Assembly: GCF_037975245.1 (NCBI RefSeq)
Contig: NC_092571.1
Coordinates: 17,603,917-17,667,916, forward strand
Reading direction: 5' to 3'
DNA length: 64,000 nucleotides
Source: Apostichopus japonicus
Lineage: Eukaryota; Echinodermata; Holothuroidea; Aspidochirotida; Stichopodidae
The notes below the pieces were generated by a model. It saw only the letters and a list, made by a program, of their open reading frames with translations, was not told the DNA's origin and made no database searches. Of this stretch, positions 1-64,000 are shown one piece after another (position 1 is the first letter of the stretch; each line of letters starts with the position of its first letter). The position numbers and the translations under genes are program-made.

Positions 1-3000
1 GTATGTGTCACAGATAACGGTCTGCAATCACAAGAAGGTAAATGGTCTGCATTTTACAAGTCTGAGACCCGTACATTACATAATACATTACTGTACTCAA
101 AACTAGAACCACCTGGCATCTCTACAGGTCTGCACGATATGTGTTAACATGTAATTAGCCACCTGTTCACTGCTGATTGAAATCAATTTCATATCTGAAA
201 AAAAGAAATGTATGTTTTGCCTTTCTGAAATTTGGCATGTCAGTTTATAGAGATTAAAATTCAAATGAAAAATAATTGTGCAGTTTAAAGTTTTACACTG
301 TCAAATGATCTATTTCTATTTGTCTGATGTAATGTTTACTGTACTGTTTCAGAATACTCTAAATTAATGGACAATTAAAGACACAAAAATCAATTTTTGA
401 TGGAACAAAATATACAACTTTACTGTTTACTTGCAGACTCAGGTGGGACACATCAAATACTGTGCATACCTTAATAATATGGTATGCAAATATTCAAGGT
501 TTTTATATTCATATGGATACAGCCTGGAACAAATCTCAGGAACAGAAATGGTTGGCATAACATAACTTCATCTAAACAGCTGTTTTTCTCTATGAAACGA
601 AACGATCGCAACAACAAAAATAATTTCATTTGGACATTCAGTTTGACTAAATCATAGGACATATAAATCATAACACTTACCACAAGATATTAAACTTTTC
701 GTCAAATGTAGAAATACTGTGTTCCACTTTATTGGTTACAATGTTGGCTTTTTTTTTCAAAACCAACGGCTAACAAACACTTTGTACATGTTGCATATAT
801 TTTAGTTCACCCAGCTTCTCTATTTAACATATATTTCAGCAAGCACCAGTACAGTCTTCAATGGATGACCTATCATAACAAGGGTTACGAACTTAAAATA
901 GCAGGGAGCCTTGACAAAGTATGCAAGAGGATTATAAGAACTAAGGAGTGAAACACCACTTTTTAAACTTAGGAAAAATTCCCACCCACAAGTCACAGTT
1001 AAAGTTAAAGAGATAAGATCACCATTTGGGGTGCTTAGTGCTTACAGTTAATAGTGCTAAGATTGAACAAAACATGTCAAAACCTTACACTGAAAAGTTA
1101 TGAATGGCCGAAATTCCTTGTAAAGAGGTGGTTATCCTTGGCTGGTAGTTGGAAGCTTATGGCCAGCTCCAACTGCCATGCATCTCTCTATCTCGTTTCC
1201 TCTCCTTCAAAAGAAATTACCATTCAGAGATTGTCACGCATGAGCTGACAGGATGAACACAACGCAAGGTGTTGTTAGTAAAGACTGCCTCGGTGCCATT
1301 GTGAACAAGTAAATAACTGAAAATTAGCTAAACCTCCCAACCTTGCTGTATTGAGCGTTGAGATTTCTCAAAGTCTGTAGAATTTGCTATGTTAATTACA
1401 TGGAGCATGAACAGAGGAACCATAAATTGTCTGTTTTGAATACATACATGTGTACTGTTTAGTACTACAGAATACCTGAAGGAACTCTGTGATTGTAGTA
1501 CTAGTGAGAAGAATGACTGGTCTTAGGGTGATATGTCTTGTGGAATAGACTGTACATCACGGATATATACAACCACCTTTTTGGTACCAGTGGAGTGGGA
1601 TGGGGTTTGTTTTACACATTAAAGGGGGGGGTAGGGTTTGTTTACATGTTAATGGGAAGTGGGATGGGGTCTGTTAACATGTTAATGGGGAGTGGGATGT
1701 GGTTTGTTAACATGTTAAGGGGAGTGGGATGGTGTTTGTTAACATATTAAGCCATCCTGGGGAGGGAGATCTGAGAAATGAGAAATTTTGGTAAAATGCA
1801 ATTGCTGTAATTATTGTCGAAGAATTATAACTCTGCCAGATCAGGGGAACGTCGACAAGAGACTGATCTGAAACTCTGTGAGATAGTATACGCATCATGT
1901 ACGCATTCATGTGTTTGTATAACACCACATGACAACATACTGAAGGTTGTACTGTCCAGGTCCTACTCCAATGCTGTGCTATGGGGAAATTAACGATCAC
2001 AAGATTCTACCGTCTATGTGCCTTATCGATCTGATAACATGAAATTATGTTCAAATTAACATTTAAAGCAACATGTCAAACCTTCTCTTAAAATGCTATC
2101 CCTGCTTCTGTTTTTTATTCTGAATACTTTGCAACTTTACTGTTTTGTTTAATGCCAGCATCTAGTCCTACAATACCTCTCCCAGTTTTTGATTTCTAAA
2201 TTTTTTTCTACATTGTGATCAGAAATGAGATATATGCGCTTCTATCTGGAACAGTAGAGAAAATCCACTTCCTTTTACAGGAAATAATTACACAGAATGC
2301 TTAATTATATGCCAATGCTGCGTTCTGAAGTGTTAACATTACAGTGCTACAAGTACTGTTACATCTACCCTATGTTATTACAGCTCCAGTGATGTGTAAA
2401 AGCCCCCGAAGTTTTCTCTGAACTTATTTTATATCGCTACGATGCAATCTTACAAGTCTGGGATTTCCTCTCAAGTCTTCTACTATTTTCCTCCAAATCT
2501 CCTGATTTCTTGAAATGGAAAAAATCATTAATCTCTGTTTCTCCCTATTTTGTGAAAAACAGGGTTGGCAGATCTTCTAATGCATACAGTACTAGAATCT
2601 TGTGGTTACTTGACTTAATAGCTAATTTTAACCATTTCCAATCCATATTTTGAAAAAAAAGAAAAACCTTAGAAAATAATAATCAATCATAAAATATCAA
2701 CTATATGGAACAGCCCAGATAACAAACAGGTCATTCAAAGCAGTGCTTAGTCTGCAGTACACATTCCATTCGAATGAGTAACATTGCACACATGTATCAT
2801 ACAGACCCCAACATTGCAGTAAGTATACTTGTATTTCATACTGCAGGTACAGCACAGAAACTAGCCTTTTAGATAATCTGAGCCAACCACAGTTTTGCAG
2901 GGAAGAGATAAATTTTTCAAAGGGACTGATGATACTGCATTCCACAGATGGCCATACTTTGTATGCTATACGTTCATGAAACCTTAATTCATGTCAAGAA

Positions 3001-6000
3001 TTTCAATCGTCATTATTTACTTTCGATTTTTGAATATTGAAGTAAATTTTTTTAAAGTACCAAAGTTTGCTTAATTCACACGACACAGGTCATTACTAAT
3101 GATTACTAGATTATGCAAAGTGTCGTAGCAACAAAATATTGAATCAACTCAAATCGAATCAATGCAATTAATTACTTAAGTAATAAAACTCACGCACAGT
3201 GAAACCCATAGTGAAACCTAAGAATAGGTAATATAGGTTGATAAATCCCAAAGTTGATACGCATGAGCAATAAATACTCAGTGGTAGATTTCGTACTTTG
3301 TAGATGAAATGCAAAAAAGGGCTGCATATAAGCTTCAAATAAAGTACGTCTGCAGGAATTATTTATCTGGTATCATATCGCAAAATGCTATGCAAAGTGG
3401 TAAATATTGCTGTACAAGTGGAAAGACTTACAGCATGTGTTTTACACAGGCATCATAGTATTTTACACAGACATATTCCAGAACCTTTCAAACTGCTACA
3501 CAAAATTGGTGCACTAAATTTTTCCCTGTATCTGGATTTTCTTGTGTATATAGCTTTTTGGTACAAAATCAGTGTTTACCACATGTGAGCTGGGATTTCT
3601 CCGAGTGAGAGGCGATAACTGGTTTGTGACACTGGAGGGCGTGAGCATACCTGGCTGGGAGGGGGGGAGGGGGTCTGGGTTCAAGACTCCCCGGAAAATT
3701 TTCTTGAACATAGTTCTGTCACTCATCCTAACAGTAAATTAGATAAAACTGCTTTGTTAAATAGACAGTTTTAAGAATATTGCCTATTTAAATTAAATTA
3801 ACATTGCCACAAACTCCAAAAGCAATTTCAACAAAGACAAAATAAACATTCCAGCAGGTAATAGTACAGAACAGTAGTTCCCTGCCTCCCAAACTATTAC
3901 CGTGGTAACCCCATGTTGTGATGACCCTGGGCTAGCCATGACCCAGAAATTTAATTCTAAGGCCTAAAATCTCTTCATTTTCTGTGGTTATTGTTGATTA
4001 AATTGCACATCTACCTGTTTGATTCAGATTTAGCAGTATTGACTTCACATTGAATAAAATGTTTTTTACAACAACAACACATACACACATTTATCAATCA
4101 GCACATGAGAGGCAGAGGATCGAAGCCTACAGTATGATCAGATTCCATTGGAAACTTCATTTAACAATTTCACTATTTTTTGAGGGGCTATCCACTACCC
4201 TGCTCACGACCCACCATAACAGCTTGGCAACTCAGTGTCCCCCCACCCCCACCCCCATTTAGTTTGGAAAGTGTGGATCTAGTAAAACCCAACAACTTCC
4301 ACTTTCTATACATTGGACATTAACTATTTTAGATCTTTATTATTCCTTTGACATTTTGTTCCAAACCCTTACCTTACACATAGCTATAGCTTGTTTGACT
4401 TGAAGTTCTCTATAATTTGGCAAACTGCAATTTTTTTAACAAGGAAATTTGTACAAATTTTGCATCAACATGCATCATAGTTCATTGTTTAAGTTACATA
4501 AAATGAAGAAATGTTGTAAATAGATAACCTACAGATTTTGTATCTATAAAACATTAACTCATTTATTACAGTCTTGCTAGATACAATATATATACCTAAC
4601 TTCTCTAGTCACAAAACTCTGTGACGCACCTCCAAACATAAACCAGGCTCTGACTTCCTGCTATTAACACTCAGACCTACAGGAATGGTCAAACAGCTTG
4701 ACAAACAATGTACTTCAGTTCTGTATGCATTCCTTATGAAGCAATTAATCTACCCAAATTCATGCATCATTTAAAAAGACTTCTGGGATTCCTGACATGA
4801 AAAGAATTAAAAGCAAATACTTTAAATAGATCTTCATGATGGCAGGGCATAATTTGTGTTTACAGCTTTAGTAGAATTTGCATCGTGTAGACTTTGTATC
4901 ACATAGTGCAGGTTTTGCATGTAATGCTTTGATGTTGGTCAAAATTTGTTAATCATAAAATGTTTTTGTATTATTGTAATATGTTTTTAAATACTAAAAC
5001 TGCTACATATCACTTGTGTAGCAATTTTGATATTTTAAACTGCAATCTTATTGTGCTTTACCAGATAAATTCAACTCCCTTAATAATTTCCTGTCTTGTT
5101 TACAAAACAAACAATCTCCAACTAAAACGTGTGGAAATCAGATACTTTCAACAATTTTTATATTTTTTTATTTAAAATTAGCATCCTAAAATCTGAGCCA
5201 GTAGAAACTGGTTTGCTTGCAAATGCACAAAGTATTGATATCTTTTAAAAACAATTGACTATATGTATACATGTTTAGACGTTGGTTTTTTGGTTTCTTT
5301 TTGTTAACAAAACATCCTACAGGTCTGGTTAGTATGAGTATTCAGTGACTAACTGTTTTATATTTTTGCAAATAAATAGTAATAACATTTATGCAAGATT
5401 AAGTAGGTAAGAATAATACGAATTGAAAAGAAACTGTGGCAAATGCTGAATTGAAACTTCCTCTTGAAAATGTTACTAACAGGTTTCATTAAGCTCTTCA
5501 TAATATCCAATTTGTTTATTCATAAAACACATAAGCTATGTACATCCTTTCCAAAACACAATTGGTGAAAGACATATACACAATCAAATCCTTCAAAAGG
5601 AAAATTAATCTTATCAGATGAATGACGATAACAATCTTTGCAATATTTACAAGACACCCAAGGTTAAGAGAAAACAAATATTGAAATTAAGATCTTTATG
5701 TTTCTTTTAAAGAACAAAACATCATTCCAATGAGCATCAGTTCTGACTGACTTCTTTTATTTCCCTATAACCTTTTTTTAGTGGGGATGGGAGTGGGGGG
5801 TGGGAGTGGGGGGAGTGGCAGGTTTTTTTTTCAAAGTATTTTTATCAACCTCATACTCAGTTAGGATGATGGAACTTCAAGTAGGCGGATTCATACAGAC
5901 ACAGTGACTACGCAGGCGGTATGCCTACTGGCTATGTGTATGATCTGCATCAGTAAAACACTATCTTTGAGGTTCTTTCATTTGTGCTCATCTACTAGAA

Positions 6001-6567
6001 GAACCATGTTCAGACTAACTCTGAGCAGTGAGCCAAAGTAAAGGCAGATATATTACAATGTACGGTACCTTTGTTTTTGTTGTTTAGGTTTGTTGTTCCC
6101 CTGAAATTCATAACATTTTCTTATCCTCTCTGGGAGGTAAGAATTAAAGTAAGCCAATAAACATAGGCCTAGGGGGCCTGGCCTTTCATTTAATGTTTTA
6201 TCCAAACTTAACTCTTGAAGTAAATTTAATACTGGGGTAGGACTTTGTTCAGGCAAGAAAATTACCTCCCCCCCCCACCCCAATGAATAAATGTGAATGA
6301 CCCCGGCTAGAATTAGTAGCCTAGGCTATGGATCTATAGGCCCAAGGGTGCAGGCTGTTGAAACGACTAGGGCGCCGGTTGGTGAATGGACTATACGATC
6401 CCGGTGGGTGAAATCTCTTTCCTCTAGACCAAGGCTACCTTATATGCTAGTGCTAACTGTCGTAGATTCAAAATATCGTCTATTATGCTTTTAAATTAAG
6501 CACGAGTTTCACGCTCGCAATGACGAAAAAATACCCTGCTAGCTGAAAGAAAAATTGCACATAACTT
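1..6567. other. No confident exon; probable intron or intergenic DNA
   Basis: AT-rich sequence with no recognisable protein domain on either strand. The open frames here are short and have no convincing pair of splice sites in a compatible phase. It may be the body of the minus-strand gene that starts at 6624, but I could not find its later exons. Visible structure is limited to a G-rich minisatellite at about 1590-1749 and G-rich stretches near 3660 and 5780. Confidence 0.5.
1590..1749. repeat. 33-bp G-rich minisatellite, about 4-5 units
   Basis: Units of the form GTGGGATGGGGTTTGTTAAC followed by ATGTTAATGGGGA repeat with small changes. The repeated peptide read across it is a by-product of the repeat and not a gene. 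Confidence 0.8.
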
Positions 6568-6569
6568 AC

Positions 6570-6624
6570 CAAACGACAAGGAGTCTCCACTTGATCCTGG
6601 TGCCTTCTTGTCATCGTCTGCCAT
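6570..6624 (-). CDS. Probable first coding exon of an unknown gene
   Basis: On the minus strand an ATG at 6624 in a good context (AAAACTATGGCAG) opens 18 codons, MADDDKKAPGSSGDSLSF. One further base leads directly into a consensus donor, GTAAGTTATG, so the exon ends in phase 1. The peptide is acidic and lysine-rich, then Gly/Ser-rich, as in the disordered N-terminus of a cytosolic or nuclear protein. I do not recognise the family. Later exons should lie below 6570, possibly outside the window. The sequence shows the ATG, open frame and donor; that it is a real gene is inference. Confidence 0.5.
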
Positions 6625-7056
6625 AGTTTTAACAACCTCTCGAATCAAGCTGTGCGATGGACCAGAACCTGCATACGGTACATGTGTTATGGAAGTCTAG
6701 CATATATACACAGAATAGCTAGGTATCAGAAGAACGTCAGACTCATCGGTATGTATACAAATCTGGACCAACTACGTCAATTGGAAAATAGTGTAGCAAC
6801 CGTGGAGAGTCATGTGACGTGCTCTCCTCTGTATACTCATGGAGGTAAAAACAGATGGTATACTCTAGTACGTTTTGAATTTACGACTATTTCGTTAACA
6901 GCTGATTGACGGGCGCGCGTAAGTAATTATATATCTTAACGCTTAAGTCATCAGTGAGTCAGTGAGGTGGCGACGGCGCTATACAGTTTCAACTGTTGGA
7001 TGATAGTATACAAATAATAAATGGTTATGAGTGCAATAGTGCAAATATTTCATGAG
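6625..7056. other. Upstream region of the 6624 start; nothing specific recognised
   Basis: Likely 5' UTR and promoter of the minus-strand exon. No TATA box was recognised. Short open frames are present but have no domain similarity. Confidence 0.35.
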
Positions 7057-7123
7057 TTGAAAGATGGAATGTTCCATTCAACGAGGCGCAGCCGAGTTGA
7101 ATGGAACAAATTACATCTTTCAA
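7057..7123. repeat. Imperfect palindrome of MITE type
   Basis: An arm beginning TTGAAAGATGGAATGTTCCA at 7057 is matched by its reverse complement ending at 7123, with a loop of about 13 bases (CGAGGCGCAGCCG). One arm carries small indels. It would form a long hairpin. Confidence 0.75.
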
Positions 7124-7203
7124 CGACCATTCAAATGGCCGGAATATAATTAGGTGTTGTATAATAGAGAATAAAGCTATTTTTTTAAAGGTCCATATTG
7201 CGT

Positions 7204-7350
7204 TTGGCGATCAAGCTGTTACTTGGCAACCAAGCTGCTACTTGGCGACCAAGCTGCTACTTGGCGACCAAGCTGCTTCTTCATGACCAAGTTGCTCTTC
7301 TTGGTGAACAAGAATTAAGCTACTTGGAAATCAATCTGCTACTTGGGAAC
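7204..7350. repeat. 19-bp tandem repeat
   Basis: The unit TTGGCGACCAAGCTGCTAC is repeated about five times up to roughly 7298 and then decays. It lies between the palindrome and the hAT-like element at 7373. Confidence 0.85.
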
Positions 7351-7372
7351 TGTTTAAGGAAAGTCACCTGGC

Positions 7373-8171
7373 CATGGGCGTCAGCAGGTTTCAGAAAGTG
7401 GGGGGGGGGGACACTATACTATCTAAGCGGAGCGCCACCATTGGTTGGCGCGTAGCGTACCAGAAAATTTTGGGTACATAAGACCCCCTAGATCGCAGGA
7501 GACGGCCTTCCTGAGTCGTTTTTAGTTACATCAGAACCAGATCTGTGAGGAGAAATTTTGTCTCACAAAACTAAATTCCGACAGAAAGTACTGGTAGAAA
7601 GATGCCGTTCTGACACCAAGGGAAACGAATTACACAGCGTCCATCTCAAACGAAATATTTTCGGTAGTTTGGTATCATATAATACCCTGCATACAGGCAG
7701 AATACTGTCTGTAGGGCCTAAAATATATGATATTACCTTCCTGGTGGGGTCTTCGACTTGTTTTCAAGTTGAAATGCGTCGTTTTCTCTGATTCACAGTG
7801 TAGGGCAAGGGGAATTCCATTTCTGGCGAGAAGGGGTGCTTCCACAAAACACTCTAAAACATCGTTCAAACATCGCACAAACTTTTATCAGAGGTCTCAG
7901 ACGAAGCAGGGAGGGTGAATATCAGAGGAAGGGGGATAAAGGGCCAAGCACTGTTCTAATTTCCAGTGCAATTTATTGATAATGATTCTTAAGTTAGATT
8001 CTACTTGAATCAGCTCAGCAATTGTGATAGAAAATCGCGCATATGCATGTGATTTTTTTAATAACTGCTCTGAAAAGTGGGGGGGGGGGACAAATGATAT
8101 GATATCCCCTCCACTTTTGAAAGTGGGGGGGACATGTCCCCCCCCCCGTCCCCCACCTGTTGACGCCCATG
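7373..8171. mobile_element. hAT-like non-autonomous element, 799 bp
   Basis: The ends are inverted: CATGGGCGTCAGCAGGT at the left and the reverse complement of CATGGGCGTCAACAGGT at the right. A perfect 8-bp direct repeat, CACCTGGC, flanks them at 7365-7372 and 8172-8179. It contains G/C runs just inside the ends and one copy of the conserved core module (from about 7421). No transposase frame was recognised. The sequence just outside, after 8172, resembles 27011-27120, so the element landed in an older repeat. Confidence 0.88.
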
Positions 8172-8523
8172 CACCTGGCCACGAAAAACCAAACATCCGA
8201 ACGACTGATCCGCTCTCACTCCCAGTCCACTTACATCAAGACTGTGACAGTGTGATCATCGTCAGGTGTGTATCACGATTCCCCTAGAATGGGAACATAA
8301 TGTTTCACATGATCTTAGCGCTAGTCATCAGCCGGCGAATAAACCAGCATACATTGTCACATGAGATCTCTCACAAATTATGAAACAAATGAATTAACTT
8401 ACTAAGTTATGAGCTAGGCTAGGGCTCATGCAGCACATTTTCGTGGAATGTTACAATTCTAAAATATCATACATTTACAACTCAGACAGTCTGGAGTCGT
8501 GGAGTTACTTTAGCTCTCATAAA

Positions 8524-8883
8524 CAGGGGCGTAGCGAAGGGGTTTTTGTTGGGGGGTGTGGAGAATTTGATTTGCCGACGGATCTGGAAGTGGTGACTGA
8601 AATAGGGGAGGGGTCTAAGGGGAGGGGGTGTCCCCCTCCCCTTTGGAAAATTTTTAGTTTTGAAACGTTCTTAGATGCAATCTGGTGCATATTTTAAGTC
8701 AAATTTGGCACGGAAGAAGCTCCCGTTCTCCTTTTCTCTATTCAGCTTTCCTTCTTTCTTCCCCTTCCGCTCTCTTCACCTTTTCTCCTTTTGCCGACAG
8801 ACCCAAAATTTGCCGACAGCGACCAAATTATTGGGGGGGGGGTGTGACAACCCCACACCCCCCCCCCGCTCGCTACGCCCCTG
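8524..8883. mobile_element. hAT-like non-autonomous element, 360 bp
   Basis: Terminal inverted repeats CAGGGGCGTAGCGA are perfect over 14 bp. The 8-bp target duplication CTCATAAA is at 8516-8523 and 8884-8891. Inside is the G-rich hairpin GGGGAGGGGG/CCCCCTCCCC near 8620-8641, then a pyrimidine-rich stretch and a G run followed by a C run near the right end. Confidence 0.92.
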
Positions 8884-8891
8884 CTCATAAA

Positions 8892-9896
8892 ACGCATCTC
8901 AGTTTCGTGATTGGTTAAATTCTCTGTTCCTGGATAAATATTTAGTCAATATAATGCACGCATGTACATTATATACTACGAAAATATGAGATATATGAGT
9001 CAACAGAATCGTCTTACCCGGTAAAAAAAGAGGATTACTACAAATATTACACCTCTTTTTGACAATTTCAGTTATACATACAATCTGAAATATGCATGAT
9101 TTATTCTAAATCAGCAGATACGTTTAGCCCTTTTAAAAGGATGGATGTACCATGATCGGTTCATTACGATTTGACCACATTGATAGCTTTGTTTCTTATG
9201 ACACTTGTTCTTTACCTTGAAGTGCACTCAGACAGCACCTCGAGTCTACGTTTAATGTACACTTTGAGTGCCATCATCATATAAATAAATGATATTTTAA
9301 AAATGTTCTAAATATTTCCACATTTGGATCCCCCCCCCCCAAAGTGGAGTGCGCAGGATGCAAAAGATGGACGGGAGGGGGGAAATCCAAAATTCCCTGA
9401 CTGATTTAGGTAAGGAGGCTGAACTTTTATGGAAGGGCCAGAGGCGAGAGAATAATTTTATAAAGGAGGACTGCCATGAGGTCATTATAGACTAATTGTA
9501 TGTAAGGGGGAGGGGGAGGGGTCTATGGGTCCTCCCCACTAAAAAATAGATTTTAGACGTCAACTGGTGAATTCTGACGCGAAGACTATATAATTTATAG
9601 GTCTTCAGAAGTCACGCGCAAAAACGGAAGATTGTGTTCAATAAATAATAATAAACTCAAACATTTCCTCGACTGATTGAGGTACACATCTGAATCTTTG
9701 TGGTGCGGAATGTATACAAAGGATCCATTTTGTCGGAAAGTTTTAGAGTAACCTTGTGGTTTTCCCCCTGTAAGAGAGGTAGATTCTCAAATATATATTG
9801 GGGAACCTCCCCCTTTCAGTATGCATTTGAGAGAAGCCTAGGATTTAGACTTTAGAGAAGATTTTGATGTTAGTTGAGACAACCCCTCCCTCCCAT
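8892..9896. other. No gene recognised
   Basis: AT-rich sequence with C- or G-rich runs near 9331 and 9505. No complete element ends or exons were seen. Confidence 0.5.
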
Positions 9897-10165
9897 AGTC
9901 TTTCAAAAGCCCTGTACAATCCTGTATATTATCTTGCATAGTCTTTCATAAATCCTATACAATCCTGTATATTATCTTGCATAGTCTTTCAAAAGTCCTG
10001 TACAATCCTGTATATTATCTTGCATAGTATTTCATAAATCCTGTACAATCCTGTATATTATCTTACATAGTCTTTCAAAAGTCCTGTACAATCCTGTCAA
10101 TAATCTTGCATAGTCTTTCAAAAATCCGGTACAATCCTGTAAATTATCCTGCATAGTCCTTTAAA
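9897..10165. repeat. 43-bp tandem array, about 6 units
   Basis: The unit begins AGTCTTTCAAAAGTCCTGTA and ends CTTGCAT, with a period of 43 bases. Early units alternate between TTTCAAAAG and TTTCATAAAT, which suggests an 86-bp higher-order repeat. Units decay toward the right. Confidence 0.9.
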
Positions 10166-10232
10166 AATCCTGCAAATTTTCCTGTAGGAATCCTACATAA
10201 ATCCTGCAGGATGTGGCCAAATCCTGGCATAA

Positions 10233-10279
10233 ATCCTGCATAAAATCCCGCAGGATTTTATGTAGGATTTTATGCAGGA
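10233..10279. repeat. Inverted repeat next to the 43-bp array
   Basis: ATCCTGCATAAAATCC is matched by GGATTTTATGCAGGAC, giving about 15 paired bases around a short loop that holds further ATCCTGC-like words. It seems to derive from the same word family as the neighbouring array. Confidence 0.75.
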
Positions 10280-11373
10280 CTTTTTTTGTATGGGCCCTCT
10301 CGTCAGATTAACTCCTATAGAAGGATCTTCCACTCAAACTGTCCTCGTTTGAATCATCGGAGGGGAGATTCTAGTAGACTAGTGGCGTTCACAATTGGTC
10401 GGGGAGGGGGACATGTTTCAGTCGGGATTTTTAAATCAGTGGGGGAGAATTGGACCTCTCCCCCTTTTTAACCTCATACAAAAATGCAAGAGTATTTATT
10501 AGCACAATTCCATCCTTTCATGTCTAATTATAGATCTAATTTATCATCTAAATATTTCCCCCGCGGGAAAACTCCTTATCCCCCCCCCCCACATGGGAGA
10601 TTGCGTCAGTGTTCTGCATCGGGCATAACCCCCTCCTTTATTAAATCTTCAAAGGGGGGAAATGAGAAGATAAGAGTGATATTGGCTGTAACCTATACAG
10701 TCCAACCAGTGGTTCTCTCTTTACACGGTACACGACATTGACCATGACTGTGCAATAATGCTTGTTTCATGGTATCGACATTCCAGAATGGTTAATTAAA
10801 ACTGATATGTTGCAAATTATGTTTGTTAATTTAAAGCCTTATTAAAGGTACATTGAGCTGACGAGGATCTTATTATAATAATGATTATCAATATTTGAGC
10901 ACTCATCTTAAATAATTATTTTTCTTTTCAGAATTATGGTGCGTTACATTAATAAGTAGATCGATTTTTAGGGAAAGTGGACGTATATCTTCGGATGACG
11001 TCATCTTTCTAACAACACTTAAAGAATCGAGAAGAAACAGACATCGATTTAGGAGATCAGGAAACAGGACACGATGTTCAGACAATTAAATTAAAAGTGA
11101 AAAGAGAAAAATATTGACTAAGAATTTTGGAATCGGTTTATTATCAACGTTTTATGTATTTAACAATTGACCCATTAAGAATGCGCAAGGCTGTAATGAG
11201 TCTGTGTGTAGATGTGGCTACAGCCATAATGTGACTTGGACACAATTAACGTATTGAGAATAGGACACCATAGCGCTGCATTAATATTGTTTGCCTAACG
11301 GTTTCACTATACGTATTATTTTGGAGGATTCTAATTCGAAGCAGGAAAATTTGATAAAATACGATAAATTGAG
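10280..11373. other. Upstream region of the lectin gene
   Basis: No coding exon recognised. The promoter of the gene starting at 11374 should lie here, but no clear TATA box was identified. Confidence 0.4.
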
Positions 11374-11431
11374 ATGAATTTCGAATATTTTCTTTCCATT
11401 ACGATAGGGATGTGTGTTTACCTTTCTCAAG
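11374..11431 (+). CDS. Lectin gene exon 1: signal peptide
   Basis: The ATG at 11374 opens MNFEYFLSITIGMCVYLSQ, then one base and the donor GTAAGTAATG, so it ends in phase 1. The peptide has a short start, a hydrophobic stretch and a Ser-Gln-Gly end, typical of a secretory signal. Its phase matches every later CTLD exon. This is the only signal-peptide exon I found upstream of CTLD A, but a 3.5-kb intron separates the two, so the link is inferred. Confidence 0.65.
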
Positions 11432-14400
11432 GTAAGTAATGTAATTGATTGAAGTTTTGAATCATGTTACAAATTAACTGAATGTATGAAGGAACTAGAG
11501 GACAGGTTTATGCGACTTAATTAGTTTGAATAAATACGAGGAAGTGTAAAAGTCTAGCTTATTCGTATGTCATACAGGGACATATTCGATCTTCTTGTTT
11601 GTTCGTTCGTGAGAGGAAGAGAAGAGAGACTGCAGAGAGAGTAAGAGAAGGTGAGGAGGTTGGGGGGGGGGGGGAGGTGGTGTGGCGATGTTACTATTTC
11701 GCCTTGTTTGTATGGACAGAGGTCCTTTTATTTTTTAATTTATTCGTATGCCATAGGGACACATTCCGCGTTCTTCTTGTTTGTTCGTTGGTGGGAGAGA
11801 GCGACGGCAGAGACAGAGAGAGAACGATAAGGGGGGGGGGGGGTGGGGGGGGGGGGGTGGGCGATCTTACTATGTTGCCTTGTTTGTATGAAATGAGAGC
11901 CGTTTATTCCTTTTCTTTATTTGAATGGAATAGAGGGCGTGGTATTCTCGTTAATTGCTTGCTTAATGTAGATGGTATGCTATTCTTTTTGTTTGTTTGA
12001 TTTCATGAGGTTATTCCATTCTTGTTATATACTTGTCTGTATTAAGCATGCAGAGGGCATGTTGTCTCCTTGTTTGTATGAGAAATCCGGCTTGATTTAA
12101 AAAAAAAAATATATATAGAGGGCATGTAATTATTTTTTTTGTATGCATACTGTATTCATGCCACTCTTCTGCGTTATGTATGAAAGAGAGGACATGGTAT
12201 TCTTCTTTTTTGTTTGTATGAAAAATAAAGGGCATGTTATTCTTAAATTCCATGTTTGCCGCGCATAAAATTATTGTTCTTGCTCAGTTGTTTGTATGAC
12301 ATAAAAACTGCGTGTTGTTCTGTCTGTTTGTAACAAGAGAAGGAGCACGCTTCTGCGCTGTGATTGTTTGTATGGTTGAGAAAGTTTGTATGGTTGTGTG
12401 TATGGTTGAGAAAGTGTGAAGGGTTGTGTGAATGATTGCGTGAATGGTTGAAAGTGTGAAAGTGTGAATGGTTGAGAAATGGTTGAGAAAGTTGAGAATG
12501 GTTGAGAAAATGTGAAGGGGAATTTGGAAGGACTATCCATTCTTTATTTATATTGTTGCTTCCTTCTTGTTTCTTTACACGGAGGAGAGTGAAAGTTATC
12601 CGAAACATGCATGTCGGGAAAGGGCATGCTATTCTTAGTTTGTATACTTAAGAGAGGACATGTTATTCCACTTTTTGTATTATTGTTTTATCTTCTTTGT
12701 TTTACAACATGATTTATCAGTTTTTTTTTCTTTGTTTGAGTGAGCCGCTGTGTGTTGTATTTACTTTCCGACTACTATACACGGAGTTCATGCTTTGTCA
12801 CGTAACGTATATGTAGTGTCACGTGCCCCGCGCGAAACACATGAAGCAGTCATTTGTATATAGCTGTCCGTCTTTCTTAGCTGCGATGTGGACATCCAGG
12901 GGCGTCAACCAAGGGGTGGGGGGGGGGGGAGGAGACACGTCTCCCAACTTTCTGAAGCCGTGGGTGACAGCCGTTTTCCTTCCGGTTAACTTCGTCCTTT
13001 CTTGTCAACCACCATGTACTTTAATGTTGTGACAAATCGCACTGTTTAGCTTCCGTATAATAATATCATTTAAAGAGGGAGACTACAGACATGCCACATC
13101 TTGGCCTATAAAATTACGCAGTGTGTCTTAATCCGCTCATCAATTTGGGGCTTCCGTTCAAAGCAGGATTGCCCATTCCAATCCCCAACAGGGGCGTCGA
13201 CCATGGGGGGGGGGGCAGTGGCATACTCCCCAACACTCTGAAGGGTGGGGGACACAATATCACACCCCCCCCCTTTCCCAGGTTTAATGACTTACTCGTG
13301 TAGGCGCGAGGCCTATCAGGCTCATAATGACTCGTGTATCTCATAAAGGGAGCTCAAAGATTGCGCTGTGAGATTAGCAGTTAATGTTTTATTCCCATCT
13401 GCTCAATCCCCTCAAGATGAAAAATAGAGCTCTTCAACTGGGTTGAATAAGAATTGTGGATTTCATTTATACCGTAAATTAAACGAGGAACCGCGCCCAT
13501 ACACCGCTGATACTATCTGCTAAGCATTTTGAGATAAGAATTAAAAAATGCTGAATGTTAATATTATATTGTGGTCTACTTCAGACATAGGTGTAAGAGC
13601 TGTAAGACTCTTGGCAAAATATATTTCATGTACTTTTTATCATCTGTAACTTCCGTAGAAAAGCGTCACTCTCTATAAGATGGCAGTCGTGATACATCAA
13701 GTTCCAAAAACAATAGTTTGTCTTATTTCACGTACAAACAATGTATGTAATTTATGTTGTGTACAATGTCAGTCATGATATATTAATCATAGGATTTGTT
13801 CAGACAGATACATATATGGTGCTAATCCCGGGTGCTAAGTTGCTAGTCATGTTGTTGTTATAACACGTTACTGGTTATACCTCAAGTTTATAGTTTAATA
13901 GTTCTGTACATATGTTCACCAAATATTGTATTTAAATTAAGTTACCTGATGCCAAGTATCTTTATTTTATAAGTTTTTGTTTCCGATAAAGTGAATGTGC
14001 TGAGATTACCAACAGTGCTCTTTAAATGTACTTATGATACCATATGTAGATATGTTGTAGACATATGTATAACAAGATGAATTATTCGTGTGTTTCCGTT
14101 TGTTGTTTTTTCGTTTTGTTAAAGTTTTAATTTTTAGTAATCATGATAAAGTCCCTAAGTTACACCCGGATGTTATATAGATAAGGCTGTCTAAATTTAG
14201 GTCTAATCACTTTTCAGATGTGACTTTTATTAAAATATGTTTATGACTGACATATCACGCCAGGGACCAAACAGAAAGCAAACTTGAAGATATCTAGATG
14301 GGAGTCAGTCCCTTGGCCCCAGCCGGGGCTTCGCCCCGCACCCCATCAGGGGCCCTAAGGCGGTTCCTTTGACCCCAACCGTTAAAGGCACTCGTGGTGT

Positions 14401-17400
14401 GCGCACCAGGCGCGTAGCCAAGGGGGGGGGGGGGGCGAAGCCGGCAGCCGTTTTTATGATATCGCTAGCATTTTCAAAAGAGAAAATGCTAAGATGCAAC
14501 TTACAAAGCCTGGGAAGTGCCATTTCCAGCGATCTGGGAGGCATTTTCAGCCAAAATTTTCTTGTACGCTTCGCGCCAATCATGGTGGCGCTACGCTTAG
14601 ATAGTTTGCCATGCCGAATCTACAGTTTCGCCCCTCCCTTGGCAAATTCCTGGCTACGCGCCTGGCGCACACTCCTTCAATGTTATCCATGTTCAGTCAT
14701 TTACGTCCTCCCCTCAACTTTACAATTGGGATTGTCGCCCCTTTGAACATCTGACAACCCCCCCCCCCTCCTCCGCCATCTTACAATAAAATTCGTTGAA
14801 TAGCTATTAGCTGACATAAAGATTGTGTATAGTTGACCCTATGGTATGATGATAATGATAATAAATACAGACTTGAAAAATAGAGCTAACATCTATCTTA
14901 ATGGGTAAGTCACTTTTGTTTTCTTTTCATATATTTTTCTTTATTATAGCTTTGAACCCCCCTCCGCTACCCCCTCCACCGGGACAGTGTCCTCCAGAAT
15001 TTATCAGCTGGGATAACCACTGTTATCATTTCTCCTCGAATCCATTCTCTGGAAGAATTCAAGCGTTGGATTACTGTAGATCACTTAATGACGGGCAGCT
15101 TCTTACTCCAAAATCGGCAAATGAAAATAACTACATATCTCAACAAATATCTATAAGCCAAGGTTCTGTGGCAAAAGTTTGGTTGGAAGTCAACAGTATG
15201 CTCGTCAAATACCAATGGCAATGTATGGGCGATACGTGTCCATATGTCAGTAAGTATATGTTTGAAATAAGTAAATAGTAAAAGTTTCAAATATTTTCTC
15301 TTGAAATTGACTCTCCATTGAAAAATAATTGACTTGAGTTTTCTTTGTTATTCCAAAAAAAAAATAACATCATCATAATTTGGTTAAAATTATACTTCTT
15401 TCCAATGATAAAATAGGCTTCAAAAATGTAATGAATTATTTAGGAAATGTTTCTGTGGTTTTATATTTGGCCTTAATTGGCCATATATATATAGGAACCT
15501 TAAAGGATCGGTCCACTAACAGAAGTGGCATACTTTAAGACTTTGTTAAAAAAAAAATTACGTTATTCTGTATATTTACGTTGAGCTTATTCCGGCATGT
15601 TTTATTGCGGTAAGAAGACAAAATAACTTTAATTCCAATATGACTGGGGAATTAGTCTCTTCTCATTTTAAAACACATTTTAGTAGTAGCAAAGTAAATC
15701 AATGAATTGTTCACTTGAAGTAAACTTGATTGTTTGTATCGCGAGTGATGACTCGAGTCACTCAATAGTCCCCGACCAGGAGCTGTATAGAGGGCTCAAC
15801 TTAAATGGAGTACTCGAATCGAGTGAGGTACTCGAACTCGAGTGAGGTATTCGAATCGAGTTCAGGAAAATGGGTGTAACGACTTGACATGACCTTCACA
15901 TGAAAGTGAATCGTTACAACTCTACTCTTTCCTCCTCTTCATTGTGGTGTATTATCTAGCAGTGGCGGAGATTTCTTGTCAGAAGTGGGGGGGGTTGCAG
16001 GCCATTGATGAAATAAAAAGTCATAACTGCTGGCTCACTATCTAAGTGGAGCGCCACCATAAGTTGGCACGAAGTGCACAAGAATTTTTTGGCAAATATT
16101 GCCTCCCAGATTGCAGTAAATGACACTGCCCAGGCCTTGAAAAGCTGCATTTAACCAGGTGCGTATGCAGGATTTTCTAACCCGGTTGGTTGGCGCGCAG
16201 CGTACAAGCAACTTTCTGGTTTTGGTACCCCCAGATCACCGGAAATGGCACTTCTCGGGCTTGAAACTGACAAACCATATGTACACTTTTGCCTGAGAAC
16301 CAAGTTTTTCCAAATACTTTTTTTCTCATCTACAACCTTTTTGAAGATTGCCACCAGTCACACATCATGTTCGACTTTATCACATATCCTGTGGATCATT
16401 GCTTTTGTAGGTGATTCTTCATCGCGGCCCACAATATCCGTCAACCTCACTGTTCAGAATTTGAAAATTCACAATTCTCGTGAATAAATTCACTTCAAAA
16501 CATACAAAATATCATCTTTGGACAACCGTTATAGAAAAACCCCCTTCAAATTGCACGAGTATGATGAAGAATGTTGGTTAGGGAATTTTCGAAAATTCAG
16601 ACGGCTACTAAAAAATTTCGTTGAAGGAAATAAAAATTTACCAGATATTTCCGAAACCGAACACTACACACATCGACAGTTTTGAGCATGGGCGCAGATC
16701 AGTCTTGGATAATGGTGGGGACGCGTGTCTGTTCCATGACACTATCTAAGCGGAGCGCGACCATGGGTTCGCGCGTAGTGTACGATTTTTTGGGGCAAAT
16801 ATACCTCCCAGATCGCCGGAAATAACACTTCCCAGACCTAATGATGCTCCTAAACCTCCTTAAGTTTTAGATCTCATGGCCTAGAAATTTAGTTTAGAGA
16901 AATACATGGGCGTCTTCAGAAAGAAAATCAGGGGACAAATAATCCAAGTAGACTTTTGTATATACGATGGGTCTGGGGTCCTCTCCCAGAAAACAAATAT
17001 AGACTGCCGCAAATGCGATTTCCGTTCTATATTTAACAACTGTGGATAAAATACAATAAAATGAGAACTGCTGCATGTCATTTGCACAATGCTGGATCAA
17101 ACTGCGCCAAAGTTCAATACAGGGGAACTTGAAATGCAACTATTGGTCAAGACAAATTGGTGGGGACACGGTATATCATGTCCCCACTACTGAAAAAGTT
17201 GGTGGTGACGCATCCCGCTGTCCTCACCAGGATCTGCGCCCATGGTTTGGAGGCTGTTTATCGTGGAACGCCATTTTCATGCTCACTGATATGATGTGAT
17301 ATCTGCTGTTTGCTTTACAAATTGGAATAATTTGTCACTGTTCCTCTTTCTCTTCCCGTTTTCTTGCCGTATTTTCTACTCCATCCTTTTCTCCTTTTCT

Positions 17401-20400
17401 CTCTTTCTTTTTTTTCTTTTCCTTCCTTCACCTCGTTGAAGTTGGCAAGTGTATACAGTTCCAAAGCTATTCAACAGCAACAAAATGTTATTTTGTGTAC
17501 GTCTGTTGTGGGGTGAAGTTAGCGCTATGAGCTACAAGTTCCAATGCGCAAGGTGGGGGAAAAGGGCTAGAAATAATGTGTGGGTCAATTCTAACTCGGT
17601 TTTCGGTCGTTAATTGTTGATGTAGCCTAACAGGTAAAAGGTTGAAATGACTTTAACAATTTCAAATTTAATAATTTGATTTATTATGCCATTTGGAGCA
17701 CATAACATAGGCTATAACAGAACATTACTGGCAAAAACTAGGGGGGGTTGATTGTGTTGGCCAACCCCCCCTCTTCAAAAAGTGGGGGGGTTAAAACCCC
17801 CCCAACCCCCCCTGTTTCTCCGCCACTGTTATCTAGTTTGTTTCTTAATTCAAGTAAACGCATCTGAAGGTCACGTGGTATGCGTTGTGAGTGCCCTTCC
17901 CACAGATTCCGAATCAGGTCGCTTCACTGGCGGATCCAGGGCCTTTGTTTGGGAGGGGCCAAAGTGGCATTAGAGTGATATGGGGGAGGGGTCTAAGGGG
18001 AGGGGGTTCCCCCCTCCCCTTTGGAAAATTTTCTATTGCTGAATGCCCTCAGATGCAATTTGGTGCGACAAAAGTGTACAATGGTGATGTTAATTTACTT
18101 CTAAAAAAAAATGTTTCCCAGGTGTAATTTTCTAAAATATTTATAAAACAACGTTGGGATCATCTTTCTCAAGAAATTTTATTTCTCATAGGTTATAAAT
18201 TTCTTACAACCAGCCTGTAACTGCAAAATGGTGTTAAACTGTAAATCCTCATGCTCATACATTTACATAGCTCCCAACTCTTGAGAAGGCAAATGCTGGT
18301 CCATGCCACGAATCGCCGTCCTGGGGGAGGGGTATAAGGGGAGGGGGTTCCCCCTCCCCTTTTGAATTTTTTTGGAATCCTGGTGATGCCTACATGTAAA
18401 ATGGTGGCACTTAGAAAGGCTTTTGTCACCCAAAATTTTCTGAGAAATATGCATTTTTTTTGTGTGTAACATCAATAAATTGAATAGTAGGTGATAATTC
18501 ATTCTTTCCCGTGGCATGAAAATGTTCGCTGCTCGCCCCAATGAAAAGAAATATAGGCTAATCTGAGGTTCAAATGATGCTGTAAAGGAGGTTTTATACT
18601 CTATAATGCTAAATGCTAAAGAAATGATGGTTGCCAAGTCAAAATTTGATGCAAATCTTTTTATGTATACTTGACAATTACAATGCGGTTTTTTCGGACG
18701 CTTGTGTGGGTCAGCGGGTTTGGGTGTTAGAATGCGGGTCTAATTCCCGCGAATTGCGGGTCAGTTGGGAGCTCTGCATTTAATTTTAAACCAGAAAACG
18801 AAAAGGTTTAGACTAGTCTACCACTGCTATTCCTCTCGATTTTTTAAATTTCCAATCATATGATTTAGCGGATGTTCGGAAACACTTTTTGGCTCACCTT
18901 TGGGGGGGGGGGGGCATTGCCCCCGTTGGCCCCCCCCCTTGGATCCGCCAGTGGGTCGCTTGCATGTATCATTCTATGTGTGAAGATTACGAAAGGAAGA
19001 TAAAATCCAAAACAAGAGGGAGGGAGGGGAGGGGGGGGGGGGGTAAGGGTGCATGAGTGAGGAGCTGGGGTATTCTATAGATCTCCGATAATCGTGTTTG
19101 CACTTCGATTTTCTTTTGTACACAGATTGGAATTCACCAAGTGGACCAAGTGCGACCATTAGCACTACTTGTGCCATCATGAGCGTAACTGATGGCACGT
19201 GGGAAGCCTACTCCTGCGATGCCCCCGAAGGAACAAGTCACTATGCTGTGTGTATCCCAGGTTGGTAGAAGGAATAAAAACACTGAGTAATTAGGACAAG
19301 GGGATAAGGTAGGATGGAAGGGGGGGGGGTGGGTGTGTTTATATCAATGTGAGCTATTCAGATTTGTGAACCACTTTGCAAAGGACTAGAATAAGATCGG
19401 AAGATGGTTTAATGAATGCAACTCACTGTAATGGTATCGTCCTTGGCCGTTTAACTCTCAACGTCATTACAAAGTACTGGCGCTGTAACACAAGCACAAA
19501 TAATCAATATCGAATTACCCCCTCCTTTTCAAAAGTACCTGAATATATGCCTTGCGAGAGTGGCGATCAGGCCAAGTGGAAGTTGGTGGCCTCCTTCATA
19601 TTTTTCACTCCCTGAAATATTAATAAAATAATCGTCTGTATATGATAGGTGCTTTGCCGTGAATCCTTTATGTGGTAATCAGTGGTAGGGTTAAACGGAA
19701 ATATGCCAATTATAAATTTAGTTTGAAGAAAATAGTCATAAAAGCCTATTGACGGTAATAAATTGATAATAAATACAGACTTGAACAATAGAGCTAACAT
19801 CTATCTTAAATGGGTAAGTCACTTTTGTTTTCTTTTCATATATTTTTCTTTATTATAGCTTTGAACCCCCCTCCGCTACCCCCTCCACCGGGACAGTGTC
19901 CTCCAGAATTTATCAGCTGGGATAACCACTGTTATCATTTCTCCTCGAATCCATTCTCTGGAAGAATTCAAGCGTTGGATTACTGTAGATCACTTAATGA
20001 CGGGCAGCTTCTTACTCCAAAATCGGCAAATGAAAATAACTACATATCTCAACAAATATCTATAAGCCAAGGTTCTGTGGCAAAAGTTTGGTTGGAAGTC
20101 AACAGTATACTCGTCAAATACGTATGGAAATGTATGGGCGATACGTGTCCATATTTCAGTAAGTACCGGTATATGTTTGAAATAAGTAAATAGTAAAAGT
20201 TTCAAATATTTTCTCTTGAAATTGACTCTCCGTTGAAAAATTATTGACCTGATTTTTCACTCTTATTCCAAAAAACAAAACAAAAATTCTTTCATGATAA
20301 TTTTGTTAAAATTCAACTTCTTTCCAATGTTAAAATAGGCTCAAAAATGTAATTAATTAATTAATTAGGAAATGTTTCTATGGTATTATAGTTGGCCTTA

Positions 20401-23400
20401 ATTGGCCATATATATAGGTACCTTAAAGGAGCGGTCTGCTAACAGAAGTGGAATACTTTAAGACTTTGTTAATTTTTTTTTTTTAGTTTTTCTGTATATT
20501 TACGTTGAGCTTATTCCGCCATGTTTTATTGCGGTAAGAAGACAAAAATAACTTTAATTCCAATATGACTTGGAAATTAGTCTCTTCTCATTTTAAAACA
20601 CATTTTAGTAGCAAAGTAAATCAATGAATTGTTCACTTGAAGTAAACTTGATTGTTTGTTTGTATCGCGAGTGATGACTCAAGTCACTCAATAGTCCCGA
20701 GCAGGAGCTGTATAGAGGTCTCAACTTAAATGGAGTACTCGAATCGAGTGAGGTACTCGAATCGAGTGAGGTACTCGAATCGAGTGAGGTACTCGAATCG
20801 AGTGAGGTATTCGAATCGAGTTCAGGAAAATGGGTGTAACGACTTGACATGACCTTAACTTGACCTTAACATGAAAGTGAATCGTTACAACTCTACTCTT
20901 TCCTCCTCTTCATTGTGGTGTTTTATCTAGTTTTTTCTTAATTCAAGTAAACGCATCTGAAGGTCACGTGGTATGCGTTGTGAGTGCCCTTCCCACAGAT
21001 TCCGTAATCCGGTCGCTTGCCGGTATAATCCTGTATCACATAGTATGTGTGAAGATTACGAAAGGAAGATCAAATCCAAAACAAGAGGGGTGAGGGAGGG
21101 AGGGATGGAGGGAGGGGAGAGAGTGGGGGGGGGGTAAGGGTGCATGAGTGAGGAGCTGGGGTATTCTATAGATCTCCGATAATCGTGTTTGCACTTCGAT
21201 TTTCTTTTGTACACAGATTGGAATTCACCAAGTGGACCAAGTGCGACCATTAGCACTACTTGTGCCATTATGAGCGTAACTGATGGCACGTGGGAAGCCT
21301 ACTCATGCGATGCCCCGGAAGGAACAAGTCACTATGCTGTGTGCATCCCAGGTTGGTATAAGGAAAAAACACTGAGTACTTAGGACAAGGGGATATAGTA
21401 GGATGGAAGGGGGGGGGAGGAGGTGTTATTTTTAATGGGACATTTGTAGATTTGTGTATAGGAGGTTAACGAATACCACTTTGCAAAGGACTAGAATAAG
21501 ATCGGAAGATGGTTTAATGAATGCAACTCACTGTAATGGTATCATCCTTGGCCGTTTAACTCTCAACGTCATTACAAAGTACTGGCGCCGTTACACAAGC
21601 ACAAATAATCAATATCGAATTACTCACTCCCTTCCAAAAGTACCTGAATATATTCCTTGCGAGAGTAGCGATCAGGCCAAGTGGAAGTTGGTGGCCTCCT
21701 TCATATTTTTTCACTCCCTGAAATAAGATAAAATAATCGTCTGTATGATAGGCGCTTTGCCGTGAACCCTTTATGTGGCGATCAGTGGTAGGGTAAAACG
21801 GAAATATGTCAATTATAATTTAGTTTTGAAGAAAATAGTCAAAAACGTCTATTGACGGGAAAAACTACCAATTGTTAATCTTTAAGAGACTTTAGTGAAG
21901 ACCTCGAAGGTGAGAGTGTTTGAGGATTGGAGTGTTTGAGGGAGGGATGGTTTAAATGTGGGAGGAAAGGGGGGGGGGGGAGTGAAGATGTGGTCCCTAT
22001 GTCTTAAGAAATGCTAGCTTTAAAATAGAAACATAGGTCTCAACTAGAACAAAATAATACCTATTTTTCGATTCTGGAGTTATTTTCGCAAAGCAGAGAT
22101 TATGAAATATTTGGGAAAATGCTTACAAACACTCCTACGGGTGATTAAAATGATAGGCATATATAAGAACAATTTGTTAGTCTTTGCGTATTTGAAATTA
22201 ATTTGCAAGTTGTGTCTGGAATTCTATATAAAAGTATTAAAACGCAGTCTTTGTTTTCTTCTTACCTTAACAGCTCCACCTCCCCCGGTAGCAATGCCAC
22301 CGCCAGTAGGCCTGGTGCCTAATTGTCCAGATAATTATTACACCTGGCAAAGTCGTTGCTACCATTTATCAACAGCGCCCTTCTCAAGTTGGAACCTAGC
22401 AAACGATTACTGCAAGTCGTATCCGGATAGCCGAATTTTCACACCTAAAAGTTCTACTGAGAATGACTTCATACAGACTCGCTTAGGAATATGGGAAGGC
22501 CAATATTCTCGGGTGTGGCTAGAGGCTACATACGCAGAAGCTGAGAGCGTTTGGAGATGCGGAAGGGACACGTGTTCTTATCTCAGTGAGTCCTTCAAAA
22601 ATTCAGATAGGATTGACTTACACATTTCCGTTAGAAGGTGAAATAAGTCAGTGAATACAGGCCCCGGGGTCATTGGTCAATTGGGGGGAACGGAGAAGCA
22701 TAATATAAACGTATAATACATTCTTTTTTGCAGAGGAAGTTCGTCGTTATATGTCCATGAATGTAACATGAATTGAAGATGTCAGATCATAGGGCCGAAC
22801 AGGTAACTCGTCACCTGGTTCTCGACGGGCGCCCTCAATTTGACGTACCTATATACTAACATAGTTATGATCGGCAAAAAACTTACACACGTCAAAGTGG
22901 AATATGTTACTAACATTCATTTGACAAAGGTTATTTACAATAGCAAAAATTCATGATATAGAAAATATGACATGCTTCTCTGATTTAAAGGGTTAATTAT
23001 TTATGTAGTTGAAGTTGACTGCTTTATATAAAATGCTGGTTAGTTTTTGCATCTATAAGTATAACACTATACCTCCCTCGTTGTCGAACGTGGTATAACA
23101 AAGATTTGAATTTTTCAGATTTTGTTGTATTTCGTGAACGCATCTGGCAACAACAAAGTGAATGATGTCATCACGGCAATTCAATGATTTTGTTTTAGTG
23201 GTAATATCTAACTCACTTAATCACATAGAAAATTTATATTTCTACAAGAACGTTGCAGCGGCATTTTGATGAATTTCTAAATATTGACAATGTCGACAGT
23301 TAAGTACACATTCCAAATGCAATCACCGTTTCAATAACAAATCAACAAGAAAAATATCACGGGAAAGTCGAACTTTTGAAGAACCGATTTACCGTGATGA

Positions 23401-26400
23401 CGTCACAGACAACCTATTGTGATCAACTCCAGGGAAGAATCGAGGGTTTAGAGCAGGGTTCCCCTAACTTTATCCGACCCCCACGAACCCCCTGTGGATG
23501 TCAGAGTTGTCCACGAACCCCCAACTTTTCGAGACACGATCTGAGTCATTATTATACCATAATACGCATAATAGTGCTTCGTAAAGGATCAAGTTCATAG
23601 TGTAATATTGTAATAAAAAAACAAGAGATGAACAAATATTTATTTGGAAACTTCAAGATCAGATCAGCACTTTATCTTCACGACGTACTGTCATGCGTAC
23701 ACCAACTTCACCAAAGTCATGCGGTCTGTGTCTGTTTCATAATTCAGTTATTTATCATATGCACAGTACGGTACTACTATGGCAACATATGCGTATGGAA
23801 CGCGAAAAGAGTTTGTCGATAGGTATGACTTTTGTACATTACTAGAATGTATGATATATCAGATTTAGTTCAACAAAAAGTACTCTAGTTTTGACTGTCA
23901 GAAACGTCTCACGAACCCTCTGGAATGGACTCACGCACCCCATGGGGGTTCATTCACCCCAGATAGGGAACCATTGGTTTAGATTGTCAAAATAGGTTAT
24001 AACCATAAATTATATCTAAGTTAGAGATAAGATTTGGAGACGGGATTTTCACTAATTAACAGCGTGGAATATTTTTCTTTCCACATAATCTTCAGATTTT
24101 CTGCCGTTGCGATATGTTCTTGCCATAACATACAAATGTTTATTATGGACAAGTCTGGTTTGGATTCGAGTTCGTTACGCTGGCGTAATTAACATGCTGA
24201 CACCAAAACATGATTATTTTTTTGGGGTTACATCTCGGCGTTGCAGTTTAGTTTTAATATCTTGTTACAAATGTCCTCTGTGGTACGGCACATGCGCTTT
24301 AACATCAATACACTGCACCGCGCAGAGGGTTAATTGTGACAGTAGCACAACCAGATTTAACCAGTTTGTACGTGTGAGTATCAATGATGAAGGGAGGAGG
24401 AGAGGTAGGGGGGAAGGGAAGGGGAGAAGGGAGAGGGAGAAAGGAGGGGAGAAGGAGGGGAGAAGGGAGGGGAGAAGGGAGGGGAGAAGGGAGGGGAGGG
24501 GATGGGGGTAGCGGTTGTTGACGTCATCACTAATACAAGGATGTATGATTAAATTGGAAGATATTTATGTTTCCGCTATACAGGTTTGACAGATGTATTA
24601 TTTTTGTGTGACTTTGCTTGTATTTAACACAGATTGGAAATCTGATGAACCTGACGGAGGCAATAACGTTAACTGTGCACTGTTTTCTGCTGTTGATGGG
24701 AAATGGATAGCTTACCCTTGCGATGCATATGCTGGAGACGCCTTCTATGTTGTTTGCGACTTAAGTATGTCATCTGGAATATTAATCTAACTAAGACGGG
24801 GTGGGTCGGGCCGCTGTCGGGGTTGGTACGCAGGAGGGAGGGTCTTTTACATCATATTGGGAGGATAGGGTTTCTTCACTTTTGATGAAAAAGTCCCAAA
24901 TGATCTAAGACCATAAATTGGATTGTCAGCCCACGTGATGTGTAAGTAATAAGCCATGCGCTTTCTCCCACATACGTATGTCACGTTGGCTGCTTAGCGT
25001 CGTGAAAGTAACTGCCCGCCAGGCCGATAATATGTTTGCTATTTAGCTTCTCATGTTGCACAAGATCATATACCCCCCCTCCCCCACGTGTAACGTTTAC
25101 GTGTTGTACTGGTTGACTCGGACAGTGGGTAAGTGACGTATACCCGATCCACGGGAAAGATGCAATTACCGGATCCACGGAATGTGGTGGATATCTGTGC
25201 TGTGGCCGAGTGGATGAAGGGCGCTGGCATTTGGAGCAATGAAGCGTGGCAATTGGTAGGTTCCGGGTTCGATACCCGGCCGGGTCATAGTAAGGTGGGT
25301 TTCTCATCCAAGAGCAACCTACGGTTTTCCCATCTGGAAAAATGACTTTCTAAATTGAAAAGATTCCAAATTGGAGTTAAAATGTTGAATTGGAAGCCAC
25401 CCGACGTGTAAGTTGTAATCCATAAGCCCTTGCTGGTTTCTCCAACATTTGTCGTCGTTTAAGCGTCGTAAAAATATAACTGCTGCTGGTTATGTACACC
25501 ACCTTTTCAACCTTCAAAAGAAGTAAAAGAAAGAGGAAACACATTTATTAGCACAGCTTTACGCGTTCCTGATTATATCAATTCATAAGCGCTCCTTTAC
25601 TTGAGTAAGGACGTCCGTTCCTGCACGCAACAATCAAAACTTAATCGTCCTAAGTTACAACGTTTAGACTTCACTTGTTAGCATCTATCCATCCGATTGA
25701 CTTCGACTTTGCTGTACATACTAGATAAACTTATTTAGTCAACCATTATCTGCTTTAAGATCGTGTTAAAGACTGTTCAGAAGCCCCCCCCCCCACCCCC
25801 TTTTTCAGAATTAACTTGACAATTTTACCTTTGATTCGCCTAAACAAATTGTTTAATTATAATCCAATTGAACCAATTAAGGGGTCTTTCCATTCAAGGC
25901 AAGATGACATCCCTTTAACAGAAAAATCAATGCATCGACCTCACGAATAGCAAACGTGATAAAATTTTCCTTACTATAGATATAAAATTCAGGATGATTG
26001 GACGAAATTGACAAGCGTCGTCTTGACTGTCCAATCCAAAACTGCGTTATTCCGTTTCGTATCCATATTACATTGTGCACAATTATATTAGCAAGTGTGC
26101 TCAACAAGCCTCAAACACTATTCTTCTTTTATGTATCCTTCAACGCAACTACCATTAAAAGAAGATTAAAGAAACGGTTCAAGAACCGAATATAAATGAA
26201 GTAAATGTTGTATGTTTTTTTTTTTGCTAGAAAGTTTAGGACCAAATCCCTTCTTCTTTGAGTTTTGTTTCAGTACGGTGCTTTTTTCGGAATAGTCAAT
26301 ATCAACTCGGTTAACAGTGAGTTCGTAAGAACGCAGTATATAAGTGTAAATGCGCCCGGATCAAGGCATTTGTATGCGGTTCACTGGTAAATGCGATCTC

Positions 26401-29400
26401 CTGGTAAAATCAGGAGAGATCAGATCCGGGTCTAGTATAAAAGCCTAAATATGCGTGAGGTGGCTTTCTGGGGAAGACGTCAAATTTGCACGAAACGCTT
26501 TTCTCCCTATTTCCTCCTTTAGACCGATAGTCCTATGGCATTCAACCTTTGTGGGTGTATATATGCCTATATGCGTGCCATGATCTACCTAAAGGGTTAA
26601 ATGAATCAAATATTAAGAGGTCGACAAAGAAAGCAGAGGCTTAATGTTTAGATCCATTCACGAAACAAAACTGTTAACTGCTGACGTACTTATCGCAATT
26701 ATCAAAAATATTCGTAACAAGGTGTTGCAAGCCACAATAAGCATGAAAGTATATATACTTTCGTTTCGTGCCCATAAGCGACAGTCCGATTGAATCTTCA
26801 ACATGGTGGATGTCTGTCTGTTAAAGTGATTTTATTTTACAAATGCAATGAAAGAAATTCTTACATTGAAAAGAAATAATTCAATCTGATAATGCCATCA
26901 TAAATTGTAAAATAAATTTGGAATTGATATCAATTGGTCATGTAGTATGCAGAGTGGTGTAATAGCATAAATACTTTCGCATAGATAAAATGTTTAAGAA
27001 AATTCACCCAAGAAAGGACCTGGGCGCGAAAACCAAACTATAAGGTTTCCTTGCATCGAGACTGTGACTGTATAAATCATCGTCAATTGTGTATCACGAG
27101 TCCCTTGAAAGGGAACTGATACTACACATAATCAAAAGGCCGAGAAGCTTTATAGATGTCGGTCGTATATGCATGCGCATGCGTATTGCTATAGTCTTAC
27201 CCCATCACATCTTTACCTTTGTCCTTGTCAGATCCAGTGCCTCCTCCTTCCACCAATTGCCCTGCAGGGTTTATATCCAAACACGGCAATTGCTACCACT
27301 TCTCCCCCACAAAGTTCCCGAGTCGTTCAGAATCATTAAATTACTGTAACAATTTCCAAGATGGCCGACTCATGACTCCGGTAACGATTTCAGAGAATAT
27401 ATACATATTAAGGCAGATGATAGTAACGTACGGAGAAGATGCCTCTGCCTGGATAGACGCCAATGACCTAGCAACCGAGGGACGGTGGATGTGCAACGGA
27501 TTTGGTTGTACTCTCTGCAGTAAGTGCATGTTTGTCTTCACATGAAAATCTCTAATACTATGTTGGCTGACGTACAATGACGTAACAAATGGAGAAGTTT
27601 CACGTTGGGATAGGAAAAGGTCACGAGGATCTGGTGAATGAACGAGAAATTAATTATCAGATATTTACACTAGCATTTGACTTTGGTGGTGGTATGATAG
27701 TAGTCCTTATAGGAAACAATAATAACGCTAAACAGCAAGCCAGTGTTAAGGACAACGGACCACAGAAAACTGTAAAGGTGGCAGGGGTGGGTGGGGGGGG
27801 GGCGAAACTCACTAGTGTGCTACTTATTAAAGAAGCGGGGAATAGCTACCCCCCAACCATAGTGATGAAATTAAAGATAAGCGAAGTATACCAAGTAGTG
27901 GTCGCATGCACCCGGGGTGCACCCCCGGGTGCACCGGGTCTTTGACACGATGCAGGAGAAAAGAAAGCAAATGTGGGGTAACAACTGGTTCGATTAGAGT
28001 TCTTTCATTCACAATAGAGATAGAAGGGGAATTCCTTGAAATATGGGAGGGGCAAGGAATAATTTAACGTTCAAGAATTTGGGTATTAAGTTTTAGAATC
28101 TTGAAACTTTTTGTCATAAAATACTGAGAGTGATAAGGTTCTTTTGAAACACGCACACGCATCGTTTAATTTGTTAAGCAATTTCCTCATTTCTGGTATG
28201 TATTTTTGGTAGGCATGGTAAGGCAGGTGTAAAGAATAACTGTGATTGACGTCACCAAAGTATTACAACAAGTCCACATTACAATACCTTATCTTTCTTA
28301 TAAAATTGATTTCTACAGATTTTGAAATCGATTCGTCAGAATCCTCAGAAGATACTTTTGACGGCAGTGACCCGGATTGTGCATTCATTTCTTTGGATGA
28401 GGAAGGATATTGGACGCGAACGTCATGTGATGAGTCCTCGCATTACGCAATCTGTGTCTCGGGTAAGCTAGTAACCTTAAAGGGATATTCCGATGGCTGA
28501 AATGGATATATATTGCTGAACAGAACCGTTGCAGATTTTCTGCGTATCTATAGGTCAAGGGTCACATACTCATTTTGTATGGTGAAGATATCATACGGTC
28601 ATATTTTCTGAATGAATGAATGAATCTGGCAACTGGTAGAGTTCATGATGTCATCATGACAATTGCGGCCGGATTTGTTTTTTTAAATATTAAATCAAAT
28701 CAATTTTATTCACAGAAGGAAATATTTCTACAAAAATGAAGTCATCAGCAAATTTGAGACTTTCTGTCTGGGCAATGCCTTGTGATGCCCATGACCGTGT
28801 CACGTACATGAATTAAGAAATATTTAGTCAGCCACGTGATGTAATATACTGAAAGGATGGACTAATTTGTACCCTTTCTCGTTTGCGCATGTGCAGTTGG
28901 ACTTGCACAATCCAGTACGAAGAAAACTACAAATCTCTGCTGTAAACACCATGCGCTGTGCAGGCGATCTGTTTCAGATGGCGGGAAATCGACGTATACC
29001 GATTTAAATTGAAACAAAAATTGACTTACATTGAACTAACCTGGTATATATCGATTTAAACTATATACTGATCTAAGTTAGTATATGTCGAAGAAAGAAT
29101 GATCTGGTACAGATGGCCCGCCATAAATGAATGTATCCCGGTAAAGAACTATGATCTCGTACGTTGCTATGGGACAACGTAAACTACCGTCGAGGCTTGA
29201 AATGCTTACTACTGTATTCTTATCGAAATAGAGCCTCTATTTGCCAAAACGTCTGCAGTCGAAGAAAGAAGAAATTCTAGGCAAGGAGAGAAGAAGACAT
29301 GTTAGCAATTGCTTATCTAATGAAAAAAACCTGTGTAGGTAAATAAGTCAAAGTTAGAGTTCCTGACGTTTGGATCCTGTATAGTGTCAACAGCAATGTT

Positions 29401-32400
29401 GGAATCGTGTTTGTCTCAGCCTCAAAAATAATAAAAAGGCATATACTTCAATGATCATGCAGACTGTAGTAGACATGTATACTATAGTATAAATGAGTGA
29501 AATGTTAACATGAGCATACCTGTAGAATTCCCTTGTTACGAAGCACGGAGTACAATACCAGGCGCGTATCCAGGATTTTCAAACCCGGGGGGCGCGAATT
29601 ACTATCTAAGCGGAGCGCCACCATCGGTTGGCGCGCAGCGTACAAGAAAATTTCTTGTTTTGAAACCCCCCAGATCACCGGAAACGGCACTTCCGGGCTT
29701 GAAATGACCAACCAGATGTACACTTTTTGCCCGAGAACCAAGTATTTCCTAATAGTTTTTTTTTTCCATCCATAACCTTTTTGAAGATTGTCAACCCGGC
29801 ACACGTCATGTTCGACCTGATCGCATCTCCTGTGGGTCTTTGCTTTTGTAGGTGATTCTACGTCGCGGCCCACAATACCCGTCAGCCCCACTTTTCAAGG
29901 TTTTAAGCCCCATATTTGTTCAGAATTTGAAAATTGACATTTCTCGTGAATAAACTCACTTCAAAACATACCCATAATGTTGTACAAAATTTCATCTATG
30001 GACAACCAATATAGAAAAAAACTTCCTTCAACCCCTAACAGACCGGTCAAAATTGCACGAGTAGAGGGAAGTGTGATGTAGAATGTTGGTCAGAAATTTT
30101 CGAAAATTCAGACACAGTTAATTTATTGGTGTAGAAATATTAAAACCTGTTATAACGGCTATTATAAAACTTGGTTGAAGGAAATGAAAAAATAGCAGAT
30201 ATTTCCGAAACCGAACACTACACACATAGGCGTAGGAGGCGCGGCGGCAGTGGCGGAGCTAGGGGTATTGGTCAGGAGTGGCGAGAATGGTCTGAAGGGG
30301 CGCTTTCGACACTTATCTAAGCGGAGCGCCACCACTGGTTGGCGCGTAGCGTACAGCAAATTTTTGAGAAAAGATACTCCCTATAGATCGCCGGAAATGA
30401 CCCTTTCCGGGCCTGGCTAGTTTGCAGATAAACGAAGAATAAGGTGTCATCGCCAAATTACACCAACAAAATGTGAGAAATGTCAATAAGTAGATGAGAG
30501 CGCAATAAAAAAGTCAATAATCTAGAATAAGTAAAAAGTGGTAAAGAGCTGAAAAGGGCGCCAGCAGTCCATTTGAGTCCGTCAGGGGGGCATCCGCCCC
30601 CCTGACCATATGGACGCTCCGCCACTGCGCGGCGGGGGTGCAGGCCCTAATTCGCCATTACTAATGTAAAAGAGAGTTTTGACATAATTGGACCTCCATG
30701 CTTTTTATACATCTACATGAGACATGTCGTTGTTTACATTAGCATCCCGCGGTATACTGCGCAATTTGAACGGACCGTACGGTACACGATGGCATGCGAT
30801 GTAATAACCGATGCTTGCTTATATGATATTGACATGAACACGTTGTACGCGCGCTTCGCGCGCGAAAATTTTTGGTTATTTTTTTCAGGCAAGTCGGACA
30901 GTTTTGAGGCTTTTCATCCTGGAACGCCATTTTCATGCTCATTGATATGATGTGATATCTGCTGTTTGCGTTACAAATTCGAACAGGCGCGTAGCGAGGA
31001 ATTTGCCAAGGGAGGGGCGAAGCCTGTAGGCAAATTATCTAAGCGTAGCGCCACCATAGGTTGGCGCGAAGCGTACAAGCAAATTTTGGCCGAAAATGTC
31101 TCCCAGATCGCTGGAAATGACACTTCCCAGGCCTTGTAAGTTGCCTCTAAGCACTTTCTATTTTGAAATTACTTAGCGATATCATTTAAAAAATGCTGAA
31201 TGGGGGGGGGGGGGGCGGTCGCCTCCATCCCAAAAGAGTCATGTTCCCCGACGACACGGTCGAGTTCGAGACCAGCCACAGTTGGTTTCATAGCACAATT
31301 CTACACACGCGTTATGATAGACCATATATAGTATATATATACATAGGCGTACGGGACCATTTCAGTTTGGGGGGGGGCAGAACTTTTTGTGCCGAAAGTT
31401 CCCGTGACACTATCTAAGCGGAGCGCCACCATCGGTTGGCGCGTAGCGTACAAGAAAATTTTTGGCAAACAATGCCTCTCAGATTGCCGGAAACGGCACT
31501 TCTGAGGCCTTGCAAGTTGCACCTAAACATTCTTTATTTATAATCTCACGTTTTAGAAATTTACACTTCCCCAAAAATTTGGTAAATTAGAAGAAGAAAA
31601 AATGGTAACATCACTTTGAAGGGGAAAAATGGGACAGTATATTTTTTAAGCTCCTATTTAGTTACATTATTTATTATTTTAACACAGTACTCAGCTACCT
31701 CCAGAAAAACATACATTGTTCAACGACACGTAGGCGGGATAATGTCGCTGTGTCGGCTGAGACTGCAATTTGTCTCACAAAAAAGTATAAAATATAACAA
31801 AGAATATGACAAACCTGTACTTCTAGGCTTGTAGGCACCCCCCCACCATCCATGGAAAAGAAAATGTTTCTTATATACACTCATGTTGGGGATGTCCAGG
31901 TCAAGGGCGGCGGAAGCACTTTTATTCTGGGGGGGGGGGGCACCGACATCAAAGGGCACTTTGCAAAAATTCGACTGGAATGATACAGCCTTATATTTAG
32001 TACCCTTTATAACTCTTATTGTATTATCTTATTTGTGTATACACCTCACTCCATCAACGCCCCCCCCCCCCCACCCTCAAGGAAAATATGCATACTAGCA
32101 CTGCAATATCCAATGCGCAAATTGGGAAACAAGAAAGTTTTCTTTTGAGACAAAATGAGGTGAAATCATGCTAGTTGCTAATGTAGGAATCTTCCGAATT
32201 AGAGTTTTTTTCGTGTTAATATCTTAACAAATTTTTACCATTCGAAATAGCTTTGAGTTTGACCAACAGAAATTCATTAAAAGTCACGGGCTTAGCCAGG
32301 ATTTGCAAAGTTGTATGCACGACTATCTGAGCGGAGCGCCACCATCGGTTGGCGCGGAGCGTACTAAAAAAATTTTGGTTTTATAAACCCCTCAGATGGC

Positions 32401-35400
32401 CGGAAACGGCCCTCCCCGAGTGTTCATTCTGGTTCCCTGGCCTCTTGCTAACTTGAGGGACCTCAATTTTTATGTAGAAAAAAGGCACATTTTTTATCCT
32501 GAGGAAAAGTGGGGGGCACGTGCCCCCTGTGCTCCCCGGTTCCGCCGCCCTTGGTCCAGGTATGCAATTGACTAGTTAGAAAAAAATTGATCGAGCAAAA
32601 AGCGTGGTAGCCCAGATGAACTGCGCTTACGGTGGTGTTACACGGAAATATTCGGGCATCATGATGCTAAATAAAGAAAACCATGGAATTGTGGGGCAAA
32701 AATTTGAAAAAGATTCGGGCAAGCTACTGCATATTTATATATATATATATATTTCCAGAGGACAAGAAATTCGGGCAAAAGTCCTGAAAAATTCGGGCAG
32801 CCTAAGAGCGAAAAAAAAAAATTCTCCTCTTAGGCTGCCCGAATTTTTCAGGACTTTTGCCCGAATTTCTTGTCCTCTGGAAATTTGGGGGCAGTCTGCC
32901 CCCCTGCCCCCCCCCCCCCCGCCTCGTACGCCTATGTATATATAGATCATTAGTGAGAGAGGAAAATGGAAACGTCAAAAAATGGAGTTGTCGGTGTAAG
33001 GGGTAGGGTGAGTCACACTTTTACGAAATCATTGATCCGTCACTGGCTACCCTTCAGCGCTGTAATGATGTCACTGTTCTTCTTTCTCTTCCCGGTGTCT
33101 TCGCGTTTTGCTTTTACTCCCTCTTTTTCTCCTTTTTCTCTCTTTCTTCTTTTTCTTTTCCCTTCCTTCCTCTCCTCCTCCTCCTCCTCTTTTTTCCCCT
33201 CTTTTTTCCTTTTTTCTTCTCTTTTTTTTTCTTCTCTTTTTCTTACCCGGGGGGCGCGCGCCCCCAACGCCCCCCCCCCCTGGATACGCACCTGAATACT
33301 CTGACCGCGAGTATACCGTATACTTGGTCTTGCAGCACATATGGTATAGGCATATATTCGTATATACAACAGATTACCAAAAAGCCTCAAGTACTAGTTC
33401 GAATCAATGAGTATAGAGACAGCCCCCCCCCCCACTTTAGGCGACCACATGGAAGTCCTCTTCAGCGACCCTACCTCGACCTTACCTCATACCTCCTCTT
33501 TTTTAAAGTCCTGGATACCCCCCCCCCCTCCCACAGGATGAGTACGATTATCCTTTGTAGGATTGCGAGTACACCACACTCGAAGGGAAAAAACTCGTAC
33601 TCAATTTTGCACTGGTATGGGCCTATGTATTATAGATTTATAAAATGCGCTGATCCAGGGTCGTTGGGGTGTACACCCGCCCTCCTTTCAGCTCGTTACA
33701 AAAATAAAGAAATGAAAGTACACGATTTGGCACAATCTTGCATATACTGGACCTACCTGCTACGAATCTATATAAGGCAATATACAGTATGCCTGCAGAA
33801 TGCAGCAGTTTACTGGAGGAACTTTAGCAGAAATCCTATATGGGACGACCATACCCCGCCTCCTCGGTGCCTTCCTCACCTGGCTCTGCTGACGGTCCTG
33901 AATACAACTATATATGATAGGATACAAGTGGGACGTCTTATATATACACCCGTGGCTTATTAGAAGAAAGGGCAAGTGCAGTCCAAGTTGACTCTTTTTG
34001 TTTTGCAGTAAAACGACAGTTATGGTTACATTTACATGTTAAAAAAGAATCTCATACCGCTTTAACATCACATTCGATAAAACAGTGTCATATTTAATGT
34101 TAAATATAAAGAATGAAATGTACATTACCCTTTGTACGAAATATAACCTCAGTGACTATAAGATCCGGTAACAACATACGGTTCATTATACCAAACATAC
34201 TTTAGGTATTTGTAATAACGATTAACTGTGTCAGTATGTTCTTTGCTAATTTGCGGTACACTGTTTACACATGCGCAATAACTAAGTAGCCTATATATAA
34301 CAATTATAATATTATAACGTATTACATTTCCCCCCATCGCCTGAATGACGGATAATGATTGGCTTATATTAATATACGGGACACTCGAAATAGAAACAGC
34401 TTAGTAACCGTTAAACTCAAAATCGATTTATTTATTGAAAACTTACCCAATTTTCTATTTTTATGTCGATCGGTGGTTGTTAAGTTACCTTCTGTTTTCT
34501 GGGGTCTGTTTTTTTTATATTTTTTTAATGGTAAAGACAGAGAAAATTGAAAAATTGATTTTTCAACCTAAAGAGGTCTTGTGCAAAAACAAATACCGCT
34601 AATTTATTAGTTTATAACAAGTTTAAGTGGCGTTTAAATATCGAGTCATAAATAGAGTGTTATGTGTGTGTCGTTTTCATCTAGGCGAGTGAAGGGTGAA
34701 AGGACCTTTTAATTTGTTTTTCTATACAATCCTTATTAACGTTGTTAAAATACTGACCTCTACAGATAATGGGGTTCTTTTAATGTATTGACAGACAAAC
34801 AATTAGGCAAACTGAGTGACGTGTGATGTACATGTGTCTACATAGGTGATTGAGCTTAACCCGACACCGAGATTCCTCATTAGTCGTTATAAATTCACAC
34901 AGTTATCAGCAAGACTCGCTTGGCATATTTTATTCGGCTTATTTTTTTCTTCTTCTACAAGCGCCGTTTCTGTTGAAAATATGAAATTTGTGGTGTACTT
35001 TTTTTTTTATAAAGATTAAAGAAGAAAAACAAAAAACTTTTCCTGGGATTCAGCGATTGAGGTGAACGCAAAAATTCTTGTTTCATACTTATACATATTT
35101 CTCAGAAGACAGAGGCTCTCTTCAACGCAAATTGATATTCAAACGAACCCAACTGGTGATAGATCGCAGAATTGTAGAAAACTATTTCATTCATATTATA
35201 ATATTCAGAATTATGATCACTTCTATTTGAAAACAAATATTAAACAAACGGACAAATATAAGATTGATAATTTCTTGGAGACAACATCATTTTTTTTTGA
35301 AAGAGGAATTCAAGATGGTAATCATTTTATTTGGCGATATTTGGATCTTTCCAGTGTTGTTAATCTTCACTTTAAAGATAACTACAGGTAAGATATATTT

Positions 35401-38400
35401 CATTAAACATTAATAACTTTTTTTGTTTTAAAAGGACAAGGAAACAAAGAGTTTTCTTAGTTTTTCACTCATGCTACGAGTTGTTTAACGTTTGAAAACA
35501 ATCACTTTACATCACGGGGCAACGATCCTACGAGGAAGAGCGGGTCGGGTCCCCTGCCTAACGGTTAAAGCCGGGGAATCGTATTAAGTCCCCCCCCCCA
35601 CCCCAATAATTGCTAATGTATGCTCGAGCAATATATATGATACCTTTATTTGAATAGTCTGTATAAAATTATCCAATTAACTTTACGTGTTAGGTGTATA
35701 GCAACGGAGGAGTGGGGTGGGGTGGGCGAGAGGGCAAAGCCTTCCCCCATTTTGAAAAGTGGGGGGGGGGGAGGCAGGAGTTGTTTATCCCCCTCCACCC
35801 ATATATTTTTAACTAGAGATGCACTCAACGGCAGGGCTGGATCATTCAGCTGGTTCCTTTGCATTAAAAAAAGAGGTGGCATGCAATAAAATGATCAGAA
35901 AATCACCCAAAAATTATCATTTTTGTTTCATATATCCCTTATTCCGTCGAAAAGTCAACATTCTTTGGCAAGCTTTTGCTGAAACTCACCTTATTGCAAT
36001 GGTTTTATGTGGATCTTTCGTTACCCTTAGTTTGCCTATACCTCCCTGATACTGCTGTATCTTACTTTACTAAGTAAAAACTAAAACTGATATTAAATTG
36101 TAAACTTTGATTATAAATATCGCAGTTTGAAGGAATAAGTCAAAAATTATCGATACCGTAATATTCGAGGATTTAGTGAAAGTTTTGAGAGAAATTTCGA
36201 GGAAAACAAAAATGATCGAAATTTGTTAACACCGTTGAAATATTGACATTTATATGAAAAGAATTCTATGCAGAAACAGCTGATCGAAGAAATTCGAAAC
36301 TATTTTCCCTGAAAAAAAACTAAACAGTAGCAAATTTGAGGTGAAAAACAACACAATTTTGAGGTAAAATAATAATGTTATTATTTGGTTATCACATACG
36401 GATTTATAGCAGGCCGAATGCTCGAAGCTTAGACAAATCTGGTTATATTGTATCTTGATTAATTAATCAAGTTGATTATTTACTACGAACTGAACATTTA
36501 TCTTCCCAGATACATTTATTTATTAATTATGTATCAATAGATTTGATCGATAAACATTTAAGAGCTGTGGATATTTCGAACGAGAGAGCACAGTTTTGGT
36601 TAGCTTTACCTACTTTGATCTTCCAGGGGATGGGAGGGAAGGGTGGGTGGGGAAGACGTGTGGGTGGGTGCCCTCCTTCTTCTGCCCATCATGCTTTTGA
36701 TAACATATATAGTTTTTCTTTGCAATAATGCATCCCAATTTCATACCGCACTAGGGGCGGGCAAGAATTAATGAATTTAGACATGAGTTTGTCCATCCTC
36801 CATGCAGAATGAACTTTTATTTTGCATTTTATTGGCAAGCAGTTGATTCTTCTAATATTATATATTTTATCAGATATCAATATTCATATATTAATACATT
36901 CCTATATTCATTTATTCATATATTCATACAGGGGCACATTCAAGCTCTGATGAAGACGTGGACTGTCCAGATGGGTTTTCTGCTCACAAATCTTACTGTT
37001 ACGTCGTCTCAGATGAAGATACATACACGTGGAGTGAGGCGAAGGCGTATTGTAGGTCTCTAGCCGCCCTCTCAACATTAGCCTGTCCCTCCGAGAAAAG
37101 TGTCACCGATTTTGTTAAAAGTGACGTAGATTCTTTTGCTTGGACGGGTATCAACGATATTAGCGAAGAAGATGACTGGTGGTGCTTAGGATCTTACGAG
37201 CAATCGTATTTTCGTGAGTATAAAAGATTTCCGAAAACGTCGAATAAACCGAAAGTCCAACGACAAGAGTTTTATTACAATTTATTGCTTTTTATTTAGA
37301 TTTAAGGATACGCCATTAACAAACATACATATTTGCCTTATGCTATATATAAATGTTTCATGATGACGTCAGTTCCTATATACAGTCCTGTCGACGTATT
37401 TATATGTAAAGGATAATGATAAAATAAGAAAAAAAAAGGAGCGATTTAAGTAGGATTGGTTTGCTGAAATCTATACATAGTTACCACAATTCCATTGTAT
37501 ACCATACTTCGGTGGCGTTCTATTGCAAGAGTGTAGTTCATAAATTACATAATAATTTTCACATCCGCAGCTTACCTTGAGAAAAATGTTTATGATGCAA
37601 AAAAAGTAATAGAAGAAATAAATCCCACTAAACGGTTCGTAAGTCAACTCCCGAAAAAAATAACCAGCAGCTGAATAATCAACGTCTGTACACGCATTTC
37701 TCCCATAGCATTAAAGGGTGTGAAGACTCGCGCAAAAAGAAACGTCTAATGCCGGTAATCTGTCCTAGTTTCGAATGAGGTGTAAATGAAGTATTAGAAA
37801 CCACAATGGATCCCATGCGAAAATACGCACATAGCTATACTTTGGTATGCCCAGTATACTATTGTGATCTGAGGTGGAAATCGGTACAAGTAATTAGCTT
37901 AGTAGCAATCACTTTAAATGTACATGCATCTAGTCTAGAATTCGACTGTGGATAGGTGCAAAAATTCACGTAATATTTAAACCCATCATTTCGATCACAT
38001 TCAGGCGCGTAGCCAGGAATTTGCCAAGGGAGGGGCGAAACTGTAGATTCGGCATTGCAAACTATCTAAGCGTAGCGCCACCATGATTGGCGCGAAGCGT
38101 ACAAGAAAATTTTGGCTGAAAATGCCTCCCAAATCGCTGGAAATGGCACTTCCCAGGCCTTGTTAGTTGCATCTTAGCATTTTCTCTTTTGAAAATACTA
38201 GCGATATGATAAAAACATTAAAAAAAAAATTAAAATATGCTCAAGGGGGGGGGGGGGCGGCTGCCCCCTTCGCCCCCCCCCTTGGCTACGCGCCTGATCA
38301 CATTTATACGTTCTCTATTTATATCCCAACTACCAAAAATATGTTCGTGGATTATCTTTCTGCAAATCAGTTAGTTTGAATTTCAATATTTGAACAGCTG

Positions 38401-41327
38401 TAGCAAAATTTGCTGATGGTCGAATATGTATAGGCCTACATTAATGATGGTAATATTTGAGACTTCACTTGGAATGAATCGTGGCCGTGCCTTAATCACA
38501 ATAAGTTCAATATCCGGTGTAGAGATGATGAAACATATCTTTGGTTTGCAAATTGACCAGTCCTTGGAAATATAAGTGATAAGTCCTCCTACGTTTGCAG
38601 AAAGAGTTGTCTGTCCCAACGAAACATAGTAATTGGTAATTTTCACCGCTTTATTTGGTAATCTATGTTGAGGGGCTTCATTCTGCCATTCTTTATTATA
38701 AATTAAGATTATTAATATTGTTTGGTGGCTGTGCTCCTATAGCAATAAGCTCAATATCCGGTGTTGAGATGGTTGAATAATATATTGGTTTGCAAATTGA
38801 CCAGTCCTTGGAAATATTAGTGAAAAGTCCTACTCCGTTTGCAGGGAATTGTCTGTCCCAACGAAACATAGTATTTGTTATTTTCACCGTTATATTCGGT
38901 AATCTACGGTTGCTGGGCTTCATTCTGCCTTAGTTGCATGTAGTATAAAACACAAATTGCGTAAATTTGCAATCGTCTGCTCAAGATGCAAGAAGATTCA
39001 TTGGAGACTGTTAACATTCGCAGTTAGTCCACGAGGAAAAGTGAAACTATGGGTTTTTGTGCTAATCACCTTGTGCACCCCTGCTCTGTTACCTCTGCAT
39101 TATCTTAGAATGGACTCTTCTTTCAATGTATTCATTAACTGTGAATCGATTGAATAGGTTTGCATACCATGTAGTATGTCATGTAAAGTCTTCTACTATA
39201 ATATAGGCTTCGATGCCTTTCCGTTGCTTCTGTGTGACCAGAGTGCAAAATGTTGTACACGACAACCAGTGCAGAAAGAAGAGGATGAAAGAAAAACACC
39301 TCAGACATGAAAAGAGTTTTATAGCTCACCCAATCTTTTATTATCCCAAACGAAAGCATGGTTAGGGTTAGTATAACAACATCTCAAACACAAACAACAA
39401 CATCTCAAACACAAACAACAAGTAAAAACTACATGAGCTGTAAAAATACACACGCAGCTCGAATCAAGCGCCCTCAGTATTTTATATGACAATGATCAAG
39501 TCTTTACGTAAGTTATTTTGCACAGTATTACTTTAGTTTCATATCTACGCAGGTATGAATCGACCATGCAGGTTATTAGATACAACGTTAGAAGGGCAAA
39601 AGTAGCTCGACGCCTACAGACTGTCTATGGGCTAGGTTAGAATAATAGTTATTTAGAATGGTAACAATTACCCAAACTGTATAGTGTGTCCCCTCTCATT
39701 AGTTGAAATTTATCTGTTTCTCGCGTTATATAGTAGTAATTCAATTACTGTGCTTCATGATATCTGAGAGATATCACGTGAAAATACATGCTGTGTAAAA
39801 CCCGTTTAATTAATTAATGCGCGCGCCGAACGTAGTATGTATTGTGATGTGACGTAACTTTAGAAAAAAAAAGCAATCATGAAACATCAACCGTTTTTTA
39901 GTGAGTTGAACATCTTTTATGCCGGATAACCTTTGATTTGTGAATGTACCGTATGTCATCTAAGAATTTTATGATAAGAAACCTTTGCAAATAGTCCAAG
40001 GAACTATGTTGATAAAGGTTTGAGTTACGAAGCTACTTTTGTGGTACTACGTGGTACTGTGTTACGTGACTAGGCCGTATAAAAGTACTGGTAGGTCACA
40101 GTTTCTATGCAAATGGGTGTATGGCCATGGAGAATGTGATGGCGGAGATTGGGGGTGAGCCCGACCTTCGCCATGACCTACGACATGACCTTCGCAATGA
40201 CGAGGATTGGGAAGGGGACCTTTTCCCGATGAAGTCGATCTTAACTATATATAGTATACCTTACAACTCATTTCATTATATTTTGTAGGCTGGGATGGTG
40301 GCAGCTATCCTAACGATGGTGACGTCATCAGAAATTGCGTCGTGCTAAAAGACAACGGCAAAGAACGTGATGTAGACTGCACCGAACAGCATCAGGCTGT
40401 TTGTGTTTTAGGTAAGTTTATGCATACGTATGAAGATTAACAGTGGCATGCTGCAACACCACAATAATACAGAAGAAGCATCTTTCCGCGTTGTAAACAC
40501 TCTACAGAATTGAGCATAATTTGAATGTATGGAAATGTAATTAAATGTTCGTTAAATTTGACGGTTTCCTCTATTCTTTAGATCCATCTCTAACAACTCA
40601 AACTCCAACGACGACGCAGCCGACGACAATGGACCCAACTACAACACAAGAACCCACAACACAAAAAACAACTACAGCAGAACGTACGACAGTGGTTACA
40701 ACAGAACAAACATCCACGGTAAAACCAACTACAGTCGAGACGACAGAACAAACAACCACACAAGAACCCACCACTGTGGTGACAACAATAGAACAAACAA
40801 CCACACAAGAACCCACCACTGTCGTAACAACAATGGAACAAACAACCACACAAGAACCCACCACTGTCGTGACGACAAAAGAAGGAACAACTACACCAGC
40901 TCCGACAACATCCCATGCTCCCACCACGCAATCTACGACAACAGAAGCAACGACGGAAGTATATTCGACTACAAGGGAAGCTACGACAAGTGCGACTACA
41001 GATGGAAGTCAAGGTGTAGGCAAGATACGAAAGGAATTAAACTGTACAAGCCATTTGATCGAGACATTATCTAGCTTTAAAACATTCCTATTTCAAAACA
41101 CGGAAACCCCAGATACGGCTCAAGAAATCATTAAAGAAGAAGGTGTATTGTCTTCTATGCAATGCGCAGTGAACTGTTCTCAAAACAATAACTGCTCGGG
41201 CTTTTTGTTTCATGACGACGACGGAACAGGAACGGCAACTTGTGAATTACTTGGGGACTCGAGTGACGGAACGACAGTCACACTTGGCGATAGTGTTCGA
41301 ATGTACGTCAAACTTTACTGCTACTGA
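11374..41327 (+). CDS. Secreted five-CTLD lectin with Thr-rich stalk and PAN-like C-terminus (12 exons)
   Basis: Predicted coding exons: 11374-11431, 14950-15249, 19126-19260, 19859-20158, 21217-21351, 22274-22585, 24633-24764, 27232-27519, 28319-28462, 36932-37213, 40289-40411 and 40582-41327. They total 2955 nt, or 984 aa plus the TGA stop. All eleven introns are phase 1 with GT-AG ends, which strongly supports a single frame. Order in the protein: signal peptide (1-20), CTLD A (20-164), B (165-309), C (310-457), D (458-601), E (602-736), Thr-rich stalk (about 740-885), Cys-rich PAN/apple-like module (about 886-984). CTLDs A to D are each preceded by a short Pro-containing linker. CTLDs bind sugars or other ligands outside the cell; a role in recognition or immunity is inference. 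There is no transmembrane segment after the PAN-like module. An AATAAA lies at 41404. The exon chain could instead belong to more than one transcript, and further exons could be missed in the 8.5-kb intron after 28462. Confidence 0.75.
11560..12770. repeat. Decayed tandem repeat in lectin intron 1
   Basis: Words such as GAGGGCATGTTATTCTT and CTTGTTTGTATGA recur every few tens of bases, together with GA-rich and poly-G runs. Two longer copies are visible at about 11560-11740 and 11745-11960. A GGTTGAGAAAGTGTGAA microsatellite lies at about 12360-12520. No coding exon seen. Confidence 0.6.
12897..13290. mobile_element. Two partial hAT-like element ends
   Basis: CAGGGGCGTCAACCAAGG at 12897 and CAGGGGCGTCGACCATGG at 13189 are alike, in the same direction, and each is followed by a poly-G run and related sequence. 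No matching inverted right ends or target duplications were found, so these look like broken copies. Confidence 0.5.
13291..14400. other. Intron 1 remainder, no feature recognised
   Basis: AT-rich sequence without open frames of interest, element ends or tandem repeats. Confidence 0.5.
14407..14664 (-). mobile_element. hAT-like non-autonomous element, 258 bp
   Basis: Termini CAGGCGCGTAGCCA are inverted and perfect over 14 bp. The flanks share only GCGCAC (14401-14406 and 14665-14670), offset by two bases from an 8-bp duplication. The interior is the reverse complement of the element at 38002-38296, including the core module and the motif AGCATTTTC near the right side of that copy. It is the same subfamily in the opposite orientation. 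Confidence 0.82.
14950..15249 (+). CDS. CTLD A, first half (exon 2)
   Basis: The acceptor TTTATTATAG and the donor GTAAGTATAT bound a 300-nt phase 1-1 exon. It encodes a Pro-rich linker (NPPPLPPPPGQ), then CPPEFISWDNHCYHF, LDYCRSL and VWLEV, and ends near QCMGDTCPYV. These are the usual first Cys, the paired Cys/aromatic strand and the WIGL-like strand of a CTLD. The upstream stretch that can be read as MGKSLLFSFH is polypyrimidine intron and not a start. It differs from the copy at 19859 by 5 bases, all near the 3' end. Confidence 0.85.
15960..17828. mobile_element. hAT-like composite element, 1869 bp, in the CTLD A intron
   Basis: Ends CAGTGGCGGAGA are inverted over 12 bp, with the target duplication TTATCTAG at 15952-15959 and 17829-17836. 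The matching position in copy 2 of the lectin duplication (about 20928-20935) carries a single uninterrupted TTATCTAG, so this is a filled site against a natural empty site. It contains a core module near 16040, a fragment starting CAGGTGCGTATGCAGG at 16156 that resembles 29559 onward, and a further nested element at 16687-17244. Confidence 0.92.
16687..17244. mobile_element. Nested hAT-like element, 558 bp
   Basis: Terminal inverted repeats CATGGGCGCAGATC are perfect over 14 bp. Flanks are GTTTTGAG (16679-16686) and GTTTGGAG (17245-17252), one mismatch. Related uninterrupted sequence, GACAGTTTTGAGGC, occurs near 30897 and gives the empty site. It carries its own core module near 16743. Confidence 0.85.
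17925..18953. mobile_element. hAT-like element, 1029 bp, in the CTLD A intron
   Basis: Terminal inverted repeats CACTGGCGGATCCA (14 bp) are flanked by GGTCGCTT at 17917-17924 and 18954-18961. Copy 2 of the duplication has a single GGTCGCTT near 21012, so the insertion followed the duplication. Inside are two copies of the hairpin GGGGAGGGGG/CCCCCTCCCC (about 17997 and 18337). Confidence 0.93.
19126..19260 (+). CDS. CTLD A, second half (exon 3)
   Basis: The acceptor TTTTGTACACAG leads to 135 nt ending at the donor GTTGGTAG, phase 1-1. It encodes WNSPSGPSATISTTCAIM, then GTWEAYSCDAPEGTSHYAVC, the final two Cys of a CTLD. The place where EPN or QPD normally stands reads PSGPS, so the standard calcium/sugar motif is missing. 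Against the copy at 21217 it has 4 base changes, all synonymous. Confidence 0.85.
19859..20158 (+). CDS. CTLD B, first half (exon 4)
   Basis: A 300-nt phase 1-1 exon, acceptor TTTATTATAG and donor GTAAGTACCG. It is identical to exon 2 for roughly the first 250 bases. Five substitutions then give four amino-acid changes: Met to Ile, Gln to Val, Gln to Lys and Val to Phe, around the segment ILVKYVWKCMGDTCPYF. It is spliced to 21217-21351. Confidence 0.85.
20729..20820. repeat. 18-bp palindromic tandem repeat in the CTLD B intron
   Basis: The unit GTACTCGAATCGAGTGAG contains the palindrome CTCGAATCGAG (near-perfect dyad) and is repeated about five times. The matching place in copy 1 (about 15806-15862) has only about three units, so the array changed length after the duplication. 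Confidence 0.9.
21217..21351 (+). CDS. CTLD B, second half (exon 5)
   Basis: 135 nt, phase 1-1, acceptor TTTTGTACACAG and donor GTTGGTAT. The protein is identical to that of exon 3, with four silent differences (Ile, Ser, Pro and Cys codons). It completes CTLD B with the last disulfide pair CDAPEGTSHYAVC. Confidence 0.85.
21870..22273. other. Intron, nothing specific
   Basis: Contains a G run near 21970 and a polypyrimidine acceptor (CTTCTTACCTTAACAG). The open frame running in from 22102 is intronic until 22274. Confidence 0.55.
22274..22585 (+). CDS. CTLD C, first half (exon 6)
   Basis: 312 nt, phase 1-1, from acceptor CTTAACAG to donor GTGAGTCC. It encodes a Pro-rich linker (APPPPVAMPPPVG), then CPDNYYTWQSRCYHL, ANDYCKSYPDSRIFTPKS, RVWLEA and VWRCGRDTCSYL. 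It is the most complete of the repeats and clearly diverged from A and B. Confidence 0.87.
23454..23976. mobile_element. hAT-like element of another subfamily, 523 bp
   Basis: The ends CAGGGTTCCCCTA and the reverse complement of CAATGGTTCCCTA are roughly inverted. The flanks GTTTAGAG (23446-23453) and GTTTAGAT (23977-23984) agree at 7 of 8 bases. Repeats of CACGAACCCCC occur inside near both ends. The termini lack the GGCG word of the main group. No transposase frame was recognised. Confidence 0.72.
24388..24510. repeat. Polypurine tract (GGGGAGAAGGGA)n
   Basis: About 120 bases of almost pure purine on the plus strand, with the regular unit GGGGAGAAGGGA in the second half. It lies 120 bases upstream of exon 7. 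Confidence 0.9.
24633..24764 (+). CDS. CTLD C, second half (exon 7)
   Basis: 132 nt, phase 1-1, acceptor TATTTAACACAG and donor GTATGTCA. It encodes WKSDEPDGGNNVNCALF, then GKWIAYPCDAYAGDAFYVVC. The EPD followed by NN-NC is the closest in this protein to the EPN/QPD calcium-dependent sugar site. CTLD C is therefore the best candidate for real sugar binding. Confidence 0.87.
24885..25490 (+). mobile_element. tRNA-derived SINE, one full copy and one 3' tail
   Basis: At 25200-25289 the sequence has a tRNA-like 5' part: CTGTGGCCGAGTGG (A-box type) and GGTTCCGGGTTCGATACCCG (B-box type), as in Ser or Leu tRNA. It continues into a tRNA-unrelated tail ending near 25490. A similar tail (CACGTGATGTGTAAGTAATA and TTAGCGTCGTGAAAGTAACT) lies at about 24922-25014, apparently the 3' end of another copy. 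Not a working tRNA gene: the anticodon arm and acceptor pairing are not regular. Confidence 0.72.
25491..27010. other. Intron, no exon recognised
   Basis: AT-rich, with a C run near 25785 and a short inverted repeat GATCTCCTGG/TCAGGAGAGATC near 26395. No element ends found. Confidence 0.5.
27232..27519 (+). CDS. CTLD D, first half (exon 8)
   Basis: 288 nt, phase 1-1, acceptor TTTGTCCTTGTCAG and donor GTAAGTGC. It encodes the linker PVPPPSTN, then CPAGFISKHGNCYHF, LNYCNNFQDGRLMTPV, SAWIDANDL and WMCNGFGCTLC. The strand normally WIGL reads AWIDAND. Confidence 0.87.
27520..28318. other. Intron between CTLD D exons
   Basis: No element ends. It has a small perfect stem, TGCACCCGG paired with CCGGGTGCA (27907-27933), whose loop GGTGCACCC is itself nearly self-complementary. 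Confidence 0.55.
28319..28462 (+). CDS. CTLD D, second half (exon 9)
   Basis: 144 nt, phase 1-1, acceptor GATTTCTACAG and donor GTAAGCTA. It encodes an acidic stretch FEIDSSESSEDTFDGSDPDC, then GYWTRTSCDESSHYAICVSG. The EPN position is replaced by an acidic Ser/Asp-rich loop. Confidence 0.85.
28463..29558. other. Large lectin intron, first part
   Basis: No exon or complete element recognised. A run of AT-rich words with partial dyads lies near 28990-29095. Confidence 0.5.
30248..30627. mobile_element. Nested hAT-like element, 380 bp
   Basis: Terminal inverted repeats CAGTGGCGGAGC (12 bp) and perfect target duplication CGCGGCGG at 30240-30247 and 30628-30635. It contains a core module near 30315. 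Confidence 0.9.
30984..31240. mobile_element. Truncated hAT-like element
   Basis: It starts CAGGCGCGTAGCGAGG and follows the 38002 subfamily through the core module and the poly-G run near 31200, then loses similarity. No right terminus or target duplication found. The right end is approximate. Confidence 0.55.
31342..32936. mobile_element. Nested hAT-like element, 1595 bp
   Basis: Terminal inverted repeats CATAGGCGTACG (12 bp) with flanks TATATATA at 31334-31341 and 32937-32944. The flank is simple sequence, so it is weaker evidence than the others. A core module lies near 31407. A long hairpin at about 32760-32880 repeats a sequence beginning CCAGAGGACAAGAAATTCGG and its complement. Confidence 0.85.
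31902..32553. mobile_element. hAT-like element, 652 bp, nested inside a nested element
   Basis: Terminal inverted repeats CAAGGGCGGCGGAA (14 bp), perfect 8-bp duplication GTCCAGGT at 31894-31901 and 32554-32561. A core module is near 32322. Confidence 0.92.
33072..33247. repeat. Polypyrimidine tract
   Basis: About 175 bases of mainly C and T, with CTCCTCCTCCTCCTC and long T runs. The start resembles 17335-17410, so it is part of an older repeat family with a pyrimidine-rich tail. Confidence 0.85.
33295..35105. other. Large lectin intron, third part
   Basis: C runs near 33424 and 33524; otherwise AT-rich. No supported exon or element. Confidence 0.5.
35106..35387 (+). CDS. Orphan candidate exon
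   Basis: Between an acceptor-like TACATATTTCTCAG and a good donor GTAAGATATA lies an open 282-nt block, symmetric in phase 2-2. Its peptide includes NCRKLFHSYYNIQNYDHFY and FIWRYLDLSSVVNLHF. The length equals that of exon 10 and the FIW segment sits where CTLDs have WIG, but it has only one Cys. The phase does not fit the lectin gene. It may be chance, a decayed CTLD exon, or part of another transcript. Confidence 0.2.
35388..36931. other. Large lectin intron, last part
   Basis: G and C runs near 35760 and AT-rich sequence. No element termini identified. Confidence 0.5.
36932..37213 (+). CDS. CTLD E, first half (exon 10)
   Basis: 282 nt, phase 1-1, acceptor ATATTCATACAG and donor GTGAGTAT. 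It encodes an acidic lead-in (HSSSDEDVD) instead of a Pro linker, then CPDGFSAHKSYCYVV, EAKAYCRSLAAL, DSFAWTGINDI and DDWWCLGSY. The WTGINDI strand is close to the classic WIGLND. Confidence 0.85.
38002..38296 (+). mobile_element. hAT-like element, 295 bp, reference copy of the subfamily
   Basis: Terminal inverted repeats CAGGCGCGTAGCCA (14 bp) and a perfect 8-bp duplication ATCACATT at 37994-38001 and 38297-38304. The whole interior is preserved: a short lead, core module (from about 38062), AT-rich section, then poly-G and poly-C runs before the right end. It lies in the CTLD E intron. Confidence 0.93.
38430..38930 (-). pseudogene. Diverged tandem duplicate of an open, coding-like sequence
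   Basis: Two units of about 220-260 bases (about 38455-38690 and 38715-38930) align. On the minus strand both carry NISKDWSICKP or YISKDWSICKP followed by ISTPDIELI. Between the motifs the frames drift by compensating indels (MFRWDRQ against VSLGQTT). No family recognised. They may be decayed coding repeats or a non-coding duplication. Confidence 0.4.
38931..40288. other. Remainder of the CTLD E intron
   Basis: A 20-bp word ACAACATCTCAAACACAAAC is repeated twice near 39378-39420, preceded by GGTTAGGGTTAG. No exon seen until 40289. Confidence 0.5.
40289..40411 (+). CDS. CTLD E, second half (exon 11)
   Basis: 123 nt, phase 1-1, acceptor TATATTTTGTAG and donor GTAAGTTT. It encodes WDGGSYPNDGDVIRNCVVL, then ERDVDCTEQHQAVCVLG. 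The loop has YPND, a partial echo of EPN. The final Cys pair is present. Confidence 0.85.
40582..41327 (+). CDS. Terminal exon: Thr-rich stalk and PAN/apple-like module (exon 12)
   Basis: Acceptor CTATTCTTTAG, phase 1, open to TGA at 41325-41327. The first 150 residues are mostly Thr, Pro, Gln and Glu, with a 15-residue repeat EQTTTQEPTTVVTT plus one variable residue, about 3-4 times; it is a likely O-glycosylated stalk. From about residue 150 of the exon comes a Cys-rich module: LNCTSHLIETL, then SSMQCAVNCSQNNNCSGFLF, TCELLG and VKLYCY at the very end. The C-x3-C-x5-C-SGF pattern followed by C-x-L is typical of PAN/apple domains. AATAAA follows at 41404. Confidence 0.85.
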
Positions 41328-43300
41328 TAAATCCTAATTTTTTAGTTGTATTAGAAGTGTGCATTTTCACCAAGGGCTACTTGCCTTGTTGGATTCATAG
41401 AGGAATAAAGGCGGACCAGGACCATACCTGACTAGTGTTCAGAACGGACCGATGATTCTGTAGAGGAACGAAGTAGCATGGGAATTTGTGGTTAAAAACG
41501 CCAATAACGGAAAGTCGCACACAATTAAGCAAACTGTTAAGAGACTATAGACAGTAATAAAAAGGAATGATCGTTGCACTATATTGAAGGGGTTAGTACT
41601 GCTGTCATTTGTTGTCGTATGCAGTATCGCAATGTAAAAATTGACACTGGAACTTTAAATGTGTTGAAGAATTCCAAATCAATTCTTTACATCAGATTAA
41701 TGATGTTTAACTGACTATCGATTCATATCTACGCTGTACAGCACGATAATCCCTAGCAGTACAGTCCAGAGATTTTGCTAAGAGAGGATGCTGCTTATTT
41801 GCATAGACTCAATGTCGGTGGATTCTTATGGATGAATCAGGTGTCACGCATTATATATATGCTAATTACATGTAAATGAATGGACGAACGAATGTCCTGA
41901 TCGAGAGATATCGACATGTGTTTGACAAACCTGGGGGTCTTTTTCAGACATTTTCCTTTTGATAAAAATGCCGAAAAACGGCACTTTTTCTTAAATTTTA
42001 TTCATAAAAACGTAATCATTCGATGTAGAAGTTCAGCTTAAAAAATCGGAGTGAAATGGAGTGTTCCGCAGATTTTGAGTAGCCGCTTACATCGTGGAGA
42101 TTTGTACCAAATGTTGGTAGTTTTACACACTGACAATGCAGTGTTCGGACATTCCCTTGCCATATAGTATACAGTCTCAATGTAACGGGCCGTATCGTTA
42201 TTTTCTTACATAGCCTAGTGGTAGATATTTAGTGAAAACATTGCTTTAAATCTTCAGCTAATAGCAATGCTTCCACTCAACTATATTGTATATTGAACCC
42301 ACGTTTTTCTGTGTTGACAAATCGCGATATTTTATGTGATCACAATAGTACGTGGATCAGTTATGTGAGTCCTATTATCAAAGCTAGTAAAAGACAAAGT
42401 TATGGGTGTTGGCTGAAAAGATTTCATTGAACACATTCATATATAACTGAAGATTTCATATATAAAAAAATCTATAAGAACATGCGAAATGTTTATTATT
42501 TCAAATAATTTTAGGATATTAATAAAATACAATGTTCTTGAATAATGAATTATGTTTCGCTGTTTTCTGCATTATCGAAATGTTGCCCATGACATCAAAA
42601 GGGGGGGGGGGAGGGGGTGTGTTAAATATTTCATAAAGGAAAAGTGTGGCCCTGGGGCTGTTGAAGCCGACTCCTATGTGGAGGGTCGCTAAAAACTTAA
42701 AGGTTTGGCATATGTTATTTGTACTAGTTGGGTCTATAGTTCACTCTATACGTAAGGTTATGCTTATAAGTACTCTTGATATCTTTTGCGAGGATGATAA
42801 AACTTGGGGATGAGGCAGGGTGCACACCCATAACAGAGATATTAGCGCATCAAATCTGGAAATCTGCCGATATTGCCTTCAACTGAATATCATGAAAAGT
42901 CCCTGTAAAAATCGGCAGATTTGGTAAGCCTGGTGATGATTCAAGAATACACCAACCACAGATCTGGTCATCATTGTATGATGGGAATGATGAGGTTATT
43001 TTCAAAAGAAACGTAATTATTTAAAAACATCACCAGCAATAAAAGGGAGCTTGATTCACTCTTAAACCCCTGCAGTCTTCTTACATTGAGATTATAACTA
43101 ACCACGTGATCCGACAATGTTACATCGATCAAGTGTGTTACTATATAGTGTGAAAATGCTTGCATGTAATGTATGGTCTCCTTTAGAGTGGGAAATAACA
43201 TTAGCTCCTGCATATATTGTCACTCTTCCGTAGCCATCATGGAGTTCGATATAAACATGTCATAGTTCGAACTGTACCCTCTTCTTCTAAATACTTTACT
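41328..43300. other. 3' UTR of the lectin gene, then intergenic DNA
   Basis: AATAAA at 41404-41409, about 77 bases after the stop, is the likely poly(A) signal. Beyond this, AT-rich DNA with a G run near 42601. No exon recognised. Confidence 0.55.
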
Positions 43301-43304
43301 TGCA

Positions 43305-43470
43305 TGTCCCGCTTTTAAAGCACTCGTATTGACAGTATGAGCAGCTTTATTATCGTGATTGCCAGATCATATGAAGGTTAGGAACTCGGTTTATACTGTC
43401 AGTGCGAATGCTATGAAGCACGATATTGGAGGACAGTATATCGAGTTGTATCGGTAGCATTAGAAAATTA
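43305..43470. repeat. Fold-back repeat, distant copy
   Basis: AAAGCACTCGTATTGACAGT and a later, roughly complementary ACTGTCAGTGCGAATGCTAT enclose GGTTAGGAACT. It matches the two copies at 47205-47425. Confidence 0.7.
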
Positions 43471-43939
43471 TCCTAGGCTATACTTCTCGATCTAAGCTTC
43501 TCGATCTCACTGATATCCATTTAATATGCAATACTATATAGGCCCAGGGGGTATGAGCCTGGGGGGGGGCGTGCAAATGTGCCCTACTGGCAAATAAAAT
43601 GTGCCCCTTTTATGAAGAACTGTCTTTTGGATATCTTAAGTCTTTGTTAATTTTAATATTTAATATTAATTATTTATTTTTAGTCTGTACATGCTATTTT
43701 TAAAATGCATCCGATTTTGTATTTTGGTTAATAATATACAACCTCAATAAATAAAAAAATCAATGATGCAACGCACCTTAATAGTATTGATAGCATACTA
43801 ACATATCATATATATTAAAGTCATATGACCGGTGTGTATCGGTTTATAGCATAACGAGTGGTGGTTGTGGAATAAGAAAGCGCCCCTCTGAAATTGTGCC
43901 CCCCACTTTTTGGAAGCTTCATACCTCCTGTATAGGCCT

Positions 43940-44295
43940 CAGTGGCGTAGGAAGGTACTTTTGAGTGGGGGGCTGAAGACTGATGGCCGGCCTGGGGGAG
44001 GGGTCTAAGGGGAGGGGGTGTCCCCCTCCCCTTTGGAATTTTTTGCATTTGCAGGTAGCCTCAGATGCAATTTGGTGCAATATAGCACACTTCAACACCC
44101 ACTCCATTTTGTAAACTTAATTTTGCATTTTCACCAGGCCTTAGATACAATTTGGTGCTCCAAATGAGATTTTTTTTCTCATTTGGAAATGAAAAAGGGG
44201 TTTTCTGACTTGCGAAGCGGGGGGCGGAATGATACTTCCGCCCCTCCACATTTTTCACTGGGGGGGCTGGCGCCCCCCAGGTTCCTACGCCCTTG
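43940..44295. mobile_element. hAT-like element, 356 bp
   Basis: The ends CAGTGGCGTAGGAA and CAAGGGCGTAGGAA (as reverse complement) agree at 12 of 14 bases. The target duplication ATAGGCCT is perfect at 43932-43939 and 44296-44303. It includes the hairpin GGGGAGGGGG/CCCCCTCCCC near 44009-44031. Confidence 0.9.
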
Positions 44296-44303
44296 ATAGG
44301 CCT

Positions 44304-45904
44304 ACACGGATGTGACTGCACGGGTGGTCTTGTGCACTCCTTTCAAAAAAGGACAAGACTTGCATAACAAAGTTATCCCATTGAGACATAGGAAGGATGA
44401 CAAAAGGAAGGGAAAATAACCAAAGTGAAGAATGACGTACGAAGGCATTCAAAAGCCATTTAGTTTAAGAAAGCTTGAATCTTGTAAAAAAAACATGAAA
44501 GAAATTGAATTTCGAATGAGAACCCGCGACCAAATCCATACTCTAGCTTGTTTTTATAAACCTAAACTGAGTCACCTAATGATTCACCTAACATGAGGCA
44601 CATAAAACGAGTCACCTAAAACGAGGTTCCTAAAATGACACATCGATTTCGAAAAAGAGAATGGTTCACCATTTCATAATATACTTATTATCCGTCATGG
44701 AGGCTTCTGGGCAAGCAATTAAAGCGTGAGCCGACTAACAGTTAATTATAAAGCATTTGCTTCCAGTTTCTATGGCATCGCGAGTTCGTCGAAAAATCGA
44801 TGCCTTGCGGATCTTTAATAATAACTTTTCCATTAATTGTTGTCGTGTTATTCAGATATCTTTGTGTACTGCATTGAACGCTATACCTTTTGTTGTTCCT
44901 TTATAGGGGTATAAGGCTGACCCTTCTTCTGCAAAACAACCTCGTCTGATTAATGATTGATGAATACATAAAAAGAGGCATATGACCAAATTATGTCGGT
45001 ATACAGGAACGAAGTTCATCGCGTGACGACGACGTAGGCTATATCGTAGTTTTGCCTTAGTTTCATTTTAAAACTCGGAAGGGATGACAAGGGAAGGTTG
45101 TGGGTATCGCTTTGGGTGTGGGGTGGGTATGGAGGGGTGCAGGAGTGGTAAGGGCCGGTTGCGGAAGTGGGTTGAGAGGGAGGGAGTTGAAAGAGAAGCT
45201 TTACGCTATGTTTTCATTGGTTCTTAAATTTGAATAATAGACCGAATTCCAAAACTCTTGTTTTATTTATTTAATAACGGCTCGTTACTTAAAATATCTA
45301 GCTCATCACGAAATATTTCCCCTGCAAAATAAGCTCTCAACTTTCAAATTTTCATCCATCCCCTTCGTTGAACCGCAACCTTTACGCCCCCCCCCCCACA
45401 CACACACATATTCTGACATCTTCAACACACCCTCACCCCACCCGCCTTAATTGATCTCCTAAGTGTCTGGAAACATTATGAAGAAGAACACCAAATAAGT
45501 TACTTTGATGAGTTTAGCATGTTAAAAGTTGGGGCTAATGAAAATGCTTTCTTAGACGAGGGAGTTGCAACAAGTTCCTTCTTTAATTATTGGGGCGGGA
45601 TATCCTAGGTTTTTTTGTGTACATATATAAGCATATTGTGTCGTATACACATTTATCACGATATTTTTCCCTTTTGACATTCCAGGTCTATATAGCTTGA
45701 GGAATATACCATTACCTAAAAATGCAGGCAGTGTGAATTGGTATGGCTTCAAAATGAAACTTCTACTCTCTATTCGGGGTGTGGATACAGGGGGTGTATG
45801 CCCGTTTTTCCTAACCCCACGCAAACAAATTAAACGTTATTTGTACAACCCTGCGTGTAGACCGAACTGTAGATCTAATTTATAGTTGTGTAAAATTAAG
45901 AGAG
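44304..45904. other. Intergenic, no gene recognised
   Basis: C and CA runs near 45388-45408; no exon or element termini identified. Confidence 0.5.
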
Positions 45905-46001
45905 CCTGACGTTTCGATCCTATAGCAGTATTTTCTTCAGAGGCTGAATATAGCAAGTCTTCAGCCTCTGAAGAAGATCCTCCTAAGATCGAAACGTCAG
46001 G
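45905..46001. repeat. Compound hairpin, possibly a ribozyme relic
   Basis: The outer arms CCTGACGTTTCGATC (45905-45919) and GATCGAAACGTCAGG (45987-46001) pair perfectly over 15 bp. The inner arms TTCTTCAGAGGCTGAA (45933-45948) and TTCAGCCTCTGAAGAA (45960-45975) pair over 16 bp. Each half contains CTGAAGA followed by GAAAC, the order of hammerhead core words. Confidence 0.75.
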
Positions 46002-47204
46002 CCCTCTTACTTTTACAAATTCTCTAACACAGGCTCTTTATAGTAGATAGCAGTTTGCTAACAGTTTTGTGTTATTTCTAATTTATTGTTATAATATATC
46101 CACAGAATGAACCAATTCACTTTAATGAAACTGAAATTTTCCTCTGGGGTGGAACATCAGACCCTCCTACGTGGAAGTCGGCTCCCAACGACTACGGAGC
46201 CACTCACCTCCGATGCTTTTCGAGCCTAGTTTTCTATGATACGTTGACTACTACGATGGTAAATTCAATTAAACGCATCCATTTTGTTCTCAAACAGTAA
46301 ATGAAGAATAAATATTGAAAAATAAAAATATCAACAAATGACAAAGATGTACACAAACAATAAATAATAAAAAATAAAGAAGTATTGACACAATCCTCTT
46401 TTATAGGTCGAACGTTCATATGTACAGCAATGATGGATGACCGTTAACTTGTCGTCGAACGTTAGTGCATCAATAACGATCACGTTTTGTTTAAAGAAAA
46501 ATTTGTTAAGTAATTTTTGACAAAATATTAATACATTCTTACGAAACACAGACAACTGACTTACGTGGTGATACATATTTTCATAGGCAACGTATTTCAT
46601 CTGATCATTGTAAAAAATGTCAAAGTCGCTTATACAACGATGTATAATACAGTAACAGTACGACTGTTGACCTGTATCTTCTTCAAGAGATGTGCCTAGC
46701 AAACATAATATGCTACAAAGTTTCCATAAACTCATAACCTGTTGTATAGTGAAGATATGTATTTTTCAAAGTTGGTGGTATTTTTGCATCTGGCAACAAC
46801 AGAAAGTATAATTTCACCACAGGTATTTTGCTGAAAATATTCTTGTTGTTCTTTATAATAATTAACTCCCACATGACAAAGAGGAAACTAATATTTGTAA
46901 GAATACGCAAACACTCCAAACTGTAGCGTGTTTCAAGGATGAAACAACAAATATATTATGATAGGCAAGCAAAGACTTGAAAAACGTTTGCCTATATAAC
47001 ATAATATACTTATGTTTGAATATATAAGTCCAATAAACTGTCCAATAAACAATCATGAAGTTTAATTGGTTTCACCTGTAATGCTCCTTTCAGGTTTATT
47101 CAATGATCAACGACAGCTACTCGGTTCAAATCTTCTAATTGTTAATAGTAATCAAATATTTCATCGATTGCACTCAAGTTGGGACTTTTTTGTTTCCTTT
47201 TCAT
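46002..47204. other. Intergenic, no gene recognised
   Basis: A 134-codon open frame lies on the minus strand at 46331-46735, but it has no recognised motif and its length is within chance for this AT-rich DNA. Confidence 0.45.
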
Positions 47205-47425
47205 GTCCGGTTTCAAAGCAAATTGTGCTGACAGTATGAGCATATAAATGTTAGGAACTGTTCATACTGTCAGTACGAGTGCTTTGAAGCATTCTATGAA
47301 GGGACAGTATAGAGTGGTATTTGCATTAAAATCAGATAAAGGTTAGAAACTGTTCATACTGTCAGTACGAGTGCTTTGAAGCATGATATGAGGGGACAGT
47401 ATGGAGTGGTATTAGCATTGGAAAA
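47205..47425. repeat. Fold-back repeat, two tandem copies
   Basis: TTCAAAGCA...GTGCTGACAGTATGAGCA near 47211-47244 is the inverse of CATACTGTCAGTACGAGTGC TTTGAAGCA that follows. The second arm, from GTTAGAAACTGTTCATACTG to GGAGTGGTATTAGCATT, is repeated a second time about 90 bases later. Confidence 0.8.
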
Positions 47426-47621
47426 ATTGTTCCAACTGGTTGACCAATTATAACAGCTTTATGATTAGCCACAATAGTCTTCTTGTTTCAGCATAAATAA
47501 CCCTGGGCATTCCAACCATCAAATTCACTTCTGTTTTCCCAGTCAGCAGGGAGGTACTTTAACTTATTATTTCTTTATAACTATTTCATATTTATTAATT
47601 ACTGAAGGGAGTTAGTTGAGA

Positions 47622-50600
47622 CATGGAGCTATAAACAGAAGGAGAAAACCCACTCTCTAATGTCCGTAAAACAATCAATCATCGCCTTAACCACCCCGCT
47701 GAGTTTCGCGACTAATATCAGTAGCGATCATGTTACATCGGGCAGTGCGAAGCGACCGCGCGAGCTCCTTTGATCTTGCATCATTGTAACCGCCGCAAAT
47801 GGAGAAAACGACTGGTTGTGTAAAAATAAGCTTATGAATATGCATGTACTAAAGTTCAAAGTGCGTCAAGTGCATGTTTAATTCTGTTTTCTAGCGCCAT
47901 GGTGACAGCTTCGAGATTAAAATCTGATTAAGTCCAACGCTAAAAGCTATATCTTTGGTCTAAAAGAAACCCGATATCGTTGTACGAAACATGCACTGAG
48001 TTAGCCTTGTTTTTCAAGATTCAGATTTTACTGACTTCGACCGAAAAACTGCCCTGTTTTTCGCGGATTTTCTCGCTTTCCGGACATTTCCGGATAGAAT
48101 TCCATCGTGTTATGTGCTTAGGACGACCTATTGTTCACAGTGTACAACGACAGGATAGTGTACGGGTATGTACGAAAATGCTATTCGACTTAGAATTTGC
48201 TATGTATTTTCACTCTGACTGCCGAAATTACAGGTTGCACAAAATGGCGTCTGTGATAACTTGCACAATGACACGGATGCAGTCAAAGAGTAATTGTTTT
48301 TAAAGTGATTTTAATAATGATGCTCAAAATATATGAACATTAGCCCATTTCATGAGGGTTAAAATTGTAGTCCACTGGCCATAGGCTAGGCCTAATTATA
48401 ATAAGTGTTACTGTTAGGGTCGAGAGCCTTGGCCTATAATATAAATAATAATATTACTAGTCCCTTGCTTGTCCAATCTCAAGTGTGAATGAAAATACTT
48501 ATTGTAAGACATGTTGTGAACACTTAACTGAGATTCAAGGGCTACATTAAGCCTTAACATTGTCAGTAACCCTGGGTCAGTAGCCAACAAAAGAAGAATC
48601 TCTGTTCGATTGCTTGATTTATATTTATTCGATTGGCCTAATATTTTTGTGGCTCATGCCCTGGGCTAGATTGGGCCTAGTGGATTAAGTTACATAACAT
48701 AGACCATGTGTAGGCTGGTGTAGTTGCTGCTGTGGCAATGTGACCTACCCACCAGTAAATAAAAAATACAAATCCATGCAGGCTCTAAGCCCATGGCCCT
48801 TGAAAATATGGATAATTTTCTAAATAGTTATGTGCAGGCCCCTGTCCTGACTATATTGGCTTCTTGAAAATGTTCATAAAGTAGGAGTTTAGGTAGATTC
48901 CATTGCAAACCAGATGCATTGGATTGAACTGCAATTGTGCAATAAAATACTGTATTTATGTCTCTTACGGTACTACAAAGAACTGACTGCACTGGGCCAC
49001 ATTGTTACATCACTGCATTTATTGAATTGAATTAGAAGGTATTGTCCACAATAGGAAATTCGGCTTACACAGGTCGATAAACGAAAAAAGAAAAGAAATA
49101 AAGAAAAGAAATAGTATAAGTATCAAGTACCATTGATGCTCAAAAGAAAGATTTCCTTCTGTTTTATTCAATAAGTTTATTGACCCATTTGGAAAAAAAA
49201 ACATTGATTTTATGTGGGAAGTAAAAGTAGGCCTGCATGTAAATTAAAACATAATGTTAACTTGCTTACACTTTGGCCATTTCTTTTTCTCAAGGTATGA
49301 CTAGTGCCCATCGGGAATGCTTAAGAACATTGTGCTGATTATGTGGCAGCTCAAAGACCATCCCAAGTGACAAGGCACCAAAAACTAAACAGGGCTACCA
49401 TGCTTGGATATTGGGCACAATGTTTTGTCCTTGATGGTTGCAAGTTCCAAGGCAATCAGTTCATTACGTAGTTACTGCCGCAAAAGGCCAAGAGAGGAGG
49501 AAGCAGATCGCAGTTAAACCAACTTTTTCACTTTATGTATGGAACAATTTTTCAGTACATTTCCATATGAAGTAACAGAATTTATTTTATTTTTTCGTGG
49601 AACTGGTAAATTGTAATAATGAGAGAACTCGAACTGATTTTATTGTTCTGGATTTATTTCACAGTATTTTAATTTTTTATTTGTACCTTTGTTGTTCTAG
49701 TACTTAAAGTGGGGATTTCTGCTAGAAGAACATTGTCATTTGTCCATGTGCTCTAGATTATTTTTTGGTGGAACTAGTACAGTATATTTAAATAACAATG
49801 TGGTGATTTGATCTTGTATAGTTTTCATGTTATATTGTGAAGTAGTTTTATTTTCCTTTTGTTTAGTACAATATATACAGTAAAGGAACTCCAACTTGCT
49901 GTTCTGTTTTTTGCCAGCTCTCATTATTTCACAGCCCTATAGTTTACACTGCTTAGCAATATGATGATAGAAATAGCAAAGGTAGTGTAGGGAAAGGTGC
50001 CCTTATAATCATATGCATAACATTGAATAGTCAAGTTGTCAACCAGAGAGCAGTGGTCAAGCGACTAAAAGGAGGTGCCATCCTGGCTGTTACATTGTGC
50101 CCATTGGGGATTAAAATCACATTTTGTGCTCGAATTATGTCCATATAAGTAAACTCATGTAGCTAAATACATTTTAATTTTGCTGGCACAAAGCCTAGGA
50201 AGGTAGTGGGGTGGGAGGGGTTAGTGGGTGTCTTAAGGAGTGAAGGTGGGTCAAGAGAAGGAGCCAGTGTGATGGTATTGATGGTGAGTTTATGGAGCTC
50301 CAAATGCCAAAGGTAGTATGAGGGTTTTACTTTTGAGAGATAGGGAGTTGGGCATCTGCGAAAATTGTGGGAAGGATTCTAAATGCTGGTGAGGATATTG
50401 GGGGTGTAGAGAAGACTAAGCTAGTAAGCTTTGCCAACAGAGAAAGAAAGGGATGAAATCGTCCATGCTGAGCTATGGTGCTTCTTTCAAGAGGGTGTTA
50501 ATATTGCGAAGGTGAGTTTTGTGGTTGTCACTGTGGCGATGCTGCCAGTCCAATTTAGAGCGGATGGTGTCCTACCTACCAGACCTACAGTAGGTGGTGT

Positions 50601-52080
50601 TGAAGAGAAAGCATGTGTCACCTTTGACCTTCATCAATAAAATTTACAAGGAAACAAATCACAACAAAGTTTAAACTTTTAATTTGTACAAAACTGACAA
50701 TATTCTAGTTCCACTATATTTCTCTGAACTAAAGTAAACTTGTTATAAGCTTGAAAGATGAGGTTTGTCATGGAAAGAACAAACAAACTATGTAAGTATA
50801 CAACATAATTATCATAAAATCAACATATATAGATACCAATCATGTTACTCTCAGTTTCACTCCTTGCTTTCACTTGCCAATTCTTTTCTGAATGGTTTTT
50901 CTCCTTTCTTGCTACAAGAAGTCTTCCTTTTATTTTTAACTTATCTCCATGTACATTCTAACAAAAGCATTTACTCTTAATTTTACCCAATAAACAACAA
51001 ACGTATGAAATTTGAAGCAACTGCCCACTTAAGTCCTCGTTTAACAATTCTTTAACAAGATCTGCCCACCGACTTGAACTGGCTTGTGTTGCAGAAGTTT
51101 TTGCAGAAGATGGTCTTTCACATTTTTATTTCTCAAAATAAGCAAGGTCTTCATGTTTAAAATTTGCTTTGTCTGAAATTCCAGTCTTGAAAAACATGAA
51201 AATATTATCATTAACTAAGAGTAATCCACCTCTATTTTGTTTTTCCACCCAGGCTTTAGTGTAATCCAAAAAACTGTGACCTTCACCTGCAACAGACATA
51301 CAGTTTAAGCACTGTAAAAATATTAAAGCATACTGCTATAAAGCTTAACTTTCATGTAACGTTTTTTTAATGGCAAATGGCACATAACCTGCTAATTATC
51401 TTAGAAATTGTTCCTCATGTTTTTCAACAATTAATGTATCTTCCAAATTTATGTCGTCTGGAACATCCAGCCTCTCAAACTCTTCAATCATCAGCTTCAC
51501 CATAAATTCAACTATATCCTGTAGCATGAACATTTCTAATGTCCTCGGCGGATGCAAAGTTTTCTGGCAGCCATGTTTCGTGTTATATTAATTTTGTTAA
51601 TTTATAACACTAGGTTCCCAATGCAATAACAAACAGCGCTAACGTTATTTGCCTAACGAACGAAGAAAGGTTTTATCGGAAAATACTTGACTGGAAGTAC
51701 CTATTTCGCCATTACTTGTTCATATATTGCGATGAAACATATGCTGAGATAAACAATTAATTATTAAGTACGAATCTTCGAATGATTCGGTGAGAAATAA
51801 AAGATATATTTTGATCGAAATTTTCACAAGTACGCGTAACGTAACATACATGAGTACTGTGTATACTATTTCAATTACATATACGTTAGGATCGGAGTGT
51901 CTGTTGTTATGTTGCGAGGGACGCTATATACGAAATGACCTTTGTACCAGGATTACGTAATAGCTGATGATGGCTTTACTCGTGTTTGTGCCCTGAGGCA
52001 TGTTTACTTATGGCGATCAAATTTTGTCGGTTACAATGATACTTCAAAGTGGGTTTTCTCCTTCTGTTTATAGCTCCATG
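47622..52080 (-). mobile_element. DNA transposon copy 1, 4459 bp, 33-bp TIRs
   Basis: It begins CATGGAGCTATAAACAGAAG and ends with the reverse complement; the TIRs match over 33 bp. GTTGAGA flanks both sides (47615-47621 and 52081-52087), or GTTGAGAC if an 8-bp duplication overlapping the first base is assumed. Every position checked is the exact complement of 58201-62659 about the axis 55140.5, with no length difference. Coding remnants lie on the minus strand at 51126-51287 and 51345-51534. The superfamily is not certain: TIRs near 31 bp beginning CATG with 7-8 bp duplications recall P-like elements, but this is only a resemblance. Confidence 0.92.
51126..51534 (-). pseudogene. Transposase C-terminal remnant (copy 1)
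   Basis: Mirror image of 58748-59155 in copy 2; see that entry for the reading frames and the internal stop. Confidence 0.6.
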
Positions 52081-52087
52081 GTTGAGA

Positions 52088-53187
52088 CAAGTCATTTACA
52101 CCTTATTACAAACTCTTCATTTAAATTTTTATAATTTTTTAATAAAAGCCATGATTTTCAAGGAATTTTTCATAAGTTACAATGTTTGCTGGTCCTGTTG
52201 TAAACCTGTAAACTTAACAAATTAAAATCAATGGATATGTATGTATAAAAGGATTGAAAGCAATCGAGGTCACAATTGCCAGTCCTTTGACACTGTTAAC
52301 TCAACAAGTATGTATATACTGTTTTTTTTGTTGTCCTGTTTACATTGATCATCATTATATAACATAACTTCAATTTAACCAGCAGGTCCCTCCACCCCCC
52401 CAATCCATCCCTTCAATCGCTAAAACCAACTGCTATGATAGTCTCTCTTTGCTGGTCCAACTACAGGAGCTGGTAGTTAGCTGCAACAATGTATGTGGTA
52501 CAAGCCCGGACTAAATGTTGCTCTGCTTAAATTACAAGAGACAAAAAAAATGAAACGCCCACCAAACAGTCTCTCTTGTTGCTTTGATCGCCTGTCAATA
52601 AAGCAAACTTACAATATATGTACAGTTTGTATTGTGCATTGCGAGTTTCTTACAGCTCTGTTCGATAACATCTCATTTGACACGCCCCTTTAGTCATACT
52701 TACCTTAAAATAAATAACATTTCATGACCTTTGACCTTCTGTCTTTCTACAACACTTGATACCTGTCAATGATGTCATTGCATGCTGTCAATGTCTGTAT
52801 ACAATTCTTGGAATACACAAACATCTCTGTTGGCTAACTTTGATGGCCGCACAATAACCATCTTTTCTTCAATATCTACAAAGGCTTAAATAAATACTGT
52901 AGGGTCGCAAAGCCATTCTGTCGGTTTTGTTCTCTTCTTGTGCTTAAAGGTCCAATTTTTCTCAAAACTGCGTTGTCCCTGTCTCAAGTTAAATCGTTGT
53001 CACTCTCTCTAGTTTAAGGTGAAATGATACTTATTTCTATCACCTTACCAATCAACCAAATGCCATTACTGCCAAATACAACAAGACAACTCAACTTCTC
53101 GGAGTCCAATTTTGAACACTGACAGTTTGCCCTGATATCAGTATAGTCACTGGCCCTCCACAAGGTCTCTTCAGAGATGGTTAGTCC
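52088..53187. other. Downstream flank and probable 3' UTR of TAF10
   Basis: No other exon recognised. The TAF10 transcript (minus strand) should end in this stretch; I did not find a convincing poly(A) signal. Confidence 0.45.
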
Positions 53188-53280
53188 CTAAGTGAAATAC
53201 ACCGGTTTCTTGACGTTGATTCCGTGGTCAGATAGCGCAGCACTCAAGTCATCCATGGTTAATGTGTACCTTTTGTCTTG
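53188..53280 (-). CDS. TAF10: TAF10 exon 5, with stop
   Basis: Acceptor TCCTTCTTAG, then QDKRYTLTMDDLSAALSDHG and INVKKPVYFT with TAG. It matches the conserved TAF10 C-terminus in length and sequence. Confidence 0.95.
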   Translation of the reverse strand, partial: QDKRYTLTMDDLSAALSDHGINVKKPVYFT

Positions 53281-56200
53281 CTAAGAAGGACCAGATAAGA
53301 AAGTAATACAGTTATCGTTTATGTTTATAATACTTTGTAAACTGTTGAAAAAAGATGAATAAAGAGAAATATATATGTCCTATATGTACTGTACAGTTTA
53401 TTGAACGGCCTAGTAATGCTCATTTGAGCAGAAGCCTGAAGGCTAATGTATAAAACCTGCAAAAGGCAATCAATTTACAGGGATAAGAAACAGTCTTACA
53501 CAAACATGATATACTCATATACTGAGACAGGTTACAATATAGTCGAGTGAAATGGCTTAAACAACCAAGTATGCTTATAAACGCACTGAAGCTAAATTCC
53601 TTAGTGAACCTCTTCCTATGAATAAGCACCCCATAGCTAATCCCTCACCCTGTAACTAAACGCTCATCCCATAGCTAATCCCTCACCCTGTAACTAATCC
53701 CTCATCACATAACTAATCCCTCACCCTGTAACTAATCCCTCATCCCATAGCTAATCCCTCACCCTACAGCTAATCCCTTGATCATACCTTTCCTGGTCTT
53801 CTTGCAGTTTGGACTGATCCCTTCATCCTGCAGTGTTGAAGAGCGTCATTGGCGATGTCTGAAATGAATTTCTGGGCTGCCAGGGAAACAACTCTTACTC
53901 TAGATGGGGAATATAAAAGTTCTTAAAGTGTCACAACAGCAGAACACTGATGGGGATTTTTTTCGTGTTTTAAATAAAATTTATAAGAGCATTTACAGTT
54001 CCCCCTGATTTATTTGTTCCCAAGGACTCCATAAATTACTTTTTAAAAAAACCCTACAATAGCTGGAACACCTTTGCAAACAACTTCATCAATAAAATTC
54101 TTAGTATCAATTTGCAAACTTCTTGCTTAAATATGTGTAACCTATTACAATTCAAGGACACAAAATTATACCTTAACTAGCACATTTATAAAAATACAAC
54201 TCTCACAATTTTCTATAACTCCATCTCAGCTTTGAGAGCTGTCAGAGGTCAATTACCGTTCACACAGAAGATGGTACTTACAGTCTTGGATCTGCCGTTT
54301 CAAAGCCGGCTCTGTTGAGATAATAACCAGTCACTGCCTCTGGAATCTTCACAGAGAAAATAAAAAATTTCTTTGTCAAAATAAGTGCAGTTCAGTTAAC
54401 ACCTTCCCAATGCAAACAGACTAAACATGTGGTTTGTTCTCTTTCAAACTTCGTATTAAATTTCGACTTCATAATTGAATGCATCGTAAATTTGTAATAT
54501 GACCGTGGTATTTAGCACACCCAAACACCAACCTACTTCAGGCACCTTAAAGTTAACTTGGATTCTTAACCAAGCCAAGATCAAAGAGTAGACAAATATG
54601 CAAACCAAACTGCTTTGGGTTGACACACATCTATGACTTGACACCTGCTTGCTTCACCCTTCACTACATGTGATGTAGCCACTTCACAACTACTTTATTT
54701 ATTTATTTTATTTAATATACAAAATTTCTATAGCGCCTTATCCAATCAGAAATTGCTCTAAGGCGCTTTACAGTAAAATACATACAAACATGATACACAA
54801 ATATATAAATCGATAATGTAAGGTATAAAAAGGGTAGAAAATTTGTTATATACAATCTGACAATAAATTGTATAAGAAATCTGCAAATGGGAAATCGAAA
54901 ATTATACAAACAAATTCTTAAAATTTAAAATATATATATACAGTATGTGAAAAATTTTAAATTTTAAAAGCGCTATACAGTAAATGCAAAATGGAAAATG
55001 CATTGTAATGTGACAATATAAATAGTATAGAAAGCACGGTTAATGGAATGCAGATCTAAATAGAAAGGTTTTGACTAGTTTTTTAAATTCATCTATATTT
55101 TTGGAACACTTAGCTTCCTCCGATAAACTGTTCCATAATGTCGCAGAGGAGTAATCGAAACGCCTGTTTCCGTAAGTAGAAGTTTTAATGACAGGTTTGG
55201 TAAGTAAGGACTTGGATTCTGAGCGTAGAGATCGAGTAGGCTTGTATTTATGTATTAATTCTACCAATACTTCAGAGTGACACGTCGGAATTACTTGGAA
55301 AAACATGACCTAGGATACGTTACACGTACAGAACAGTATGTTCCCCTTAATATATTTGAAGTATTCTTTTACTGTTGACAGCAACCCTGTGCTGTAGAGG
55401 CACAATACTCGTGTCCTGTATTAAACTTCTAACGTTTTTGTACACATAACAGCAGCATAGATTGGGGGAGTGGGGGGGGGGGGAGATGCAGTAGTCGACA
55501 TGGTGAGGGTATTGCCTGCTTACAGTGTAGGCGCAGTACCATGCGTCATTATCACAGACTCTTTACTTACCGTGGGCGCATAGTCTCCCATATGGTTTAA
55601 CATATCTTCCAGGGAGTCACCAGCTAATTGGACTCCCTCCAGCTGTTTATCTTCAATTTCTGATGACGTACTACTGGAGTTTGAGTTGGTAGAATTCTGA
55701 CTAGCCAGTGCCATGTTTGGACTGGATTGCGGTCCTCCCCCATTTTCTGTTGAAAAAAACAAAACAAAATTTAAAAACAGACATTTTTACTATTATTTAT
55801 TATGTCACTTGCTATTGCGTGTACATTTTAACAGATTGAAGTTACAATGTTATACCTATGATAGTATTGTTACCGGGATTTTAAGAGTGGACACGTCTTA
55901 AAAATATTTGCATCCACTCACTATACGCAAGTCAGCCCAATCCCAGCCAGTTCCAACCCCTTCCCCATTACAGTATGTAAATTCAATGTAGATTAAAAAT
56001 TCAAGTGCTAATGGCTACTTTTGACGACGTATTAAGTATATAGTTTACACTCACAAAAAATTTAACTGAAGGATGTGGTCAAAGGGACTGCGATATACAA
56101 ATTACTGTGGTGTGATTGTACATTTTACTCTAGTAGCTCTCAATGCGGAGAGAACAAACATACTGTACTGTGAGATTAAAATCCTTTTCAGTATCAGATG

Positions 56201-58138
56201 TATATTAGCTACCCACAGAATTCATAAATGTCTCATAACATTTTGTGATCAAACAATGATTCACATATATATATATGATTCATATTCTTATAAAACAATT
56301 CAACTACAACTGCCTAGTATCATGGGTGCATCTTGTCAAAATATGTGTCAACAAGGCCTAACATGATGATATTTGAGTGCATACATATGAAAGCCTATAG
56401 CACAAACTTTGTTATCTCTACACAGGGGACAGTAACATTGCATTAGTTGCATTTAAACAACACACTTTGTGTTCATTGATCACTATAGATGCAAGAATGT
56501 TTGCAGACAATGGTAAAGGAATATTAGATAATCAAATCTCAGGAAATTTGGTTATGCATCATTGACTAATTTCAGCATAAATATCTCTGTAATAGGAGTG
56601 TTGTTACTCCGTACTTTCCGGTTGATTGTTATGATTTAATTGTTTTCAAACAAATTCAATCATCTGTACAAAGGATTGGAAGAAATTTTGGTTCTTTTCA
56701 GAAGTTGTGGCTTTTTAAAAGAAAGAAAGATATACAGTACAAAAAAGTGTTTGCTATGCTTTGCATGGGCCTAGTTGTGAGCTTGCGGTTTGTTCCCCGC
56801 CCCCCCACCCAAAAAAAGTGTCCGTCCGCAGGACGCAAGCAATATGAAGGTTGTGCATCCTTGGATAAAAGATTGCGTTTGTAACAATGCTGTATGAAAA
56901 ATCTACCCAGTATATTACAAAGTTATTTATTGCTTTCATAATTAGGTGGGTGGGTTCCACCAATAAGTAGTAATGCTGAATTTTGAAATGACATAATACG
57001 TGTAAATCTTGCCACCTTCACTTATAAGGCTTGGAATGGACTCCTACCTAATGCATTTCATAATTATTTAATCAGTAATTCGGATATACATCACCACAAC
57101 ACAAGACACGCAAATCATGCACATTATCATTACACGAATACCTCAACAGGAATGTTAAGCCTCAGAAATCGCTCAATAAAAACCTGGAATTCTATTACTG
57201 ACATTATTAAAAATAAATTATCGTGTAGAACATTTAGAAAATGTTATATTAAAGAAATAATTGCATCATATTAATTAAAATATCATATAATTGATTTATT
57301 GTCAAAACGTTTAATTTGATCTTTAATTTTTTCTTCTCTTTTCTTTCTTCAGGGAGTCTTCTACATTGTTAAGCTATTGTATGCTTTATAGAAGACTTCC
57401 TTTCACCTTGTATATTTGCACGTGAAAAAACAAAATAATCAAATCAAATCAAATTTTGGGGGAAATTGAGGGTCCTATTATGACACAATCTACTTCAAAA
57501 GAGTGAGTCCGGAATTCACTTGGATGATCTTAAATGTGTTTACACACTATCATGTGTTTTAATTTAAACAGAACAAGTAAAAAAGAAAGTTCTAGAAGAA
57601 TAATATAGAGAATATTTCCTTCATTGGACACAAGCAAATAACAGTCTAGCCATTATAAATACGCTAAAATAAACAAAAGTTACTTTCATTGTGATGACTT
57701 TACATAGCTTTGCAAATTTACACTGTTGGTTAGCTTCACTAAGTGATGGTAATATGTAATTTCCGAAGAACGTCATAATAAAGTCTTAACTCTACTTGCA
57801 ACTGCAAGTCTTTCCATGTTTCACCAAAACTGAACGCATTCACCCAGTTGTCTGGTTTCCTTTCTGTTCATCAAACACTACACATTTTCATGCTCACAAA
57901 TGAAACCAACATAGCCTATGTCCTCTGATACAGTTACTGTGGGCCTAGTTTGACAATGCTTTGTGTATAACCTAGGCTAGGCCTTACTTTTTACCTTAGG
58001 ACATGTGATTGTCAGAGCCGTATATATACGCTCGATTTACGATGCATGTTTGTAGAGGTTAACTTAACGCATATAACGCTAACATCACATCTTATCCAAT
58101 TAGACAAAGATATTACCCAAAATAGGTTTGCTGTCCAT
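53188..58138 (-). CDS. TAF10: TAF10, TFIID/SAGA histone-fold subunit (5 exons, 155 aa)
   Basis: Coding exons on the minus strand: 58138-58117, 55746-55571, 54346-54282, 53899-53788 and 53280-53188, joined by GT-AG introns in matching phases (1, 0, 2, 0) with TAG at 53190-53188. They total 468 nt, 155 aa. The variable Ser/Asn-rich N-terminus (about residues 1-45) leads into LEDMLNHMGDYAPT and IPEAVTGYYLNRAGFETADP, then SLAAQKFISDIANDALQHC, RYTLTMDDLSAAL and the end VKKPVYFT. This is the TAF10 histone fold and its conserved tail. TAF10 is a nuclear subunit shared by TFIID and SAGA that acts in RNA polymerase II initiation and histone acetylation. The N-terminus is shorter than in the 218-residue human protein, as usual for invertebrates. 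Two LINE ends and a minisatellite sit in its introns, and inverted transposons lie on both sides. Confidence 0.95.
53628..53782. repeat. TAF10: Minisatellite in TAF10 intron 4
   Basis: A 38-bp unit made of two similar halves, CCCATAGCTAATCCCTCA and CCCTGTAACTAATCCCTCA, repeats about four times. It runs almost up to the exon 4 donor. Confidence 0.85.
53788..53899 (-). CDS. TAF10: TAF10 exon 4
   Basis: 112 nt between CCCCATCTAG and GTATGATCAA. It encodes VRVVSLAAQKFISDIANDAL followed by QHCRMKG, the core helix of the fold, then a basic linker ending ARRPGK. A minisatellite begins only about five bases beyond its donor. Confidence 0.95.
54282..54346 (-). CDS. TAF10: TAF10 exon 3
   Basis: 65 nt between CTCTGTGAAG and GTAAGTACCA. 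It encodes IPEAVTGYYLNRAGFETADP plus Arg, almost invariant in animal TAF10. Confidence 0.95.
54712..55310 (-). mobile_element. LINE 3' end (non-LTR retrotransposon) in TAF10 intron 2
   Basis: Minus-strand frame 55306-55040 has YGNRRFDYSSATLWNSLSEE and FKKLVKTFLFRSAF, the typical end of CR1/Jockey-type reverse-transcriptase proteins. It is followed by a 3' region containing AGCGCC and AAGGCGCTTTACAG inverted words. 5'-truncated, in the same orientation as TAF10. Confidence 0.85.
55571..55746 (-). CDS. TAF10: TAF10 exon 2
   Basis: Acceptor TTTTTTTCAACAG at its upstream edge, donor GTAAGTAAAG after GACTATGCGCCCACG. It encodes ENGGGPQSSPNMALAS, a Ser/Asn run, and the start of the histone fold, SLEDMLNHMGDYAPT. 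Ends in phase 0. Confidence 0.93.
55751..57010. other. TAF10 intron 1, first part
   Basis: AT-rich; no feature beyond a short TA repeat near 56263. Confidence 0.5.
57011..57460 (+). mobile_element. Second LINE 3' end in TAF10 intron 1
   Basis: Plus-strand frame reads LLPNAFHNYLISNSDIHHHN, TRHANHAHYHY, SIKTWNSITDIIKN and FRKCYIKEIIASY with a stop near 57274, like the end of L2/CR1-type ORF2. The tail ends in AATCAAATCAAATCAAATTTT, a short tandem 3' repeat. Antisense to TAF10. Confidence 0.8.
58117..58138 (-). CDS. TAF10: TAF10 exon 1 (MDSKPIL)
   Basis: 22 nt: ATG, six codons and one base before the donor GTAATATC. The leftover G joins AA of exon 2 to give Glu, restoring the frame exactly. 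The exon is tiny, so this is the least certain TAF10 exon, but the phase fit and its position at the upstream end support it. A transposon terminus lies at 58201. Confidence 0.7.
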
Positions 58139-58747
58139 GCTCCGTGATGATATTGTTGTTTTCACCTGTGCCTAGGCTGCATATAGATTATTGGTTAGGC
58201 CATGGAGCTATAAACAGAAGGAGAAAACCCACTTTGAAGTATCATTGTAACCGACAAAATTTGATCGCCATAAGTAAACATGCCTCAGGGCACAAACACG
58301 AGTAAAGCCATCATCAGCTATTACGTAATCCTGGTACAAAGGTCATTTCGTATATAGCGTCCCTCGCAACATAACAACAGACACTCCGATCCTAACGTAT
58401 ATGTAATTGAAATAGTATACACAGTACTCATGTATGTTACGTTACGCGTACTTGTGAAAATTTCGATCAAAATATATCTTTTATTTCTCACCGAATCATT
58501 CGAAGATTCGTACTTAATAATTAATTGTTTATCTCAGCATATGTTTCATCGCAATATATGAACAAGTAATGGCGAAATAGGTACTTCCAGTCAAGTATTT
58601 TCCGATAAAACCTTTCTTCGTTCGTTAGGCAAATAACGTTAGCGCTGTTTGTTATTGCATTGGGAACCTAGTGTTATAAATTAACAAAATTAATATAACA
58701 CGAAACATGGCTGCCAGAAAACTTTGCATCCGCCGAGGACATTAGAA

Positions 58748-59155
58748 ATGTTCATGCTACAGGATATAGTTGAATTTATGGTGAAGCTGATGATTGAAGA
58801 GTTTGAGAGGCTGGATGTTCCAGACGACATAAATTTGGAAGATACATTAATTGTTGAAAAACATGAGGAACAATTTCTAAGATAATTAGCAGGTTATGTG
58901 CCATTTGCCATTAAAAAAACGTTACATGAAAGTTAAGCTTTATAGCAGTATGCTTTAATATTTTTACAGTGCTTAAACTGTATGTCTGTTGCAGGTGAAG
59001 GTCACAGTTTTTTGGATTACACTAAAGCCTGGGTGGAAAAACAAAATAGAGGTGGATTACTCTTAGTTAATGATAATATTTTCATGTTTTTCAAGACTGG
59101 AATTTCAGACAAAGCAAATTTTAAACATGAAGACCTTGCTTATTTTGAGAAATAA
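58748..59155 (+). pseudogene. Transposase C-terminal remnant (copy 2)
   Basis: From 58748 a frame reads FMVKLMIEEFERLDVPDD, then EEQFLR and a TAA at 58883-58885, directly followed in the same frame by LAGYVPFAIKKTL. After an intron-like gap ending TGTCTGTTGCAG, a second block (58994-59155) reads GHSFLDYTKAWVEKQNRGGL and FMFFKTGI before a stop. AGYVPF and NRGGL are words I associate with the C-terminal part of some animal DNA transposases. The catalytic core is not visible. Confidence 0.6.
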
Positions 59156-61977
59156 AAATGTGAAAGACCATCTTCTGCAAAAACTTCTGCAACACAAGCC
59201 AGTTCAAGTCGGTGGGCAGATCTTGTTAAAGAATTGTTAAACGAGGACTTAAGTGGGCAGTTGCTTCAAATTTCATACGTTTGTTGTTTATTGGGTAAAA
59301 TTAAGAGTAAATGCTTTTGTTAGAATGTACATGGAGATAAGTTAAAAATAAAAGGAAGACTTCTTGTAGCAAGAAAGGAGAAAAACCATTCAGAAAAGAA
59401 TTGGCAAGTGAAAGCAAGGAGTGAAACTGAGAGTAACATGATTGGTATCTATATATGTTGATTTTATGATAATTATGTTGTATACTTACATAGTTTGTTT
59501 GTTCTTTCCATGACAAACCTCATCTTTCAAGCTTATAACAAGTTTACTTTAGTTCAGAGAAATATAGTGGAACTAGAATATTGTCAGTTTTGTACAAATT
59601 AAAAGTTTAAACTTTGTTGTGATTTGTTTCCTTGTAAATTTTATTGATGAAGGTCAAAGGTGACACATGCTTTCTCTTCAACACCACCTACTGTAGGTCT
59701 GGTAGGTAGGACACCATCCGCTCTAAATTGGACTGGCAGCATCGCCACAGTGACAACCACAAAACTCACCTTCGCAATATTAACACCCTCTTGAAAGAAG
59801 CACCATAGCTCAGCATGGACGATTTCATCCCTTTCTTTCTCTGTTGGCAAAGCTTACTAGCTTAGTCTTCTCTACACCCCCAATATCCTCACCAGCATTT
59901 AGAATCCTTCCCACAATTTTCGCAGATGCCCAACTCCCTATCTCTCAAAAGTAAAACCCTCATACTACCTTTGGCATTTGGAGCTCCATAAACTCACCAT
60001 CAATACCATCACACTGGCTCCTTCTCTTGACCCACCTTCACTCCTTAAGACACCCACTAACCCCTCCCACCCCACTACCTTCCTAGGCTTTGTGCCAGCA
60101 AAATTAAAATGTATTTAGCTACATGAGTTTACTTATATGGACATAATTCGAGCACAAAATGTGATTTTAATCCCCAATGGGCACAATGTAACAGCCAGGA
60201 TGGCACCTCCTTTTAGTCGCTTGACCACTGCTCTCTGGTTGACAACTTGACTATTCAATGTTATGCATATGATTATAAGGGCACCTTTCCCTACACTACC
60301 TTTGCTATTTCTATCATCATATTGCTAAGCAGTGTAAACTATAGGGCTGTGAAATAATGAGAGCTGGCAAAAAACAGAACAGCAAGTTGGAGTTCCTTTA
60401 CTGTATATATTGTACTAAACAAAAGGAAAATAAAACTACTTCACAATATAACATGAAAACTATACAAGATCAAATCACCACATTGTTATTTAAATATACT
60501 GTACTAGTTCCACCAAAAAATAATCTAGAGCACATGGACAAATGACAATGTTCTTCTAGCAGAAATCCCCACTTTAAGTACTAGAACAACAAAGGTACAA
60601 ATAAAAAATTAAAATACTGTGAAATAAATCCAGAACAATAAAATCAGTTCGAGTTCTCTCATTATTACAATTTACCAGTTCCACGAAAAAATAAAATAAA
60701 TTCTGTTACTTCATATGGAAATGTACTGAAAAATTGTTCCATACATAAAGTGAAAAAGTTGGTTTAACTGCGATCTGCTTCCTCCTCTCTTGGCCTTTTG
60801 CGGCAGTAACTACGTAATGAACTGATTGCCTTGGAACTTGCAACCATCAAGGACAAAACATTGTGCCCAATATCCAAGCATGGTAGCCCTGTTTAGTTTT
60901 TGGTGCCTTGTCACTTGGGATGGTCTTTGAGCTGCCACATAATCAGCACAATGTTCTTAAGCATTCCCGATGGGCACTAGTCATACCTTGAGAAAAAGAA
61001 ATGGCCAAAGTGTAAGCAAGTTAACATTATGTTTTAATTTACATGCAGGCCTACTTTTACTTCCCACATAAAATCAATGTTTTTTTTTCCAAATGGGTCA
61101 ATAAACTTATTGAATAAAACAGAAGGAAATCTTTCTTTTGAGCATCAATGGTACTTGATACTTATACTATTTCTTTTCTTTATTTCTTTTCTTTTTTCGT
61201 TTATCGACCTGTGTAAGCCGAATTTCCTATTGTGGACAATACCTTCTAATTCAATTCAATAAATGCAGTGATGTAACAATGTGGCCCAGTGCAGTCAGTT
61301 CTTTGTAGTACCGTAAGAGACATAAATACAGTATTTTATTGCACAATTGCAGTTCAATCCAATGCATCTGGTTTGCAATGGAATCTACCTAAACTCCTAC
61401 TTTATGAACATTTTCAAGAAGCCAATATAGTCAGGACAGGGGCCTGCACATAACTATTTAGAAAATTATCCATATTTTCAAGGGCCATGGGCTTAGAGCC
61501 TGCATGGATTTGTATTTTTTATTTACTGGTGGGTAGGTCACATTGCCACAGCAGCAACTACACCAGCCTACACATGGTCTATGTTATGTAACTTAATCCA
61601 CTAGGCCCAATCTAGCCCAGGGCATGAGCCACAAAAATATTAGGCCAATCGAATAAATATAAATCAAGCAATCGAACAGAGATTCTTCTTTTGTTGGCTA
61701 CTGACCCAGGGTTACTGACAATGTTAAGGCTTAATGTAGCCCTTGAATCTCAGTTAAGTGTTCACAACATGTCTTACAATAAGTATTTTCATTCACACTT
61801 GAGATTGGACAAGCAAGGGACTAGTAATATTATTATTTATATTATAGGCCAAGGCTCTCGACCCTAACAGTAACACTTATTATAATTAGGCCTAGCCTAT
61901 GGCCAGTGGACTACAATTTTAACCCTCATGAAATGGGCTAATGTTCATATATTTTGAGCATCATTATTAAAATCACT

Positions 61978-62301
61978 TTAAAAACAATTACTCTTTGACT
62001 GCATCCGTGTCATTGTGCAAGTTATCACAGACGCCATTTTGTGCAACCTGTAATTTCGGCAGTCAGAGTGAAAATACATAGCAAATTCTAAGTCGAATAG
62101 CATTTTCGTACATACCCGTACACTATCCTGTCGTTGTACACTGTGAACAATAGGTCGTCCTAAGCACATAACACGATGGAATTCTATCCGGAAATGTCCG
62201 GAAAGCGAGAAAATCCGCGAAAAACAGGGCAGTTTTTCGGTCGAAGTCAGTAAAATCTGAATCTTGAAAAACAAGGCTAACTCAGTGCATGTTTCGTACA
62301 A
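61978..62301 (-). other. 107-codon open frame inside the transposon
   Basis: Present identically in copy 1 at 47980-48303 (+). No domain recognised. It runs opposite to the transposase remnants; its conservation only reflects the identity of the two copies. Confidence 0.3.
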
Positions 62302-62666
62302 CGATATCGGGTTTCTTTTAGACCAAAGATATAGCTTTTAGCGTTGGACTTAATCAGATTTTAATCTCGAAGCTGTCACCATGGCGCTAGAAAACAGAAT
62401 TAAACATGCACTTGACGCACTTTGAACTTTAGTACATGCATATTCATAAGCTTATTTTTACACAACCAGTCGTTTTCTCCATTTGCGGCGGTTACAATGA
62501 TGCAAGATCAAAGGAGCTCGCGCGGTCGCTTCGCACTGCCCGATGTAACATGATCGCTACTGATATTAGTCGCGAAACTCAGCGGGGTGGTTAAGGCGAT
62601 GATTGATTGTTTTACGGACATTAGAGAGTGGGTTTTCTCCTTCTGTTTATAGCTCCATGGTTAGGC

Positions 62667-63163
62667 CAACCTGTAAATTGTAAATTCATCAAGAAATGTA
62701 TGTGTTTTAGAGAAATCTAGCGGAATAATTCCAAACATTCTGACTGATTCTAGCATATTTAAACGTTTGAAAATAGTAACGTTTAGCATATCGGATGTTT
62801 ACGTAATTTCGTCTAACTCCTAAGTGTTTCAGTTTCAGGGTAATGGCACATACAAGCCAACCCAATCGTTGGATAGATGTGTCTCGGCCCGAAATAGTTG
62901 GATAGAGACAAGTAATCAGACTGTAAATGATCCACACAATTTTTAAAACACTTAAAATTCTGAAAAGAATCTAAATTCACTTAATATTCTTAACCGTCAA
63001 GAGTTGCCTCTTAGTTTTGAAGCAGAGCCGACGGACCTGCTAGCCCGTACCAGTGTTTCGTTGTGAGCGCGATGTACTTATACGTTATCATCAAACACCT
63101 AAGGTGTAACATGTCGAGTTGCATCGGATCATGTGATAAATCATAACGCCCTTGGTATTACAT
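62667..63163. other. No gene recognised
   Basis: Short stretch between the transposon and the predicted promoter; no motif identified. Confidence 0.45.
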
Positions 63164-63173
63164 TATATAAAAG
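63164..63173 (+). promoter_or_regulatory. TATA box
   Basis: TATATAAAAG, 158 bases upstream of the start codon at 63331. The expected start of transcription is near 63195. It is the best TATA box I saw upstream of a plausible first exon. Confidence 0.5.
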
Positions 63174-63330
63174 TTTTGTTAGGCTCTATGTCATTTGAAG
63201 TGATGCGTTGTTAATAATATTACCTACTCTTTCAAACTTCTTTCACGACTATTTGCATGAACACAAGCGGCCATACTTCACAGTCATCCAGACAGGGTTA
63301 TCCAAGACTACTGTACGTAAAATCTTCATC

Positions 63331-63434
63331 ATGTTCTTCAAAGGCGCATTCGTTATTCTTCCAGTGGTATTAGCAGTCTTGGTTGCAAGAGAATGTTTCT
63401 CTTACCCATTACATGCTCAGTGCACAATTGAATG
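63331..63434 (+). CDS. Probable first exon with signal peptide, unknown gene
   Basis: The ATG at 63331 opens MFFKGAFVILPVVLAVLVAR, then ECFSYPLHAQCTIE and two bases before the donor GTAAGGTTTG (phase 2). The hydrophobic stretch followed by a polar Cys-containing start is typical of a secreted or membrane protein. Family not recognised; the next exon must lie beyond the window or was missed. Upstream in-frame codons exist, but no other Met gives a better signal. Confidence 0.5.
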
Positions 63435-64000
63435 GTAAGGTTTGTCAGTCCTAACTTAAGCTAGCCAAGTTTAACGTAGACATAGTTTATTACGTCCTGT
63501 TTGCATCAAACAAAAGTCTTTAAATATGGGTTTCTTTACTATTCTGCTTATTGTGCAAGTAATCTGCCCTTCAAAGTTCAAGTTCTTAATCTTATGTACT
63601 CACACAGCTTAGGCTGGTATGGTTAGTCCCTGCAGCCCTTTACTTAAAGGCATTGAAGACTCGCCCCAAACCGCGTGTGGTCATCTGAACAAGTTAACTT
63701 TCCGTTGTTTGCAAGTGACGTTTTGTTCGTGTCGCTACAAAATGCAGACAGTACAGTAATGAAACGTGATACCTTGTTATCTTTAGCTGGACCTGAGATG
63801 TCCATCACTGTATTGTTTGTACACTGTGCTGTATGTATTGACCGCAGCTGTATGTACTGACTATACACTAGTGTCTAATTACCGATGGTAGCAAGCTGTG
63901 TGTGTGTATTTTTGCGATCGATGGTGGTGTTTAACACTTCTGTTACACCTCATTCGAAACTAGGTCAGATTACCTGCATTTGCACGAGTCTTCACACCCT
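63435..64000. other. Probable intron, nothing specific
   Basis: No exon or repeat recognised up to the window end. Confidence 0.4.

Follow-up and report, generated by a model that had tools for sequence, protein, structure and literature searches.

Two identical 4,459-bp sequences flank the TAF10 gene in inverted orientation in the window, as we call the whole stretch of 64,000 nucleotides of Apostichopus japonicus that was analysed, and both belong to a P-superfamily DNA transposon, as dead members with internal deletions. We consider it probable that they are non-autonomous derivatives of a full element with two convergent genes, gene 1 coding for a P transposase with a RAG1-type N-terminus and gene 2 for a relative of the P C-terminal domain, and that a recent local hop placed them where they are. 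The family to which they belong was analysed in this one genome.

The inverted pair around TAF10

The features of the pair and of the gene between its members are listed below, with positions counted from the first letter of the window. The copies were delimited by inverted-repeat search, base comparison and reading of the target duplications.

47615..47621: target duplication GTTGAGA, left of copy 1
47622..52080, + strand: copy 1, non-autonomous P-superfamily element, 4,459 bp
47622..47654, + strand: 33-bp terminal inverted repeat, 5' end of copy 1
49243..49422, + strand: transposase-start remnant of copy 1 (65% to residues 11-70 of L014:1756-3780:-)
51180..51539, - strand: remnant of gene 2 (ORF2, opposite strand) in copy 1 (E 9.5e-28, 43% to residues 99-218 of L020:7184-8146:-)
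52048..52080, - strand: 33-bp terminal inverted repeat, 3' end of copy 1
52081..52087: target duplication GTTGAGA, right of copy 1
53188..58138, - strand: TAF10 gene, coding exons 58117-58138, 55571-55746, 54282-54346, 53788-53899 and 53188-53280
58194..58200: target duplication GTTAGGC, left of copy 2
58201..62659, - strand: copy 2, identical element, inverted
58201..58233, + strand: 33-bp terminal inverted repeat, 3' end of copy 2
58742..59101, + strand: same gene 2 (ORF2) remnant in copy 2
60859..61038, - strand: same transposase-start remnant in copy 2
62627..62659, - strand: 33-bp terminal inverted repeat, 5' end of copy 2
62660..62666: target duplication GTTAGGC, right of copy 2

When the ends are placed at CATGG...CCATG, the copies show 0 differences over 4,459 positions and form a 100% complementary inverted pair; the inverted-repeat search gave a length of 4,460 because one flanking base pairs too. 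The window is without any N. A preliminary description of this DNA had claimed two identical inverted copies of this length, each with a flanking duplication of its own, about 6.1 kb apart around TAF10. All of this holds: both pairs of duplications are perfect, the spacing is 6,120 bases, and the TAF10 gene between the copies is complete. It has five coding exons and four introns with GT-AG ends, and its product of 155 aa matches the Pfam TAF10 family over the full 102 profile positions (1.9e-40). Copy 2 lies upstream, 62 bp from the start codon.

Both ends and the interior of the copies match the longer P-superfamily relatives described below. The 33-bp terminal repeat at the 5' end of copy 1 matches 51 sites in the genome when up to 3 mismatches are allowed, and 46 of these sites are exact; the comparison with other genome copies that the description had proposed places the nearest ones at 15/4,448 and 22/4,456 differences (0.34% and 0.49%). 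In copy 1, the transposase-start remnant contains three stops, one within the first CxxC of the RAG1-like domain, and the gene 2 remnant also contains three. The window copies thus appear to have lost most of gene 1 and to retain broken pieces of both genes, so they would have been able to move only with transposase supplied in trans.

Across the family, the target duplication is 7 bp long and follows the consensus GTYNRAC. The two 7-mers are identical in 14 of the 15 elements read at both ends, where chance would give 6e-5 for one element, and match at 6/7 positions in the remaining one; they are perfect at three intact-looking two-gene elements. We rejected the number of end matches as a count of insertions because several copies have one flank in common: the short copies L036-L038 and L018 have one identical flank, and L011 and L012 carry its reverse complement. 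These six seem to be a single insertion multiplied inside another repeat.

The findings agree with the earlier view of two separate, recent insertions, both of one transposon and inverted relative to each other around TAF10. Since the target duplications are unexchanged, we read the pair as two insertions, for which a recent local hop is the likeliest origin. One copy would have gone in 62 bp ahead of the TAF10 start codon and its sister at a distance of 6.1 kb, and a separate 7-bp duplication would have arisen at each site. Passages of PMC7776569 describe local hopping of the P element as well as its insertion around promoters, and the TAF10 pair would be an example of young P-type copies landing near a gene start and flanking the gene. 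The perfect identity of the pair is as compatible with gene conversion as with a hop, and neighbouring inverted repeats can convert one another. Older copies could thus have been homogenised between the inverted arms with no recent hop. We find this unlikely: identity reaches both outermost bases of the 4,459 bp and yet flanks and duplications differ, and the subfamily is young, given a divergence of just 0.34% and 0.49% in two further copies.

The preliminary description had also suggested that the pair could drive inversion of the TAF10 segment or transpose as one composite unit through its outer ends. Passages of PMC2775673 report that inverted P-superfamily copies generate inversions in Drosophila and that ectopic recombination between inverted copies of Galileo, a P-superfamily element of this genus, swaps their target duplications. 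Here, both copies retain their own matching pair, so the assembled haplotype is without net inversion between them, and inversion as an event finds no support. Composite transposition fares little better. Both outer ends are 5' ends, as shown by the transposase-start remnants, which point inward in the two copies; a composite would have to pair these like ends, whereas the 5' and 3' ends of the P element are described as unlike (in passages of PMC7776569). Nor is a second, moved copy of the loop between the copies seen, since a single full-length match to it is present among the best 40 of 2,062 candidates in the assembly. We therefore consider it very improbable that the pair acts as a composite unit or causes TAF10 to be inverted. 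Mis-assembly can create long exact inverted repeats, and the description had named a palindromic artefact as a concern. This is answered in part: each copy has different flanks and a different 7-bp duplication, the loop has that one full-length match (among the same best 40 of 2,062), and properly ended copies are present elsewhere in the genome, which makes a false palindrome very improbable.

Longer relatives and their two genes

Longer relatives in the same genome, outside the window, encode a P transposase with an RNase H domain, a GTP-binding insert and an RNase H C-terminus; the intact-looking ones are 9.5-13 kb long. Pfam PF21787 is found in three lineages (2.2e-26, 3e-27 and 2.8e-29), and the long relatives are also above cut-off for PF21788 in two lineages and for PF21789 in three. 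When the transposase alignment was used in a PDB profile search, the best solved structure was the Drosophila P transposase (1.6e-15). The DEM and DG motifs align with the DEM and D of Drosophila P, and the E falls within the stretch matched by PF21789; we take these to be the catalytic acidic residues of P transposase. On this transposase core (RNase H N, GTP-binding insert, RNase H C), we assign the elements by sequence to the P superfamily. We rejected the 16-kb C8 copy as an autonomous element, since it is a copy of the 4,459 type that contains two inserts.

We counted 32 transposase clusters, 14 of them in C17, and 19 gene 2 clusters in the genome, all merged by hand with exclusion of matches in short non-autonomous copies. 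Gene 2 is open at four loci and its product is up to about 320-365 aa long. Among the transposase-gene 2 pairings within 15 kb, 8/9 are convergent, and 24/32 transposase clusters are without gene 2 nearby. Between two near-identical elements, silent and replacement changes number 6 and 4 in gene 1, and 1 and 3 in gene 2, the latter giving no sign of constraint.

Gene 2 resembles the C-terminal domain that is absent from the gene 1 transposase: it scored 34.8 against P C-terminal domains, compared with at most 20.2 in 300 column shuffles. Against this, hhalign gave a probability of only 43%. In Pfam, gene 2 had nothing over cut-off, and in the PDB it had one match (E 0.73). A Pfam search with five ORFs, some of which are the window remnants, gave nothing over cut-off, and NCBIfam gave no match for three proteins. 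The transposase may be split, its C-terminal domain apparently residing on gene 2. In the full element, gene 1 would encode an RNase H interrupted by the GTP-binding insert and preceded by a RAG1-type zinc domain, in the position that THAP occupies in other P transposases, and gene 2 would encode a protein related to the P C-terminal domain.

The N-terminal zinc domain

The N-terminus of the transposase resembles, at low similarity, the zinc domain of RAG1, the recombinase of antibody genes, and not THAP. Among ten domain sequences, the RAG1 family PF12560 (RAG1_imp_bd) is above cut-off in six (best 1.6e-13) and below it in four (L045, L048, L050, L044), all ten matching at E up to 1. In the third lineage, it scores 0.0025 over the whole 628-aa ORF versus 2.3e-7 for the domain alone. 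All three CxxC pairs line up with the pairs studied in RAG1 and are invariant or nearly so in our alignment A3. A PDB search with the domain profile ranks RAG1 first (5.4e-9 and 1.6e-5), followed by entries at 0.0036 and 0.025 that, by their names, are presumably other small zinc proteins.

One may object that the domain is a ZAD (zf-AD) zinc finger of the type found in host genes, matching RAG1 only through the ZAD-like domain of RAG1 itself and with no specific link to it. The zf-AD family, an insect zinc domain, does match 9/10 domain sequences; it scores better than RAG1 in two (L050 and L044), once over its own cut-off (L044, 8.9e-7), and the PDB entry next after RAG1, at 0.0036, is LD30467p, which we take to be a ZAD structure. 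Against this, PF12560 beats zf-AD in 8/10 sequences, besides exceeding its cut-off in six, and the match to the top-ranking RAG1 structures continues past the zf-AD portion and takes in the third CxxC pair and the histidine preceding it. We thus regard a plain ZAD as rather unlikely and continue with a RAG1-type domain, which may bind the element ends.

AlphaFold models were poor both for the 643-residue N-terminal ORF (pLDDT 37.2, 4 sequences) and for the 139-residue domain (60.5); with the latter, Foldseek returned nothing below E 3.8 and VIA-align no Z of 2 or more. The RAG1 core family PF12940 had no match in the genome, where the control was equally silent, and the Pfam scans gave no match to a RING domain. 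THAP is usual in the P superfamily but not required, as membership rests on the core. THAP was found within 6 kb upstream of none of the 15 clusters with a match extending into the N-terminal part, versus 6/17 of the others (among the best 150 of 557 candidates), a count based on 43 of 145 THAP matches, the rest being, by eye, on other contigs or far from clusters. The 5' parts of L020 and L014 contained none.

RAG1 and the known transposon systems

The catalytic core of RAG1 is traced back to Transib transposons, whereas the provenance of the zinc region at its N-terminus remains under debate. A RAG1-like domain in P-type relatives may bear on the origin of that part of RAG1. We found no report of a RAG1 domain in P elements in the open-licence literature, and a passage of PMC4411706 stated in 2015 that, outside the Transib superfamily, no known transposable elements encode the RAG1-type domain (with RING). 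Tentatively, the RAG1 N-terminal zinc region could be a module common to P-superfamily and Transib/RAG transposons, carried by the two-gene P lineage instead of THAP. N-RAG-TP of Aplysia would then represent the front exon of an element of this kind, and either RAG1 or the P lineage would have gained the module by recombination between transposons. The same lineage would have split its transposase onto a convergent gene, in parallel to the convergent RAG1L-RAG2L. If P elements do have a RAG1-type domain, the origin of the RAG1 N-terminus becomes testable, the domain travels between unrelated transposase cores, and its ancestral role, e.g., the binding of transposon ends, can be tested directly.

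The central non-core domain of RAG1 (residues 87-217) has CxxC pairs at C110/113, C175/178 and C210/213, as given in part of PMC3124419. The RAG1 N-terminal region and the Chapa domain of TransibSU/Chapaev are, likewise, three-CxxC zinc domains at a transposase N-terminus. Here, in contrast, the domain sits on a P transposase core instead of a Transib/RAG1 core, with no RING match in the Pfam scans, and the target duplication is 7 bp, not the 5 bp of RAG/Transib. N-RAG-TP, which we compared by description only, is a transposon coding for a RAG1 N-terminal-like protein; unlike the present elements, it is described in passages of PMC8355894 as consisting wholly of that part.

Within the P superfamily, Galileo also makes a 7-bp duplication according to passages of PMC2775673 (GTAGTAC versus GTYNRAC here), but it has very long terminal repeats and a THAP transposase, whereas the present repeats are 33 bp and no THAP was found. 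The Drosophila P element and zebrafish Pdre2/THAP9 differ from our elements in their 8-bp duplication, in THAP in place of the RAG1-type domain, and in the C-terminal domain, which here is apparently on a separate convergent gene; the P element is also shorter (2.9 kb versus 9.5-13 kb). They have in common with our elements the transposase core with its GTP-binding insert. Passages of PMC10983969 and PMC7776569 add two further likenesses, namely the ends of Pdre2, which start with CAT as ours do, and the internally deleted non-autonomous copies of the P element, as in the present family.

The inverted pair and TAF10

We re-located in the window the pair of non-autonomous P-superfamily elements that, according to the preliminary description, brackets TAF10. 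Its coordinates and 4,459-bp length proved correct:

47622-52080, + strand: copy 1, 4,459-bp element
49243-49422: broken transposase start with three stops, in copy 1
51180-51539: broken gene 2 (the second, opposite-strand gene of longer relatives), in copy 1
58201-62659, - strand: copy 2, 4,459-bp element
58742-59101: broken gene 2, in copy 2
60859-61038: broken transposase start with three stops, in copy 2

Alignment of the copies gave 0 differences over 4,459 positions, an exact inverted pair, which bears out the claimed identity. Each copy starts with CATGGAGCTATAAACAGAAGGAGAAAACCCACT, ends with the reverse complement of CATGGAGCTATAAACAGAAGGAGAAAACCCACT and has its own 7-bp target duplication (GTTGAGA at copy 1, GTTAGGC at copy 2), again as described. 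Their longest ORF, scanned stop to stop, has at most 119 codons. Because the transposase start and gene 2 are both broken, the copies are internally deleted derivatives, movable only with transposase from elsewhere. A direct tandem repeat (92 bp, 87% identical, 47232-47415) lies immediately left of copy 1.

The minus strand carries an entire TAF10 gene of five coding exons; its four introns all have GT-AG ends, and its product matches Pfam TAF10 across all 102 positions (1.9e-40). Copy 2 is separated by 62 bp from the start codon (58138) and lies upstream of it, within the TAF10 5' UTR or promoter. In the 671.6-Mb assembly, the best 40 of 2,062 candidates include one full-length match to the loop between the copies; the other 39 are matches to two dispersed repeats inside the loop. 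Dispersed repeats 91-98% alike to many genome places occupy TAF10 introns at 54694-55261 and 56987-57454; an intronic tandem array of a 19-bp unit spans 53627-53797. By eye, the window also holds a C-type-lectin-like exon (22048-22641) and a threonine-rich mucin-like ORF (40545-41327).

The family in the genome and the origin of the pair

The 33-bp element end has 51 genome matches at up to three mismatches, 46 of them exact (control pattern, 0). Two further 4.46-kb copies, on C15 and C10, differ from the pair at 15/4,448 and 22/4,456 positions and from each other at 26/4,446; a copy on C8, which carries two inserts, shows 59/4,435 differences from the pair. The preliminary description had suggested a comparison with other genome copies; within the pair there are 0 differences, where about 15-22 would be expected if it were as old as the split from C15 or C10. 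In the C8 copy, the 5' terminal repeat is partly doubled, 18 bp being repeated ahead of the full one (L001:247-297).

With 15-30 randomly placed insertions, 0.002-0.008 pairs at most 6.2 kb apart would be expected, so the closeness of the two copies fits local hopping. Passages of one study (PMC7776569) describe local hopping of P elements at about 50-150 kb, plus insertion around promoters. The preliminary description had also raised inversion of the TAF10 segment and transposition as a composite by the outer ends. Recombination between inverted copies results in exchanged target duplications, according to part of another study (PMC2775673); those of copies 1 and 2 are unexchanged, so this assembly shows no net inversion between them. 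The transposase-start remnants orient both outer ends as 5' and both inner ends as 3', so a composite unit would require two like ends, which speaks against it.

Family elements span 4.45 to 16.9 kb. Identical 7-mers flank 14 of the 15 elements read at both ends (the 15th matches at 6/7), with the consensus GTYNRAC. One copy was apparently captured by another repeat and amplified along with it, since ATTCAACCATAGTA is an identical flank of L018 and of three of the short sequences matching the final 940 bp of the element (L036-L038; C4:5517793, C7:2842929, C3:4703555), and its reverse complement flanks L011 and L012. Transposase clusters concentrate on two chromosomes, C17 (14/32, including two clusters 5 kb apart; binomial 5e-10) and C16 (7/32; binomial 0.005). 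By eye, the 11.2-kb copy at C9:14503612 contains an LTR retrotransposon whose gag-like ORF has two zinc knuckles (L009:3418-4551), and the decayed C17:17764666 element contains LINE-like reverse transcriptase and endonuclease ORFs (L015:8252-9949, L016:480-1712).

Transposase and gene 2 of longer relatives

C17:16770475-16781120: long relative, same ends as the window copies (one end has 1 mismatch), with the duplication GCCCAAC
C17:20911684-20921137: complete-looking element, 643-residue transposase ORF, perfect 7-bp duplication, related end sequence
C17:23626432-23639549: complete-looking element, 628-residue transposase ORF, perfect 7-bp duplication
C3:19626415-19638456: complete-looking element, 628-residue transposase ORF, perfect 7-bp duplication

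The last two are near-identical and both start CAGGGAGTTG. The first has a 675-residue ORF with a P-element RNase H domain (PF21787, 2.2e-26), downstream pieces matching PF21788 (GTP-binding insert, 3.6e-6) and PF21789 (RNase H C-terminus, 3.4e-8), and a gene 2 broken into overlapping frames. Compared with the 643-residue ORF, this 675-residue ORF is 53% identical and the two 628-residue ORFs are 34% and 34% identical. The best solved structure for the transposase alignment is Drosophila P transposase (1.6e-15); the P-element HTH family (PF12017) is above cut-off in one of three transposases scanned.

Gene 2 lies on the opposite strand and converges on the transposase. Its ORF, counted between stops, has 321-365 residues and is open at C17:20918183, C17:21109189, C17:23636257 and C3:19635140. 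Within 15 kb, a transposase and a gene 2 pair up nine times, in eight cases convergently (element ends read for 5 of the 8); in the ninth, the partner of gene 2 is a THAP-type cluster at C17:16763914, and this gene 2 belongs to the neighbouring element. No same-element gene 2 was found within 15 kb of 24/32 transposase clusters. The second half of gene 2 resembles the C-terminal domain of the genome's ordinary P transposases (hhalign 34.8, E 2.4e-4, probability 43%); as controls, 300 column shuffles gave no score above 20.2, and reversal gave 18.9. Taken one at a time, the two kinds of P C-terminus each match it (30.2 and 28.9), although they show no match to each other (12.4). Because gene 1, the transposase gene, ends 33, 41 and 34 residues past its RNase H C-terminal match in L020, L021 and L013, we think it more likely than not that the C-terminal domain is now encoded by a gene of its own.

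A RAG1-type domain at the transposase N-terminus

RAG1_imp_bd (PF12560), the Pfam zinc domain of RAG1, matches whole ORFs of two lineages (9.8e-11, 4.4e-10) and, below cut-off, a third (0.0025). Genome-wide, it was found in 2 places, both within these P-type elements. Ten domain sequences, including short ones and ones from decayed copies, were scanned singly: RAG1_imp_bd is above cut-off in 6/10 and beats the rival insect zinc domain zf-AD in 8/10, whereas zf-AD wins in 2/10 (L050, L044) and exceeds its own cut-off in 1/10. Against the PDB, the domain profile found RAG1 best (5.4e-9 and 1.6e-5), followed by LD30467p (0.0036) and the anti-sigma-F factor Fin (0.025).

Among the best 150 of 557 THAP candidates scored, none lay within 6 kb upstream of the 15 clusters matched to residue 80 or before (4 of which start at residues 74-80, one on C23), whereas 6 of the 17 clusters matched only further in have one there (Fisher p 0.019); the genome's ordinary THAP P elements thus serve as a positive control. 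In three of those four clusters (L044, L051, L052), tblastn finds the RAG1-type domain.

Conservation is complete or almost complete at three CxxC pairs, at an HP and at an H that precedes the final pair. The pairs align to RAG1 FCRIC, FCHDC and SCDIC, that is C110/C113, C175/C178 and C210/C213 (numbers that follow from 21wb and the 1,040-residue RAG1 chain being offset by 86). According to a study of the RAG1 zinc domain (PMC3124419), these are the three pairs mutated, and the domain binds two zinc ions and double-stranded DNA and has a part in nuclear localisation.

We found no report of a RAG1 N-terminal domain in a P transposase in a literature whose subscription papers lay mostly outside coverage, and this absence is no proof of novelty. 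A passage from 2015 (PMC4411706) states that, among known transposable elements, the Chapa (N-terminal) domain of RAG1 and the RING are encoded only by the Transib-superfamily elements described there. Aplysia N-RAG-TP is described, in an excerpt of PMC8355894, as the RAG1 N-terminal part only.
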